This document shows, one piece after another, positions 1 through 64,000 of a stretch of DNA of 64,000 nucleotides. Source of the stretch: Tridacna crocea (taxonomy: Eukaryota; Mollusca; Bivalvia; Cardiida; Cardiidae); NCBI GenBank assembly GCA_943736015.1, contig OX031058.1, positions 2,929,001-2,993,000 on the forward strand. Reading direction: 5' to 3'. Each line of letters starts with the position of its first letter. Within the stretch, counting starts at the first letter, position 1. A program made the position numbers and the translations under genes. The notes under the pieces are model-generated. The model made no database searches. It saw nothing but the letters and a program-made list of their open reading frames with translations, and was not told the DNA's origin.

Positions 1-115
1 ATCTCAAATAGCAACTTATAGCCTAAGGGATTTTTTGTTCTTTAATACTTAAAACAAAAAAGAAAATTGTCTTCTTTTAGGCTACCTGTTCTAAATGGAT
101 GTCAACCCCATGTTG

Positions 116-350
116 TTAACCCACTACCACACAATCCCTCGTTTTGACACCCAGAAGAATATCATTCATTACAACATTGTGGGAAATAGAGAAATTGCTT
201 ATAACAGACAATTTCTCGTTTTCTCACAATATTTTTTCCCTTATATGGTACTCGTAGTTATCTCAACTCACAAACTCTTTGAAATGTTGTTTGCAACCTC
301 TGTCAATCTAGACAAGTCTAAAACTTTGTAGTCTGGTAACCATATCTAAC
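116..350 (+). mobile_element. TTAA-MITE, full, diverged
   Basis: A-end TTAACCCACTACCACACAAT; B-end decayed. The hairpin is of the variant type, with ATTGCTTATAACAGACAAT at its centre. Confidence 0.75.
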
Positions 351-715
351 AGTGTTTGTGAGGTGAAAAAGAGAAAAAAAACGACAATAGTTTCTCTTTT
401 TCAATAATATTTTCTTCTTTCCTTTAAAACATCTAATTGTCTGTTCTTATCTCAATGTTCTAATCTGTATCATCGAAAAGTCTTAAATTTTATTGTTTTC
501 AATAATTAATGTAAGCATAATTGCATTAATAGTCAGTGTATAACTGTTATAACTGCAATGGCATATACAACAGTATTACACTAACTGCTATTTTCAACTT
601 CTGTCACTTCTCCCTAAGATTCCAAACTTCTCCCTAATTCTGCTGGAAGGAGAAGTAACTTCTCCCTAATTTTGGAGGCTAGCTTAGTCCCTGCATCGTG
701 GGTTGTCCCTGGTGG
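350..715. other. Unannotated AT-rich stretch
   Basis: No coding sequence. A short local repeat CTTCTCCCTAA recurs three times near 607-672. Otherwise nothing recognisable. Confidence 0.5.
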
Positions 716-739
716 GCACCAAATATAACCGGTAGTGAA

Positions 740-822
740 AAATATATATCACGGCTCGACTGGGATTCGAACCCAGGGCCGCACGATATAATCACCAAAT
801 ACCTGTACTCGGCTACATTAAC
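740..822 (-). repeat. tRNA-derived SINE fragment
   Basis: On the minus strand a B-box-like GGGTTCGAATCCC is preceded by an A-box-like GTAGCCGAGTAC. GGCTCGA and TCGAGCC flank it like a tRNA acceptor stem, but the anticodon arm is not intact, so it is a SINE head rather than a working tRNA. Confidence 0.5.
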
Positions 823-1569
823 ATGGAAATAATTGATCAAATGATGGTGTTATTATCATTATTTCAGTTACATCAGAGTGACAGCCCACACAATCATGTA
901 TGTCCTATCACAGGAATTTGACATTCTATATTGAAAATAATTGATAAAATGAGTAAATAAAAAATACTCACCTATACAAAAGAAACACAAACCTGGATTA
1001 CCAGCAACTCCACATAAGTGTGTTTGGTAATCCTTTAGCATACACCTTTTCACCGAAGATATCTGTCATTTTTTACAGCTTTTTCGACAGTTGCAAGCCA
1101 TCAAGCAGGCCATTCGCTGATGTCACTACATAGGCCCACCATAAATGTTCTCTCGGAGTCCACTGTGGGCCTTTGCCTTGTTTTCTATGACCTTGGCTCT
1201 AGACTCACAATATAATGAGACAAGGCCAGATTTAAATATTGGAATAATTAGTATAACTTGGCGTAATCTTTTTCTTGAATCAAGAATCAAGGGCTGTTTA
1301 TGTAACAAGGGATTGTTTGATAAATTGTTGATAATTTCATTTCCGTGCATCACGAAAAATGACCAGTCAAATAAGGCTATTGCCAACAGAGTCACGTCCT
1401 CTGATGGGCTTTTCCCTATTCGCACATGTGACATATCTTTTCTAAAATAAAAAAGAATATCGAGAACTATTTTTGTTTGGCGCTTCTGCAAAAATATGTA
1501 GTATCATACAAAGTATATAAATACATTTTAAAACGAATAAGAAAATGAAAGAAATATTTTCTATAGGCT

Positions 1570-1798
1570 TTAACCCTTTACCAAACAAAAAAATTTTAGA
1601 CTGGTCCAAATCGAAAGCAATTGCAGACGACAAAATAACCACAACTAAAAAATTGAAATTTGTTACTAGCAGGGTAGAATACATTGTGGGAAAAGGAGAA
1701 AATGCTGGTTACCAGCATTTTCTCCTTTTCCCAAAATGTTTTCAAAAGACTTCTTTCTCAGGGTCGTTAAAAGTCGGGATTGTGTGGTAAAGAGTTAA
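1570..1798 (-). mobile_element. TTAA-MITE, full, canonical
   Basis: TTAA at 1570-1573 and 1795-1798. The central palindrome (about 1680-1742) is nearly perfect, with GGTTACC at its centre. Confidence 0.9.
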
Positions 1799-1935
1799 AA
1801 AATAGTGATGTCAGCAAATGGCCACCTCAATAGCTTTTAATTGCCAAAAAAGCTGTAAAATATCTCCGGTGAAAAGGTGTCTACTTAAGGATCACTGATC
1901 ACTGAATGTCACAGAAATACTTAAGGATCGCTGAA

Positions 1936-2212
1936 TGTCACAATCCCATCTGGTTGGCTCAGTGGTGTGCGTGTCAAACTTGTGATGTTGTGGTTTTGAG
2001 TTCGATACCCACTTGAGGTGAACCTTCTTTGCGGCGTATTTTCACCTCTCACCTCTGCTGAAGCACATGAGAAAAGTAGTCGAGGCTTTGGAAAAAAAGT
2101 TGTGTTAGTACTGGTGTGAGAAAGCCAGGAAACATATGTGTGTCACTGACTGCCATGATATGATCTTAGCTGTTAAATTGGTGTTAAACCCCAATATAAC
2201 CATCATCAGTCT
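1936..2212 (+). repeat. tRNA-derived SINE
   Basis: It starts with an A-box-like TTGGCTCAGTGGTGTGCG and a B-box-like GAGTTCGATACCC. The body contains GAGAAAGCCAGGAAACA and the tail GGTGTTAAACCCCAATA. A second copy with the same body lies at 28876-29080. Confidence 0.75.
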
Positions 2213-2719
2213 GAATGTCACAGGTACATTATGGTGTTATCTGTTACTAGGGTAAAGGAAACTGTGATCACTCTTCGCTTTGTTGGTGAATTTAGGTGGG
2301 TAAGGCATTTTTGTGTTATCGCAGGTACTAGGGGAGTATTATTTTTCATATTTTAATATCACTTTAATTTCATTATAGAATGTTAAATTCCTGTGGTCCT
2401 ATATACCTTAGGCTTGAAGTGTCTTGCCATAGGAGACTCCCAATTGAGGCTTGAACCTGTGGCCTCCAAAAATAAAAAGGAATGAAAGTCCTGCAAAGGG
2501 AATTTGTGATTCTGCAATAATATTGATGGACAAAGGATGAGCTTTAGTAATATTCTCAAATCCTGAATTTATGTGATGCTTTAGAAAAAGAAAATACTGT
2601 TAAAGAAAACTACTCAAGTCTATCAAGTCTAAGTTAGTAAAACACATCTCATGTAAGGAACTCAACTTTAAGTCAGAAAATGAGTCTGTCAATGGATATA
2701 ACAGAGCAAAATAAGAAAC

Positions 2720-2948
2720 TTAACCCATTACCACACAATCCCTACTTTTGAGGCCCCTGAGAAAGAAGGCTTTCGAAAACACTGCAGGAAAAGGAGAAAA
2801 TGCTGGTAACCAGCATTTTCTCCTTTTCCCACAGTGTTTTCGACCCTTCCAAGTACAAATTTCAATTTTTCAGTCACCTTTATTTTGTTGTCTGCAAATG
2901 CTTTTAATTTTAACCAGTCTAAAATATTGTCATGTGGTAATGGGTTAA
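2720..2948 (+). mobile_element. TTAA-MITE, full, canonical
   Basis: TTAA intact at 2720-2723 and 2945-2948. The hairpin centre is GGTAACC. The ends read CCCATTACCACAC and GTGGTAATGGG, a matched inverted pair. Confidence 0.9.
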
Positions 2949-3586
2949 TGGAGCTCCAGATAAGAGAGAGTGATGGTATTCTAAATCCATTATTTTTCTC
3001 CTAAACCCTATGTTATGGATACTCATTGGAATTATCTCAATGAGACCATTCTAATGAGTACCCATAACATAGGGTTTAGTGGAGAATAATTGTTATGGGA
3101 GACCACTCCTTCATGCATAGCTTCATCCCGATATAAGCACAATACCTGACCCTGCGTTGGGGAGATAGCTCTTTGGCTCAGTGCTTATGGTATTGGTCTT
3201 TTAAACCATGAAAAACGAGGATATTTGCACGTCATTGGTTCAAATCCGGCTTTTGTGTTTTGGCTATGCAATTATTGCAAACATTCATGTTCGTAAAATT
3301 GGGGCTCGTCCGGATTGGCCATTGAATCATTCATCCCAATTGTTGTCCCAAAACGGACTTGTGCTTAATACGGCTTTGAGTCATCAATAAATGATGACTT
3401 TAAGAAGGAATGTGTTACGGGAGACCACTCCTTAAACCTTGAAAAATGAGGATATTTGCCGGTTATGGGTTCAAATCCCCTGAGATGCGGTTTGTGTTTT
3501 GGCTATGCATTTGTTGCGAACTTTCATTTTCGTAAGATAATACTATAGGTTTCGAAATCAAGATCACTCTCTCTGTCTGGAGCTCT
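2949..3586. repeat. Palindromic MITE (GAGCTCCAGATA family), split by a SINE
   Basis: The left end GGAGCTCCAGATAAGAG lies at about 2951 and the right end CTCTGTCTGGAGCTCT at about 3568. A core palindrome runs from TAAACCCTATGTTATGG to CCATAACATAGGGTTTA (3003-3081). Bases 3092-3535 between core and right end are foreign (SINE-like). Sister copies: 13088-13276 and 29380-29570. Confidence 0.65.
3092..3535 (+). repeat. tRNA-Lys-like SINE, dimeric or duplicated
   Basis: A tRNA-like head (GATAGCTCTTTGGCTCAGTG, anticodon-loop-like TCTTTTAAACC, B box GGTTCAAATCC) lies at about 3170-3255. A second, shorter copy of its 3' half (ATGGGTTCAAATCCCC) lies at 3463-3485. GGGAGACCACTCC occurs at both 3097-3109 and 3419-3431, bracketing one 320-bp unit. 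Confidence 0.6.
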
Positions 3587-3651
3587 GAACTTGTTTTTTG
3601 TTAAGATTTTCAAGACGCGTAACATTAAAATCTTACTGATTTGTCCAACAG

Positions 3652-3836
3652 GGGAGCTGATAGGAGCTATGTGTAAGAAATATGGCTCCCACTTGTACAG
3701 ACAATGTAAGGCTACTGTTCTGGAAGGGATATGCAGCAATTTAGAGAGAGAACCCATGATGGAAAGCAGTTTTACGGAGCAAGAAGAAACAGAGAAACTA
3801 ATAGAAAAGCTGTCCAGTTCTCCAAGAGGGGAGAAG
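3652..3836 (+). CDS. HEAT-protein exon (first one found)
   Basis: The acceptor is TTTGTCCAACAG and the donor AAG|GTCAGT. The exon begins with the last two bases of a codon and ends in phase 0. It encodes a helix pair (ELIGAMCKKYG, CKATVLEGIC) and then an acidic, Ser/Glu-rich linker (SFTEQEETEKLIEKL). The donor has C at +3, so TCA|GTAAAT five bases further on is a weaker alternative. No start codon can be assigned here, and earlier exons were not recognised between 1 and 3650. Confidence 0.75.
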
Positions 3837-6800
3837 GTCAGTAAATTGCGCAACAGTTAACCTGTGTATGGTCAAATATAACTTTTCATATCGTTATTGT
3901 TTTACTTGACAAGAAAACTTTAGACCAATCCCAAATGAAAGCATTTACAGATGACGAGCTAGATGTAAAACAGATTACGATTTTTGAAAGGTAAAAAAAT
4001 GGGAAATAAATATTGTGGGAAAAGGAGAAAATGCTGGTTCTCAGCATTTTCTCCTTTTCCCACAATAATTTCAAAAGTTCTTTTCCATGGGAGTGCTAAA
4101 ACACAAGATTGTGTGGTAAAGGTTTAAGGTGTCAAATCACTCAAATAGACTCCTATATAATTCAATGTAAATTCCGCTAATTCCACACGTTGTCACATGT
4201 TCCACGACATTCGTTCATGAATAATATGCTCCAAATGTTTCAGAAACTTCACTAATCCCTTGATTTTCCAACAAATACATCCATCATGACCGATTGGATT
4301 TTTCACAAAATTAGGTCAAACATGCGTACCATGTCTTTTTCCTAACCATCATAGGTCTGGTACCCACATGTACTTCACAATTTCCAGCATCCCTACACAA
4401 GAAATAGTCCTGAAAAGAAAGATGGATTTTAGCTCATTCAGCACAAAATACCCTTTTTTCAAAACATCAGGTGAAAATAATGTGAGAAAAGTAATCATGC
4501 AATGAAGCACGCACTATCAAAAACAGGTTTCATTTTTTTTAAAGAACTACTTTAGCACCATACGACCCGGAAGTACTTCTCTAGGTGATTTGACACCTTA
4601 ACCGTTTTACCAAACAACAACAACAACAACAAAATAATTTAGGTCTGCTCATAATGAAAGCATTTGAAGAGAGTAAAGTAGATGTGGCAAAATTATGGAA
4701 TTTGTCTTTGAAACGGTAGAAAAAATTGTGATGTAAGGAAAAATGCTGGTCAGCAGCATATTTTGTCTTTTTCCACAATGTTTTTAAAGCTTGTATGTGA
4801 AAAGTTTAACTTTGGATTGCATAGTACAGGATTAAGAAAGATTACCAAAGAACAAATTTTTAGACTTGTCCAAATGTGAATCATATACATATGACATATA
4901 AAGTCTTACTCAAGTAGTGGGACTTGCTTTTCAAAATAGAAAAAAAACTTTTTGGGTAAAAGGAGAAAATAGTAGTGTCTAGCATTTTCTCCTTTTCTAA
5001 CTAAGTTTTCAGAAGCCTTCCCTCTCAGGGTCCTAAAAACGCGGAATTGTTTCACAAAGCGATGTCATTGTGGAAAATGGAACAGTTGCACATCACAATC
5101 TCCTACTGCTTTTCCCACTTCATTTTTCGTCTCCGCCATACTCCTTGAAAAAAGTATAAGTGAATCTGCATAAAGTATCAACCCAGATTAGCCTTTGCAG
5201 GCAAACTTTGGTCAAAACTTTTTGCTGTTGGTCAATTTTCTGCACATCAAATAACCAGTCAGATGTTTGACAAAATGGATTTATGTTATGATCTCCATGA
5301 TGTAATGCATAATGTAGATTGCATTTACCTCCTTGTTGCCATAATTTACATTCTATGATAAATGTTTCCTTCTTTTGCATTTACTTTGTGTTTTTTTTTT
5401 TTTGCAAGAGCTGAAAGAGCTTAACTTTTTACCAAACGACAAATTTAAAGACTGGTCCAAATTGAAAGCATTTGCAGATGACGAAATAAATGAGACTGAA
5501 AAATCGAATTTGATTTGGAAAGGGTAGCATTGTGGGAAAAGGAGAAAATGCTGGTAACCTTAGGGTTGTCAAAAGTCGTCATTATGTGGTAAAGGGTTAA
5601 TTTTAGAAATATTGACCCTTCATAACCGTCCAACCCGTGGTTTTTTATCAAACTACTCATGGAGGGAAAGAAAATCTATGTCTTTTGAATACATGCACAA
5701 TGACATCTACTCATGGAGGGAAAGAAAATCCATCTCTTGTGAATACATGTACAACGAAATCTGCGCCACTTTTGAAGTATTACCGATGATGCTCACTAGA
5801 TGAAATAAATTTCAATCTTTCTCACAAAAAAATCAGCAACTATCCTCTATGAATCTTTCCAGAGACATAGTACAGAGGCTTCACAGATATTTCATGACAC
5901 AGCTGGGTGGAAATCTTTAGAAACATGGATGAAGTAAGTAGATTTTGAGCTGGCATTACACTCAATATTTCCTACTTTTTTCACGGCTAAACAACACAAT
6001 TCAAGCTACCTTAAAATTGTTGTCTGCAAAATTTTGCTGTTTGGGACACAGTTACTGGCCATCATCTGGTTCAGTATAAAATATTTCGTTTTTCTGCAAA
6101 ACAAGTATGTACAACCCGTTATTGTGCAGTGCTGACTTCTAATGACTTCTAATGAGAAAGAAGGCCTTTGAAAACATTGTAGAAAAAGGAGAAAATGCTG
6201 GTAACCGGCATTTTCTTCTTTTTCTACAATGTTTTTTACCATGTGACAGACAAATTTCATGTTTGAATAACATTTAAATTGTTTTCTTCAAAAGCTGTAA
6301 ACTTGGAGTAGATCCTTGTCTAAAATTTTGTCATGTGATAATGGGATATAAGTAGTTCTACTGATATTCCAAATATTATGATTAAGAAATAATCTTCTTT
6401 CTATCGTGGTATATCGTTCAATAAACCACAGTTGTGAGTTATGAGGCACAATAAATAATCCACGAGGGCGATAGCCCGAGTGGGTTATTCATTGCGCCTC
6501 ATAACTCACAACGTGGTTTATTGAACGATATACCACGATAGAAAGAAGATTATTTCGATTCTAACATGTCCAATTCTTAATGAAAGGAAAACAAGTTCAA
6601 ACTAAGAGTAAAAACGCGGATGAAGATTATGTTCCATTGAATAACTCACTCATTGAATGACGTCACTCGATATCGGATGACGTCACTCTACATGGATTGT
6701 CGCAGATTTTACCACGTTTTCCTTGCACTGTGTTTATAGGGCCAAAGTCACGTGTCATGTTAGAATGTGATATAAATTCTGTGTTCTGTAAAGGGCCATT

Positions 6801-9800
6801 CAGGGAGGAGACTTTTATCCAAATTGATTTTCAAAAATAGGGAATATTTTTTACATAAACAAGACAAATGCACTAAAGCAAAGTCTTTGAACAATTAAAA
6901 AACCTTTTACAGCACAGCAAAGTTTTAGACCCTTCCATATTACAGCTTTTTTCAGAACACAAGGCAGGTGTTTTTCAAATGATAGCAATTGTCATTGAAT
7001 AGCTAGAAAACATTGTGGGAAAAGGAAAAAATGCTGGTTACCAGCATTTTCTTCTTTTCCCAGAAATGTTTTCCAAAGTCCCCTTCTTCAGAATCGTTAA
7101 AACTGGGGATCATTTTCTAAAGACTTACTTTTTTTTCCATTTAGGTGTCTACAGAACATTATAGAAGGTTGTGAACATCAGTTTAATGACTACGTAGACC
7201 AAGAGTTGTTAGACCTTGTATTCCGCTGTTTAACTCATACCAACAGATTTGTACGAGAGACGGGATACTATGTATGTTCAAGTCTTGTTGCGTGTGGATC
7301 CGTGCAAGAAGGTATGTAAACCCTCTGCTGGCTGCCAAATTTGTAGATTTGTCAACACTGAAAGCGTAACATTTAATTATTTTCAGACGACGTTTGTCAT
7401 TACCTTACCAAAAGACAAATTTTAGACTCTCCTTAATTGAAAATATTGCAGACAAAAACTTTGATACCAATGAGCGTGAAATTTTTGATAGAGAAAAGAA
7501 CCTTGTGGGAAAAGGAGAAAATCCTTTTCCCACAATGTTTTTGAAAGCTTCCTACCCAGAATCATATCACTTTGGATTGTGAGGTAAGGGGTTTTAAGGG
7601 GTTGATGTTTTTGTCTCTGAAGGGATAGAAAATATTGTGGATAAAAAGGGAAAATGCTGGTTACCAGTATTTTGCCTATTATACAACAATGTTTTCAAAT
7701 TCAAATACCTCAGGCTTGTGGAGACACAGAATTGTTTAGCTCTTTACCACAAAATCATGACTTTTGAGGCTCCTGTAAAAGAAGCATTTTGAAAACATTG
7801 TGGGAAAAGAAGAAAATGCTGGTAACCAGCATTTTCTCCAGTTCCCACAATGTTTTCTACTAAATCAAAGAAAAATTACACCAATTGAGCCACACTGAAA
7901 TTGTCGTCTGCAAATGCTTTCAATTTGAATAAGGCTAAAATTATGTCGTCTGGTAAAGGGTTAATAAAGTGTAATGTATTCCAGTCATATGATCAGTATA
8001 GTCTGTTCAAGATCCAAACTGACAGAATCGAATAATATCTGTAAACTTGGCCTCTTCGAATAGCACAAGGCCAGTATGACTCAGTATTACATCCAAAATG
8101 GATGACAAAAAGGCGACAGATCTTGGTTGTCCAGTACATGAATATAAATTGTTATTATGTTAGTAAATTTGCTATGGCGAAGTTATGAGTCTGAGGTCTG
8201 TGATGTTAGTCTTGAGCTGTGGGCTAAAACTGTACATCTCAGACCTGTAACTGGGCCAGTATGAAACAGTGTTCCAGCTAGCGGGGAATAGAAGGGCGCG
8301 GCGCCCTGCCCCTCCTTTCAGACGCCCTGCCCTTTCTCTGGACGCCCTGCCCTTTTTCTGGAAACCCTGCGCCCAAGATTGCCTTACGTTCAGTATTGTA
8401 ACCTCTAATCTAAACTTTGCCACAAGTCCGTTAAAGACATCATGAATATCCGCCTTTGAATATACAATCCAATTAACAGCGTGTCACTAATCCCCTCCAG
8501 GCAGCGAAGTGTGAAAAGATGGACCCTGACTGTATATTACAAGTCCGTCAGTGTACACAAGTGCTGAGAACAATAGAGACAATTATCCATCATTGTCTTT
8601 TATCAGTTTTATGTTCTATTTAAACGGTTAACCGTATCTTGAAGTTAGGTGTTTTTATTCAACAATATTGGTGTCTCCGAGGACAATTTTTTCTTTTAAA
8701 GTTTGCTATCCATCGCGATTTATCGTTAATGTCGAAGATCTTGCTAAATTTCCCGTATCAAGTTACATGTTCTGAGTTTAAGGTGCATGAATGGTAAAAT
8801 TACCTTTTATGAAGTGTTTTCTGTTCATAAACAAATTTTTTTTTCTTAGATTTACTCCTGGTTTCAGTATTAATTGAAATAGTGATGTTAACACTCGGGT
8901 AAAATCGATGAGTCAGCAAATTAATCTATCGTAAGTCGGGAAGTGGCGCATTCCTAAAGTGGACCGAGAATAACACCACAGCATGCTGTTGACTTACAAT
9001 TTGTAGAATATATGTCAAAATGTCCATAAATGGAAATTAGATACACACCCAGCCTCATTTAAATTTGTAGGTTCTGAAGGGATGTTACTGGATGAAGACA
9101 ATGCCATTTTAAAGTACGGACGTCAGTTCTGTGACTATCTTGCAAAGGGTCTGGCTGACAACTGGAGCCAGGTATCATTACTCATTACCAAATGACAATA
9201 TTTTAGGTTTGTCCAAATTGAAAGCATGTGCAGATGACAAAATAAAAGTGACTGAAATTTAGAAATTTGTGTTTTGAAGGGTAGAAAACATTGTGGGAAA
9301 AGGAGAAAATGCAGGTTACCAGCATTTTCTCCTTTACCCACAGTGTTTTCTAATGGCTTCTTTCTCAGGGTCGTCAAAAGTAGGTATTGTGTGGTAATGG
9401 GTTAACTCTTTACTAGACGACAAAGGTTTCGACTGCACAAAATTCAGAACATTTGCAGATGACAAATTAGATGTTGGTAAAAAATAAAAAATCTAGAATG
9501 ATGATTTTTTTTGTCTTGTGGGACAGACAGGAAGAAAAAAAAAAGGTTTTTTTGCCAGAAATGTTTTACTGTATCAGACAGTGTAGGTAAAGGTCAGACA
9601 CAGATACTTAACTACACTGTCCAGAAAAGCACATCTAGTAAGGTTTATGTTTTGATGGTTATCTTCTCTTGTTGAAAGGATTCCCCTAAGATTGACACTT
9701 AACAAAGTGCCATCAAAACATAACCATCACACTTTTTTGGACACAGAATTTTCAATGAATATCAAGTAACTGCAGCTAAACGATGGCACTGGCTTTTTAC

Positions 9801-12800
9801 TGAATATCAAGCCATTAAAGCCAATATCAAGCAATTGCAGCCAAATGTTGGCAGCTTCATGCGATGCTCTTTTTTATTTGCTTTTGTGGATTAAGTCTTT
9901 ACCAAACGACAAAATTTTAGACTGGTCCAAAGTGAAAGCATTTGCATACGACAAAATAAACATGACTCAAAAATTAAAGTTTGTTTTGGGAAGGGTAAAA
10001 AACATTGCGGGAAATGCAGAAAATGCTGTTTACCAGCATTTTCTCCTTTTCTCACAATGTTTTCAAAATCTATCTTTCAGGGTTGTTAAAATTTGGGATT
10101 GTTTGGTAAAGAGTTAAACATTTCTTCTGGTAGCATTCGGCTCTTACCTCTTTACCAAACGACAAAATTTTAGATTGGTCCGAATTGAAAGCACTCGCAG
10201 ACAACAAAATAAACATAATTCAAAATTTGAACTTTGGTTCCAGCAGGGTAGAAAACATTGATTGTGGAAACAGGGGAAAATACAATGTTTTCAAAGAGGC
10301 TTCTATTTCATGGTCATAAAAACCAGGAATTGTTTGGTAAAGGGTTAATCCTATACCAAACAATCCAGATCTTTTAACTCTTTACCAAACCACAAAATTT
10401 TGGACTAGTACAAATTGAAAGCATTTGCAGAAGACAAATGTGAATAAAAAAAATAAAACTTGATTTGGAAAGGGTTGAAAACATTGTGGGAAAAGGAGAA
10501 AATGCTTGGTACCAGCATTTTCTCCTTTTCCAACAAGATTTTCAAAGGCTTTCTTTTTCAGGGTCGTTAAAAGTCGGGATTGTGTGGTAAAGAGTTAAAG
10601 ACCCCAAGGAAAAAGGCCATTGAAATATTTTGGGAAAAGGAGAAACGCTTGTTACCAATGTTTTCTTCCTTCTCATAGAATTTGAGTGCATATCAATTTC
10701 ATGTATGCAGATAAGTTTAATATTGATTTGTCATATCAGGACAAGTCTTAGAATTTTTTCTGACTTTTGTCCAGCATTTTTGTTGTAAATCGTTAAGTCT
10801 GAACAGTGACCAAATTTCGATGTAGAATAGTCTGACACTGACATAAGCAGAATCATGTAACACTTTATTCCTTTCAGGTACGACTGGCATCTTCAGTTGC
10901 TACAAGAAAATTTCTACAAAGTTTGCCATCCAATGAAGCAAGATTACAGTTTTATCCAACACTGCTTCCTAAAATGTGCTTGAATAGGTGAGTCTTACAG
11001 CAACGTTTTATTTCACCCAACACCATGTTGCTTACTCAGCAATATAACAAACAAGCTATACCTTTGTCTGACACACCAATGTTAAAATGAAGGCAAGGAA
11101 GGAAGCTTTTGAAAATGTAGCAAAAAAGGAGAAATGGCCGAAGTTTAATCCTTTTCTCACATGTTTCTACATGATCTGAAACACACAGTTTGTTGCCTAT
11201 AAAAATTTCCATTATACACTAACCTAAAATTCTGTCACTTGCAAAGAGGTAACTGTTTACCTCCTGAGAAATTTTAGATTCATCCAAATTGAAAGCAGTT
11301 GCATGTCAAAAATAGAGTTTATTTCATCAGCTTGTGGTTAATATGGAGAAATATTTGCCGAAAAAGGGAAAGGTATGTGAAAATGAGTTATTTTCGCGGA
11401 CCTTTCCCTTTTGAGGCAAATATTTCCCCATATTAACCACAAGCTGATTAAATTTATATATATTTCATCTGATTATTTTGTCAATGAATGCCACTTTTAA
11501 AACTAGTGATCTCAAATCAATAAACCAGATTTTCGGTAGGAGGAAATTATTCACTGTGACAGGGAAATAATTCTCCCCAGCTTAAATTACATCATTTCTT
11601 TACCCATAAAATTTCTAAAAATAGACACATGAAACATAATACATGTATTCTGGTTTAATGCATGTTTAAGTTAAATTAAGGCTTCTTACTAGGTAGAGAG
11701 CAATGTAGGAAAAGGAGAAAATGCTGGCACCAATGTTTGCAAAAGGCTGCATTGACAGGGCCTTGGAAAAAAAGGGATTGTTTTGTAAAAGGATAAACAC
11801 TGTCAGTTTACAATATAAAATCTTTATCCTTTGTTTCTAATACATGTCTAGTAAATACTTATTGCATTATACAGGTACTATGTTGCTGAGGGTGTAAAGA
11901 TTTACTCCCAGGATACATGGAAACAGATCACTGGATCAAATGGCAGGCAGCTGGTGGAGACCTATATTGAGCATGTGGTTAGATCAATTTTTTTTTTTTT
12001 CCATACAATTCCTATATTTAATGACCGAGCAAAAGACAGCATTGCAAATCTCATAGGAACAGGAGAAAGTGTTGGTATACAGCATTTTCTTCTTTCCATA
12101 TATTTTCTATTTTTAATCATTCGAAAAATAATTTCAACACTGAACTTGTCATCTGCTTATATATCCAATTCGGATGAGTGTATAATTTTCTTGTATGGTA
12201 AATAGTTATTAGTCATTCTTTACTGTTTTGATATTAATTTAACTCTTCACCACACAGTCCCGACTTTTGACGACCCAAGAAAGAAAGCCCTGGAAAATAT
12301 TTTGGGAAAAGGAGAAAATGCTGGTTACTTCGGGAATTTGTAACCTTCCAAATTGGTATCAGTAATTATGACAGGTTTTATCATTAGTTAGTTAACACTT
12401 TTATTTTATCTTTAAAGGTTGACTACTATGTGGAGGCAACAGGAGCAGACAACCATGCTGTGAGAGAGGCTGCATGTGCGTGTATTGCAGAGCTTGGAGC
12501 AAAGGTACATGATACGACCTGCTTAACCCATTACCACACTATCCCTACTTTTAATGACCCTGTGAAAGAAGCCTTTAGAAAAGATTGTAGAAAAGATTGT
12601 GGGAAAAGGAGAAAATGCTGGTATCCAGCATTTTCTCCTTTTCCCACAATATTTTCTATTCTCTTAAACAAAAATCACATTACTGTGCCACATTGAAATT
12701 GTCATTTGCAAATGCTTTCAGTCTGGACAATTCTAAAATTATGTTGTGTGGTAAAGACTTTTCTCATTACCAATCAAACAAAATTTTAATTTTTCAAATG

Positions 12801-15800
12801 ACAAACTTTTGGGCAGGTACAAATGAAAACATTTGCAGATGACATATAAAAAGTGGCTACAATAATGAAATCTGTCTATATAAGAGATGAAAAAATTGTG
12901 GGAAATGGAGAAAATGCTGATTACCAGCATTTTCTTCTTTTCCAACAAAGTTTTGAAAAGCTCTCCTTCCATGGGTCATTAAAATTCTGAATTGTGAGGT
13001 AAATAGTTAAACCCGCTTTACTCTTTTACTCCTAACAGAATTTTAAACTTGCCCAAATAGAAAGCCTATGTAGAGGACATTATAAATTCAGAGCTCCTGT
13101 TAAGAGGGAGTAATGGTATTCCAAATCTATTGTTTCTCTTACAAACCCTATATTGTGGGTATTCATTAGAATCGTCTCAGTGAGACGATTCTAATTAGTA
13201 CCCACAGCATAGGGTTTAGTGTATAACGAGTAATTTTTTACAATTTTAAAATAAAAGTCTCCCTATCTGGAGCTCTGTAAATGTAACTCAAAAAATAAGA
13301 TATGTGTTGGGAAGAGTAGAATATATTGTGCGTAAAGGAGAAAATGCTGGTTACCAGCACAGGTAAGCATTATTGCACTCAGGTAACTGCTAAATTTGAT
13401 TTGTAAAAAGATTTTTTTTTTTTATCAATCCGGTCTTGATTTATTTTGACATTTAGTAACATTTACAATTTAATTGGGTCCTTTGTCTTTGATGCTTTCA
13501 CTTTCTTAAGGTTTTCCCAAGTTTATTGACAAATTATGTCTAGCCGACAGTTTGTAATGTTATTGAAAGTGTTTGTATATTTGGATAGTCAGGTGTAAAT
13601 GACATTGATTTGTGGAATAATTTGGATTATGTCGATGCCATAGATGATTTCATATGATTTATTTAAACTTAAATCAATGGTTTGCCTGAGATGCATCGAT
13701 GCATTGCAGTAATTGGAACAAGTATCAAAATGTATGGTACCCCGATACAAAAAAAATACTGGGGCCAGTCATTTTCACCTGTTGGCGTTTCTTTCTGAGC
13801 CACATTTTAAGATTTATCGCAAATGATGCCAAATGCAAAGTCCATGGGGAACCCTGAAGGTGCTAAATGGCACATTCAAATCAGGCTGCATGAAAGAAGC
13901 AGCCTGATCTTTATCTGCAAATGAAAGATATTCCAAGTTTCTGTTGGCATTCTGATAGTTTTAATCCTTTGATAGGTATGCAAAGAAGTTATGAATGCCC
14001 ATATTCCCAAACTGTTGGATGCATTGCTGATATGTTTCAATGATGATAGCTGGCCAGTCAGGGATGGTAAGTACCCCTTTATTTTAGCTCAAATACAGGG
14101 GTTATTTTTTTTACTTTGGTGTAATCTTTAGAAGTGGGTTTTTTTTTTCAATGAACCTTTTTTTCAGATTAGTTAATGGCTAAGGTATTGTGAAACAAGA
14201 TCAGACTCCACATGGCTTTTGGTCTGATCTTGAATTGCAGCTTTTTTTTTTTTTAGCTCCACTGGCCGAAGGCCAGCGAGCTATTGTCATGGCGTTGTGT
14301 CCGTCGTGCGTCCGTCCGTCCATCCGTCCGTCCGTTCGTCCGTGCGTGCGTCCGTAAACTTTTTCTTTAAAAAACTTCTCCTCAGAAACTATTGACTGGA
14401 TTTTTACCAAATTTCACAGGAATGTTCCTTAGGTGGTCCTCTTTCAAATTCCTTCAAATAATTCTGTTCCATGAATAATTCTGGTTGCCATGGCAACCAA
14501 AGTAAAAAACCTTTAAAAATCTTCTCCTCCCAAACCGCTAATTGGATAGCATTGTTTTTTTGCAGGAATGTTCCTTAGGTAGAGGTCTACAGAATTCCTT
14601 AAAAAAAAAAAAAGATCCGTCAAAAAACATGGCTTTTATGGGAGACTCATTTTCCTTTTATGGTATAAAGTAAAATTTTTGAAAAATTCCTTCTCTCAAA
14701 CTACTTGTTTTGATTTCATTGTTGTATTGAAGGTAAGTTCCAATGGTGGTAAGTCTTTACCATACAATCCTGACTTTTAAGGACCCTAAAGAAGAAGTCT
14801 TTGGAAAACACTCTTGGAAAAGGAGAAAATGCTGGTAATCAGCATTTTCTCCTTTTCCCTCAGTGTTTTCTACTCTATCAAAGAGAGAAATCATTTCATC
14901 AATGTTTAATTTGTTATCTGCAAATGCTTTCAGTTTGGTCACATCCCAAATTTTGTCGTTTGGTAAAGAGTTAAAGATGGTTGCTTTACATAATCTATAA
15001 TCCTTTTCATATAAAACAAGGGAAACTCTGCACTTTGATAAGTTCTGGTAAAGGTTTGTTGACCTACTGGTGACCTGGTACAAAGAGGGACAGGGCTTTA
15101 CTGTTGTGATAGGCATTTTGTTATCAAATCAAACTGATCCCTGACAAAGAAGACTTTAGAAAACATTGTGGGAAAAAGAGAAAATGTTGGTAGCCTTTTC
15201 CCACAATGTTATCTACCCTTCACAAAACAACTTTCAAATTTTCAGTAACTTTTATTTTTTCATCTACAAATGCTTTCCATTTGGACAACCCTAAAATGTT
15301 GTCGTTTGGTAATGAGTTAACTATAACCAGAAGACAAAATTTTTATAACTGGCCATAATTGAAAGATGTTGCAGACAACAGGATAAATCTTCAAATTAGT
15401 AAAACTTGTATCAAAAAGGGTAGAAATTATTGTGTAAAACTAAGAAAATGCAGGTAACTTTTATTTTCTTCTTTTCTCACAATGATTTTCATAGCTTTTT
15501 TTTCTTTAGTGACCTAAAATGCAGGAATGAATGGTAATTGTTAAAAACTTCTCTTCGCCGTTACAGAAAAATCAGGCCTGTGGAGCGATACAGGCGCTCA
15601 AGCGCCTCTAGTTTTATTCAACTTAGAGACATTAAATTATAAGTTTATCAAATAATTTACTTTGGTTCATTTTAACACTCGAATGATTGATATTTAACTA
15701 CACATGTTTATTCTTTCTCTTTGAACATTTCATTATTACTTAACAAAGTATATTTACTGTATTTCCTTTCCTCACAATGTTTTAACCCTTTACCACACAA

Positions 15801-18800
15801 TCCCGACTTTTAACGACCCTGAATAAGAAGCCTTTTGAAAATATCGTGGGAAAAGGAGAAAATGCTGGTAACCAGCATTTTCTCCTTTTCCCACAATGTT
15901 TTCTGGTCATACCAAAATAAATATAAAATCTTTAGTCTCATTACTATTGTCATCTGCATATGCTCCCAATTTGGGCCAGACTAAAATTTTGTTGTTTGGT
16001 AAAGGGTTAACTCATTAGCAAAGGACAATGTTTTAGGCTTGTCCAAATCGAAAGCATTTGCATACGACAAAAAGAATGACTAAAAATTTTAAATTTGTTC
16101 TTTGAAGGGTAGAAAACATTGTTGGAAAATGGAGGAAATGCTAGTTACCAGCATTTTCTCCTATTCCCACAATGTTTTCTACAGGCTTCTTTCTCAGGGT
16201 CCTCAAAAGTGGGGATTGTGTGGTGATGAGTTGAATAGCTGCCTTTCACAGAAGTGTAAAAACTCTGGATTGTGTGGTAAAGGGTGAAGAGATATTAAAG
16301 TAGAAAATATCTTTGTAATCAGACTTGAAACAATTAAGAGCACATGTAGAATAGGTCATTTAGTCTTTATAAATCTATTTCCTGCAAAAAGTAGAGCAAC
16401 AGTTCTGTTTCATCATAGGAGGTATCAGAATTGCTGCTACTCTTTTTTCTGAAGATTTATTGTTACGAGCCAGGCGTAACTAGAAAGTAGAAGCCAGCAA
16501 CAAACGATAACAATTAACAGAATTTATTAATAAAAAAATCAAATAATCAGTGACAATATTACAATAGTACAAAACAATACCTTAGATGTTAAATACAGAA
16601 GACAAATTATTCCAGTCTTAATTCCAGTCTGATCCTGATCCAAACTGAATGTAATCCAAGCACACGAAATAATCCCCACTTTAGTCTAGTCTGATCCTAA
16701 TCCAAACTGAATGTAATCCAAACACTAATTATATGACACAAACACAAAATAATCCCCACTGTAGTCTGGCAATCATGTATTAACTAGTGAACGCTGAGAT
16801 GTAAAGAGCTTTTCCTTTTATAATAACAGAGAAACTTCTAGAAAATTCATGTTGAAATTAGTTGCATAATTTCTAGTAATCAGATTGTAAAAAGGCCAGG
16901 AAACTTCTAGAACAATATTCCACAATAGAAAATCCAGTTCTAAAAATACCCACAGGGGAAAACCATTCAAAATAAATACACACATGTACAAAGCTAGGAA
17001 TAACTGGGTATGTACATAACATTGTCTATCCCAAGCCAAAACAGGATCATGTACAAGTTATTCTTTTTGTGAATTTAGTTCACTGGTATTCAGTCTATAC
17101 TTTATGTAGCAATATTCTCTCTATTACAGCTGCTTGTGTGGCTTGTGGAAACTTTGTCCTGAGCTTCCCACAGGAATCAAGGTATCTATAGAACTTTTTA
17201 TTGAAAAATGGTTTTGTCCATGTCAAAGCTCTATTTTCAACTAGCAGTCTTATTTCAATCCTTTACCAGACGACAAAATTTTAGCCTGTCCAAATTAAAA
17301 GCATTTGCAGATGACAATATCAGTGTGGCTCAAATGGTGCAATTGTTTATTGATAGAGTAGAAAACATTGTGGGAAAAGGAGAAAATGCTGGTTACCAGC
17401 ATTTTCTCCTTTTGGCACAATGTTTTCAAAAGGCTTCTTTCAAAGGGATTGCCAAAAGTCGTCATTGTGTGGGAAAGGGTTAAAGGAATGGTAGTTGTAA
17501 CTCAATTTAAATTTATGTATATGGCAGTCCTTATCAACACTTTACCCATCAAACAATCATGTTTTAACTACCCATAGAAAGATAGCCTTAGAAAACCTTT
17601 TGGGTAAAGAAGGAAATGCTGGTAACTAACAGTTTCTCCTTTCTTGAAAGTGTTTTCCTACGCCATCATCCTCACATCAGTTTTTGGCAAGCACATTTGG
17701 AGTCTCAAAAACTGTTTGCATATTACAGGTTGGACTTCTTTTAGGGCTGTGAGTTTGAATGTCTGATAAGCTTAAGTGGTTCTTTTGGCAGCAGTCAGTC
17801 TCGTCTCACCACATTATAATTATCATAACCACTTTGTGTACTTTTGTAAATTTTCAGTGGCTTTTACAAAAACTTTTGCCGAGTTGTAAATGCAGAAACA
17901 CAAGGGAGCTTATAGGTGTGACAGGTCACTCTAAGGAAGATTATTTAGAATGCAATATAAGACGTCGGAAAACATACAAACATGTCTTAATTTTTGTGTT
18001 TGACAATTCTGTAAAGTAAAATGGTGATAAATCCTTTTAACTGCTATTTGTTTTTTACATATAGGTCATCTTTACCCTCACTATATCCATTGTTTTTCAA
18101 CAATCTTCAAGATAATATTCCATCGGTGAGACAGGGTGCAGCTCTGGCTTTGTCACATGTTGTCAAGGCTTATGGTAAGTGTTCTCTAGTTTTAGGGTTA
18201 TAGATCTTTGATGAATGTTTGTCTGTATGGAGTTTCATCCTTTCCCAAACAAGCCCTGGTTTGTACGTGTCTGCAATACAAGTCTTTTGAAAACACTGTA
18301 GGAAAAGGAGAAATTGCTCGTAACGAGCAATTTCTCCTTTTCCCACTTTGTTTTCTGCCCGTTCGGATAATTTTCTGCCATTGTTATGAAAGTTAAAATT
18401 GTCGTCTGCAAACTCTTTCAGTTTGGAAGAGTCTAAAATTTGTCGTTTGGGAAAGGGTTAACCCTTTCCCCAACATAGAATTATTGACTCTTTCAATTTC
18501 AGAAACATCTCTGGGTAGTAGTTTTAAAATTGTGCAAATGTACTTGAACTCTCTGATAGGGTAGAAAAAAATGTGGGAAAAGGAGAAAATGCTGGCTACC
18601 AGCATTTTCTCCTTTTCCCTTATTGTTTTCGAAAACTTCTTTGTGGAAACAAGAGATTGTTTGGTAAAGGGTTAAAAGTGTTTTTTATAATTATTTCAGT
18701 TATATCAGGGTGGCTATTGAAGGCAATGCAGTTAAGATAGGGCTGCCTTTTGCAGACAGTGTAGATGAATGCACAAAAAGTGAATGAATCTACACTGTCT

Positions 18801-21800
18801 GGTACTGTGAAATTATGACATGGCAAAACCACTCTTGAAATTGCACTAATTTCGTCTTTTTTTAGCTTGGCTGTTTTCTAAGGAAATGTCCCGGAAGGGT
18901 CATTGCCCAGTTGGCTTTGTCCTGTAAAAACTTTGACCTTTTGAAATATACTTGTCATTACAGCTGATATATTCTTCAAACTCAATGTCAAACTAGTTAA
19001 CTAATCAAAGGGTACTGATACAACAAGGGCAGGATTCATAGAAATGGTTTTGACACAGTCATTCCCCTTTTATGTCCGAGAATTTTCTTGAAAAGCGAAT
19101 TTAGCTGAACGTAGTATCCACATGCAGTGCTCTTTTTCTGTGTAAAGAATCACTTTGACTTTTTATACCTTCCACAATGAAGTGGAGGGGAGTATATTTT
19201 AATTCGAGATGGCTGTCTGTCTGTCCGACCAGCCGCCTGTAGGTCAGTCAGTCAGTCAGTCCGTCCATAGACCAAAATTTGTCCCACAAAATACACTGAC
19301 AATTTTTAACATACTGAACTCAAATTTACACTCGGTGTACATATGTATATGAAGTTGTGCATCTGCGATTTCCATGGTTTGTTGCCGAATGATCTTTTCT
19401 TGAACTTTTTCAACTCTCACTTTTGTACTTAACCATTCTGAATTCTGTGACAAAAACCTGTTTTATGACAAGGAGCTGGTGAGGGGTATGATCACATTTA
19501 GTGATAGGTCTAGTTTCAGCTTTAACATTTTTAATTTCCAGGTGAAGAGTGCTTTGAAGAAATCCTAACAAAAGTGAAAGAAGGTTTGATAGGTGTAGAG
19601 AATCAGCCCAAAAATACAGAGAAGTACAGCTCACTGGACAAAGGTTGGTCTCCCAAAGTCTATATGGTGGACAGAACACTTTTCAGGGGACTTGATCGAC
19701 AATTTTAGTGTACTCATATTTTAGCCATGCTCTGGCATCTGGGGGCTTAATGTATCTCTGTGGTGCATGATACCAAGCAAGCGATCATTATATACATGTA
19801 GATGGCTCCATAATAGCCACATTACCATACTACAGACTTAATTATGAGGTAGACTCAGCCCTAGAAGTACAGGAAAATGAACAATAGCGAAAAGTTTCGG
19901 CCCAGGTCAGCCTGTGCAGTCCGCGCAGGCTGACCTGGGTCGATACTCAAGCCTTGCTATTTAGGGTAGTTTCAACACGGAATTGTTTATTAGCTGTTTA
20001 CCAAATGACAAAATTTTAGACTGGTCCAAATTGAAAGCAGTGGCAGACGACATAATAAACAAAACTCAAAAATAGGAATTTGTTTTCAGCAGAGTAAAAA
20101 ACATTGTTGGAAAAGGAGAAAATGCTAGTTACCAGCATTTTCTCCTTTTCCCACAATGTTTTCAAAAGGCTTCTACCTCAGGGTCGTAAAAAACAGGGAT
20201 AGTTTGGTAAAGAGTTATTCTGAAATAAGATGTATTAAATTTGCCAGGGCCTGCTACATATGGTGTTGCCAAAAAGCTGCGAGACAATGACATGGAGTTA
20301 CATACTGACAAACAGATGTATTCTTGTGGGTCCCTAGCTCCTAAAATGGGGAAAGGGTCTAGAGAAGGGGGCTGCATGGACCACAAGTTTAGAAAGGATC
20401 CAGAACCATGGGAACTTTGTGACGGGTAAGGAAATTTAAACTGAATAATTATTGTGATGGCAAACAAAGCCAGGCTCGACTGTATGTATGTCAGTCTGTA
20501 TGTCTGCCTGTCTGTTTGTCCATCCATCAATATGTCTGACCCATTTGTTTATTAAAACTTTTATTGTGAACTCTCTAGAGGTATGCATTCATTGTTTTGA
20601 AACTGTTCTACATCCTCAGCCACAGGTGTACAACATGGATTTTAGATTTCAGCTCTGAATTCCCCATGCACTGAGACTTGTTTGTTGGAAAAGCATTCCA
20701 GCTTCAAAATGATATTGATAAGATTAATCTTTTACCAAACAATTTCTGGTATTTACAGCTCAGAGGAAGAAACAGTATGAAAATATTGTGTGAAAAGGAA
20801 AAAAATGCTGGTAACCAGCATTTTCTTCTTTTCCCACAATGTTTTCTACTCTTCACAAAACATAAATATTAAGTTTCAATTTTTGAGAGGCATTTATTTT
20901 GTCATCTGGAAATGCATTCAATTTGGACAAATCTAAAATTTAGTCATTTGGTAAAGAGTTAAACTCTGAATTTATTTTATAACAAACAAAAACTTGTTGC
21001 GCGCTCTCTCTCTCTCTGCCTCCCTCCCCCTTTGACAACAGGGTTTTATAACATAAAATTGAATGTATTATGGGCTGGTGGTCTATCTGGTGGTCTATGT
21101 GTATGAAGGGGCTAATTGAAAAAAATTTAAATATTAATGATGATACTCTATTTCATGCTTTCCAGTAGGATATCAAGAAATAGCAGTGAAAATATTATTC
21201 GACATTCCACTGGTACAACCAGTGAAAATACCGACTTATATTCTAGTTACCTAGGTAAATTGCATTTGACTCACAACCAGTTGGAAATATGACGTCATTT
21301 ACCTTACATTTCTCGTGCTTGACGTAATGTTGTAATGCTTTGCTATGTGGAAGGGGTTCGGCACAGGGAACAACTGAAAAGAATTGTACTGAATTTTGAA
21401 AAAGCTTCTCCCAATAAGGGTTAAAAGCATGAAATTAGTAGAATATTTGTTTTTTGGGGGTGAAAGATCAAAATTTATTTCATTTAGTGAACACTATCTG
21501 TAATATTTTCACTTGTGGCTGTGCCACTTCTGAAAATATTACTGATGATGTTCACAGGATGAAATAAATTCAGATTTTTCACCAAAAAAACCCCAAATAT
21601 CCTGTATGTATTATGGGCTTGTGGTCTGTTTGTGAATACAATTGAATTTAAGTTGAAATTGTGTATGAAGGGGCTAATTAAAAAAAAAAAAATCATTAAT
21701 GATGATAATCTATACACGATAGTCTTTTGTTCTATTTTAGATGTATACATGTTGTTGCCGAGATGTCGGGTTTACAACAGTTTAGTCAGAAGGTAGCAGA

Positions 21801-24800
21801 GTTACTTCCCCTGGTGTCTAAAGCAGCTTCCTTTGACCACTATACACACCATATCAATTTGAAAGAAACTGTATGTCAGAGAGTAAGTTGATAACATATC
21901 TTCAACCACAAAATAGCACAACTATACATCAAACAGCTAAATAATTTAACTCATTACCAAATGACAAAATTTTAGGTTTGTCCAAATCGAAAGCATTGGT
22001 AGCGGACACTATAGAAGTGACAGGAAATTCAAAATTTGTTTTGTGAAGGGTAGAAAACATTGTGGGAAATGGAGAAAATGCTGGTTACCAGCATTTTCTC
22101 CTTTTCCCATAATGTTTTCTAAAGGCTTCTTTCTCAAGGTCCTAGGGATTGTGTGGTAATGGGTTAAATATGTACAATGAATTATGTGGGTATAGCCCAC
22201 AGTTATTATGGTAATATTGATTGATAGATTGATAGATTTTATAGTGTTTAATGCATTTTTTATCATTATTTCAGTTATATTGTGGCAGTCACTGCACCTA
22301 TCCATATTTTCCTGCAGCTTCTCAGTGATAAGGGATTTTCTTCAAAAGCCACTGGCTGCTTCCACACATAACCATCATGGAAATGATGATTGATGTTGAG
22401 AAAGGAATGAACCCTGTCAAAGTGACTATAATCAATTATCAGAAAGAAATTTGCCGAGCTATGGAATAGAATTAACTGCACCTTAACCAATTACCAAATA
22501 AACCCCACTTTTGATGACCCTGAGAAAGAAGCCTTTAGAAAACATTGTGGGTAAAGGAGAAAATGCTGGTAACCAGCATTTTCTCCTTTTCCCACAATAT
22601 TTTCTACTCTTCACAAAACAAATCTCATATTTTCATACTTTTAGTTTGTGGCCTGCAAATGCTCTCGATTAGACAAGCCAGAAATTTTGTCATTTGGTGC
22701 AGATTTACTATTAAGTCTTTTACACTACCCACTGCACTAGTGGAGCTTTTCAATACAGCAATATGCTCTGGTTAATATTTTTGCAATGCTACCACCATAT
22801 CAAAGTTCACTTTTATAGTGATCAAAGAAGAAATCACTGTCAACAAGGAATTTATTTACAACAATCTATAGATGTATATTCATGAACTAACTTTTTAGCA
22901 CATGGCAAAACTTACGAGGGGAAATCACTAAGTTCGTATTTTTCTATATAATTCAAAATTTCTTAATTCATTTTTTTGCAGTATAAACCTTTGTCAGTTG
23001 AACGATAACAGCCATTTAGTCAGCTCTTTCCCACAGCAAATTTTAACTTTTCAGTCACATTTATTTTCCCCTCTGCTAATGCTTTCAATTTGGACCTGTC
23101 TATAAATTTGTCGTTTGGTAAAGAGTTAATATGTTGTCTACAAGTCCTGTGGATTTGGACAAGCCCAAAATTGTGCCCTGTGGTAAAAAGTTAATATATA
23201 TATATATTTCAGCTTCCACATCTTGCAAACAACCTGGGAAAACGATACTTTAAGATGTATTTGGAGATGTTTTTTGACATCATATTTCGTTGCTTGGTAG
23301 GTTCACCTTTATAGGTATTTAGTCATCAACTTTGTAACAGATATTTTTGAGTGGACCCGATTCAAAGCATTTGCAGATGACACATTGAATGTCTTCAAAA
23401 ATGGTAGAAAACAAAAAAAGGAAATTGCTGCTTTTTAGCATTCTAACCTCATTCCACAATGTTTTAAAAAGTCTCTTTTTCAATAGATGCATTAACTCTT
23501 TACCACACAATCCCGACTTTTAACTACCCTGAGAAAGAAGCCTTTTGAAAGCATTGAGGGAAAAAGAGAAAATGCTGGTAACCAGCATTTTAAAATGCTG
23601 GTAACCAGCATTTTCTCCTTTTCCTGCAATGTTTTCTACCCTTCCAGAACCAAATTTTGATTTTTCAGTCACATTTATTTTGTTGTCTGCAAATGCTTTC
23701 AATTTGGACCAGTCTAAAATTTTCTTGTGTGGTAATGAGTTAAAACATAGGATAGTTCTATAAACAGGGTCAAGTTATCATTATTCTAGATGCCATAATT
23801 TTTGTTTTGAATGTAATTATTTACCCCCTGCAAAATGAATGTTTTTGTGGGTATACTAGAATCAGCCTGTCCGTCCGTGTGTGCGTCCGTCCGTGGGTCC
23901 AGTGTCCGTCTGTGTACAAAATACTAGCAATTGCCTGTTTTTGTCAAAGTTCAGGCATGGGTATTAAGTCACATTTTAGTCATAGTTGTCTTTGAAAAAT
24001 AGCCACTTTTCATTACAGGTCACTGTTGTTTGTACTGTTAGTTGGCTGCCTAACACAGTGATAATGCTTTCACAACTATATTTGCTTTTGCAGCAAATGG
24101 AGATCAAGTGTAGACTGCACCAATTGTGCAGATGCAGTCTGATCCTTGATGTACACTGTCTGCTTTGCTGAGACAATCTTGGGGGGAAAAAAAACTTGAA
24201 AGTGCAATTATTTGGGTTTAATTTTTAAACGTAAAGTGTCTAGTTGGTTTGGTGCTCACTTGACCTGACATTATATATCTGCTTAAAATTTACAGACAGA
24301 TGACAGTGCTTTAGCATCAGCTGCAGCCAGTAATTGTCTTGCTGAACTGGCTAAGTTTCTTGGGCCTTCAATTTTAAAGGGGAGAATAGAACAATATAAC
24401 CCAAGGTTTGTTGGTGTTTAGTTAATGTTTTTCCTAGAAAACGTTGAGAATATGCAATAGCTCTATGTTTGTCTGCTGCTTTGACAATTAAAACAAAAAT
24501 GACTTTTTACTTTACTGAAAATGTTTAAAAGGCCTCTTTCTTTCGGTCATTAAAAGTCGAGATTTTTTGGTAAAGGGTTAAAACAATGATAAAAAATGAG
24601 AGAGGAATGAATCCTGTTGCAATAACTGCCATCTTATCTGGCAATACAGAAAATCTTTATTTGAAAAAGTCCTGAACACTCAACAAAACATAGCCTTTAC
24701 TTTTCTTGAAAGCATTTCCAGATGATAAACCCAGAGGGTTTCTTTGAGAAAGCTAAGAAAGCATATTCTCCTTTTCAAGAGCTTTTATTCGTAGGGTGAT

Positions 24801-27800
24801 TAAGGTTTCTGAGTTTTAATGGCCCTGATGGAGAAAACTTTTAAAAACATTGTTAGAAAAAGAGAAAGGCTGGGAACCAGCATTTTCTTCTTTTCCCACA
24901 ATGCTTTCTGCCCTATCAAGGACAATTTTCTTCATTTTTTACCTACCATGAATTTGTCATCAGCCAATGCTTTCAAATTAGTTTAACCTTTTACCAACTA
25001 ATCCCTGGTTTTTATGACCCTGAGATAGAAGCCTTATGAAAACACTGTGGAAAAAGGGAAAAATGCTGGTAACCAGCATTTTCTCCTTTTCCCACAATGT
25101 TTACTAAGCCACTAAAAACAAACTTCTATTTTTGATTTACATTTAATTTGTCGTCTGCAAGTGCTATCATTTTGGACCAGTCTAAAATTTTGTCGTTTGA
25201 TAAAGAGGTAAGACTGTCATTTGGTAAAGATGTGACTGAAGCAAGCACTGTGTTGTAAGCTGTACGGTACGAAATGTGTAGTCACTTCCAAGATGGCGGA
25301 CTGTTTACATGAAGAAAGGTAGGTGTCACATTTTATCATCAATAACTTTTTTTCTTGAAACCTTCGATTCATGATACTTATAATATATTGTGGGGAAATG
25401 ATGTGGTAAGCCTCGTGTTATATAGCAAAGAGCCAGTTCCATTATTCGATACGGTATATCGGCGTAAACATTGCCATTCGGTAAAATTTAAATTTGAAGT
25501 GAGGAACTTGCATCATTTTTAGTTATAGAATGGAAAATAAGCCAATGCAGTGGATGAAGGCTGTTGTTTCTGTAGGTATTCAGCATGTGCATTCCAATGA
25601 TAACGGTAATTTCTGTGAAATATGTCTAGAAAGACCCGAAAACATGTGTTTTATATATCGCTAATGCAGCGGTGTAGTCCACATCAACAAATTCACACAC
25701 AGCGGTGTAGACACGATATTTTTTTAACGGTTTAGACACGATTTAAAGCACAATGTATGTACGGTTTAGACACAATTGGCTTGGTCTTGAAATGAATGTA
25801 TTCTTTCCTGAATATAATGTAACTTGGCGTTAATTCAGAATCCTGACAATTGGCACCAATAGTTCGAGACAGTCTCCTTTATCACCAACACCCACCAAAG
25901 GAACAGTATGGAACCGACAAGGGATCATCGGGGAACGAAAAGAGATAGTTGGGAACAAAAGAGTGCACCAAGAGATTATTTACGATATTATTTATGTAAT
26001 AATCAGTATTATATCACGAAAAAATAAATTATGAAATTATTAATGAATGTTTGTGCAATTATAAATCAATGCCAGCATGCTGGCAGCCATAATTTCAAAC
26101 ATTTACTTAGTATGACTAACCAGCCCGGACTTGCCAATCATTTTTATTTCGGAGTTGTTTGAAATACTTTCGCTGATTGGTATCTTGGTATCTGTTTGTT
26201 TAATATATAGTTAAAGATGCCCGTCTGCAGCCGGTGAGCAGAAACGCTGTTAAATTTCAATTAAAAAAAAATAGCATGGTACAGAAAATCGGTCTTTTGT
26301 GTACACAAGGATAAATTACTGGTCAAAATGTATGGTGTAACTGAAAAAGAAACGCAGAGGTTTGTGTTTCTCTGGTTTCTTCGGTATCTGAACATTGGTT
26401 GGAAAAAAACTGGCTGACGATCGAAGCTGTAAACAATGGCGGTGCGTCACGGAAATTTATTGTTGCTTTCCGCCTAGAGTTGGATACGGTGTAACTTGTA
26501 TATAGGCCGCGACCTCCGTCTGAAAATCAAGGCTGCAACGTACAGAGAAGCCTACATTTTCTTTTGTTTTCCTCAGTATACGCAGGGCGAAGGTCAAATA
26601 CAGTCATGAGACAGAATGCATGATCATTATACGAATCTACCCGAGTTAATAACGGATATCAAAAATCTTCTATTCAAAAAACGGAAACGACAAGTCTTTA
26701 GATGGAAGGTCGCAACTCAGCGAAATGCATTTTCTATCAATTGTAATCAACCATCAGGCGTAATATTTGGTATGAAGATATAATGACTGTATTATGATAA
26801 AATCAAAATGAGTTAAAATTGGCTTAAAGGTGGGTATTTAGAATTTTTACATCTCACCAAATTAAAAATATATATCACTGAAATTCATATGAAAAAAATA
26901 ATACAAATCATCAATAATTACGATTCATAAAATTACACAATTTTTTTTTTGATGGTGTTCCCTTAAAAGGCTACGATTAAAATATGACCGGTAGGTTAAA
27001 AGGGGATGGACTGGAGTAAAAATTACGTAATCGTTGTTTTTACCCTAAAAGGAAAAATCTTAAGAAGGAATTCCGTGTGATCAATATTCACAATTTTCAT
27101 TTACCATAGTCAGTTTGATTTCATAATACAAGGGTCATGGATTTATATTGATAAAATCGAATGTTACCCATTAAGATAAGTTATCTCGTAATTTTTATTT
27201 ATTTTTTTTATTTATTCTTATCGTTTTTCGAATGTTTCTTTCGGCCTCGGACTACGTCTGATTGGTGAATAGGCAGGCCCGTTCGCGAAGAACCAAAGAA
27301 ATTTGAATTTCCCATATTTTGGTAGAAAGACAGTCGATGATTAGTGAAACACTTTCAAAACATGAATAATTCCCATGGCATCTTATTTGATATAAGTTTG
27401 TCTTTTAGAATATACAGGATAGCAATAATACTGTATATCCAAAAGCCCTGCTGCTATTTTTGTTCCATGAAGTGTCGAACAACACTTTTGAAATCTCCTC
27501 CAAATGGGCATTGGCAGCACGCGAATGTCGTGCAACTGAAATATAAGATGGACAAAGTTTTTTTTTAAAGCAGGAAAGTCTTTCCAGTTCATGTCTAGAC
27601 TACAGATGCTGTCAAAATTTTATGTCTAAACCGTACAGAATATAAAGCTTATGTCTGTGTCTAAGCCGTTCAGAAAACAACGTGTCTACACCGCTGTGTG
27701 TGAAATTGTTGATGTGGACTACACCGCTGCATTAGCGATGTACAAAACACATGTTTTTGGGTCTTTCTAGACATATTTCACAGAAATTACCGTTATCATA

Positions 27801-28692
27801 GGAATGCACGTGCTGAATACATACAGAAACAACAACCATCGTCCACTGCATTGGCTTATTTTCCATTCTATAACTAAAAATGATGCAAGTTCCTCACTTC
27901 AAATTTAAATTTTACCGAATGGCAATGTTTACGCCAATATAACGTATCGAATAATGGCACTGGCTCTTTGCTATATAACACCGAGGCTTACCACATCATT
28001 CCCCCACAATATATTATAAGTATCATGACTCGAAGGTTTCAAGAAAAAAAGTTATTGATGATAAAATGTGACACCCACCTTTCTCCATTTAAACAGTCCG
28101 CCATCTTGGAAGTGACTACACATTTCGTACCGTACAGCTTACAACACAGTGGCAAGAATCCCAAAAAAATTTAGTGTGGTTTATTGTTACCAATGAAATG
28201 TCCACTTATCCCATTACCATGGTTTTCAAGACCCATGGAAATTTGACTCCAGGAAAATATTGACATGGACAACAAATTAAATATGCCTCAAAGGGTAGGA
28301 TTTGCTCCAGAAAGCTGACACATAGTGGGAAAAGGAGAATATGCTGGTTATCAGTATTTTCTCCTTTTCCCACTGTGTTTTTGAGCCTTTCTGAAACAAA
28401 TCCTATTCTTTGAGACACATTTTTATGTGTTCTCTGCAAATGCTTTGAATTTGGACTAGTCCAAAATATTGTCATGTGGTAAAGAGTTATATGACCTCTA
28501 ATTCCTACGTATTTCATCCACAGGTATTTAGAGTTGCTGCCCCATGACCTTGGAGCTCCGTCTTCCAACTTTCCTTGTCACCACATGATGGCTCCTACTG
28601 GCCCAGGGTTTTCTGGATCAAGGGTCCTCCCTGGGAATGAGTTCGATATGCTTCCAAGGCAAGGCTCACCATGGCCCAAAGGACTTCCATAA
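3652..28692 (+). CDS. Spliced gene for a HEAT/ARM-type alpha-solenoid protein (5' end missing), 16 exons
   Basis: Joined exons: 3652-3836, 5863-5933, 7145-7311, 9071-9171, 10878-10987, 11875-11977, 12418-12504, 13976-14066, 17130-17181, 18065-18174, 19542-19643, 20248-20425, 21741-21882, 23213-23296, 24296-24405, 28524-28692. The 1862 coding bases keep one frame across all junctions and give 619 codons plus stop. The product is Leu/Ala-rich with helical repeats; HEAT-like cores (VREAA, VRDAA, VRQGA) recur at about residues 258, 302 and 341, with another FVRET at about 120. A Cys/Gly/Lys-rich segment (CGSLAPKMGKG, about residues 405-450) interrupts the repeats and is probably a loop. No signal peptide or membrane segment is seen. 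HEAT solenoids usually scaffold protein complexes; the specific role is unknown to me. The first exon starts mid-codon, so upstream exons exist. No AATAAA was seen close after the stop. Nearly every intron carries TTAA-MITEs. Confidence 0.85.
3898..4127 (-). mobile_element. TTAA-MITE, full
   Basis: It starts about 60 bp after the exon ending at 3836. Its right TTAA (4124-4127) is also the left flank of the next element. Confidence 0.85.
4128..4597. mobile_element. Second TTAA-flanked element, 470 bp, GGTGTCAAATCAC termini
   Basis: TIRs GGTGTCAAATCAC (4128) and GTGATTTGACACC (to 4597) are flanked exactly by TTAA on both sides. The interior has no ORF. It lies between two TTAA-MITEs and shares a TTAA with each. 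Confidence 0.7.
4598..4809 (-). mobile_element. TTAA-MITE, full, diverged
   Basis: The B-end carries a (CAA)n expansion (4613-4632). Bases GGGAAAAGGAG are lost from the left hairpin arm. Confidence 0.75.
4832..5063 (-). mobile_element. TTAA-MITE, full, diverged
   Basis: The B-end ATTACCAAAGAACAAATTTT is clear. The hairpin arms are degraded and the final TTAA is lost. Confidence 0.65.
5064..5420. other. Intron sequence with weak repeat traces
   Basis: No coding sequence. AGATTAGCCTTTGCAGGC at 5186-5204 resembles one arm of the CGC-palindrome repeats found further right. A T-tract lies at 5390-5403. Confidence 0.35.
5421..5600 (-). mobile_element. TTAA-MITE, half hairpin deleted
   Basis: TTAA at both ends (5421-5424, 5597-5600). 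The left hairpin arm is present, while the right arm and about 50 bp are missing right after the hairpin centre. Confidence 0.85.
5655..5764. repeat. 54-bp tandem duplication
   Basis: CTACTCATGGAGGGAAAGAA begins at about 5655 and again at about 5709, with about 85% identity between the two units. No known family. Confidence 0.8.
5775..5850 (-). repeat. Fragment of the GAAATAAATTTCGATC repeat
   Basis: Matches the 3' end of the dispersed repeat seen at 21150-21605 and 52355-52825 (GATGAAATAAATTTCAATCT then ATCCTCTATGA). It ends about 12 bp before the exon at 5863. Confidence 0.6.
5863..5933 (+). CDS. HEAT-protein exon
   Basis: The 71-bp exon lies between ...TGAATCTTTCCAG and AA|GTAAGTAG. It enters in phase 0 and leaves in phase 2. 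It encodes ...IFHDTAGWKSLETWM, the first helix of the repeat that continues in the next exon (KCLQNIIEGC). The upstream acceptor tract abuts a fragment of a dispersed repeat (5780-5850). Confidence 0.8.
6110..6352 (+). mobile_element. TTAA-MITE, full, covarying hairpin
   Basis: The hairpin arms read ATTGTAGAAAAAGG and CTTTTTCTACAAT: the usual GTGGG/CCCAC is GTAGA/TCTAC in both arms. The terminal TTAAs are decayed. Confidence 0.8.
6387..6555. repeat. Near-perfect 169-bp palindrome
   Basis: The left arm starts AAATAATCTTCTTTCTATCG and the right arm ends with its complement. The loop near 6465-6475 is GGGCGATAGCCCGA. A weaker inverted pair TCTAACATG/CATGTTAGA follows at 6560-6770, so the element may extend to about 6770. 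Confidence 0.8.
6895..7128 (-). mobile_element. TTAA-MITE, full, diverged
   Basis: It ends about 17 bp before the exon at 7145. The hairpin is intact apart from a few mismatches. Confidence 0.75.
7145..7311 (+). CDS. HEAT-protein exon
   Basis: The acceptor is TTTTTTTCCATTTAG and the donor G|GTATGT. The exon encodes CLQNIIEGCEHQFNDYV, then DLVFRCLTHTNRFVRETGYY and VCSSLVACG. The pattern DLVFRCL...NRFVRETGYYVCSSL is a textbook HEAT helix-turn-helix. The exon leaves in phase 1. A TTAA-MITE ends about 17 bp upstream, so the polypyrimidine tract sits directly against the insertion. Confidence 0.88.
7400..7600 (-). mobile_element. TTAA-MITE, hairpin centre deleted
   Basis: The GGAGAAAATGCTGGT centre is lost, so the arms GGGAAAAGGAGAAAA and CCTTTTCCCAC almost touch. 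Confidence 0.75.
7612..7735 (-). mobile_element. TTAA-MITE, truncated
   Basis: Keeps the hairpin and A-end only. It abuts the next copy. Confidence 0.65.
7736..7964 (+). mobile_element. TTAA-MITE, full
   Basis: TTAA is intact on the right (7961-7964) and TTAG on the left. The hairpin has one arm mismatch (CTCCAGTTCCC). Confidence 0.85.
7965..9070. other. Intron sequence with a GC-rich triplet repeat
   Basis: No coding sequence. At about 8295-8370 GACGCCCTGCCCTTTTTCTG occurs in about three imperfect tandem units inside GC-rich sequence. The remainder is AT-rich and unrecognised. Confidence 0.4.
9071..9171 (+). CDS. HEAT-protein exon
   Basis: The acceptor is AAATTTGTAG and the donor CAG|GTATCA. 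The exon encodes SEGMLLDEDNAILKYG and RQFCDYLAKGLADNWSQ, then VRLASS continues in the next exon, again matching a HEAT repeat (DNWSQVRLAS). It enters in phase 1 and leaves in phase 0. A TTAA-MITE begins only 7 bp after the exon, so intron positions +1 to +6 are all that remains before the insertion. Confidence 0.85.
9178..9405 (-). mobile_element. TTAA-MITE, full, abutting a splice donor
   Basis: Starts 7 bp after the exon ending at 9171. The right TTAA (9402-9405) is shared with the next fragment. Confidence 0.88.
9402..9520 (-). mobile_element. TTAA-MITE, B-end fragment
   Basis: ACTCTTTACTAGACGACAAA and GCAGATGACAAA match the B-end. The rest has decayed into A/T-rich sequence. Confidence 0.6.
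9625..9745. repeat. Inverted repeat, about 40-bp arms
   Basis: ACTGTCCAGAAAAG...TTATGTTTTGATGG pairs with CCATCAAAACATAA...CTTTTTTGGACA. Probably a small palindromic MITE. Confidence 0.55.
9891..10117 (-). mobile_element. TTAA-MITE, full
   Basis: TTAA at 9891-9894 and 10114-10117. The hairpin is slightly mismatched. Confidence 0.88.
10144..10348 (-). mobile_element. TTAA-MITE, hairpin centre deleted
   Basis: It keeps both ends. The right TTAA (10345-10348) is shared with the 33-bp remnant that follows. Confidence 0.82.
10345..10377 (+). mobile_element. TTAA-MITE, 33-bp A-end remnant
   Basis: TTAA, then CCTATACCAAACAATCC, then TTAA: an A-end reduced to almost nothing but still bounded by TTAA on both sides. 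Confidence 0.65.
10374..10598 (-). mobile_element. TTAA-MITE, full
   Basis: TTAA at both ends, each shared with a neighbour. It is the third member of a chain of four elements. Confidence 0.88.
10599..10765 (+). mobile_element. TTAA-MITE, degraded
   Basis: The hairpin trace GGGAAAAGGAGAAACGC and decayed B-half are recognisable. No right TTAA. Confidence 0.55.
10878..10987 (+). CDS. HEAT-protein exon
   Basis: The acceptor is TTTATTCCTTTCAG and the donor AG|GTGAGT. The exon encodes VRLASSVATRKFLQSL and RLQFYPTLLPKMCLNR. It completes the HEAT repeat begun in the previous exon and opens the next helix. It leaves in phase 2, and the Arg codon is shared with the next exon. Confidence 0.88.
11085..11252 (+). 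mobile_element. TTAA-MITE, degraded
   Basis: GAAGCTTTTGAAAATGTAGC and the hairpin remnants match the A-half. The B-half is barely visible. Confidence 0.45.
11253..11320 (-). mobile_element. TTAA-MITE, B-end fragment
   Basis: AACTGTTTACCTCCTGAGAA, then ATTTTAGATTCATCCAAATT, as in the B-end. It is cut by the palindrome that follows. Confidence 0.5.
11321..11456. repeat. Palindromic MITE, about 60-bp arms
   Basis: The left arm ATCAGCTTGTGGTTAATATG and the right arm's complement frame a loop near 11378-11395. Internal GGAAATATTTGCC-like arms also pair. Confidence 0.75.
11690..11797 (-). mobile_element. TTAA-MITE, truncated
   Basis: Left hairpin arm GTAGGAAAAGGAGAAAATGC and the A-end GGGATTGTTTTGTAAAAGG only. 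Confidence 0.6.
11875..11977 (+). CDS. HEAT-protein exon
   Basis: The acceptor is TGCATTATACAG and the donor GTG|GTTAGA, which is weak at +3 to +5. The exon encodes YYVAEGVKIYSQDTWKQI and RQLVETYIEHV. GTG|GTT rather than CAT|GTG is chosen because it leaves phase 0 and matches the phase-0 start of the next exon. Confidence 0.82.
11990..12208 (+). mobile_element. TTAA-MITE, degraded
   Basis: Starts about 13-20 bp after the exon ending at 11977. The hairpin is recognisable as GGAACAGGAGAAAGTGTTGG. Confidence 0.6.
12239..12335 (+). mobile_element. TTAA-MITE, A-half only
   Basis: TTAA at 12239-12242 and the A-end up to the hairpin centre; the second half is absent. Confidence 0.75.
12418..12504 (+). 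CDS. HEAT-protein exon
   Basis: An 87-bp symmetric phase-0 exon between TTTATCTTTAAAG and AAG|GTACAT. It encodes VDYYVEATGADNHAVREA then ACACIAELGAK, a nearly complete HEAT unit with the conserved Val-Arg-x-Ala-Ala turn. Because it is 29 whole codons, skipping it would keep the frame. Confidence 0.88.
12523..12761 (+). mobile_element. TTAA-MITE, full
   Basis: Starts 19 bp after the exon ending at 12504. It contains a small duplication of AAAAGATTGT before the hairpin. Confidence 0.85.
12758..13010 (-). mobile_element. TTAA-MITE, full, with extra B-end sequence
   Basis: The B-end appears partly doubled (two AAATTTT/ACAAAC stretches before the GCAGATGAC motif). Right TTAA at 13007-13010. Confidence 0.75.
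13022..13365 (-). mobile_element. TTAA-MITE interrupted by a palindromic MITE
   Basis: The B-end (TTTTACTCCTAACAGAATTT) at 13022-13087 resumes with the hairpin at 13277-13365. Everything between belongs to another family, so this is a nested insertion. Confidence 0.65.
13088..13276. mobile_element. Palindromic MITE (GAGCTCC family), nested
   Basis: Outer CAGAGCTCC/GGAGCTCTG pair. Core palindrome AATCGTCTCAGTGAGACGATT at 13171-13191. Lies inside a TTAA-MITE. Confidence 0.7.
13976..14066 (+). CDS. HEAT-protein exon
   Basis: The acceptor is TTTAATCCTTTGATAG and the donor G|GTAAGT. The exon encodes VCKEVMNAHIPKLLDALL and CFNDDSWPVRD, the first helix and turn of a strong HEAT repeat. It leaves in phase 1, giving Ala with the next exon. 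Confidence 0.9.
14749..14974 (+). mobile_element. TTAA-MITE, full
   Basis: Right TTAA 14971-14974; left site GTAA. Hairpin with a few mismatches. Confidence 0.85.
15120..15320 (+). mobile_element. TTAA-MITE, hairpin centre deleted
   Basis: The A-end is eroded. The right TTAA (15317-15320) is shared with the next copy. Confidence 0.7.
15317..15544 (-). mobile_element. TTAA-MITE, full, diverged
   Basis: TTAA at both ends; hairpin strongly mismatched, so one of the older copies. Confidence 0.7.
15782..16010 (+). mobile_element. TTAA-MITE, full, best type copy
   Basis: TTAA at both ends. The A-end reads CCCTTTACCACACAATCCCG and the B-end TTGTTTGGTAAAGGG. The hairpin is nearly perfect. This copy serves as the family reference in this annotation. 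Confidence 0.92.
16007..16234 (-). mobile_element. TTAA-MITE, full
   Basis: Shares the TTAA at 16007-16010 with the preceding copy, in the opposite orientation. The right TTAA is mutated to TTGA. Confidence 0.88.
16236..16285 (-). mobile_element. TTAA-MITE, A-end fragment
   Basis: CTCTGGATTGTGTGGTAAAG only. Confidence 0.55.
16461..17054 (-). mobile_element. Possible solo LTR
   Basis: Read on the minus strand, it has TATAAAAGG near 16815, AATAAATTCTG near 16520 as a polyadenylation-like signal, and ends GGCTCGTAACA at 16461. It contains an internal 75-bp duplication (TCTGATCCTGATCCAAACTG at about 16630 and 16690). The far end and target duplication could not be fixed, so the LTR call is tentative. 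Confidence 0.35.
17130..17181 (+). CDS. HEAT-protein microexon-like exon (52 bp)
   Basis: The acceptor is TTCTCTCTATTACAG and the donor AG|GTATCT. It encodes ACVACGNFVLSFPQES, the second helix of the WPVRDAACVACGNF repeat. It is the shortest exon and was placed by frame continuity on both sides. The 3.06-kb intron before it holds several TTAA-MITEs, a possible solo LTR and the SINE-like AGCTCC repeat. Confidence 0.88.
17254..17483 (-). mobile_element. TTAA-MITE, full
   Basis: Hairpin nearly perfect. Right TTAA 17480-17483. Confidence 0.87.
17538..17680 (+). mobile_element. TTAA-MITE, degraded A-half plus hairpin
   Basis: ACTTTACCCATCAAACAATC, then GGAAATGCTGGTAACTAACA. The B-half is missing. 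Confidence 0.6.
18065..18174 (+). CDS. HEAT-protein exon
   Basis: The acceptor is TTTTTTACATATAG and the donor G|GTAAGT. It encodes SSLPSLYPLFFNNLQDN, then IPSVRQGAALALSHVVKAYG, a complete canonical HEAT repeat. It enters in phase 2 and leaves in phase 1. Confidence 0.92.
18234..18461 (+). mobile_element. TTAA-MITE, ATTGCTCG hairpin subfamily
   Basis: The hairpin centre is GAAATTGCTCGTAACGAGCA instead of GAAAATGCTGGT. The ends read CCCTTTCCCAAACAA/TTTGGGAAAGGG. The same type occurs at 48111-48337. Confidence 0.88.
18458..18675 (-). mobile_element. TTAA-MITE, full, diverged ends
   Basis: Shares TTAA 18458-18461 with the previous copy. Standard AATGCTGGC hairpin. Confidence 0.8.
18750..18805. 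repeat. Short inverted repeat
   Basis: AGACAGTGTAGAT and ATCTACACTGTCT. This resembles arms of the CAGTGTAGATC palindrome family. Confidence 0.5.
19160..19360 (+). repeat. Dispersed repeat with GTCTGTCC tract
   Basis: TATACCTTCCACAATGAAGT followed by a GTCTGTCC/GTCAGTCAGTCC tract. Same layout as 23835-23930 (GTCCGTCCGTGTGTGCG), but I cannot name the family. Confidence 0.35.
19542..19643 (+). CDS. HEAT-protein exon
   Basis: The acceptor is TTTTTAATTTCCAG and the donor G|GTTGGT. It encodes EECFEEILTKVKEGLIGV followed by a polar linker (ENQPKNTEKYSSLDK) that leaves the solenoid. The donor is non-consensus at +3/+4, but the frame into the next exon is unbroken. Confidence 0.85.
19721..19965. 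repeat. CGC-palindrome repeat (AGGTCAGCCTGTGC)
   Basis: TTTAGCCATGCTCTGGCATC opens it and a palindrome AGGTCAGCCTGTGC-AGTCC-GCGCAGGCTGACCT lies at 19905-19938. Relatives at 33043-33310, 44435-44545 and 49630-49735. Confidence 0.65.
19990..20218 (-). mobile_element. TTAA-MITE, full
   Basis: Ends about 29 bp before the exon at 20248. The TTAAs are mutated (TTAG, TTAT). Confidence 0.87.
20248..20425 (+). CDS. HEAT-protein exon with Cys/Gly-rich insert
   Basis: The acceptor is AATTTGCCAG and the donor GG|GTAAGG. At 178 bp it encodes PATYGVAKKLRDNDMELH, then MYSCGSLAPKMGKGSREG, then CMDHKFRKDPEPWELCDG. This segment is charged, Gly-rich and has Cys residues around His (CMDH), unlike the surrounding helices, so it is probably a surface loop or short accessory domain. 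A TTAA-MITE ends about 29 bp before the exon. Confidence 0.87.
20724..20962 (+). mobile_element. TTAA-MITE, full
   Basis: TTAA at 20724-20727 and 20959-20962. The hairpin has GTGTG versus CCCAC mismatches. Confidence 0.87.
21063..21714 (+). repeat. Dispersed repeat bracketed by a direct repeat of about 90-105 bp
   Basis: TGTATTATGGGCTGGTGGTC ... ATTAATGATGATACTCTAT (21063-21150) recurs at 21605-21714. Between them, 21150-21605 is a copy of the TTTCATGCTTTCCGG / TATGACGTCATTTACC repeat also at 36272-36535, 48690-49022 and 52355-52825. It ends 27 bp before the exon at 21741. Confidence 0.7.
21741..21882 (+). CDS. HEAT-protein exon
   Basis: The acceptor is TTTTGTTCTATTTTAG and the donor AGA|GTAAGT. 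It encodes CIHVVAEMSGLQQFSQKV and AELLPLVSKAASFDHYTH, then INLKETVCQR, a return to helical-repeat sequence. It leaves in phase 0. The bases before the acceptor belong to a direct repeat that also occurs at 21063-21150. Confidence 0.85.
21946..22167 (-). mobile_element. TTAA-MITE, full
   Basis: TTAA intact on both sides. Hairpin nearly perfect. Confidence 0.9.
22205..22400 (-). repeat. SINE body fragment
   Basis: On the minus strand: GCAGCCAGTGGCTTTTGAAG, then ATGGATAGGTGCAGTGACTG and a TGAAATAATG-type tail. It matches the body of the SINE at 53485-53770. Confidence 0.6.
22483..22705 (+). mobile_element. TTAA-MITE, full, B-end eroded
   Basis: Left TTAA 22483-22486. Hairpin nearly perfect. 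The right end is lost after GTCATTTGGTG. Confidence 0.83.
23016..23129 (+). mobile_element. TTAA-MITE, B-half
   Basis: Starts within the right hairpin arm (TTTCCCACA) and runs to TTAA 23126-23129. Confidence 0.75.
23133..23194 (+). mobile_element. TTAA-MITE, B-end fragment
   Basis: GATTTGGACAAGCCCAAAAT then GTGGTAAAAAGTTAA. It lies directly before the acceptor of the exon at 23213. Confidence 0.7.
23213..23296 (+). CDS. HEAT-protein exon
   Basis: An 84-bp symmetric phase-0 exon between TATATATATTTCAG and TTG|GTAGGT. It encodes LPHLANNLGKRYFKMYLE and MFFDIIFRCL. The acceptor tract is a (TA)n stretch directly next to the end of a truncated TTAA-MITE (TTAA at 23191-23194), so the branch-point region is largely inserted sequence. 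Confidence 0.82.
23318..23492 (-). mobile_element. TTAA-MITE, degraded
   Basis: GCATTTGCAGATGACACATT marks the B-half. The hairpin is strongly decayed. Starts about 20 bp after the exon ending at 23296. Confidence 0.6.
23492..23743 (+). mobile_element. TTAA-MITE, full, hairpin tip duplicated
   Basis: The tip AAAATGCTGGTAACCAGCAT occurs twice in tandem (23570-23613), giving a double hairpin. TTAA intact at both ends. Confidence 0.9.
24296..24405 (+). CDS. HEAT-protein exon
   Basis: The acceptor is TTAAAATTTACAG and the donor AG|GTTTGT. It encodes TDDSALASAAASNCLAEL and AKFLGPSILKGRIEQYNP, a helical hairpin that looks like the last repeat. It leaves in phase 2. The following 4.1-kb intron is the longest and holds the 2.9-kb long-TIR transposon. 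Confidence 0.87.
24512..24582 (-). mobile_element. TTAA-MITE, A-end fragment
   Basis: GAAAATGTTTAAAAGGCCTC through TTGGTAAAGGGTTAA. Confidence 0.65.
24697..24805 (-). mobile_element. TTAA-MITE, degraded
   Basis: GAAAGCATTTCCAGATGATA and a decayed hairpin; low identity. Confidence 0.4.
24806..24985 (+). mobile_element. TTAA-MITE, diverged
   Basis: Hairpin with short deletions (GAGAAAGGCTGGGAACCAGC). The B-half merges into the TTAA at 24983-24986. Confidence 0.7.
24983..25212 (+). mobile_element. TTAA-MITE, full
   Basis: A-end CCTTTTACCAACTAATCCC. The right end is followed by an extra CATTTGGTAAAGATG piece just before the 2.9-kb transposon. Confidence 0.83.
25246..25717 (+). repeat. Left terminal inverted repeat of the 2.9-kb transposon
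   Basis: Begins CACTGTG. Contains CCAAGATGGCGGACTG at 25288-25303, a YY1-like core, mirrored in the right arm. The inner part has GCAGCGGTGTAGTCCACATC. Confidence 0.9.
25703..25776 (+). repeat. Subterminal motif array (3 units)
   Basis: CGGTGTAGACACGAT (25703), CGGTTTAGACACGAT (25728) and CGGTTTAGACACAAT (25762). Mirrored by GTCTAAACCG/GTCTAAGCCG/GTCTACACCG at 27624-27693. Could be transposase-binding sites. Confidence 0.7.
26825..26985 (+). repeat. Internal segment shared with 39484-39655
   Basis: TTAAAGGTGGGTATTTAG, ATATATCACTGAAATTCATA and TTCCCTTAAAAGGCTACG recur in order at 39484-39655. Either a nested element or a shared ancestor. Confidence 0.7.
27681..28151 (-). repeat. Right terminal inverted repeat of the 2.9-kb transposon
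   Basis: Complement of the left arm, ending CTTACAACACAGTG. The last seven bases, CACAGTG, equal the vertebrate V(D)J heptamer in letter sequence, here read inward to outward. Confidence 0.9.
28206..28490 (+). mobile_element. TTAA-MITE, full, diverged, near splice acceptor
   Basis: Hairpin GTGGGAAAAGGAGAATATGC to TTCTCCTTTTCCCACTGTG. Ends 33 bp before the terminal exon. Both TTAAs read TTAT. Confidence 0.8.
28524..28692 (+). CDS. HEAT-protein terminal exon
   Basis: The acceptor is ATTTCATCCACAG; the frame continues with YLELLPHDLGAPSSN and runs to TAA at 28690-28692. The last 50 or so residues are rich in Pro, Gly and Ser (MMAPTGPGFSGSR, RQGSPWPKGLP), so the tail is probably disordered. I saw no AATAAA in the following 150 bp. 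Confidence 0.82.
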
Positions 28693-28869
28693 TTCTATGT
28701 GTCGTTGTACTATGTCATTTTTTTTAACAAATGTACTACGGGTTAGATTTGAATACAAGTCAATTTTGTAAGAGCATCGTTGTTATATTTTTTATTGTTA
28801 GTGTGGTGCCCAAACTCTTGTTGCATGCACTCATTTACATATGGAGTCCCTGGATTCAAGTCTCACTTG

Positions 28870-29085
28870 AATTGCCCACCGGGGTGGCTCAGTGGTGAGC
28901 ATGTAGGACTCATGACCTGGGGGTTGTGAGTTTGATACCTGGTTGAGGCAAACTTTCTTTCCGGCATATCAATTATGTGAGAAAGCCAGGAAACACATGT
29001 GCGTCACCAACCGCCATGATATGACCTTAGCTTTTAAAGTGGCGTTGTACCCCAATACAACCAACCAACCAACTCACTTGAATTG
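28870..29085 (+). repeat. tRNA-derived SINE
   Basis: A box GGTGGCTCAGTGGTGAGC, B box GTGAGTTTGATACC. The body GTGAGAAAGCCAGGAAACAC and tail GCGTTGTACCCCAATACAAC end in (CCAA)n. Same family as 1936-2212. Confidence 0.78.
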
Positions 29086-29379
29086 CCCAACTGGGCTTTT
29101 TGTGTGAGTGTCCTTTTACAACACATTTAAGAGCCCTAGCCCTATTGCTGGTGAAATTTTGGACCTAGATAAATATGGGAACTGTTACCGTGTTGAAAGC
29201 TCCAATAATCACTTTTCAGTCAAAAAATTAGTATGTTTATATGAAACTTCAAATGAGTGTCTAGAACAAAGGTTCTGTTGCTAAACTCAAGTATGATAAT
29301 CGTTGCAATCCTTTATTGCTAACACATATGTGTCACAAAGAGCCTGGATATATGTTTTTCATTTCTAAAAATAATGCAG

Positions 29380-29570
29380 AGCTCCAGATAGAGGGCGTGA
29401 TTTTGATTTCATAATCGAAAATATTGATTATTCTCCACTAAACCCTATATTTTGGGTACTCATTAGAATCGTCTCATTGAGACGATTCTAATGAGTACCC
29501 ACAACACACGGTTTGGAAGAGAGATAACAGATTTAGAATGCCATCACTCCCTCTTGTCTGGAACTCTTTT
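29380..29570. mobile_element. Palindromic MITE (GAGCTCCAGATA family)
   Basis: CAGAGCTCCAGATAGAGG left and CTTGTCTGGAACTCT right. Core GAATCGTCTCATTGAGACGATTC at 29467-29489 is a perfect palindrome. Confidence 0.75.
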
Positions 29571-29843
29571 AATGGCACATAGAGAAATTACATGTTTAGA
29601 GCTTTTATTCCTTATGCCGCAGTATTTTCAAAATTGGTCTGGTGCAAGACATATACAAAGTCATCTGATACAATATTTGAACAATAGGGGAAAAAAGTTG
29701 CAAAGGAAAAGGGAAAAAATAATCATATCTTCAAGAATGATGTTTTCAGAAGTGTTCAGACTGCAACATGTAAAAAACCTTTGTCAGGTCAACTATAGAT
29801 TATGCTATCATTTAGTGTAATATTTATTTCATGAATAAAATCA

Positions 29844-30071
29844 TTAACTCGTTACCAAACGACAATATTTTAGGCTTGTCCAAATCGAAAGCATTTGCAG
29901 GCAACAAAATGAAAGTGACCGAAAATTTGAAATTAGTTTTGTGAAGGGTAGAAAACATTGTGGGAAAAGGAGAAAATGCTGGTTACCAGCATTTTCTCCT
30001 TTTCCCACAATGTTTTCAAAAGGCTTCTTTTCAGGGGCGTTAAAAGTAGGGACTCTGTGGTAATGGCTTGA
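29844..30071 (-). mobile_element. TTAA-MITE, full
   Basis: Hairpin nearly perfect. Right TTAA mutated to TTGA. Confidence 0.9.
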
Positions 30072-30306
30072 ATAAAACATGTATACATGCCGTGCTCAAG
30101 GAAATTGTATTTTTTTTCAATGGTGTTTAACACTGTTTTTGAACATCATAACGGTTGAATATCTATCAAACAATGTTCAAAGAAAAGGGAAGGATGAATT
30201 ATGCTGCATTGACTATTATTAGTCTTCCCACACGCTTTGGATTTGAACAGGTTACCCGTAAGTTTCATCCCTGCTCGTAAACGGCTGAACAACCAGGCTC
30301 TGCATT

Positions 30307-30440
30307 TTAACCCTTTACTACACAATTCAGAGTCTGATCTACTCTGAGGCTTTTGAAAACATTGTGAGAAAAAGAGAAAATGCTGGTAGCCAGGGTTTTC
30401 TCTTTTCCCTGCAAAGCTTTCTACCATTTCAAAGAAAGAG
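30307..30440 (+). mobile_element. TTAA-MITE, A-half plus hairpin
   Basis: TTAA 30307-30310. Ends in SINE-like sequence instead of a B-end. Confidence 0.7.
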
Positions 30441-30600
30441 ATGAACTGATGATAGTTATTGTGACAGAATTAATTTCTCTCTTAAAGCTGAACAATATTT
30501 CGATTATGGTCATGTTAAAAAGCAACAGTGCCTTGGAAACAATATTGTGAACAGTCCTGGTAAGAGAAACTTATGGAAAGCATGCCTAGGTGAGGACTGT
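30435..30600 (+). repeat. SINE body fragment
   Basis: GATAGTTATTGTGACAGAAT, then AGAGAAACTTATGGAAAGCA. Parallels 53570-53720. Confidence 0.5.
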
Positions 30601-30707
30601 GAACCCCATTATAACTTAAGGTAGAAAATGGCATTTATTAGACCGACAAGAATAACTGTGCAAAACAAAAAAAACAAAACAAACAAACAAACACTGTCGT
30701 GTAGCCA

Positions 30708-30909
30708 GTCTGTATTCACCAATCATTCTTAATATTCTTTGCCTTATTTTCAAAGATTCTTTGGATGTGAAAGTAACACAACTTCTGATTGGCTAAACCA
30801 AATTCTGATTGGCTAAACCATTTGGTTTAGGCAATCAGAAGTTGTGTTACTTTCACACTTTGGAAAATCTGGGAAACACTCTTAAGAAAGGTTGGTTAAT
30901 ACGGACCGT
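30708..30909. mobile_element. Palindromic MITE (GTATTCACCAACCATTCTTA family)
   Basis: TGTATTCACCAATCATTCTT to AGGTTGGTTAATACGG. The inner palindrome carries AACACAACTTCTGATTGGCT with a small internal duplication. Second copy 59685-59882. Confidence 0.75.
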
Positions 30910-30957
30910 GGGCTACCCGACAGTAACTTCCATTTGTCATGTTGATAAGACTTAGTG

Positions 30958-31180
30958 TTTCAACCCTTTACTTCGCAATCCCGAGTTTTAACGAAAAGAC
31001 GAAAACTTTTTAAACAAATGTGTTATAAAGGAGAAAAGACTGGTAACTAGCATTGTTTTCTTCTTCCACAATGTTTTCTACCCTTATGGAAAAATATCTC
31101 ATCGTTTAAGCTACACATAAATTGTCGTCTCCAAATTGCTTTCAAATTGGGAAAGACAAAAATGTTGACATCTGATAATC
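30958..31180 (+). mobile_element. TTAA-MITE, B-end lost into (CT)n
   Basis: A-end CCCTTTACTTCGCAATCCCG. Degraded hairpin. Where TTAA should stand, the sequence passes into the CT microsatellite. Confidence 0.7.
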
Positions 31181-31262
31181 TCTCCCCCTCTCTCCCTCTC
31201 CCTCTCTCTCTCTCTCTCCCTCTCCCTCTCTCTCTCTCTCTCCCTCTCTCCCTCTTCTCTCT

Positions 31263-31318
<56 letters not shown>

Positions 31319-31332
31319 CTCCCTCTCTCTCT

Positions 31333-31408
<76 letters not shown>

Positions 31409-31410
31409 CT
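31180..31410. repeat. (CT)n / CCCTCT microsatellite, about 230 bp
   Basis: Pure CT runs mixed with CCCTCT and TTCTCT units. The long open frames here (Ser/Leu or Arg/Glu repeats) are artefacts of the repeat. Confidence 0.95.
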
Positions 31411-31879
31411 CGGGTGGGGACTTGACAAATTTGAGGCAGGAGCACTTTTTGTAAAGCTCACTGCTGTTATTTTACTTCATGTCCTCAAAATCATACACTA
31501 TATATTGTCATTCTATATTTCCAGTGTATGGGTTCCATTTATAAATATGGGTAACAGCGATCGTTTAGGTACATTACAATTGTATAAATGATAAATATAT
31601 CTTTGCAATATGGTCTATCATAATTTCATGGTGCAAAGTGAATTTCATAAATTGATCAATTTAGAAAAACCTTATTTCACAGCTGTGAAATTATTCTTAA
31701 ACGGTGTAAACACGAGTAAGACAGAATATGTCTCTATCACTAAAGATAGAATTAAAACATTTCTTACTCGTATCTGTGTTCATATTGAAAAGCCCGGGGG
31801 GTTTGATTAAATAGGCTTCATATAGCATATGATTTATTATGTTCTTAACGGTTTTTTATTTTCAATTCTCTAAAAGAAA

Positions 31880-31908
31880 CATTCATTCATTCATTCATTC
31901 ATTTATTT
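31880..31908. repeat. (ATTC)n microsatellite
   Basis: About six units of CATT. Confidence 0.9.
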
Positions 31909-31974
31909 GTTCGTGTCTTAGTCCGTTTGTTGCTTCGTCCATCCGCCTGCTCCTTCCTTCATACCGTAAGTTTG

Positions 31975-32225
31975 GTCAGTCAGTCAGCTAGCCAGTAAGC
32001 CAGCCAGTCATTAAGTCAGCTAGCCAGTCAGCCAGCCAGTCAGTCAGTCAGTCAGACAGACAGTCAGCTAGCCAGTCAGCCAGTCAGTCAGCCAGTCAGA
32101 CAGTCAGCCAGTCAGTCAGTCAGTCAGTACGTTACAAGCAGTCAGTCAGTCAGTCAGTCAGCCAACCAGTCAGCCAGCCAGTGAGTCAGTCAGTCACAAG
32201 CAGTCAGTACGTCACAAGCAGTCAG
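31975..32225. repeat. (CAGT)n-derived satellite, about 250 bp
   Basis: Mixed CAGT, CAGC and AGCCAGTCAGTC units. The right arm of the inverted duplication holds only a short equivalent (GACTGACTGATTGACTGA), so this tract has expanded on the left side. Confidence 0.92.
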
Positions 32226-32473
32226 TTTGTCTGACACACGGTGAACATCCAATCAAAAACATCTTCAATAAGGTCTAATTTCAAGTATAATAACACTTGG
32301 AGCTCCGAATCAATCCAACAGATATTTAAAAATAATTGAAAGGTAAAGGTTGATTTTGTCTAGAAAATCTCAGCAAAGCGAGCATTATAGATTAAAGACC
32401 AGATTGCACTAATTTGTGGAGTCTGATCTCGATCTACGTTCTTAAAACCATCTTAAAGTTATTAAAAAGTTGC

Positions 32474-32702
32474 TTAACTCATTACCAAACGACAACATTT
32501 TAGGTTTGTCCTAATCAAAAGCATTTGCAGACAACAAAATAAAAGTGACTGAAAATTTGAAATTTGTTTTGTGAAGGGTAGAAAACATTGTGGGAAAAGG
32601 AGAAAATGCTGGTTACCAGCATTTTCTCCTTTTCCCACAATGTTTTCTAAAGGCTTCTTTCTCAGGGGCGTCAAAAGTAGGGATTGTGTGGTAATGGGTT
32701 AA
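32474..32702 (-). mobile_element. TTAA-MITE, full, canonical
   Basis: TTAA at both ends. The hairpin is perfect over about 60 bp, so probably a young copy. Confidence 0.92.
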
Positions 32703-32927
32703 CCCTTTACCACACAATCCCTGGTTTATACGACCCTGAAGAAAAGTCCTTTAGAAAACATAATGGGGAAAGGAGAAAATGCTGGTAACAAGCATTTTCT
32801 CCTTTTCCTGCAATGTTTTCTACCCTGGTCGAAACAAATTTCAGTCTTTGGGTTACGTTTATTTTGTCACCAGCAAGTGCTTTCACTTTGGACCAGTCTA
32901 AGATTTTGTCGTTTGGTAAAGAGTTCA
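32699..32927 (+). mobile_element. TTAA-MITE, full
   Basis: Shares TTAA 32699-32702 with the previous copy. The two are arranged A-end to A-end. Confidence 0.9.
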
Positions 32928-33042
32928 AGAAATCCCAAGGAAGACTAGAAAAATCCATTTTCAAAAACGCAACATGCCGCAAAAAAACTTAGTAACTGAC
33001 AAAATGTGATGTGAAGACGAAACTTCGACGAAAAAAAATATT

Positions 33043-33310
33043 TGAGCCACGCTCTGTGAAAAGGGGGCTTAATGCATTTGTGAAAAGTATCCATCTAGGT
33101 CAGCCTGTGCAGTCCGCACTGGGCTGACCTGGGCCGAAGCTTTTCGCTATTGTTCAGTTTCCTGTATGTCAAAGTACTAGTGTACACACACTTATGTTGA
33201 TTGTTAGACTTCACAGATTTTACGGATTCAAGGTCAGGTGATGACTTCCATGGTATCCTGCATCACGGAAATGTACTAAACCCCCTTTTGCGAGAGCATG
33301 GTTCATATAA
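33043..33310. repeat. CGC-palindrome repeat
   Basis: GAGCCACGCTCTGTGAAAAG, then AGGTCAGCCTGTGC...GGGCTGACCTGGG, ending CCCCCTTTTGCGAGAGCATG, a long imperfect inverted structure. Confidence 0.65.
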
Positions 33311-33459
33311 TATTGTCCGGGAGATAGAAGGACATGAGCTAGAGAAAAGAGCCCGGAGATTTTCATAATGTTTTCATGGTAAATTTTATTTACGCTACAT
33401 TAACAAATGTATTCTTAAAATATTTTCAATTCGTCCATCCACACACTCATCCACCCACC

Positions 33460-33525
33460 CATTGATTGATTGATTCATTGATTGATTTATTCAATGATTG
33501 ATTGATTCATTCATTCATTCAAAAA
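33460..33525. repeat. (ATTGATTG)n / (ATTC)n microsatellite
   Basis: TTGATTGATTGATTCATTGA and similar units. Confidence 0.85.
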
Positions 33526-33529
33526 AAAG

Positions 33530-33725
33530 AATTTCCGGATTGATTAGTCAGTGCAACAGGATTCATTTTTCTCTGACCGCTGGTCATTGTTTCGACGATG
33601 GTTTAGTTGGAAAGCAAGTACATGTACTCATAAAACAAACCCAGGAATGCATGGATAGGTGCACTAGCTGCCGCGATATACATGTGACTGGAATTATGTT
33701 GAAAATGACGTTAAACAAAAACCAA
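33530..33725 (+). repeat. SINE body fragment
   Basis: CTGGTCATTGTTTCGACGAT, then GCATGGATAGGTGCACTAGC and TGCCGCGATATACATG. Same SINE body as 53485-53770. Confidence 0.65.
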
Positions 33726-33939
33726 ATGACCAAACTCACTCTCAACTGCCTTCTTCCCTTCTTGTTCAGCCTGTGTCTTTTTATATCTCTTTCTTTTTAT
33801 CACTCTATATAGCATACTTCTTTCAACCTCTGTCTCCTCTCACTTTATCCTTATCTCTTTCCCTTTTTTATCGCTTTCAACTTTTTTTCCTTTGTGTCTG
33901 TTTTTTTTTACCTATGATTGCCCTTCCCTTCCACTCCGT

Positions 33940-33941
33940 CT

Positions 33942-33985
<44 letters not shown>
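33940..33985. repeat. (CT)n microsatellite
   Basis: About 22 CT units. Confidence 0.95.
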
Positions 33986-34214
33986 GCTCTTTTTCCTTCC
34001 TTCTACCGGACATTCTTACTGTGTACTAGTATATTTTTGTGAAAGTTTCGTCCAACTCCTTGTTACGATCAGATTTCTGTGACATATTGCGTTATTGAAA
34101 ATGGATTTTTCTCGTCTTACTTGGGATTTCCTTACAGAATCAGCTTCTCAAAAACAAATCTAACACATTTAGTTTCTCATTCACCAGCAATGAGTGTCTC
34201 AACTATCTCTACTT

Positions 34215-34442
34215 TTAACCCTTTCCCAAACAATCCCTGGTTTTTACGATCCTGAGATAGAAGCCTTTTGAAAACATTGTGGGAAAAGGAGAAAATGCTG
34301 GTTACCAGCATTTTCTCCTTTTCCCACAATGTGTTCTACCGTATCATATAGAAAAATCATCTTTTTAGCAACTGTTAATTTGTCATTTGCAAAATGCTTT
34401 CAATTTAGTGTGACCAAAATTTGCTGTTTGGGAAAGGGTAAA
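34215..34442 (+). mobile_element. TTAA-MITE, full
   Basis: Ends CCCTTTCCCAAACAATCCC/TTTGGGAAAGGG. The hairpin arms are near perfect with the standard GGTTACC centre. Confidence 0.9.
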
Positions 34443-34474
34443 GCACCATTGATAACTTTAGAATTGATTTTGTG

Positions 34475-35168
34475 CCCAATGTAGATCGAGTTCAGAAAAT
34501 AGTGCAGTCTGTTCTTTGATCTACGAGTTTTATGCGTTTAAAGCGTCATTGTAATTAAATTTAGACCTTACTGAAGACGCATTGGATTGGATGTTGTTAT
34601 GTTGAGGACTAATTGACTGACCGGCTACCACGCTGACTGACTGATTGACTGACCAACGGAAGGAAGGACGGAAGGAGTTAGGGAGGATGCTCAGGAAGGA
34701 AGGAACAAAAGAATGAATGAGTCTTTACTGCGGTTCTTTCTTACGTGAATAAAAAAAGAAAACCGTTAGAAGTACATGTATTTGTAAGATGTAACGGATT
34801 ACATTGAGGATGTTATTAGCACTGCGGGCCATTTAACATGAGCACGTTTACGGTATGCGAAAAGTTTGATTTCTATCTTTAGTGATAGAGACACATTCTT
34901 TCTACTCATGTTTACACAGGTTTTTTTAAGAATTATTTCATTTAAAATTCACGGCTGTGAAATAAGTTTTTCTAATATGATAAACGTTTAAAATTTACTT
35001 TGCACCATGAAATTACGATAGACAATAATGCAAAGGTATATTTATCATTTATACAATTGTAATGTACCCAAACCATGGCTGCTACCCGTAACTATAAATC
35101 GAAGGCCCTTACACAGGAAATATAGAACGGAAATATATAATGCATGATTTTGACGACATGTAGTAAAA

Positions 35169-35195
<27 letters not shown>
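34475..35195 (-). repeat. Right arm of the large inverted duplication
   Basis: Complement of 31410-32445 without the satellite expansion. It ends in (GA)n at 35169-35191, opposite the (CT)n of the left arm. Confidence 0.7.
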
Positions 35196-35199
<4 letters not shown>

Positions 35200-35289
35200 A
35201 CCTTGTACATTTTTGCCATGCATTATACGAAGCAAATCATACTACTATTTTGGAGACATGAAAGTCAACTTTAGTTGGTCAATTGACAC

Positions 35290-35380
35290 GCAGAAAATTA
35301 TTCAATAGCAAAATAATTTGTCTGGAGTCAGCATGCGCATACTGTGCAAGCTGACCTGGACGATACATTCTGCAGATGGA
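35290..35380. repeat. CGC-palindrome repeat, fragment
   Basis: GTCAGCATGCGCATACTGTG then CAAGCTGACCTGG; decayed arms. Confidence 0.5.
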
Positions 35381-35399
35381 TTAAGTTTCTTTTTACAGA

Positions 35400-35538
35400 T
35401 TTTGGGTCATTAAAGGCCCAGCAAAGGCCAAAATATTAAAGCAGGTGTCATAATACATTTGAATTTAATATCATTTCCCACACTGTTTTTAAAAGGCTTC
35501 TTTCTAAGGGTCGTAAAAACCAGGGATTCCTTGGTATA
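35400..35538 (-). mobile_element. TTAA-MITE, A-half, diverged
   Basis: TTTCCCACACTGTTTTTAAA through CCAGGGATTCCTTGGTA. Confidence 0.6.
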
Positions 35539-35609
35539 CATTCTGTGCAGTCTGATCTTAATCTGCACTGTCCTGTAAAGGTCAGTAAGTCGCACTTAGC
35601 AGCCTGGGT

Positions 35610-35748
35610 GCTAACCCATTACCACACAGTCCCTACCTTTGACGACCCTGAGAAAGAAGCCTTTAGAAAAACATTGTGGGAAACGGAGAAAATGTTGGTA
35701 ACCAGCATTTTCTCCATTTCCCACAATGTTTTTTACTTTTCACAAAAG
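35610..35748 (+). mobile_element. TTAA-MITE, A-half plus hairpin
   Basis: The hairpin has a matched change (GGGAAACGGAG/CTCCATTTCCC, partly covarying). The B-half is replaced by CACGCGCGCACG sequence. Confidence 0.75.
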
Positions 35749-35831
35749 CACGCGCGCACGAACGAAAGAAAGAACGATTGAAAAACGAAAAAACGAAAGA
35801 ACGGACAAATAAAACTTAGTGCTGAAGCATT

Positions 35832-36040
35832 AACTTTGAGGCTGCTAAGCGCGACTCACTGACCTTTTGCGGACAGTGTAGATCAAGATCAGACTGCACA
35901 GAACGTGCAGTCTGATCTTTGATCTACACTGTCCGATAAGGAGATATCATTCCCCAAAACACAGATTTAAAACAGAAATATTTGGGTTTGTAATATATAA
36001 TTGAAAATGTCGTTTTAGTTATTTAGCAGGATAAGAGTTA
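35832..36040. mobile_element. CAGTGTAGATC palindromic MITE
   Basis: Palindrome GACAGTGTAGATCAAGATCA...to the complement at 35872-35934 with GAACGTGC at its centre. The tail ends TTTAGCAGGATAAGAGTTA. Copies at 40522-40736 and 43180-43393. Confidence 0.8.
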
Positions 36041-36189
36041 AATAATTTATGCTTGTATGTGGAAGACCAGGTAAATCTAAGGGAAATAATCAACAAATAT
36101 GTGGTCCGTGGATAATTGTATGGTTACCTTCCCTGGTATAATGTTCAAAGGAATACATGGGGAAAAAAATCTCGTTTGGGGGTCTAATG

Positions 36190-36245
36190 CTATAACTTTT
36201 TACCAAACGAGCATTTTCTTTTTTCCTATATGTTTTCAAAAACCT
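36190..36245 (-). mobile_element. TTAA-MITE, strongly deleted
   Basis: B-end TTTTTACCAAACGAG joined directly to the right hairpin arm. Confidence 0.6.
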
Positions 36246-36271
36246 TGATCAGATTACATCAGATAGAAAAT

Positions 36272-36535
36272 GAATTTCATTTTATTCTATGCTTTCCGGC
36301 AGGATATCGAGAAATAGCAGTGAAAATATTTTTCGATATTACACGGGTACGACCAGTGAAAATACCGATTTTCATGTTCTTGTTGCCTATTGTAAAGCGT
36401 TGCTATGCGGGAGGGGTACGCCACGGGGAATAACGGAAAAGAACTGTACTGGATTTTGATAAAGCTCCTCCCAGAAAGGGTTAAATGCATGAAATAAATA
36501 GAATATTTGTTTTACAAATATCCTCTATATATTTC
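36272..36535 (+). repeat. TTTCATGCTTTCCGG dispersed repeat, internally deleted
   Basis: GATATCGAGAAATAGCAGTG, GACCAGTGAAAATACCGATT, then a jump to TGCTATGCGGGAGGGG. The TATGACGTCATTTACC block is missing. Confidence 0.7.
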
Positions 36536-36599
36536 GGTTCGATAGTAATACCCTGTATCTTGCTTTTCAAGGGGAATATTTTTTGGGGAAAATATCTCC

Positions 36600-36690
36600 T
36601 TATCGGACAGTAATGATCAAAGATCAGACTGCACGGCATTCTGATCTTGACCTACACTATTCTTAAAGGTCTTTTTTGTCTCGCTTAGCA
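36600..36690. mobile_element. CAGTGTAGATC palindromic MITE, half
   Basis: TGATCAAAGATCAGACTGCA, then TGACCTACACTATTC and the reversed GCTTAGCAACC end. Confidence 0.55.
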
Positions 36691-38170
36691 ACCAAAGGGT
36701 TCACTTTTCAACACCAACAATATAAAGTCGATCGCTTTCAATGCTTGAAAGTATATTCCACAGTAACTCAGACTTCTCTCTTTTAGGCTTGAATTAACAG
36801 CTCCATATAATAGGTTCAAGATCAGATTACACGTTCTGAGCAGTTGACAGACAGACAGACAGACAGATAGACAGAGATAGACATACAGGCAAAGGAAGTA
36901 AATTGTTCTTATCATGTCCCATCAATATACGAGAGGCCATTTCCTATACAATGGAAACAGAGAATCCTAGATCTCTGTAATACAGAATAAAATCTTTTGG
37001 ACAGTAATATTTAATATATCACAAAAGACGGACGAGCACAAAGGTACGTCTGGTATTTAATTATGCTCAACTTCTAAAACCGTACTCGAAATTAGCCCGG
37101 CAACGCATGCACTATTGTAATAGAGTCGTGTTAGTCTTTGATTAATCTTACCGACTAACACAGAGTAACCTATCATGTAATAGATAGTATGAAACTCATC
37201 CTTTTTCGTCAGAGCATCGTTCAATCAGTCGGTCATTCTTTCATTGTGTTCAGTTTATGTCTCGTAGATAAAGCTTCCGTCACACCAAACTAGATCTTAG
37301 AACGTCTTACCCCGGTCAACAAAATCGTAAAAGGGGCTGCAATCGGGATAGGACGTGAAATTTCGGTCGGTACTATGCAAACGCAGTGTCAACTAATGCC
37401 GAACTGTATGTAGCGTCTTTATTAGGATCGAAGTACGGCAGTTCCGTTTGTAGTACGTCCATCTCGTTTTGAGTACGTTGTCACTCCGTCTAAAGGAATG
37501 GACGGCAAGCAATTTTGTGCAAGCTCAAAGTTTTGTAGCACCTTCCCGTCCGAAACCGTCCATTAAGTTCGTAAACAGATCGTTAAAGGTTGCTAATACG
37601 TCCACAATGTCTGAACACAGTTTTAGTCCGTTCGGCAAAAATTTTTGGAATGGATTAAGAATGGGTTTGTTGTGGCAGGGGTATAAAACAAAAAAAGAAA
37701 ATACCCAATTGTGACTGAAGACAGATGCTGCTGTAAATAGAAATAATCGTATTGTTTCGTATATTCTGCATGAATGACTAAAACATTGGTGAAAAACAAA
37801 CAAAACCGCTGATACAATAAAACTAAATGTAGGGGAAAAAATGAAAACTAGTGAACAATATCCAAAAGAAAAATGATTCTACCCGATTGAACGATGAGAC
37901 ACCCGAAAGATTAGATGAACCCTCGTAAATCTTGGCGGATTAAACCAATTTAAAGCCGAAATTAAGTCGCTGGATTTCGGGTATACCTATTAAAATACCT
38001 GCCACTTGTCTGAGACTAGAAGATAAATTCTAGGTATTTGTAAGGAAGATCCAGGTCTTATCTAATGCAAAGAGATCGAGACGTCTTCTTAAATACTTTT
38101 TCTCCTTTGATCGTTTGAGTTCGGGATCTTCTCCAGTCAATTTTCCAAAATTTACCAATTAATTCATATA
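36690..38170. other. 1.5 kb without recognised gene or repeat
   Basis: A short (ACAG)n tract lies at 36847-36870. Open frames at 37469-37714 (+) and 37525-37803 (-) overlap each other and show no known motif. ACGTCC/ACGTCT words recur from 37040 to 37600 without a clear period. Confidence 0.35.
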
Positions 38171-38174
38171 CAAA

Positions 38175-38404
38175 TCAACTCTTTACCAAACGACACAATT
38201 TTAGGCTTGTCCAAATTAAAAGCATTTGCAGACGACAATTTCAATGTGTCTCATATGATGCATTTTTTTCTTTGATAGAGTGGAAAACATTGTGGGAAAA
38301 GGAGAAAATGCTGGTTATTAGAATTTTCTTATTTTCTCACAATGTTTTCTAAAGGCTTCTTTTCCAGGAGCGGCAAAAGTAGGTATTGTGTAGTGAAGGG
38401 TTAA
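38175..38404 (-). mobile_element. TTAA-MITE, full
   Basis: Right TTAA 38401-38404. The right hairpin arm is mutated at several sites. Confidence 0.85.
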
Positions 38405-39480
38405 CAATTCTCTTTGAAAAGGAAAAAAAGGGGGGCTTAATGCATCCGTAAAAAGTATTGACCAAGTTTTTCGGTAACACTCAGATATGAATTGGGAATT
38501 GCATGTTAAAATACATTAAGTTAAGCCATTGATCATTGAAATACTAATTTTTGAATTTTTGAATATTTAGTGATTGAAATAATTGATTGTAATGTTGGGA
38601 ACAAAATGTTAATGGCCAAGGATATTTCCAAATAATAGTTTTCAGGTACAAACTTAATTTCATTCGATGTATTCATTTTCTTTTTGCCCAAATTCCATCA
38701 TGAACCGAACTGTCAAGGGAAGTAACTCCTGACTCTTTCTTATGATCAAAGGGAGACCACCAATACACAAATAATCCTAACTTTATCATGAATACTTTCC
38801 CTTCAACCAAAAAAAAGAAAGGCATCCATTTGCTCAGTAGTTTGACTTTCAAGCCAATATTTGAATAACATTTCTCTTTTTCTTTCAAATTATTAATTCC
38901 AAACAATGGCTTCCTCGACAAATACCACTTCAGCGTTCTCAACGCTTTGATTTAGTAACTGTGCTCGGTTGTCTTGCAATAAAAATGTCGGTGTTCAAAG
39001 GCATTATTTTTTTGTGTGAGGCATGTCCTGTGGAAGAAGTGGGAGTGGTTATTCCATCTGCAAAAAGTGACCCATGTCAGGTTGCACATTCTGCTTAGGC
39101 TGATATGGATCAAAACCTGTTGCCATCTTTTGCAAATTGCCTGTATGTCTACGGACCATTCTAACTCATGATTCAGGTGGTTGCATGCCAAAATGATTTT
39201 TTATGGATTCATAATTATGTAGTAACTTGCTTCTCCTAAGGAATCACAGAGATGCATCAAACTCCATCTTACAAGAGCGCCAGTCTGATAGAACCATTTC
39301 GAAAGCTTTTGTAGCTGCATTTGTAACAAACTTTGCCTATCTAGCGATGCATTTTGGTTCAGTCGTAATTAAAGTCATATCTTCCAATCCTGAAGATGGC
39401 CTTCACTGGAAAAAAAAGAAAACTTGATTTTGGACCAAAACCATGGTCAAACATCACACAGGAAACAAAAATACGTTTGA
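38405..39480. other. Repeat fragments and unrecognised sequence
   Basis: GGGGGGCTTAATGCATCCGT (38429) and TGACCCATGTCAGG...AGGCTGATATGGATC (39068-39110) are pieces of CGC-palindrome repeats. The rest shows nothing. Confidence 0.4.
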
Positions 39481-39483
39481 ATA

Positions 39484-40018
39484 TTAAAAGTGGGTATTTA
39501 GATGTTTCACATCACACCAAATTAAAAAAAATTATATATCACTGAAATTTATATGAAAAACAATGCAAATCATCAATAATTAAGAATCATAAAATTACAA
39601 AAAAAATTTTTTGGGGGTGGTATTCCCTTTAAAGGCTACGTAGCCTCTTAAGCTATTTTTAGATTTCCCGCCAAAAATCAAAAAGCATTGTGGGAATGTT
39701 AAGTGACTGGCACGTGACTAATGACTCTTAAATTCCATAACATAACAAAAATATAATTATTTTCCATAATGTCTAGAACTTTGGACGCTATGTTTGGAGC
39801 TTCGTCTGTATATTTCCGGTATGTAAATGAACGAGTTGCTGATGTAAAAATAGACCGTGTTTCGCTTCAGTGCCGACCTTGGCTGTTGTAAATCTCTAAT
39901 TTCTCTTGTTGTCGGATGGTTTTCGATACTGGGTTTTATGCATGAAAATTAGAAGGCTTTGGGTTTATAAGGATGAGTTTTTTGTAAAATTTTCGCCCCA
40001 AGATCTGAAGGGCCACCT
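39484..40018. mobile_element. Possible TTAA-flanked element, AAGTGGGTATTT...GGGCCACCT
   Basis: TTAA at 39484-39487 and 40019-40022. Weak terminal pair AAGTGG/CCACCT. Its first 170 bp match 26825-26985 inside the long-TIR transposon, where TTAA also precedes the match. Confidence 0.45.
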
Positions 40019-40249
40019 TTAAAACCCATTACCACACAGCGCAATTTTAGACCTATCCAAAATGAAAGCATTTGCGGACGACAATTTCAAAGCGGCTCCA
40101 ATGGTCCAATTTTGCTTTGATAGGGTAGAAAACTTTGTGGGAAAAGGAGAAAATGCTGGTTACCAGCATTTTCTCCTTTTCCCACAATGTTTTTAAAAGG
40201 CTTCTTCCTCAGGGGAGTTAAAAGTCGTCATTCTGTGGTAAAGGTTTAA
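40019..40249 (-). mobile_element. TTAA-MITE, full
   Basis: Hairpin perfect apart from one site. Its left TTAA is also the right flank of the previous element. Confidence 0.88.
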
Positions 40250-40521
40250 GAGAATATTCGGACAAAAATAGGAAAAACCTGAAACAAGTCATTGCTCTTT
40301 TGTCGTCGATTTTTTCCAAAGCTATCAGCTGCAAAAGCAAAACTCTTATAGTTTCTGTTGTTGTCATTTTGTAAGGAACTAAAATTAGTAGATGATATGC
40401 AAAAATATGACAACAATTTGTTAAACACACGTACAAGTAAATACGACAGATGTTGGGCATTTTCATAGAAACCGACGATAATACGAGCTAACAAGCTAAA
40501 AGAATTGTGACTGGTATTAAG

Positions 40522-40736
40522 ATTAAACTTTTAGGCTGCTATGCGCAACACACTGATCTTTTACGGACAGAGTAGATTCAAGATCAGACTGCACAGAACG
40601 TGCAGTCTGATCTTGGATCTACACTGCCCGATAACAATATATTGTTCCTCCAAAAGTAATTCTGAAATTGCAATATATGCGTTTTTACTATCGACTTAAA
40701 AGTTTCATGTTAGTTACTAAGCAGGACAGGAGTTAG
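40522..40736. mobile_element. CAGTGTAGATC palindromic MITE, full
   Basis: TTTTAGGCTGCTATGCGC start. Palindrome around GCACAGAACGTGC at 40590-40602. Tail CTAAGCAGGACAGGAGTTA. Confidence 0.8.
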
Positions 40737-40765
40737 CATTTTGTTTAATATTTTATTAGCATTGT

Positions 40766-40800
40766 CATTATTATTATCATTATTATTATTATTATTATTT
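40766..40800. repeat. (ATT)n microsatellite
   Basis: About ten ATT units. Confidence 0.85.
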
Positions 40801-41139
40801 TGAAACTGATTGATACAATTATTCCGACACAACCATTAGTAACATGGCGAACCATCCAAGGCTTTTTTATTTCTTCATTCAGTCTCACAATTAACTGAAT
40901 CGGGAGGGAGGGGGGTTTCAATCGTCCTTGTTGTACTTACAGAAACGTTACAAAAAGCAAAACGCAAAAAAAAAGTTTCCACCCATGTCAGCCTTCGTGG
41001 ACGGTAAAGGCTGACAGGAATCGATACTTTTTGTAGATGCATTAAAGGGGCATGATCATATTTTGACAAAAAAAAAAAAACTCTTGCATATTAATATTTT
41101 TCCTTTTCGAGGACATTATCACATAATGAGACTAATCAC

Positions 41140-41362
41140 ACGCGAAAAACCAGGTCCATCCTTTTAATTCCGATCTAAAGCTTACTCTACGCTATATAAA
41201 AAAAATGAGGGAATTCTCATGAAAAAGGATATATTTTTCTTGTTGTTTTTTTTAAAACAGGTGCATCCTCTTAATCTAGATCTAAAGCGTAGTCTACGCT
41301 ATGGAAAAAAATTGGGGGAATTCTCATGAAAAAGGATATATTTTTCTTGTTTTCTTTTTTAA
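41140..41362. repeat. Tandem duplication, about 110-bp units
   Basis: GGGAATTCTCATGAAAAAGG and ATATATTTTTCTTGTTGTTT occur at about 41209 and 41320, preceded each time by TCTACGCTAT. Two diverged units. Confidence 0.8.
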
Positions 41363-41608
41363 CTTGACTCTTTGTCAGATAAGTTAAGATAACTTCATCC
41401 ATCCGAACAAAACCAACTTTACTGCCGAATTTTAATATTTTCTAAAATTTTCGAAATTTGAAATCTAGTTTTATGTCCCTTTAAACCCTTTTATCACAGA
41501 GCATAACTTGTACAGGTATGGTTTTTCTTTCTGTAAAAAAAAAAACATGAAAAAAAAACTTTCCTCAAAGAGAAACTGGCTTGGTCACGACTACCTTATA
41601 ATGGTGTA

Positions 41609-41830
41609 AGAGCCATACTCTGTGAAAAGGGGGCTTAATGCATTTGCAAAAAGTATAAAAAAAAAAAAGTATCTAAGCACGTCAGACTGAGTGGAAATTT
41701 ATTGGTTTTTTAATTTTTTTTTTTTTTTTGCATGTTCATGGACGATTCTACCTAATGATTCAATCGATTGGCATACAAAGTGGACTTTAAGGATCCATAA
41801 TTACCAGTATGTGATGACTGGCTTGGTTCA
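41609..41830. repeat. CGC-palindrome repeat, decayed
   Basis: GAGCCATACTCTGTGAAAAG then GGGGCTTAATGCATTTGC; the palindrome itself is decayed and A/T-rich. Confidence 0.5.
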
Positions 41831-41848
41831 ATGTATCACGTGGATAAA

Positions 41849-42082
41849 TTAACTCTTTACCACTCAATCCCAATTTTTTGACGACCTTGAAAAAAAGAAG
41901 CCTTCTGAAAACATAGTAGGAAAAGGAGAAAATGCTGGTAACCAGCATTTTCTCCTTTTCCCACAATGTTTTCTATCCTTCCCAAAACAAATTTCAACTT
42001 TTCAGTCACATTTATGTTGTTGTCTGCAAACGCTTTCTAATTTGGACCAGTCTAAAGATTTGTCGTTTGGGTAAGGAGTTAA
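41849..42082 (+). mobile_element. TTAA-MITE, full
   Basis: TTAA intact at both ends. Hairpin nearly perfect. Confidence 0.9.
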
Positions 42083-42401
42083 GTCCCCTTTTCCCAGAGA
42101 TTGTCTCATATATTATTTTTTCTCCTCCACCGTGTTTAATCCACATTTTCCATTATTACGCACGTTCCTGAGTTTGTCTTTTATTATGATTGAATGTCTT
42201 ATTTATACGGAGAAAAAGTGAAGTTTATCTAACTAAATATTTGAAAGAAAAATATTGCTTCGTACAAAACACTTCAAGTGCATTAAGTAAATACCCATCA
42301 AAGACATTGGTATATATTTTTAAATCTCTAGTACGCCCTTTTTCTGCTATGGTAGCGAAAGGAAATTTTTAAACAGATAGTAAGAACCAAACTTTTGCTA
42401 T

Positions 42402-42623
42402 TTAACTCTTTAACAAACTACCAAGTTTTAGACTGGTCGAAATGGAAAGCGTTTGCAGATGACAAAATGAATGAGACTAAAGAATTGAAATTTGTTTTAG
42501 GTAGGGAAGGAAATGTTGTAAGAGACGGAGAAATTGCTGGTTACCAGCATTTTCTCCTCTTCCCAATGTTTTCAAATGGCTGCTTTCACAGGGGTGTTTA
42601 AAGTCGGGATTGTGTGGTAAAGG
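42402..42623 (-). mobile_element. TTAA-MITE, full, right TTAA lost
   Basis: Left TTAA 42402-42405. At the right end GTGGTAAAGG passes into a half copy of the CAGTGTAGATC palindrome (TCAGACTGCACATTCCGTGC). Confidence 0.82.
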
Positions 42624-42699
42624 TCAGACTGCACATTCCGTGCAGTCTGATCTTGATCTACAGTATTCGCAAAAGTTGAGTAAGTTGCGTTTATAAGCT

Positions 42700-43175
42700 A
42701 AAAAAAAAACTGTTTAGAAGCGCGGAAAAAAATATGCAAATGATAGAGGCCTGTGCATAAGGTTATGTAATATTTAGTATAGAAGATTTCCTTAATCCCT
42801 CACTTATATTCCTTATTTTATAATTTCATACAGTGTATGAACGATCGGAAACATGGAGGTGGGTGGATGACTTCCTCATTATGAGCAATTTCTGTTTGTG
42901 ACCCCTTCTCTACACTGGACATAAAAATCAAGCCTAATTTAGCTAATGCGTCTTATAGCTGAGTCCTTCGTATGCGTTCCGTCCTGTGGTCATGTGTGCT
43001 GAACGAAACCGTGATGAGAGTTGCATAAGATTTACATATCCTTCAGCACTCTAAAAGAGCGCGAGTGTTGCAATTAAAGGTCGCTTGGGCTTACCCGAAT
43101 TTACTAATATTGCGTTTGGCCGATTTTATATTGACGTAATGGGAACTCGGTCTAGTGTGACTTGGATTTATCCCT
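42700..43175. other. Unrecognised intergenic sequence
   Basis: No coding sequence or known repeat seen. Confidence 0.35.
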
Positions 43176-43179
43176 CAGG

Positions 43180-43393
43180 CTGCAAAGCTGGTCTCAAAGA
43201 CCTTTTGCAGAATGTGTAGATTAAGATCAGACTGCACAGAACGTGCTGTCTGATCTTAAATCCATACTGTCCGATAAGGAAATAACTTGTAAATAACTCT
43301 TGATATTTAGATATAACTTTAAAATGGCATTATTTGGTTCCTTACTATCGGCTGTTGAGTTTGGTTTCATTCATTTAGCAGGTTAAGGATTTA
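43180..43393. mobile_element. CAGTGTAGATC palindromic MITE, full
   Basis: GTGTAGATTAAGATCAGACT and the matching arm around GAACGTGC. Tail CATTTAGCAGGTTAAGGATT. Confidence 0.78.
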
Positions 43394-43399
43394 AGATAA

Positions 43400-44155
43400 G
43401 TACAGATAATTCTACACTTTTGTTCGAACCCTATCTCCACTCTCGGAAAGGCTTATTGTAATAATCTATGTTTGCATGTACTTTGATGAACCTTGTTTTC
43501 CCCACTACACTTATTTCCCAATACACGTTGTATTTCCTTAAGTCATTCCAGTTATATTTTTTTCCTTTCTGTAAAATAAAGTTGCAAACCGATGCTGCAA
43601 AATATGTATCAATTATGCTAGATGAGAAATTATACATGCATCACAGTTTGTGAATCAAATAGCTATATAAAGAACTATTTCTAGTTAACACCAATTTCCG
43701 CCTTTGTCACAATGTTTTCAAAGTGGACTGTCGAGGAAGAGAAAAACAGCCGTCTGCAAATAGTAATATAATAATAGTAATTGGTTGGACGAACAGTTTG
43801 TGTGACGAATACATGAACAGATAATATTAGTTTTCCTTACAGATTGTTTAAAAGGACATTAAATCAGGTTTCGTTTCGCCATTTTTTTCCTTGGAATACC
43901 ACAAAGTTAATTCATAAAGATGGTTTTAATGTAAAACTTAGATATACATCGAGAAAACTCAAGGAACTGCCGAGCTTTTTTTTTTTTCATTTTTACTGTA
44001 ATTTTGGTTATTCCGTTAGTAACGGTACAGCTCTTACCATATAACAAAGGATAAATACAATTGAGCCACGCTCTGGCAAAAATAATCTTGATGCATCTCT
44101 GTAATACAGGACTGCACATAATTATGGATACATATTAGCTACTTTCTTAAACAAA
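43400..44155. other. Unrecognised intergenic sequence
   Basis: A fragment GTCACAATGTTTTCAAAG (43707) may derive from a TTAA-MITE, and GAGCCACGCTCTGGCAAAAA (44064) from a CGC-palindrome repeat. No gene seen. Confidence 0.35.
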
Positions 44156-44159
44156 CGAC

Positions 44160-44391
44160 TTAACCCTTTACCACACGCCACTATTTTAGACCTGTCCGAA
44201 TTAATAAGCATTTGCTGCTGACAGTTTCAGTGTGGCTCATATGAAACGAGTTTTCTTTGATAGGGTAGAAACATTGTGGGAAAAGGAGAAAATGCTGGTA
44301 ACCAGCATGGTAACCAGTATTTTCTCCTTTTCCCAAAATGTTTTTCAAAAGCCATATCTTTAAGGGTTGTTATTATGTGGTAAATTGTTAA
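44160..44391 (-). mobile_element. TTAA-MITE, full, hairpin tip duplicated
   Basis: TTAA at both ends. The tip reads GCTGGTAACCAGCATGGTAA then CCAGTATTTTC: an extra CATGGTAACCAG was added. Confidence 0.87.
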
Positions 44392-44434
44392 TCAAGAGGT
44401 ACATTAGTCGGTAGACATACAAAAGAAAAATTGT

Positions 44435-44545
44435 CCAGTGGCGAAAAGTTTCGGCTCAGGTCAGCCTGCGCGTACTGTGCAGGCTGACCTGAGTCGATAC
44501 TTTTCGCAGATGCAATAAGCCCCTCTTTAACAGTGCATGGCTCTG
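44435..44545. repeat. CGC-palindrome repeat
   Basis: CAGGTCAGCCTGCGCG-TACT-GTGCAGGCTGACCTG at 44457-44491, followed by ATGCAATAAGCCCC. Confidence 0.75.
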
Positions 44546-44620
44546 TTTCAAGATTTGAAAAAGGCCCGACTTTGGAGGTTGCGGGTTCGAATCCCATTGG
44601 AGCCATTTTTTCAAGGTTTT
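44540..44620 (+). repeat. tRNA 3'-half-like fragment
   Basis: GGTTGCGGGTTCGAATCCCATTGGAGCCA is a tRNA T-arm and acceptor-like end. No matching 5' half. Probably a SINE head fragment. Confidence 0.5.
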
Positions 44621-44639
44621 AGCCTTTGTTATATTTTTT

Positions 44640-45480
44640 CCCCAGCTGCGGATAAACTGTAACGTTCCTTTGAATTTTCCTTCCGAAACGACAACTTTCA
44701 TTCCGTCAAAAGAATTGGGTCAAAACCGTTTAACGTTATCGCCCTTTTAAGGCAGTAGACCCGTGAGACTTCTAGTGCAGCATGGCAAAAACATTCTTGC
44801 TGATCGAAAAATACGGATTTATATAGATATAATACTTTTGAACATTTTTAACCGACAAGAAATTTCTTTATGCCTATCTTGAAATTATTTGTAGATACTT
44901 TTATTAGTTTCCAGAAAAGGGGGGTAATTACTATCTCCCTTTGTAGAAAGAATATAGTGGTTTTGGATTTATAAATGATAATTCTAAGAAGGCAAAAAAG
45001 GAAAATGTGTCTCGGTTAAAGTAGTACAATAATACTCATTTTTAAATCACAGCAAATTTTGTTGGATAATATTTAGTGGAACTAGTTGTTTTCTATAGCG
45101 GGTCGACTACCTTAAAGTCTATTTACTAAGAAGACAAAAGGAAAGGCGGGTAAAAATTCACAGAAACAGAAAAAATCACGTGTCCTCACTTAGTAAGTGA
45201 AGGGAAAAGTAATTGAGAGCATTTAATTGTTATTTTATGAAAAGTTCTTAGAAATAATCCCGCCCAATCTCTTCATCTCTTTAATATCCGCTCTCCGCAA
45301 TAGTTTTCAATCACGCCTAATTAGAGTGATCGCTTCCGAGTCATGAAGAGCGTTTGACCGTAATGATCTGCAGATAGCGGATTTACCGTAATCGTCGATG
45401 ACACATTTCTGCGACGACATTATTGTGGAACATTTTGCTTTGCTTGTACAAAGGCGACTTGACGACTTGGGTACCTTCTC
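44640..45480. other. Unrecognised intergenic sequence
   Basis: No coding sequence, tRNA or known repeat found. Confidence 0.35.
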
Positions 45481-45487
45481 TGTTTTC

Positions 45488-45596
45488 CCCCTTCTCTCTC
45501 TTTTCCTGTCTCTCCCTCTCCCCCTTCTCTCTCTCTCCCCTCCTCTCCCCCCTTCTCGTTCATTCTCTCTCTCCTTCTCTCTCCCTCTATCCCCCT

Positions 45597-45630
<34 letters not shown>
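45488..45630. repeat. CT-rich microsatellite
   Basis: CCCTCTCCCCCTTCTCTCTC units ending in pure (CT)n. It directly precedes a TTAA-MITE. Confidence 0.93.
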
Positions 45631-45631
<1 letters not shown>

Positions 45632-45639
45632 ATACATAA

Positions 45640-45939
45640 TCAACTCTTTACCAAACGACAGAATTTCAGACTGATCATAATTGTAAGCGCTTTCAGACGA
45701 CAAAATAAACGTGAATCAAAAATTGAAATTTGTTTCCAGCAGGGTAGAAAACATTGTTGGAAAAGGAGAAAATGCTGGTTACCAGCATTTTCTCCTTTTC
45801 CCACAAATTTTCAGACGGCCCACAATGTTATTTATTCTTTTGTTATCAAGTTTCAATTTTTGAGTCACGTTTATTTTGTCGAGTGCAAACGCTTTCGATT
45901 TGGACAAACCTAAAATTTTGTCGTTTAGTAAAGAATTAA
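45640..45939. mobile_element. Composite TTAA-MITE with two B-ends
   Basis: The left end is B-type (ACTCTTTACCAAACGACAGA) and the right end is also B-type (GATTTGGACAAACCTAAAAT, then TTAA). The halves pair over about 120 bp outside the hairpin as well. Length 300 bp, with 25 bp extra after the hairpin. Confidence 0.82.
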
Positions 45940-46290
45940 TCAATATACATGCTCTTGCGCTCCTCTAAACTAATATTGCAATTTAGCTACAATCTTCGAT
46001 AATCCGAGTAACGAATAATTCGAGTTTATTTCACGGTTCCTCTCGGATAAGCAATTTAACAGTGTGTCAGATAAATGTTTTCTATTTTGAGGTAATATCT
46101 GAGGCAATTAAACTGACTTCAGACACATTTAATCGGTCTTGAGAATTGCTTTTAGAATTATGATTTTTTTTTATCAACGAAAAAGAGGTTTATACGATAT
46201 TCCCTCGATGAACTAATTGGATTTTGCTTCATTTCAATGAGCTGTTTCGGATTATTACAGCTCGCCATTAGTCGCAAACCGAGCATTTAG
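45940..46290. other. Unrecognised intergenic sequence
   Basis: AT-rich; no gene or repeat seen. Confidence 0.35.
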
Positions 46291-46296
46291 CCTATG

Positions 46297-46440
46297 TTAA
46301 CTTTTTACCCACACTTTTTATCGACACTGGTGAAAATAAGCACTGAGAACGTTTTAGGTAAAAAAAAAAAACCGCATGATAACTATCATTTTCTCCTTTC
46401 CTAAATTATGCCTACACTTTCATGAACGAGTCTATTTATT
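46297..46440 (+). mobile_element. TTAA-MITE, degraded
   Basis: TTAACTTTTTACCCACACTT start, and a hairpin reduced to ATTTTCTCCTTTCC. Confidence 0.5.
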
Positions 46441-46908
46441 TTTAAATATCAAACCCCATTTTCAAAGGTTTTGGCCCATCTCTTTTTGTAGCCCATATGT
46501 GCAAATTATTGCTGACTGCGATATACTTATGACTTTAATTCCAAAAAAATTCAAGCTTTAACATACCGCCAAATTCAAATTCAAAAGCTTCAAAAGTAAT
46601 TGAAGGGCACTAGCCCATATACAAATGATGGTAACAAATACATATATTAACCCGGTAAATATGAGGAGAGAAATAGTACATATAAATCGCTTACAAATAA
46701 AATGAACACTATGTTAAAATTCAATCAATTAATTTGGGAAATACTGAGAAAATATTAATATGCAGAGTACTTGAATTACAATTTGAATTTACAAGAGGAC
46801 TAAGACTTGCAGATAAGTTACTTGTATTTGGATAGATAGAATTATTTCACGTATTCCACCACGTGCGAAATTTGTAATTCCTGGCTTTTGATGTATTCCG
46901 ACCTTGTT

Positions 46909-47400
46909 CTAAATGCACAAAACAGAAATTGCTAGATTTCTAATAACTATCTCACCCCTACATGACATAATTCTGAGGGAAGACCATGTATTAGCATGAC
47001 TAGTAAATCTATCGTCAATGAACACTTCACGCAGATTTGAGTATAACGGACAGATTAATAGAAAATGTATTTCATCCTCAACAATACCTTCACAATAAAA
47101 CCAAACCCTGAATTCTCGGGATATGCCATAATATCTACCAGTTTCATACGTTAACCCATTACCACACAATCCCTACTTTTTACGACCCTGAGAAAGAACC
47201 CTCTAGAATGTCTTCTATTCTCGACAAAACAAATTTCAAATTTTCAATCACTTTTATTTTGTCGTCTGCAAATGCTTTCGATTTGGACAAGCCTAAAAGA
47301 TTGTCGTGTGGTAATGAGTTCAGGAATGAAATCCACTCCTAAAATTTCCTAAACAGGACCTGAATTTATCTATAGTGATAAATTCTATATGTATGTGTAC
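46909..47400 (-). pseudogene. LINE (non-LTR retrotransposon) reverse-transcriptase C-terminal remnant, split by a TTAA-MITE
   Basis: The minus strand encodes KFRSCLGNFRSGFHS before the MITE, then YETGRYYGISREFRVWFYCE and GIVEDEIHFLLICPLYSNLR after it. ETGRY...C...EDE-HF--CP-Y is the C-terminal block found in many animal LINE ORF2 proteins; the first Cys pair is incomplete. Removing 47155-47322 leaves one TTAA and one open frame (...HS-LT-YETG...). Only this C-terminal part is left; the catalytic palm and endonuclease are absent. The frame stops just below 46909. Confidence 0.75.
47151..47322 (+). mobile_element. TTAA-MITE inserted in LINE coding sequence, hairpin deleted
   Basis: TTAA at 47151-47154 and TTCA at 47319-47322. 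The A-end and B-end are joined without the central palindrome. The host frame shows the insertion used TTAA exactly. Confidence 0.88.
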
Positions 47401-47569
47401 GGTTCACAACAAAAAATTCTTTATAGCCACAATAATTTAATATCATAACATCTATACAAGCAGCCCTTTATTTTCTAATGTAATGATCCTTAAGGCTATG
47501 GACACATTTTCTTCTTTGCAAGGATCGTACAAACTTTCAACGATACAACAGTGAAGGTCTCAGCTTACA

Positions 47570-47632
47570 TATCGTCTGCAAAGCTTTCAATTTGGAAACA
47601 TCAAACATTTGGTCGTCTGGTAAAGTATGAAC
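47570..47632 (+). mobile_element. TTAA-MITE, B-end fragment
   Basis: TCGTCTGCAAAGCTTTCAAT through GTCGTCTGGTAAAG. Confidence 0.6.
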
Positions 47633-47639
47633 ATGAGGT

Positions 47640-48105
47640 GAAAGTGTTGTAAGACAAACACACAACAGCGAACAACAAATACAATAACAGCAATTTGCCC
47701 GAACGTTTGGAACCATTAACATACGGTAGTTCAAAACAGGGGACCCAAATTAACATATCCCCTTTTGTTCACGGTGCACGATGGAAAACGCCTTTTGAAA
47801 ACCTTGAGAATGTTTCAAGTGCTTCCAAACGACGAAGTTCGGCTGATGTGTTTTTTTCTTTAATCCCCTGATCGCCCCCAATTACAAAATTCATTTCTAT
47901 CTAAAAGACTTGTCCGTCAGTAAATGTCACTTCTGGAGCAATAAATTCAACAATATGCAAATTTGTTTAAGTAACATTAGCATAATAAACCAATAGGAAT
48001 CGCTATTGTTCACTTTGTCCCCGCTAAATAGATAAACACGACCCCTTTCTTCGACGGTTGAAACACACCATCCAATGCTATTCAGAAAGAATTTTATCAT
48101 AAAAG
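47640..48105. other. Unrecognised intergenic sequence
   Basis: ACGCCTTTTGAAAACCTTGA (47788) may be a trace of a TTAA-MITE; otherwise nothing. Confidence 0.3.
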
Positions 48106-48110
48106 CTTAA

Positions 48111-48337
48111 TTGACCCTTTCCCAAACAACAAATTTTGGACTCTTCCAAACCAAAACAGTTTGCACACGACAACCTAAGAATTGGAGAAAATGGCAGAAT
48201 GTTTTCAAAAAGGGTAGAAAACACTGTGGGAAAAGGAGAAATTGCTCGTTACGAGCAATTTCTCCTTTTCCAACAGTGTTTTCAAAGACTTTTACTTCAG
48301 TCACGAAAAAACCAGGGCTTGTTTGGGAAAGGGTTAA
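48111..48337 (-). mobile_element. TTAA-MITE, ATTGCTCG hairpin subfamily
   Basis: Perfect hairpin centre AAATTGCTCGTTACGAGCAA. The ends CCCTTTCCCAAACAAC/GTTTGGGAAAGGG match the 18234 copy. Confidence 0.9.
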
Positions 48338-48689
48338 ACAAGCGGGTGATATAGTCAAGTTCAGATCGCAAGTTCTGTGTCTATGAGTCTATGGTGCTCG
48401 CGAAATATTTTGCATAAGATCCTTTCAAAGCATTGGACCATGTCTAACTTAAGAGCCTTGGTCGCACATAAGATCCTTTCAGAGCTACGAGACCCTGTCT
48501 GACATTGGATCCTTGTCAAGAGAAACAGCGAGAGTGAGACCTCCTTCAATTTATTTCGGCGCTATTCCTTAACCAACATATTATTTTCTAGCCTTTCCAA
48601 GATAAATACAAAATATGGCTTTCATATTGTCTAATGCTTCCACTGAAGGCTGAAACAGTATTTTCTGCGCTCTAGTTACCAAGTTAAAC

Positions 48690-49022
48690 ATAGAGTGCCT
48701 AGATTTAACGACACGGAAATATGACGTAGACGCGCATTTACCTACGTTCCTTGCGCTTTACGTAATATTGTAATGCGTTATTTTGTGGAGGGGGTGTTCC
48801 ACGGGGAATTACTGAAAACAGCTTTAATGGATTTTGACCAAAATTCCAACAAAAAATAAAAGGGATAGGAGGCATGAAATAAATAGAATATTTGGCGGTT
48901 TTTTTTTTTCGGTGAAGGATCGAAATTTATTTCATCGTGTGAACATCATCGGTACTGCGCCACTCGTAAGAAATTACTGATGATGTTCAGTCGATAAAAG
49001 AAGAAAATCCCCTTTGTATATT
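48690..49022 (+). repeat. TTTCATGCTTTCCGG dispersed repeat, 3' two-thirds
   Basis: GGAAATATGACGTAGACGCG, TTGTAATGCGTTATTTTGTG, ATGAAATAAATAGAATATTT and the GATCGAAATTTATTTCATCG hairpin end. Confidence 0.7.
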
Positions 49023-49204
49023 AACGGCGATCTGGCAAGCAGGCTCTGTTATATTTTCATAATGCATTTTAACAAGCTAGTCGCCGCCTATTAAAGATAC
49101 AGTTTGTCTATTAGCATACTTTATTACGTACTTTATACTTAATTTATTACGTACACATATACATAATCTCGTACGTGTATCTTGTAATACAATAAATGGT
49201 TTTA

Positions 49205-49460
49205 CCATATTTATCGTCCTCTGATGTGTACTAAACAACCCCATAGAATAGAACAGAACAAAAGCCATTTTTACAAAGATATTGAGGAAAAACGGAGATA
49301 GTATATGTACGTTAATTAATTGATGGGTACCCATAACTTGTATAGTACATGAACAACCCCATAGAATAGAACAGAACAATAGCTAATTTATTACAAAAGT
49401 ATTGAGAAAAAACGGAGATAGTACATGTACTTTATTAAGTAATGGGTACCCACAAGTTGT
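49205..49460. repeat. Tandem duplication, about 120-bp units
   Basis: CAACCCCATAGAATAGAACA occurs at about 49236 and 49351, and AAAACGGAGATAGTA with GATGGGTACCCATAACTTGT/TAATGGGTACCCACAAGTTG in both units. Confidence 0.85.
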
Positions 49461-49584
49461 ATAGTACATGTATGAATAGCACACCTTGACAGGGGTGGTC
49501 GCTGAGCGTGAATAAAGCATGTCTATGTCTGATAACCGCCAAAAGCATGCAGTAGAATTATCATTTAGAATGCAGAAAAAACTT

Positions 49585-49636
49585 CTCATAGCAAACTCCC
49601 CATAGCAAACTTCCCATAGCAAACTTCCCATAGCAA
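49585..49636. repeat. Short tandem repeat CATAGCAAACTTCC
   Basis: About four units of roughly 14 bp. Confidence 0.8.
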
Positions 49637-49735
49637 AAAGTTTTGACTCATGTCAGCCTGCGCGTACTGCGCAGGCTGACATGGGTCAAAACTTTTTGCA
49701 GAGGCATTAAACCCCGTTTTCACAGAGTATGTCCA
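49630..49735. repeat. CGC-palindrome repeat
   Basis: Long palindrome AAAAGTTTTGACTCATGTCA-GCCTGCGCG... to the complement ending CAAAACTTTTTGC (49635-49699). Confidence 0.8.
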
Positions 49736-49739
49736 ACTA

Positions 49740-50090
49740 GGTTTTCATTCTTATTATCTTAAATATTGGTATGTCCTTGCAGGTGAAAGAAAGAAACGCA
49801 TTTTTTTCTTTCAAAGCGCATCTATCATTTCTTACGGGAGGGCGTATGAAAACCCAAACGCGTCATTGGCAATATATGTGTTTCCAATGGGTACCATGAC
49901 GATTGGCCCAGCTGGCGGTATAATGTCGTCTGCTTTTGAAATGCTGATTTGGGCCACAATGGAGCAGAACGAATCTATGTGACATGGTACAATCATTATT
50001 TCATTAATCAAAACAGCCTGCTCACCGACCTGGAAAGACCACTCATAAACCGTTTTAGAAACGCGGAACGGCGATTTGACGAACGTATTA
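49740..50090. other. Unrecognised intergenic sequence
   Basis: No gene or repeat seen. Confidence 0.3.
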
Positions 50091-50095
50091 GCCGT

Positions 50096-50323
50096 TTAAC
50101 CTAAATTAGCATACGGCCCCGTGTATTCACGACCTTAAGGAAAACATCTTTTGAAAACATTGTGGGAAAAGGAAAAATATGCTGGTGATATTTTCTTCTT
50201 TTCCCACAACGTTTCCCACGCTTCAAAAGGTGAATTTCTATATTTGAATCCCAATTATTTTGTCTTCTGCGTAAGTTTTGAATTTGGGCAAGTGTAGAAT
50301 TTTGTCGTTAGCGAAAGGGTTTA
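50096..50323 (+). mobile_element. TTAA-MITE, full, variant A-end
   Basis: The A-end reads CCTAAATTAGCATACGGCCC instead of CCCTTTACCACACAATCCC, a motif shared by the next copy (CCAAATTAGCATACGAGCC). Confidence 0.75.
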
Positions 50324-50549
50324 CCCAAATTAGCATACGAGCCAATTTTTTAACTATCCCTGAAGAAGGCGGCTTTAAGAATATTGCGGAAATAGGAGAA
50401 AAAATACAAGTAAATCAGCTTTTTCTCATTTATTAATATATTTTCTAGTCTTTCGAAGAAAACACCTTTGATCCAAATTCATTTTCACGTCTGTAAATGC
50501 TTTGAGTTAGCGAGCAAGTCTAAAGTTTTGCCGTATGGTAAAGAGTTAA
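50320..50549 (+). mobile_element. TTAA-MITE, full, degraded hairpin, variant A-end
   Basis: It shares TTTA 50320-50323 with the previous copy and TTAA 50546-50549 with the next. Confidence 0.75.
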
Positions 50550-50775
50550 CCCTTTATCTCAAAATCCAAAATTTAAACGAACCTGAAAAGGAGCATTTGG
50601 AAAACATTGTGAACAAAAGGAGAAAATGCTGGTAAGCAGCATTTTCTCCTTTTCCCACAATGTTTTCTATCCTATCAAAGACAAATTCCATCATTTGAGC
50701 CACTCTTAAATAGTCGTCTGCAAATGCCTTTCAATTTGGGACAATCCTATACTTTTTGTCGTATGGTGAAGCGTC
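50546..50775 (+). mobile_element. TTAA-MITE, full
   Basis: Standard hairpin. Third member of a head-to-tail chain. The right end passes into CCCCATATTAGCATACGAC, the variant A-end motif again. Confidence 0.82.
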
Positions 50776-51017
50776 AGCCCCCCATATTAGCATACGACAA
50801 AAATAAGGGAGCAGACGAGGAACCCCCTCCTCGCCTTCCGAATATTCGCACATGGGAACTACAAGGTGAAAACGTCAAAGGTCATTTCCTTTGAATAGGT
50901 TTTGTGTCCATATTTGCTTTACGTTATCGCCGAACCATAAACTGACCAATCAACATGCATTTAATGGTTCTAATTGATTCAGTCGAAATGTCCACACCAA
51001 GTTTTGACGTCGAAATA

Positions 51018-51353
51018 CAGGGTGCCCGGAAAGTCAGGTAACACTTTTTACAGTCATAATTAGGCTTTTTAAAATATAAGATAAAAAGACAAAAATGAAT
51101 ATACATGTAAATAAAATGTGTAAGTTTTTTTATTGATAGTTTGATTGAATTTTCAGTAAATGTTGGGCTTTTATACATATTTTAATTAAAAAAAAAAAAA
51201 AAAAAAACGTATTTATGTGAAATATAAACGAAATTATCACACCAAAAACTTCCATATTTCATATACATGTACCCTCATTTCTGCCTCTTTATCTGGTTTT
51301 TAAAGCCATATTATAAATGCCAAAAAGTGTTACCTTACTTTCCGGACACCCTG
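51018..51353. mobile_element. Mariner-type MITE, 336 bp, TA target site
   Basis: The left TIR CAGGGTGCCCGGAAAGTCAG (then GTAACACTTTTT) pairs with the right complement ending CTTTCCGGACACCCTG. TA lies on both sides (51016-51017, 51354-51355). Tc1/mariner elements use TA and often start CAGGGTG. The interior has no transposase; A/T-rich with an A18 run at 51188. Confidence 0.85.
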
Positions 51354-51359
51354 TACCTG

Positions 51360-52200
51360 TTCGTGTCCGGCGCAAGGAGGGGGGTGGAGGGGAAGTATGA
51401 GTGATAATTTTTGGTCGACGGGCTGATTACGTTTCTTTTGTTGCAACTTTTTATTTCGGACACAATATTGTTAGCGATTGCTAATCGAATGAATGTGCTT
51501 ATTACCTCATATACATCTATGTAGATTTAAATTAGGAAGTAGTGACACAAGCCTATCCGAACTATACTAAATAATGTTAAGTACAGGTTCTTCAAAGAAA
51601 GAAGAGATGTAATCAGGTCTTGGCGGTGTACCTTAAAAACCGCCAAGGCTGCTGTAGACATGTACAGCTATGCAGTTGTTGCGAACAGTTACTGTCATGT
51701 TTTTAAGACTGGTAAAAGAAATTTTATAAAATAGTGGATAGCTGTTCTGGCAGCTGCTGTTTAACTGAAATAAAGTTGAGAACGACGATAAACACCATAC
51801 AACAATTCAATCAATCAGTCGATCAATCAATGAAATAAAAATGTTGTGGAATAATGCTACACTACCAGTAACATCTTATTTAAATTGGGATTCTGTCAAA
51901 ATTGAACATTTTGCATATTCATTTCATATATCGTGATTGAAAGTGTTCAACCTTTAATCTGTTCTTTAATTGTATTAATCTTTTCAAAAAAGATAAAATG
52001 AGATAAAATGTCGGTATGCGTTTCATGTATTGTCCGAATTTATGGACTGCAAATATATAAATCAATTTGCCCTTTAATGGCTCCGAATTCACTTGTTTGT
52101 TTATCACTTCAGTTTGTGTCAGAAGTGGATGCACGTTCGCTTTCTATTTTAGAATCAAAGGTATAAAATTAGAATAACACTTTTAAATTATTTCCGGTAT
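51360..52200. other. Mostly unrecognised; SINE body trace
   Basis: GCAGCTGCTGTTTAACTGAA, then ACGACGATAAACACCATACA (51750-51805) resembles a SINE 3' tail. No gene seen. Confidence 0.4.
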
Positions 52201-52209
52201 ATGTAAATT

Positions 52210-52345
52210 AGCCATGCTATGTTAAAAAGGGGTTTACTGCAGCTGCAAAAAATATCGGCTCAGATCAGCCTGCTCAGATCTGATCCGATACTTTTTGATC
52301 TTGGTATTATTTTTTGCATGTCAAAGGACCAGTGCACTTCATAAT
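52210..52345. repeat. CGC-palindrome repeat, decayed
   Basis: TTAGCCATGCTATGTTAAAA, then TCGGCTCAGATCAGCCTGCTC. Confidence 0.5.
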
Positions 52346-52354
52346 TCGGTTATA

Positions 52355-52825
52355 AGACATTATTTCATGCTTTCCGGTAGGATACTAGTATCGAGAAATA
52401 GCAGTGAAACTAATTTTCGATATTCCACGGGTGCGACCACTGAAAATACCGATTTTTATATTCTAGTTACCTAGGTAAATTGTGCGTGACTCACAACCAG
52501 ATGGAAATATGACGTCATTTACCTTACACTTCTCACGCTTGACTTAATATTGTAATGTGTTGCTATGCGGAGGGGTCACGCCACGGGGAATACTAGTAAC
52601 CGAAAAGAACTGTACCGGATTTTGATAAAGTTTCTCCTACAAAGGTTTAAAAGCATGAAATAAATATAATTTTGTGTGTGTGTGTGTTTTTTTTTGAAAG
52701 ATCGAAATTAATTTCATCTCGTGAACACCATCGGTAAACCACTCGTGAAAATATAACCAATGTTGTTCACTCGATGAAATAAATTTCGATCTTTCACCGA
52801 AAAAAAAAAATATCCTCTATAATTA
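52355..52825 (+). repeat. TTTCATGCTTTCCGG dispersed repeat, most complete copy
   Basis: TTTCATGCTTTCCGGTAGGA, TATTCCACGGGTGCGACCAC, ATATGACGTCATTTACC, GAAATAAATATAATTTTGTG plus (TG)n, then an inverted pair GATCGAAATTAATTTCATCT / GATGAAATAAATTTCGATCT. Unknown class; no coding potential. Confidence 0.75.
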
Positions 52826-53084
52826 TACTGATATGGATCTATAATTATGTGATGCAGTGTTTATTATCACTCATCACAGAAATGAATTATAACCCCCTTT
52901 TTACGAGAGAATGGCTCGAATATATCATACCTGTACTAGTAAAATGTACTTTTAATTGTTTGAAATACTAATTCAAATCCCCAGACTTTGTGGGTTAGTG
53001 ATCGGATTGCAAACTGTGCGGTCTGACCCTGATCCACATCGCTTATAATGCCCTATTGAGGCGCGCTGAGCAGCAGATAGATTT

Positions 53085-53160
53085 AGAAGTCGCGCAGTCT
53101 GACCTGGGGCGAACTTTTAGCAGATGCAATTAACCCCCTTTTCACAGAGCATCTCTCAAA
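53085..53160. repeat. CGC-palindrome repeat, half
   Basis: GTCGCGCAGTCTGACCTGGG, then AACCCCCTTTTCACAGAGCA. Confidence 0.55.
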
Positions 53161-53484
53161 TATACTGGTATATCGTCGGTTTACTTCGAAAACCTTGTAA
53201 CTACAGATTGTTACGAGGTTTTGGAAGTACACCGACGATATATGGTTGACTTCATATAACACATTTTCAAATTGGAAATTACTTATTTGTTGAAAATCTA
53301 AACACCACCTTGCTTTATCGGCGAAATCAGTATTTACACAGTAAATGAAGAGGGTGACCGTCTTGACCACATAACAGGGTGACAGTCGTTGTTACAGGTG
53401 TCTACAGCGATTGGATCTGTTTTGTTTAGTGTTACACAATTATCACCTTCCACTTTTTCTTACCCTTTCTCTCTCTCTGCCGAA

Positions 53485-53770
53485 CCCCTGTAGCTCAGTC
53501 GACAGCGTACAGGACATCAGAGCTGGAGGTCGCCAGTTCGATTCACGGGTCGGCCGATTTCTTTACAAGGATTGATGATAGTCATTGTGACAGAATTTAT
53601 TCCTCTCTGACAGCTGACCATTGTTTCGGCGATAGCCACCTGGGAAAGCAGGCAGTGGCTTTGGAAAGAATATTGCGGGGAGTACTGGTGTTATAAACTC
53701 CAGGAAAGAATGAATATTTGCACTAGCTGCCGCGTTAAATACCATAGAATTCAATACAGTTCCCATTTCT
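53485..53770 (+). repeat. tRNA-derived SINE with good Pol III boxes
   Basis: CCTGTAGCTCAGTCGACAGC (A box) and GCCAGTTCGATTCACGG (B box) are properly spaced. Body: GACAGCTGACCATTGTTTCG, GGCAGTGGCTTTGGAAAGAA. Tail: CTAGCTGCCGCGTTAAATAC. Confidence 0.82.
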
Positions 53771-53779
53771 CTCTGATTT

Positions 53780-54009
53780 TTAACCCTTTACCTGATATGC
53801 CAATTTGAGGCTCTTCCATTTCAGCAGCAAATAAAGATATGATGTCAAAAATATGGATAAATGAGGATACAAATATCTTATTGAGTGGAAAACATTGTGG
53901 GAAAAGGAGAAATTGCTCGTTACGAGCAATTTCTCCTTTTCCCACATTTTTTTCAAAAGCTGTCACTTGTTGATGCGTCAAAATGAGTATCTATGGAGTA
54001 AAGGGTTAA
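53780..54009. mobile_element. TTAA-MITE, GGAGTAAAGGG-end subfamily
   Basis: TTAA at both ends. The right end reads ATCTATGGAGTAAAGGG and the left CCCTTTACCTGATATGCC. The hairpin centre is ATTGCTCGTTACGAGCAAT. Body sequence between end and hairpin is unlike the main family. Partner copy 61157-61384. Confidence 0.85.
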
Positions 54010-54129
54010 TAAGCTTATTTGACTACGTTTTACACTATAATTCTAATATTTTCAACGAGGTCCGGACATTTGTCTTGTGTTTATCCAGGTATTCAGCATA
54101 TATTGTGGTCCGTATGTAGATTGTTGCAA

Positions 54130-54445
54130 CTGCCGAGTCCAGGAAGCATGGCTGGTAGAGGACAGGACCTGAGAACTGGGTGTCGCTAATACGATTCCAA
54201 AACCCAGCCAATCTATTTCTTTCCGAGGAATGAGAATTGTCATTGCGACAGAATTCCACTCCAGTCCCACAGCTGACCATTGTTTAGAGGCGAGAGTTAT
54301 GTGAGAAAGCTGACAATAGCTTGGGCAAAATATTGTACGAAGCCTTAGTGAATAGAATCTGCAAGAAAGCATAGATTGGTGAACTTGCCGCCGCGATATT
54401 ACTGAAATAATGTTCAAAACGGCGTGTAACACAACACAATCAGCC
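54130..54445 (+). repeat. SINE, diverged
   Basis: GTCATTGCGACAGAATTCCA, CCCACAGCTGACCATTGTTT, TGCCGCCGCGATATTACTGA and CGGCGTGTAACACAACACA tail. The head is too diverged for clear boxes. Confidence 0.7.
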
Positions 54446-54539
54446 TGATGCAAACCTAGAGCAGGTTCTTTCTTTGATCCATGGCATTGAAAATAAGTGC
54501 ATATCGTTCAAGAGAGTACATGTACTCGTTCGTTCTTTT

Positions 54540-55075
54540 AATCCAAAGGCTGCTAAGCGTAACTCACTGACATTTTGCGGACAATGTAAAGTATGATCCG
54601 TTGTTGTGAGCATGTCATATTCTCCGAAGATTCGACCCGTCTTATATGATGCATCACTCTCCCCGATATTTGAGAGATTGTAGTAATACGCGCTATTAAG
54701 TAGCAATGGAGAAAATGGCTTTTATCAATACGTTTGAGGAAAAATCAGGCCTGTTTTAGCTCCATATTTCTCTCAACTGCTGATCATAGCTGAATGAATC
54801 GCACCAGGTAGCATTTTATTGAGTAAACGTTAATTTTGGGAATTCAAAGTAACGGTTGTCGTGTAGAAAAGAAATCCGGTTCTGTACCCAGGATGCCCAA
54901 ATTAGATAGATGAGTATTTGTAGAATGCCATCTAGCGGGAGATAATGAATTATGATCACACTGCACTGAACATGTACACAATTTTCCCTTAAAAAATGAA
55001 AGATCAACATTTGGGTCTCAGTTAAACATCGACTTGAAAGTTTCATGTAAGTTATTCAGCAGAATTAGAGATAAA
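54540..55075. mobile_element. CAGTGTAGATC palindromic MITE split by another repeat
   Basis: The left part GGCTGCTAAGCGTAACTCAC, then TTTTGCGGACAATGTA (54548-54612); the right part GATCACACTGCACTGAACAT to ATTCAGCAGAATTAGAG (54953-55072). Between them sits a 328-bp foreign repeat. Confidence 0.75.
54619..54946 (-). repeat. 328-bp repeat, inverted copy of 62543-62880
   Basis: Shared blocks: AAGATTCGACCCGTCTTATA, AGCAATGGAGAAAATGGCTT, TACCCAGGATGCCCAA, AGATGAGTATTTGTAGAA. Identity is about 85% by eye. No coding motif. Confidence 0.85.
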
Positions 55076-55159
55076 AGGACGAAAAGATGCCGTGTTGTTT
55101 TTCGTTACAATAATGTCTGCAAAGCCCAGGTGTAACCTCAGCCAAGCAGGGAAAAAAAG

Positions 55160-55390
55160 TTAACCCTTTACACAACCTTGACATGTTTTCAACTCTGCAA
55201 CCCTGCTTAAGAAGGCTTTTGGAAACTTTGTGTGAAAAGGAGAAAATGCTGGTAACCAGCATTTTCTCCTTTTCACACAGAGTTTTCAACTCTTTCAAAA
55301 TCGAATTCCTTCGTTTGAGCGACAGTTGATTTATCCCCTGCAAATGCTTTCATTTTGGATTAGTTTTTTTTTTCGTTGGCAAAGAGTTCA
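55160..55390 (+). mobile_element. TTAA-MITE, full, covarying hairpin
   Basis: The arms read TTGTGTGAAAAGGAG and CTCCTTTTCACACAGAG: the usual GGGAAAAGG is GTGAAAAGG in both arms. Left TTAA intact, right TTCA. Confidence 0.88.
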
Positions 55391-56165
55391 ACATTAAATT
55401 ATGGGACTATTTTTTTCTTCGGGCAGTAAATTCATTACGGACTATTATGTGATGGTGTGAAATCAGCGGGGCGATAACGTCGAATAAGAGATCAGGCACG
55501 GTAATGAAAATCACACCTTCATTGCCGCAAATAAATAGATCTAAGACGATACAAAGTTCGATTATGACAAAGTTAATTGCAAATCGTGTGTGCCATCACA
55601 GGTGTACCCGTTTTGTATTGACGGGACACCGGGAGAAAGCGTAAAACTAAACGGAACTCCAAGCACCGTGTTGATTCGATTTGAGCTGTGAATGGAAGAT
55701 GTCCAGTGGAACGTATGTGTTGAATTTTGGTTAATTAAGATCAAAGGACATGAAAAATGTCCCTTGTCGTTAAAGATTGTGGACAACTGACCACGCAGTG
55801 ATATCATCAAGTTTGAATAATGGCCTCGACACTGACCACCATGTCCAAAGGTCCTTTTAAACTAAAGCGCAACAGGAGAGTTTAGAAAGCGCTAATGTCT
55901 TTGATTAAAAAATGTCTACTAAAAAGAATATTTGTATTCCATCATCATTATCATCGTCGTCGTCGTTATCATCATCATCATCAGTAGCAGCAGCAGCAGT
56001 AGCAGCGACAGCTTGTTTGAGCTTTTTCCGTCTCCTTTTTCCAATGGCTTGGTTCAGGTTCTCCTTTTGTTTTAGCACAAAAGTTGCAATACCTGAAGAC
56101 TTTTAAAACGGGTTAAAGAGGACAGAATATCTGGAAAACAGTGACACCGCACTTTGGTTCTCTGT
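55391..56165. other. Unrecognised sequence with TCATCA/AGCAGC tracts
   Basis: An imperfect ATC/GTC/AGC trinucleotide tract lies at 55937-56010; its reading frame (poly-Ser then Ala) is a repeat artefact. No gene seen. Confidence 0.4.
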
Positions 56166-56270
56166 TTAACTTTTTTTTGAAGATCCCTTGGTTTTATGAC
56201 TCGTAAAAATGCTCATTAAAAAGGTTGTCGAAAAGGATCAAATGCTAACTAGCATTTTCTTCCTTTTTCC
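56166..56270 (+). mobile_element. TTAA-MITE, A-half plus hairpin, diverged
   Basis: TTAACTTTTTTTTGAAGATC then GTCGAAAAGGATCAAATGCT; ends in a SINE. Confidence 0.6.
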
Positions 56271-56585
56271 CCACCGAGTCCCAGTTCAGAGGGCACAGGA
56301 CACTAGGACAGAGAGTGGGTTGCAGGTTTGATTTCCGTTTTGGCCAATTTCTTTTCCAGGATTGGTTAAAATTATTGCGAAAGGCTTTAGCCCTCTCTTA
56401 CTGCATGCTGTCCGTTGTTTTGAAGATGGTTATGTGGGAAATTAGCCAGTGGTTTGGGAAGAATATTGTGCTGAGAATTGGTAAAAGAAACTCCAGGAAA
56501 GCATGGATAGGTACAATGTCCGCCCCGATACAACTGAAATAATGTTGAAAACGGCGTTAAATACCCTACAATCTATCGGTTGACC
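56270..56585 (+). repeat. tRNA-derived SINE
   Basis: B-box-like GCAGGTTTGATTTCC. Body CCAGTGGTTTGGGAAGAATA, CTCCAGGAAAGCATGGATAG. Tail GAAAACGGCGTTAAATACCC. Confidence 0.78.
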
Positions 56586-56624
56586 AAAGTGAGTTCCGCC
56601 ATTCCAAATGTGAACCGTTACGCA

Positions 56625-56720
56625 AAAAGGGACATTCTGGGAACTGCGAAAAGTGTCAACCCTGGTCAGACTGCGCGGATTGCGCAGGCTGACCAGGGTC
56701 GACACATTTCGCTTCTATGA
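56625..56720. repeat. CGC-palindrome repeat
   Basis: GCGAAAAGTGTCAACCCTGG-TCAGACTGCGCGGATTGCGC... pairs with its complement ending ACACATTTCGC. Confidence 0.75.
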
Positions 56721-56904
56721 TATGTTCTGTATGAAAAGTGGTCATTCTACCTTGTTATACAATCACTTTTGAACTACCAACTTAAAATAACCTGAACTAT
56801 CTTTTACCTTCTTTTATCTTTTTTGATTTACGGAATTTGCAGATAGTCCCCTCTCGCGTGATGGGTCACAAATAAAAACTTCATCATAAAAGCCATTTTT
56901 TATT

Positions 56905-57500
56905 TCACGTTTGCAAGTGCTTTGGAATTGGACAAGCAAGAATCTCTTTGTGTGGTAAAAATTTAGACCGTTAAAATCGTACACAGGACTGCAAGTTCTT
57001 TGAATTTGGACAAGCAAGAATCTCTTTGTGCTAATTGTACACAGGACTGCAAGTTCTTTGAATTGGGACAAGCAAGAATCTCTTTGTGCGTTAAAAATTT
57101 AGAAGGCTAAAATCGTACACAGGACTGTAAGTGCTTTGAATTTGGACAAGCAAGAATCTCTTTGTGCCGAAAACTAAGATTTAGAAGGTTAAAATTGTAC
57201 ACAGGACTGCAAGTGCTTTGAATTTGAAGCAAGAATCTCTTTGTGCTAATTGTATACAGGAATGCAAGTGCTTTGAATTTTGACAAGCAAGAATCTCTTT
57301 GTGCGTTAAAATTTAAGAAGGCTAAAATCGTACGCTGGACTGCAAGCGCTTTGAATTTGGAAAAGCAAGAATCTCTTTGTGCGGTAAATATCTAGAAGGC
57401 TAAAATCGTACACAGGACTGCAAGTGCTTTGAATTGGGACAAGCAAGAATCTCTTTGTGAGGTAAAAACCCAGAAGGTTAAAGTTGTACACAGGACATTG
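56905..57500. repeat. Minisatellite, eight units in two lengths (78 and 58 bp)
   Basis: AAGAATCTCTTTGTG starts at 56938, 57016, 57074, 57152, 57231, 57289, 57367 and 57445. Spacings 78, 58, 78, 79, 58, 78, 78 repeat every three units (about 215 bp). The unit TGCAAGTGCTTTGAATTTGG plus ACAAGCAAGAAT..GTGCGGTAAA resembles the TTAA-MITE B-end (TGCAAATGCTTTCAATTTGG). Confidence 0.92.
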
Positions 57501-57758
57501 TTTTATAGTTGATAGATCGCTAGGTTTCTCTGATTGTTCATTTCCGTAACACGGCGATGGCAGATGGGCCTCCGGAAACGAAACACCAATTAGCTTTCAG
57601 AGGATGCAGATAGATTGGTGTAAGCGCCGATAAGGCCCGATAATACCCGAAGTTAGGCGTGAAATGTTTGATAAGCGTCCAAATGATGTTGACATAATCC
57701 CTATCCATCTCCATTCATCAAACAGACGCTTTTTATCTAAATTATTATTTTACATCTG

Positions 57759-57952
57759 TTAACTCTTTACCAAAGGACAAAGTTATAATCTGGTCCAAAT
57801 TGAAAGCCTTTGTAGACAACGAAATAAATGTAATTGAAAAATTGAAATTTGGTTCAGAAAGGGTTACCAGCATTTTCTCCTTTTCCCACTATGTTTTCAA
57901 AAGGCTTCTATCTCTGCGTCGTAAAACCAGGGATTGTTTGGTAAAGGGTTAA
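57759..57952 (-). mobile_element. TTAA-MITE, left hairpin arm deleted
   Basis: TTAA at both ends. The B-half jumps directly to ACCAGCATTTTCTCC. Confidence 0.87.
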
Positions 57953-58194
57953 GCCAGACGTACCATGTAGATGAAGTGTCAATGTAGTTGCGTAGAAAAC
58001 TAAATAAAATTATTTTTTTGGCAGTGAATTAAATAAGCTGATGTTTGAGGCCACTTCCCCCCTTCCCTTCATTTCTTTCATATTTCCACAGAACCACTGA
58101 CCCATTGTTACAAGCTGTAGTTATGAGGTTTTTGAAGTGAACTGACGATACATTTTTCAGCATTATTTTTCCTCAAAACGCAAAGAAAATCTCT

Positions 58195-58457
58195 CAACAG
58201 AATGACAAAATTTCAGACTTATCCAAATGAAAAGTATGTCCAAACGAGAAAATAAATGTCGGTCAAATTTTTCGGAAAAGTAGAAAACACACTCGAACAG
58301 AACAAAATTCTGATTAATAGGCATTTTTCTCTTTTACCTTCAATGTTTTCAAAAGCCTCAGTCCTAAAACTTAGAATTTTTTGCTAAGGGGTAAAAAAAA
58401 ATAGTCTTGTACCCAGGTTCGTAGAAAAACCTCTGGATTGCGTGGCAAAGGATTAAA
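58195..58457 (-). mobile_element. TTAA-MITE, degraded, plus A-end fragment
   Basis: B-end trace ACAGAATGACAAAATTTCAG, decayed hairpin, then a separate AAAACCTCTGGATTGCGTGG piece ending GGATTAA. Confidence 0.55.
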
Positions 58458-58731
58458 TTCCGCCGACTCAGTTGTTAACAGACCAAAACTAACCAACTAT
58501 CGCGATCCAATCGTCATCTGCACCTTTCAACAAAATTCAACCTCTTTAATAGCGAAGAAAAGCATCAGATAAGCGTTTCACTCGACTCAATTACCGTCCG
58601 CTAATCCCACACAATTCTGCCCGTTAATCCACTTATTTACCTCGCTACGTGACACCTGATTATGACTCTACCATCAAATATTTAAACATTATTGTGTCGT
58701 TATAATGGCTCACCAGTGTAAATACCCATTT

Positions 58732-58993
58732 GGCTTGCAACACACGAAAAGGGGCATTCGGACATTTGCGTAAAGTGTGGTCTCGGATCAGCCTACGCAG
58801 TCCGCGCAGGCTAATCCGAAACTGCAGTGTCCGTTTTTTGTGAAATTTTCTGTATTGTGCAAGTCTATCGTAGCACAAAATCTAATGTAGTCGTAAAGTG
58901 TCGTCTCGGATTAGCCTGCGCGGACTGCGCAGGCTGATCCGAGACGACACTTTACGCAAATGTCCGAATGCCCCTTTTCGCGTGTTGCACGCC
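58732..58993. mobile_element. MITE with about 55-bp TIRs, GGCTTGCAACACACGAAAAG
   Basis: Left GGCTTGCAACACACGAAAAG-GGGCATTCGGACATTTGCGT; right is the complement ending CGCGTGTTGCACGCC. ATTT on both sides could be a 4-bp target duplication. Each arm has an inner palindrome (GCCTGCGCGGACTGCGCAGGC, 58914-58934). A second copy begins at 63850. Confidence 0.82.
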
Positions 58994-59684
58994 ATTTAGA
59001 TTTGACAGTATGTATTCTCAACTATTTCAATCTCTATTATCTCAGTTGTTACGTGGAAGAGTAATAAATACGCTCATCCCAAACTCAATATAGACCGTTT
59101 CATTTCCTTTTTTAGCGTTAAACCGTTTTACAGTGCGAAAACCTTTCTAGCCTTGTCTCTTACACTTTCTTCTAATTTATGCCAGGTAACCTTTGTTCCT
59201 ATCCCCCCCTTCTTTTTTCTTTCTTTTCTTTGCATATATCGCTCAGTACACAAACGCAGTATGTTGAAACAAAAGAGATCCTTTAGAAATGAGAAGAATG
59301 GTTGATTGAAGCGTGTTTTACGCCACTTACACCACTATTTCAGTCGTATGACGGAGACAGCTCACATATTCAGGTATATCCTGGGTTTCACCACTACTAA
59401 GCTAGGGCTTTGCAGTGTCTTGACAAAAAAGACCCAGCGGATCCGGTGTGATTCGAACAAGGGGCCTTCAGGTCACGAGTCCTTCACTTTAAAAAGCAGG
59501 ACCCCAGAAAAAGAAAGACAGGTAAAGAGGATTAGAATATTTATATAATGAAACAGTTTTTGAGGTACATTAGAAAGAGCACGAATGAAACGTAATTTTG
59601 AAAATGACAAAACACATGTGACAATAATGATGACAAATACCAAAATAAGGGTACAGATCATCGATTGTAGGAAAGTGAGCACTA
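58994..59684. other. Mostly unrecognised; minus-strand SINE trace
   Basis: At 59430-59510 the minus strand shows GACCTGAAGGCCCCTTGTTC then GAATCACACC, like a tRNA-derived B box. No gene seen. Confidence 0.4.
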
Positions 59685-59882
59685 GGGCCCGTATTCACCA
59701 ACCATTCTTAAGAACGTACTATGTCTTATTCTCCAGAATTTTCTACATTTGTAAGTAACACAACTTCCGACTGGCTAAACCATTCGGTTTAGCCAATCAG
59801 AAGTTGTGTTACTTACAAATTTAGAAAACCTTGAAGAATAAGACTAAGAATATTCTCAAGAATGGTTGGTGAATACGGGCCC
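59685..59882. mobile_element. Palindromic MITE, GGGCCCGTATTCACCAACCA
   Basis: TIRs pair from GGGCCCGTATTCACCAACCA to the complement at 59882. The inner arms carry AACACAACTT(C)CGACTGGCTA around a centre near 59782. Second copy 30708-30909. Confidence 0.88.
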
Positions 59883-59930
59883 TGGAAAAAAGAATCGGGG
59901 GAAAAAGTATCAGTTGCAAAAAAGAGACAT

Positions 59931-59936
<6 letters not shown>

Positions 59937-59967
<31 letters not shown>
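59937..59967. repeat. (AAT)n microsatellite
   Basis: About ten uninterrupted units. Confidence 0.95.
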
Positions 59968-59968
<1 letters not shown>

Positions 59969-59969
59969 T

Positions 59970-61040
59970 ATCATTATGATTTATGAAGTAAAAAATACTT
60001 GATACGTTGTATTTTTGACATTGTTACAAAACGCGGTATTTGTATGTTTTCTTTATACATTTTTTGGCCTGAGATTGGGAAGAAATGTGCAAACACCAAT
60101 GGTTGATTGTTGATACCTGCAAGATATTGGAATATAACAACAGTTCATAATGTAGATGTATTGAAGATATATTTGATTTGTATTTATTTCTTTATGTATT
60201 TTTTTGTAATTTGCAATCTGTATAATCCTGATTCAGGCCTAATTTTCACTTGATTACTAGTAGGTCAATGACATAACCACACTGTTGATATGTTGTCTTG
60301 TATCATTTTATTTCATTTTTTATTAATCTTTAACTAATCTTACGATATTCACGATTTTTGAGTTTTACAAAGTTATAGCAGAAGAATGTGAACATGTGCC
60401 AATTTTTGTGTGCTTACATGCCAAAAATGAATTACAGAAAGTATCAAAATAATAATTATATGATTTAGAATAAATGGTGATAAAGTATCTCAACATTGAC
60501 AGAAACGAAGCAGTTCAATATAGAACTGTGATATTTTTTCTTATACCCCCATGAAAAAAAAAATAAAATTCTCTTCATTCCTTATGATTTAATATTACAG
60601 ACAACATACACCCACGGAAATAATTCAAACTGCATTCATTTTCTTTATTTTTAAATCTAACGTTGGAGTTTGTTAAGCCCCTTCCACTCATATTTTTGTG
60701 GCGCAAGAATACAATAGGGAAGCAGCCTTCAGATCCACAATACTGAAAATTAACAAATAGAACGAAAGCAAATAAGCAAAGCAGTGTATAGGACCCGCAA
60801 AAGTAACATTCAGCGAAAGTAGTCCGGCACAAGGTGATTTTTCTTTTCATGGCGTGATGATTTTTTTTCAGCCAATCAGAATTTGCCAATGTTCATGAAA
60901 ACAACTGATATTAAATGAATAAAGTATTAGTTTAGCAGCCTATATATTATATGTGGTACAACTGACAAAATCTGTAAAAGAAACAGTAGACGCCATCTTT
61001 GGAAATGGAGACAATGCCTGCATGTACACAAATTTTCAAA
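59970..61040. other. AT-rich sequence, nothing recognised
   Basis: No gene or repeat found over about 1.1 kb. The 60575-60889 minus-strand frame shows no known motif. Confidence 0.35.
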
Positions 61041-61156
61041 AGATTTGCTCCGGCAAAAGGGGGCTTAATGTATCTCTGAGATGTATTATTCCATTCAAGT
61101 CATCACATGACGATGGACTTATTCTATCCATGCTGTCCAACTTCCTCCATATTCTG

Positions 61157-61384
61157 TTAACCCTTTACCCCATAAGGCATTTCTATGGTATCTCTAATTG
61201 GCCCTAAATAACAGCAAGGATGAAGTCATTTCTTATGTGTATTAACACCTTTTGATAGCATCGAAAACATTGTGACAAAAGGTGAAATTGCTCGTCACGA
61301 GCAATTTCACCTTTTGCCACAATGTTTTCCAAAGGCTCCTACAAGCAATAAGAAGAAATTAGTATCTATGGAGTAAAGGGTTAA
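61157..61384. mobile_element. TTAA-MITE, GGAGTAAAGGG-end subfamily, covarying hairpin
   Basis: The hairpin arms read CAAAAGGTGAAATTGCTCGT and CACGAGCAATTTCACCTTTTG. Relative to 53780-54009, GGGAAAAGGAG has become G-CAAAAGGTG in both arms. TTAA intact at both ends. Confidence 0.9.
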
Positions 61385-61443
61385 ACTAAATTAATTGTAC
61401 TGGTTCCCTAATTATGTGATGTCTTGCTTGTATATAACTTCAT

Positions 61444-61462
61444 CGGGGGGGGGGGGGGGGGC
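61444..61462. repeat. Poly-G run, about 18 G
   Basis: Uninterrupted G tract in otherwise AT-rich DNA, directly before GCATTAAACCCCCTTTTGCC (a CGC-palindrome repeat end). Confidence 0.9.
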
Positions 61463-61863
61463 ATTAAACCCCCTTTTGCCAGTGCAAGGGCAAAATAAGT
61501 TTTAACCGATAAAGACTTTGTGGATCTACACTTGAAAAAAAGGAAATGTTCTGATTCCGGAATTAGCAAGAAATCGCAAGAACATAAACACAAAAAGAGG
61601 GAATAATTTTTACAGATTATAACTCTATGACAGATGGCATCTAGCCTTATCAGCTTCACGTGTTGGCCGTAAAGCGGAAAGCCGTAGGATTTTGACGTCA
61701 TCGATTACATTTTTACGACATTCCCAATAAATTTCCTTTGCGACAATGTCATGACTATTATTTACATTGCGCAAGCCAGATAAATACAATAAATTCTACG
61801 TGAACTTTTACTGATAAACTTTATGCTGTTGGGTCACAAAATGTCGCCCAGTCCTAAGGACAT

Positions 61864-62217
61864 AGTCCTTTATCATACGGCGAAAACTTTTGGCTTGTCC
61901 AAATTGAAAGAATTTCCGAACGACATAATTTAATTATATGTGGTTCAGATAATTGGATATGTTTCTGAAATGTTAGAAACCAGTGTTGAAGAAGCCTTTT
62001 TCAAACATTGTGGGAAAAGGAGAAAATGCTGGTTACCAGCATTTTCTCCTGTTCCCACAATGTTCGAAGAAGGCTAGTAATAGTCATTTTCTTTTTTTCC
62101 CAAAATTAAACTACCCTATCAAAAACAAATTCTAACGTTTAGGCCACATTTAAATTGTTGTCTGCAAATTGTCAAAATAGGACAAGTCTTAAATTTTGTC
62201 GGTTGGTAAAGAGTTAA
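61864..62217. mobile_element. Composite TTAA-MITE with two B-ends
   Basis: B-type on the left (AACTTTTGGCTTGTCCAAAT) and on the right (GGACAAGTCTTAAATTTTGT, then TTAA 62214-62217). The central hairpin is standard. A second partial right arm (GTCATTTTCTTTTTTTCCCA) follows it. Confidence 0.75.
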
Positions 62218-62334
62218 AACTTTCACTTCACTTATTTATTTTAAACATACTTATTTTACATCGATTGTGAAAACATATTTATTTTACACTGGTTGAGAAA
62301 CAAGTTCCTACAACTTTAACCAATCTCTCTCGAT

Positions 62335-62480
62335 TCTGCTTCCTGGGAACTACACCAGTACTCGCGCCGAATATGTGGGCCAATGAAAAATCCCAAAGTT
62401 GACATCCGCTCCAGGGTATCGAACTCAGGACCTTATGGTTACGCTTTACCTCACAACCGCGGACAAGACATATACTTACT
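62335..62480 (-). repeat. tRNA-derived SINE head
   Basis: On the minus strand: CGCGGTTGTGAGGTAAAGCG, then CCTGAGTTCGATACCCTGG (B box). Confidence 0.65.
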
Positions 62481-62542
62481 TCACTTATTTTGCAGAATAA
62501 AGGCACAGTCGTTTGCAATGAACTAGTTCCCGGAGGTGATGC

Positions 62543-62880
62543 ATTATCTGACGCTAGATGGCCTTCTACAAATACTCATCTATCTAAATTGGGCATCCTG
62601 GGTACATAACCTTAGAACATTTCCACGCTACAACCGTAACTTTGAATTTCAAACTAAAATAAACGTTTACTTGATAAAACGCTACCTGGTGCAATTTACT
62701 CAGCCATGATCAGCAGTATAGAGAAATCTGGAGCTAAGATAGGTATGGTTTTTCCTCAAACGTATTGATAAAAGCCATTTTCTCCATTGCTACTTTATAG
62801 CGCGTAGTACTACAGTCTCCCCGATATCGGTGAGAGTGATGCGTCATATAAGACGGGTCGAATCTTCGAAGAATATATGA
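62543..62880 (+). repeat. Repeat, inverted copy of 54619-54946
   Basis: Begins CATTATCTGACGCTAGATGG and ends CGAATCTTCGAAGAATATAT. Its last 45 bp contain an internal hairpin (CATATAAGACGGGTCGAATC... with ATTC..ATATATGA). Confidence 0.82.
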
Positions 62881-62882
62881 CG

Positions 62883-63220
62883 ACCAGCCGACATAGCTCA
62901 ATAGGTAGAGCGTAGGACTCGTGAATACAATGTTTCGGATCAATACAGGTTGTGGGTTCGAATCCCCTGTTGGCCAACTAAAATTACTATAAGTCTTTCT
63001 GATGAGACATTAAACCGAGGTCCCGTGTAACGGTCATGGTTATACGCGGAGCACGTTAAAGAACCAGGCGAAGCTCCCGGTAGTTTCGACCTGTATCCTA
63101 GCACTATCCCGCGTAACAACAAACCATCTTCTGGGGGCGTCGCTCAGATGGGCAACCGTTTGCGACGATAAATAAACGGAAATAACCAAACCAACAATAT
63201 GACATGCGCGGACAACGGGA
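62883..63220 (+). repeat. tRNA-headed SINE with a conserved central domain
   Basis: The head GCCGACATAGCTCAATAGGT pairs as a tRNA: acceptor GCCGACA/TGTTGGC, D-stem GCTC/GAGC, T-arm GGGTTCGAATCCC. The anticodon region (62912-62948) does not fold normally, so it is not a working tRNA. Then GAGACATTAAACCGAGGTCC, GGAGCACGTTAAAGAACC and a GTCGCTCAGATGGGCAACCG segment ending in GATAAATAAACGGAAATAAC. Confidence 0.8.
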
Positions 63221-63601
63221 GGTGATGAGTTTATACGTGATATGGTATCGTCATAAATCGTTCGATGACAAACCAAACGCAAATCTGTCGTTTGATGCGA
63301 AAATTCCTTCGGCAAATAAAACAAGAATGGGAGAGCGACAGCCAAATAGCCTGATTGAAATATTCCAACGGTATATTGCATAAGATAAGAAACGGAATAT
63401 TCAGATGAAAGTTACATACGCGCCATAAATTATTGATAATGTCACCAGTCCGTCTTTGAACCAGCCGAATTACAACTTTGAGAAACAAATTACAAAACCG
63501 TTGTGATATTTGCCGATGATATGGAGGCCAATAATTCTTCGACCGCAAGGGGATAAATTCAGGCGTGGGCCCTCTTTTTGAGGAAATATTAGATAGAATC
63601 C

Positions 63602-63828
63602 CTAACCCTTTACCACGCAATTCCCTGTAATAACACCCCTGAGGAATAAGGCCTTTGAAAATATTGTGGGAAAAGTAGAAAATGCCGGTAACCGGCATTT
63701 TCTCCTTTTCCCGCAATATTTTCTACTCTATAAAAGACAAATCCCATCTTTTGAACCACATTGCATGTGTCGTCTGCAAATGCTTTCAATTTGGAAAAGT
63801 AAGAAAATTTACTGTGTGGTTCACATTT
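63602..63828 (+). mobile_element. TTAA-MITE, full, covarying hairpin tip
   Basis: The tip is AATGCCGGTAACCGGCATT instead of AATGCTGGTAACCAGCATT, changed on both arms. The right end is eroded after GTGTGGTTCAC. Confidence 0.87.
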
Positions 63829-63846
63829 AAGAAGTTGCCCTTTATA

Positions 63847-64000
63847 CTTGGCTTGCAACACACCAAAAGGGGCATTCGGATATCTGCGTAAAGTGTCGTC
63901 TCGGACCAGCCTGCGTAGTCCGTTCAGGCCAATCCGAAACGACACTTTCTGTTTGTATGTAATTTTCTGTTTTGTACAAGTCTACTGTAGCCGAAAATCA
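63847..64000. mobile_element. GGCTTGCAACACACCAAAAG MITE, cut by the window end
   Basis: Same left TIR and inner palindrome as 58732-58993 (AGTGTCGTCTCGGACCAGCC). Continues beyond the window. Confidence 0.8.

Follow-up and report, generated by a model that had tools for sequence, protein, structure and literature searches.

A young, non-autonomous DNA transposon family with CACTGTG ends and 5-bp target duplications in Tridacna crocea

Results

Structure of the element and content of the window

The window, that is the whole 64-kb stretch of DNA that was analysed, carries a copy of a DNA transposon at positions 25246-28151 (2,906 bp, as read from the sequence). Each end of the element begins with the heptamer CACTGTG, read directly at 25246-25252 on the plus strand for the left end and at 28145-28151 on the minus strand for the right end. 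This heptamer is one base out of seven away from CACAGTG, the V(D)J heptamer, and fits CACWRTG, the consensus of Transib ends. The preliminary description of this DNA had reported CACTGTG/CACAGTG termini sharing six of the seven heptamer bases, exactly as found here. Two direct copies of GCAAG, also read directly on the plus strand, flank the element at 25241-25245 and 28152-28156; they form the 5-bp target duplication noted earlier, and the left copy agrees with the pattern seen in the family.

The terminal inverted repeats (TIRs) are long. The left TIR extends over about 530 bp (25246-25775, plus strand), as defined by inverted-repeat pairing, BLAST and the family consensus, and the right TIR covers 27620-28151 (minus strand; pairing and BLAST). 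Positions 25246-25415 pair with 27982-28151 at 97%, and positions 25415-25739 with 27657-27981 at 94%. Using BLAST, about 530 bp of the two TIRs were aligned at 93.4%, showing that the length of about 470 bp proposed previously was slightly short, while the presence of long TIRs was borne out. In the family consensus, the left and right TIRs are nearly identical across their first 470 bp or so. When up to 3 mismatches were allowed, the terminal 26 bp were found at two places in the window as compared to 0.00 expected from 100 shuffles, far more than chance would give. On its inner side, the left TIR contains three copies of CGGTKTAGACAC (25702-25777, plus strand; repeat analysis and consensus). 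The consensus likewise has three in the left TIR, and two exact copies plus a third one base off, judged by eye, in the right TIR.

The interior (25776-27619) is devoid of long reading frames according to frame and Pfam analysis and to the alignment. Relative to the 3,349-bp family consensus, about 440-455 bp are missing from the window copy near position 26975, and the copy is an internal deletion derivative of that consensus. Positions 26603-26838 are a copy of a dispersed repeat, so that the interior looks composite; the element at L016 is itself inserted in that repeat (77% identity). A 150-bp interior stretch, 26824-26975, recurs alone at 39484-39640, with 83% identity by BLAST.

Other features were observed elsewhere in the window. 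At 32474-32702 and at 35 further places there is a 229-bp repeat whose centre is palindromic and whose ends are close to TTAACTCTTTACC...GGTAAAGGGTTAA. It is thus found 36 times at more than 180 bp within 64 kb (119 BLAST hits) and constitutes a dense MITE-like family. Positions 56912-57496 form a tandem array, in which periods of about 58, 78 and 137 bp are nested. The sole match in an Rfam scan of the window is a tRNA match of 34.1 bits at 62887-62975, far from the element. ARAGORN sees no tRNA there, and the match may stem from a SINE of tRNA origin or from a decayed tRNA.

Copy number, target duplications and empty sites

The genome was searched over 1,048,827,098 bases in 31 contigs. With the terminal 24 bp and up to 3 mismatches, 258 forward and 257 reverse matches were obtained, as compared to 0 and 0 with a reversed-pattern control. 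Half of these 515 terminus matches gives about 250 genomic copies. Of 532 first-look candidates obtained with a TIR query, the best 40 were scored, and all 40 matched. Among the first 100 termini listed, all on C1-C6, 40 adjacent plus/minus pairs lie less than 12 kb apart. The pairs among the matches listed span 620-8,706 bp, 32 of the 40 falling at 2,808-4,471 bp.

Thirty copies were read, namely the window copy and L009-L037. L018, whose left end lacks its outermost part, was left out of the duplication count. An exact 5-bp target duplication was observed in 25 of the 29 two-ended copies. The remaining four carry 6 bp (L014), 7 bp (L030) or no duplication (L025 and L028). When the left flank of one copy was paired with the right flank of another, a 5-bp match was found in 0 of 812 cases; 2 of the 812 gave a 6-bp match, which weakens the single 6-bp case. 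Duplications of 8 or 9 bp, which the preliminary description had named as arguing against its own reading, were seen in none of the 29 copies. A Mutator or usual hAT origin was rejected on this count. In one of the copies read, L029, some 4.1 kb of other sequence (1850-6004) interrupts the TIR.

The collection of genomic copies and of empty sites had also been proposed beforehand, and both were obtained. Flanks were joined for the 27 duplication-bearing copies, and a junction-spanning match was found for 9 of the 27 among the loci compared. Four junction pairs were inspected. Three of them (L016/L037, L014/L026 and L011/L031) are ungapped over the junction and show a single target copy in the 50-odd columns inspected; in the fourth (L009/L021), the two sequences differ by an indel of 4 bp within a run of TA. 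These empty sites are located within related repeats and confirm the boundaries of the element. Homology ends at CACTGTG, so that the boundaries extending further out that had been considered earlier as evidence to the contrary were not observed.

The 25 five-bp duplications have a mean GC content of 23%, as compared to 35% in a resampled-flank control, and only 4 of 10,000 resamplings were as low. At the same 25 sites, the 10 bp adjoining the target duplications on either side have 43% GC. The target consensus reads AC-AWWWT-GNT (hyphens bound the duplicated bases), each marked single base being shared by about half of these sites.

Age and coding content of the family

A consensus was built from an alignment of 28 copies, without L018 and the interrupted L029. 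These copies diverge from the consensus by 1.3-2.9%. No long reading frame was found in the consensus, the longest stop-free frame having 91 aa, and this agrees with the coding-less, non-autonomous interior described initially. Of ten short frames, of which the consensus supplied six and L038 and L039 two each, none matched a Pfam family at E values up to 1; four frames of the window had no match either. The longer copies L038 and L039 share with the family the TIRs only and the TIRs plus part of the interior, respectively. Their non-shared sequence contains no frame above 100 aa.

Both longer copies have features of their own. In L038, a second subfamily with inner repeats of 1,278 bp is represented twice, at 92-3386 and at 5509-8803, the two copies being in inverted orientation and 2.1 kb apart. 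They are 100% identical across 3,295 bp, reflecting either an event that is very recent or an artefact of the assembly. L039 holds a 5.9-kb copy with the duplication ATAAT and a tandem array at 2232-3607 with units near 160 bp. Overall, it is close to certain that the family is a young, non-autonomous, cut-and-paste family.

Sequence motifs at the ends

Among the 56 ends of the 28 aligned copies, 55 read CACTGTG and one reads TACTGTG. A 9-bp YY1-type motif, CAAGATGGC, was located by motif search at 25289-25297 (plus strand) in the left TIR of the window copy and at 28100-28108 (minus strand) in the right TIR. In the family, this motif is found inside the first 70 bp of 55 of the 56 ends, and in 54 of them it sits at position 44. 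CAAGATGGC is the exact reverse complement of the TR5 sequence of ProtoRAG (GCCATCTTG; PMC8289069, PMC7481187), a likeness spotted post hoc; the preliminary description does not mention this site. In the 64-kb window it was observed twice, both times in the element, as compared to 0.28 expected; at least two occurrences were seen in 3 of 100 shuffles. The motif overlaps an ATG followed by splice-donor-like sequence (25293-25320), in which an ATG-started exon-like stretch was read directly at 25293-25318 on the plus strand, followed by the donor-like GTAGGT. The first 95 bp are identical in 10 of the 28 left ends.

The V(D)J nonamer ACAAAAACC was searched in the consensus ends. At 12 and 23 bp from the heptamer, 1 and 2 of the nine bases match, as expected from the preliminary description, which saw no nonamer at these distances. 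At spacers of 0-39 bp, no stretch reaches 6 of 9 matches. Comparison of the terminal 22 bp with viral contigs gave no exact match.

Searches for a transposase

No copy encoding a transposase was found among those read. The RAG1 family PF12940 had no match in the genome, and 14 control genomes were equally silent. A mouse RAG1 fragment also had no match in the genome, in a search run without a control. Because no working control was available, these RAG1 searches count for little. When compared to Pfam, the RAG1 fragment matched RAG1 and one chance family only, so that no separate Transib model was reached. A motif-based Transib probe was built, and its two parts match HzTransib (6pqn) with E values of 2.5e-15 and 4.2e-18. 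This probe had no match in the window and L009-L039, a result obtained without a positive control. Of the earlier reading, a long-TIR, non-autonomous transposon of cut-and-paste type with CACWRTG ends and a true 5-bp duplication is supported; the Transib or RAG1-like partner it called for was not found in the copies read.

Discussion

Comparison with known systems

The CMCT clade (EnSpm, Mirage, Chapaev and Transib) is reported to have mostly CA..TG termini and duplications of 2-5 bp (PMC12730594). The present family resembles it in both respects, a likeness drawn from ends and duplication and not from protein evidence. HzTransib is a 3,518-bp element with long TIRs and a 5-bp duplication (PMC1852546), and the family has in common with Transib its heptamer-like ends, its 5-bp duplication and its symmetric, long TIRs (PMC1852546, PMC8289069). 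In contrast to Transib, the copies of the family that were read encode no transposase. Their duplications are AT-rich, whereas those of Transib, ProtoRAG and RAG are reported to be GC-biased, a preference that is not strictly defining (PMC8289069). About 250 copies are present here as compared to one or few for autonomous Transibs (PMC4411706), a number that non-autonomous copies need not follow.

In ProtoRAG, the TIRs carry a CACTATG heptamer with TR5 located 27 or 31 bp further in. TR5 is required for efficient recombination and hardly for cleavage in vitro; it binds YY1, a factor that represses both transcription and transposition and assists the RAGL complex in locating the ends (PMC8289069, PMC7481187). 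The family shares with ProtoRAG a heptamer-like end, CACTGTG instead of CACTATG, the 5-bp duplication and an exact 9-bp YY1-type site near the inside of both ends. However, this site is inverted relative to ProtoRAG and separated from the heptamer by 36 bp (PMC8289069, PMC7481187), the TIRs measure 530 bp, and RAG1L and RAG2L genes are absent from the copies read. Protostome RAGL elements start with CACT, have 5-bp duplications and include known non-autonomous copies (PMC7204232). The family shares the CACT start and the duplication length, but its end, CACTGTGTTGTAAGCTG, misses the protostome consensus CACTWMCAAACKTYKBB at all positions 5-15 (PMC7204232).

Which transposase mobilises the family

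Within the CMCT clade, the combination of CACWRTG ends with an exactly 5-bp duplication favours Transib. The CACTGTG heptamer and the inner CAAGATGGC site, each present in 55 of 56 ends, speak for the Transib/RAG reading. The AT-rich duplications (23% GC) count against Transib, being the opposite of the reported GC bias. Also against the Transib/RAG reading are the mismatch to the protostome RAGL end consensus, the lack of a nonamer in the consensus ends and the failure to find a transposase-bearing copy among those read. On balance, we lean towards a young, high-copy, non-autonomous family that is mobilised by a transposase supplied in trans, one from the CMCT group and most likely Transib-like. 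By its ends and duplication, the family is classed here as a Transib-like, CMCT-type non-autonomous family; membership of Transib is unproven, and the Transib/RAG reading as a whole is plausible but unproven.

Other enzymes could account for the same observations. Chapaev and EnSpm elements usually make duplications of 2-4 bp, as compared to exactly 5 bp in 25 of 29 copies here. The CA..TG termini and the 2-5 bp range of the clade would accommodate a transposase of one of these types (PMC12730594). It is unlikely that such an enzyme gives the 5-bp duplications of this family. The AT-rich target preference would agree with a hAT5-type family, that is, a hAT with 5-bp duplications. Ends of hAT elements usually begin with CAG or TAG, whereas 55 of the 56 ends begin with CAC. 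Families of hAT5 with 5-bp duplications are described, in a lineage that comprises animal hATs (PMC12730594). We consider this origin improbable. The IS481EU elements were discarded, as duplications of about 4, 15 or 25 bp and TGT ends in the families shown do not fit (PMC10045372).

A derivative of a RAG1L-RAG2L (RAGL/ProtoRAG-type) transposon would explain the CAC ends, the 5-bp duplication and the ProtoRAG-like arrangement of heptamer and YY1-type site. The mismatch to the protostome RAGL consensus, notably to AAA at positions 8-10, argues against it, as do the AT-rich duplications and, for what a search lacking a working control is worth, the missing RAG1 match in the genome. This origin appears very unlikely. 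Finally, the AT-biased target C-AWWWT-G, the fact that no coding relative was seen in the copies read and the absence of two terminal sequence strings from the literature searched could point to an undescribed superfamily with 5-bp duplications, long TIRs and convergent CAC ends. Since heptamer and duplication length already match a known group, such a superfamily is also improbable.

Under the favoured Transib-like reading, a DDE transposase encoded elsewhere would pair both CACTGTG ends and cut at the heptamer border. Insertion would then occur with a 5-bp stagger, preferably where an AT-rich core lies between C and G. The long TIR may correspond to the old promoter and first exon of an autonomous element, as the ATG and donor-like sequence would suggest, and by analogy with the matching ProtoRAG site the putative CAAGATGGC site might bind YY1. 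YY1 sites are frequent in promoters. Given this frequency and the overlap of CAAGATGGC with the ATG and donor-like sequence, the site is more simply read as a promoter motif reached by convergence. It is doubtful, though conceivable, that YY1 is a recurrent and possibly ancestral partner of RAG-type transposases and not a lancelet invention. The element would then be a RAG-family (Transib-like) transposon outside lancelets having heptamer and YY1-site ends, with the site on the start codon of a lost transposase gene.

If the partner is another enzyme, CACWRTG ends together with 5-bp duplications would be insufficient to call an element a RAG relative. If it is a Transib or RAG-like enzyme, the family would combine recent mobility with RSS-type ends, many well-kept copies and a mapped target preference, and would be useful to study how RAG-like transposases pick their ends and targets. 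TR5 has been described as specific to lancelet (PMC7481187); a shared YY1-type site would let the regulation proposed as lancelet-specific be tested elsewhere.
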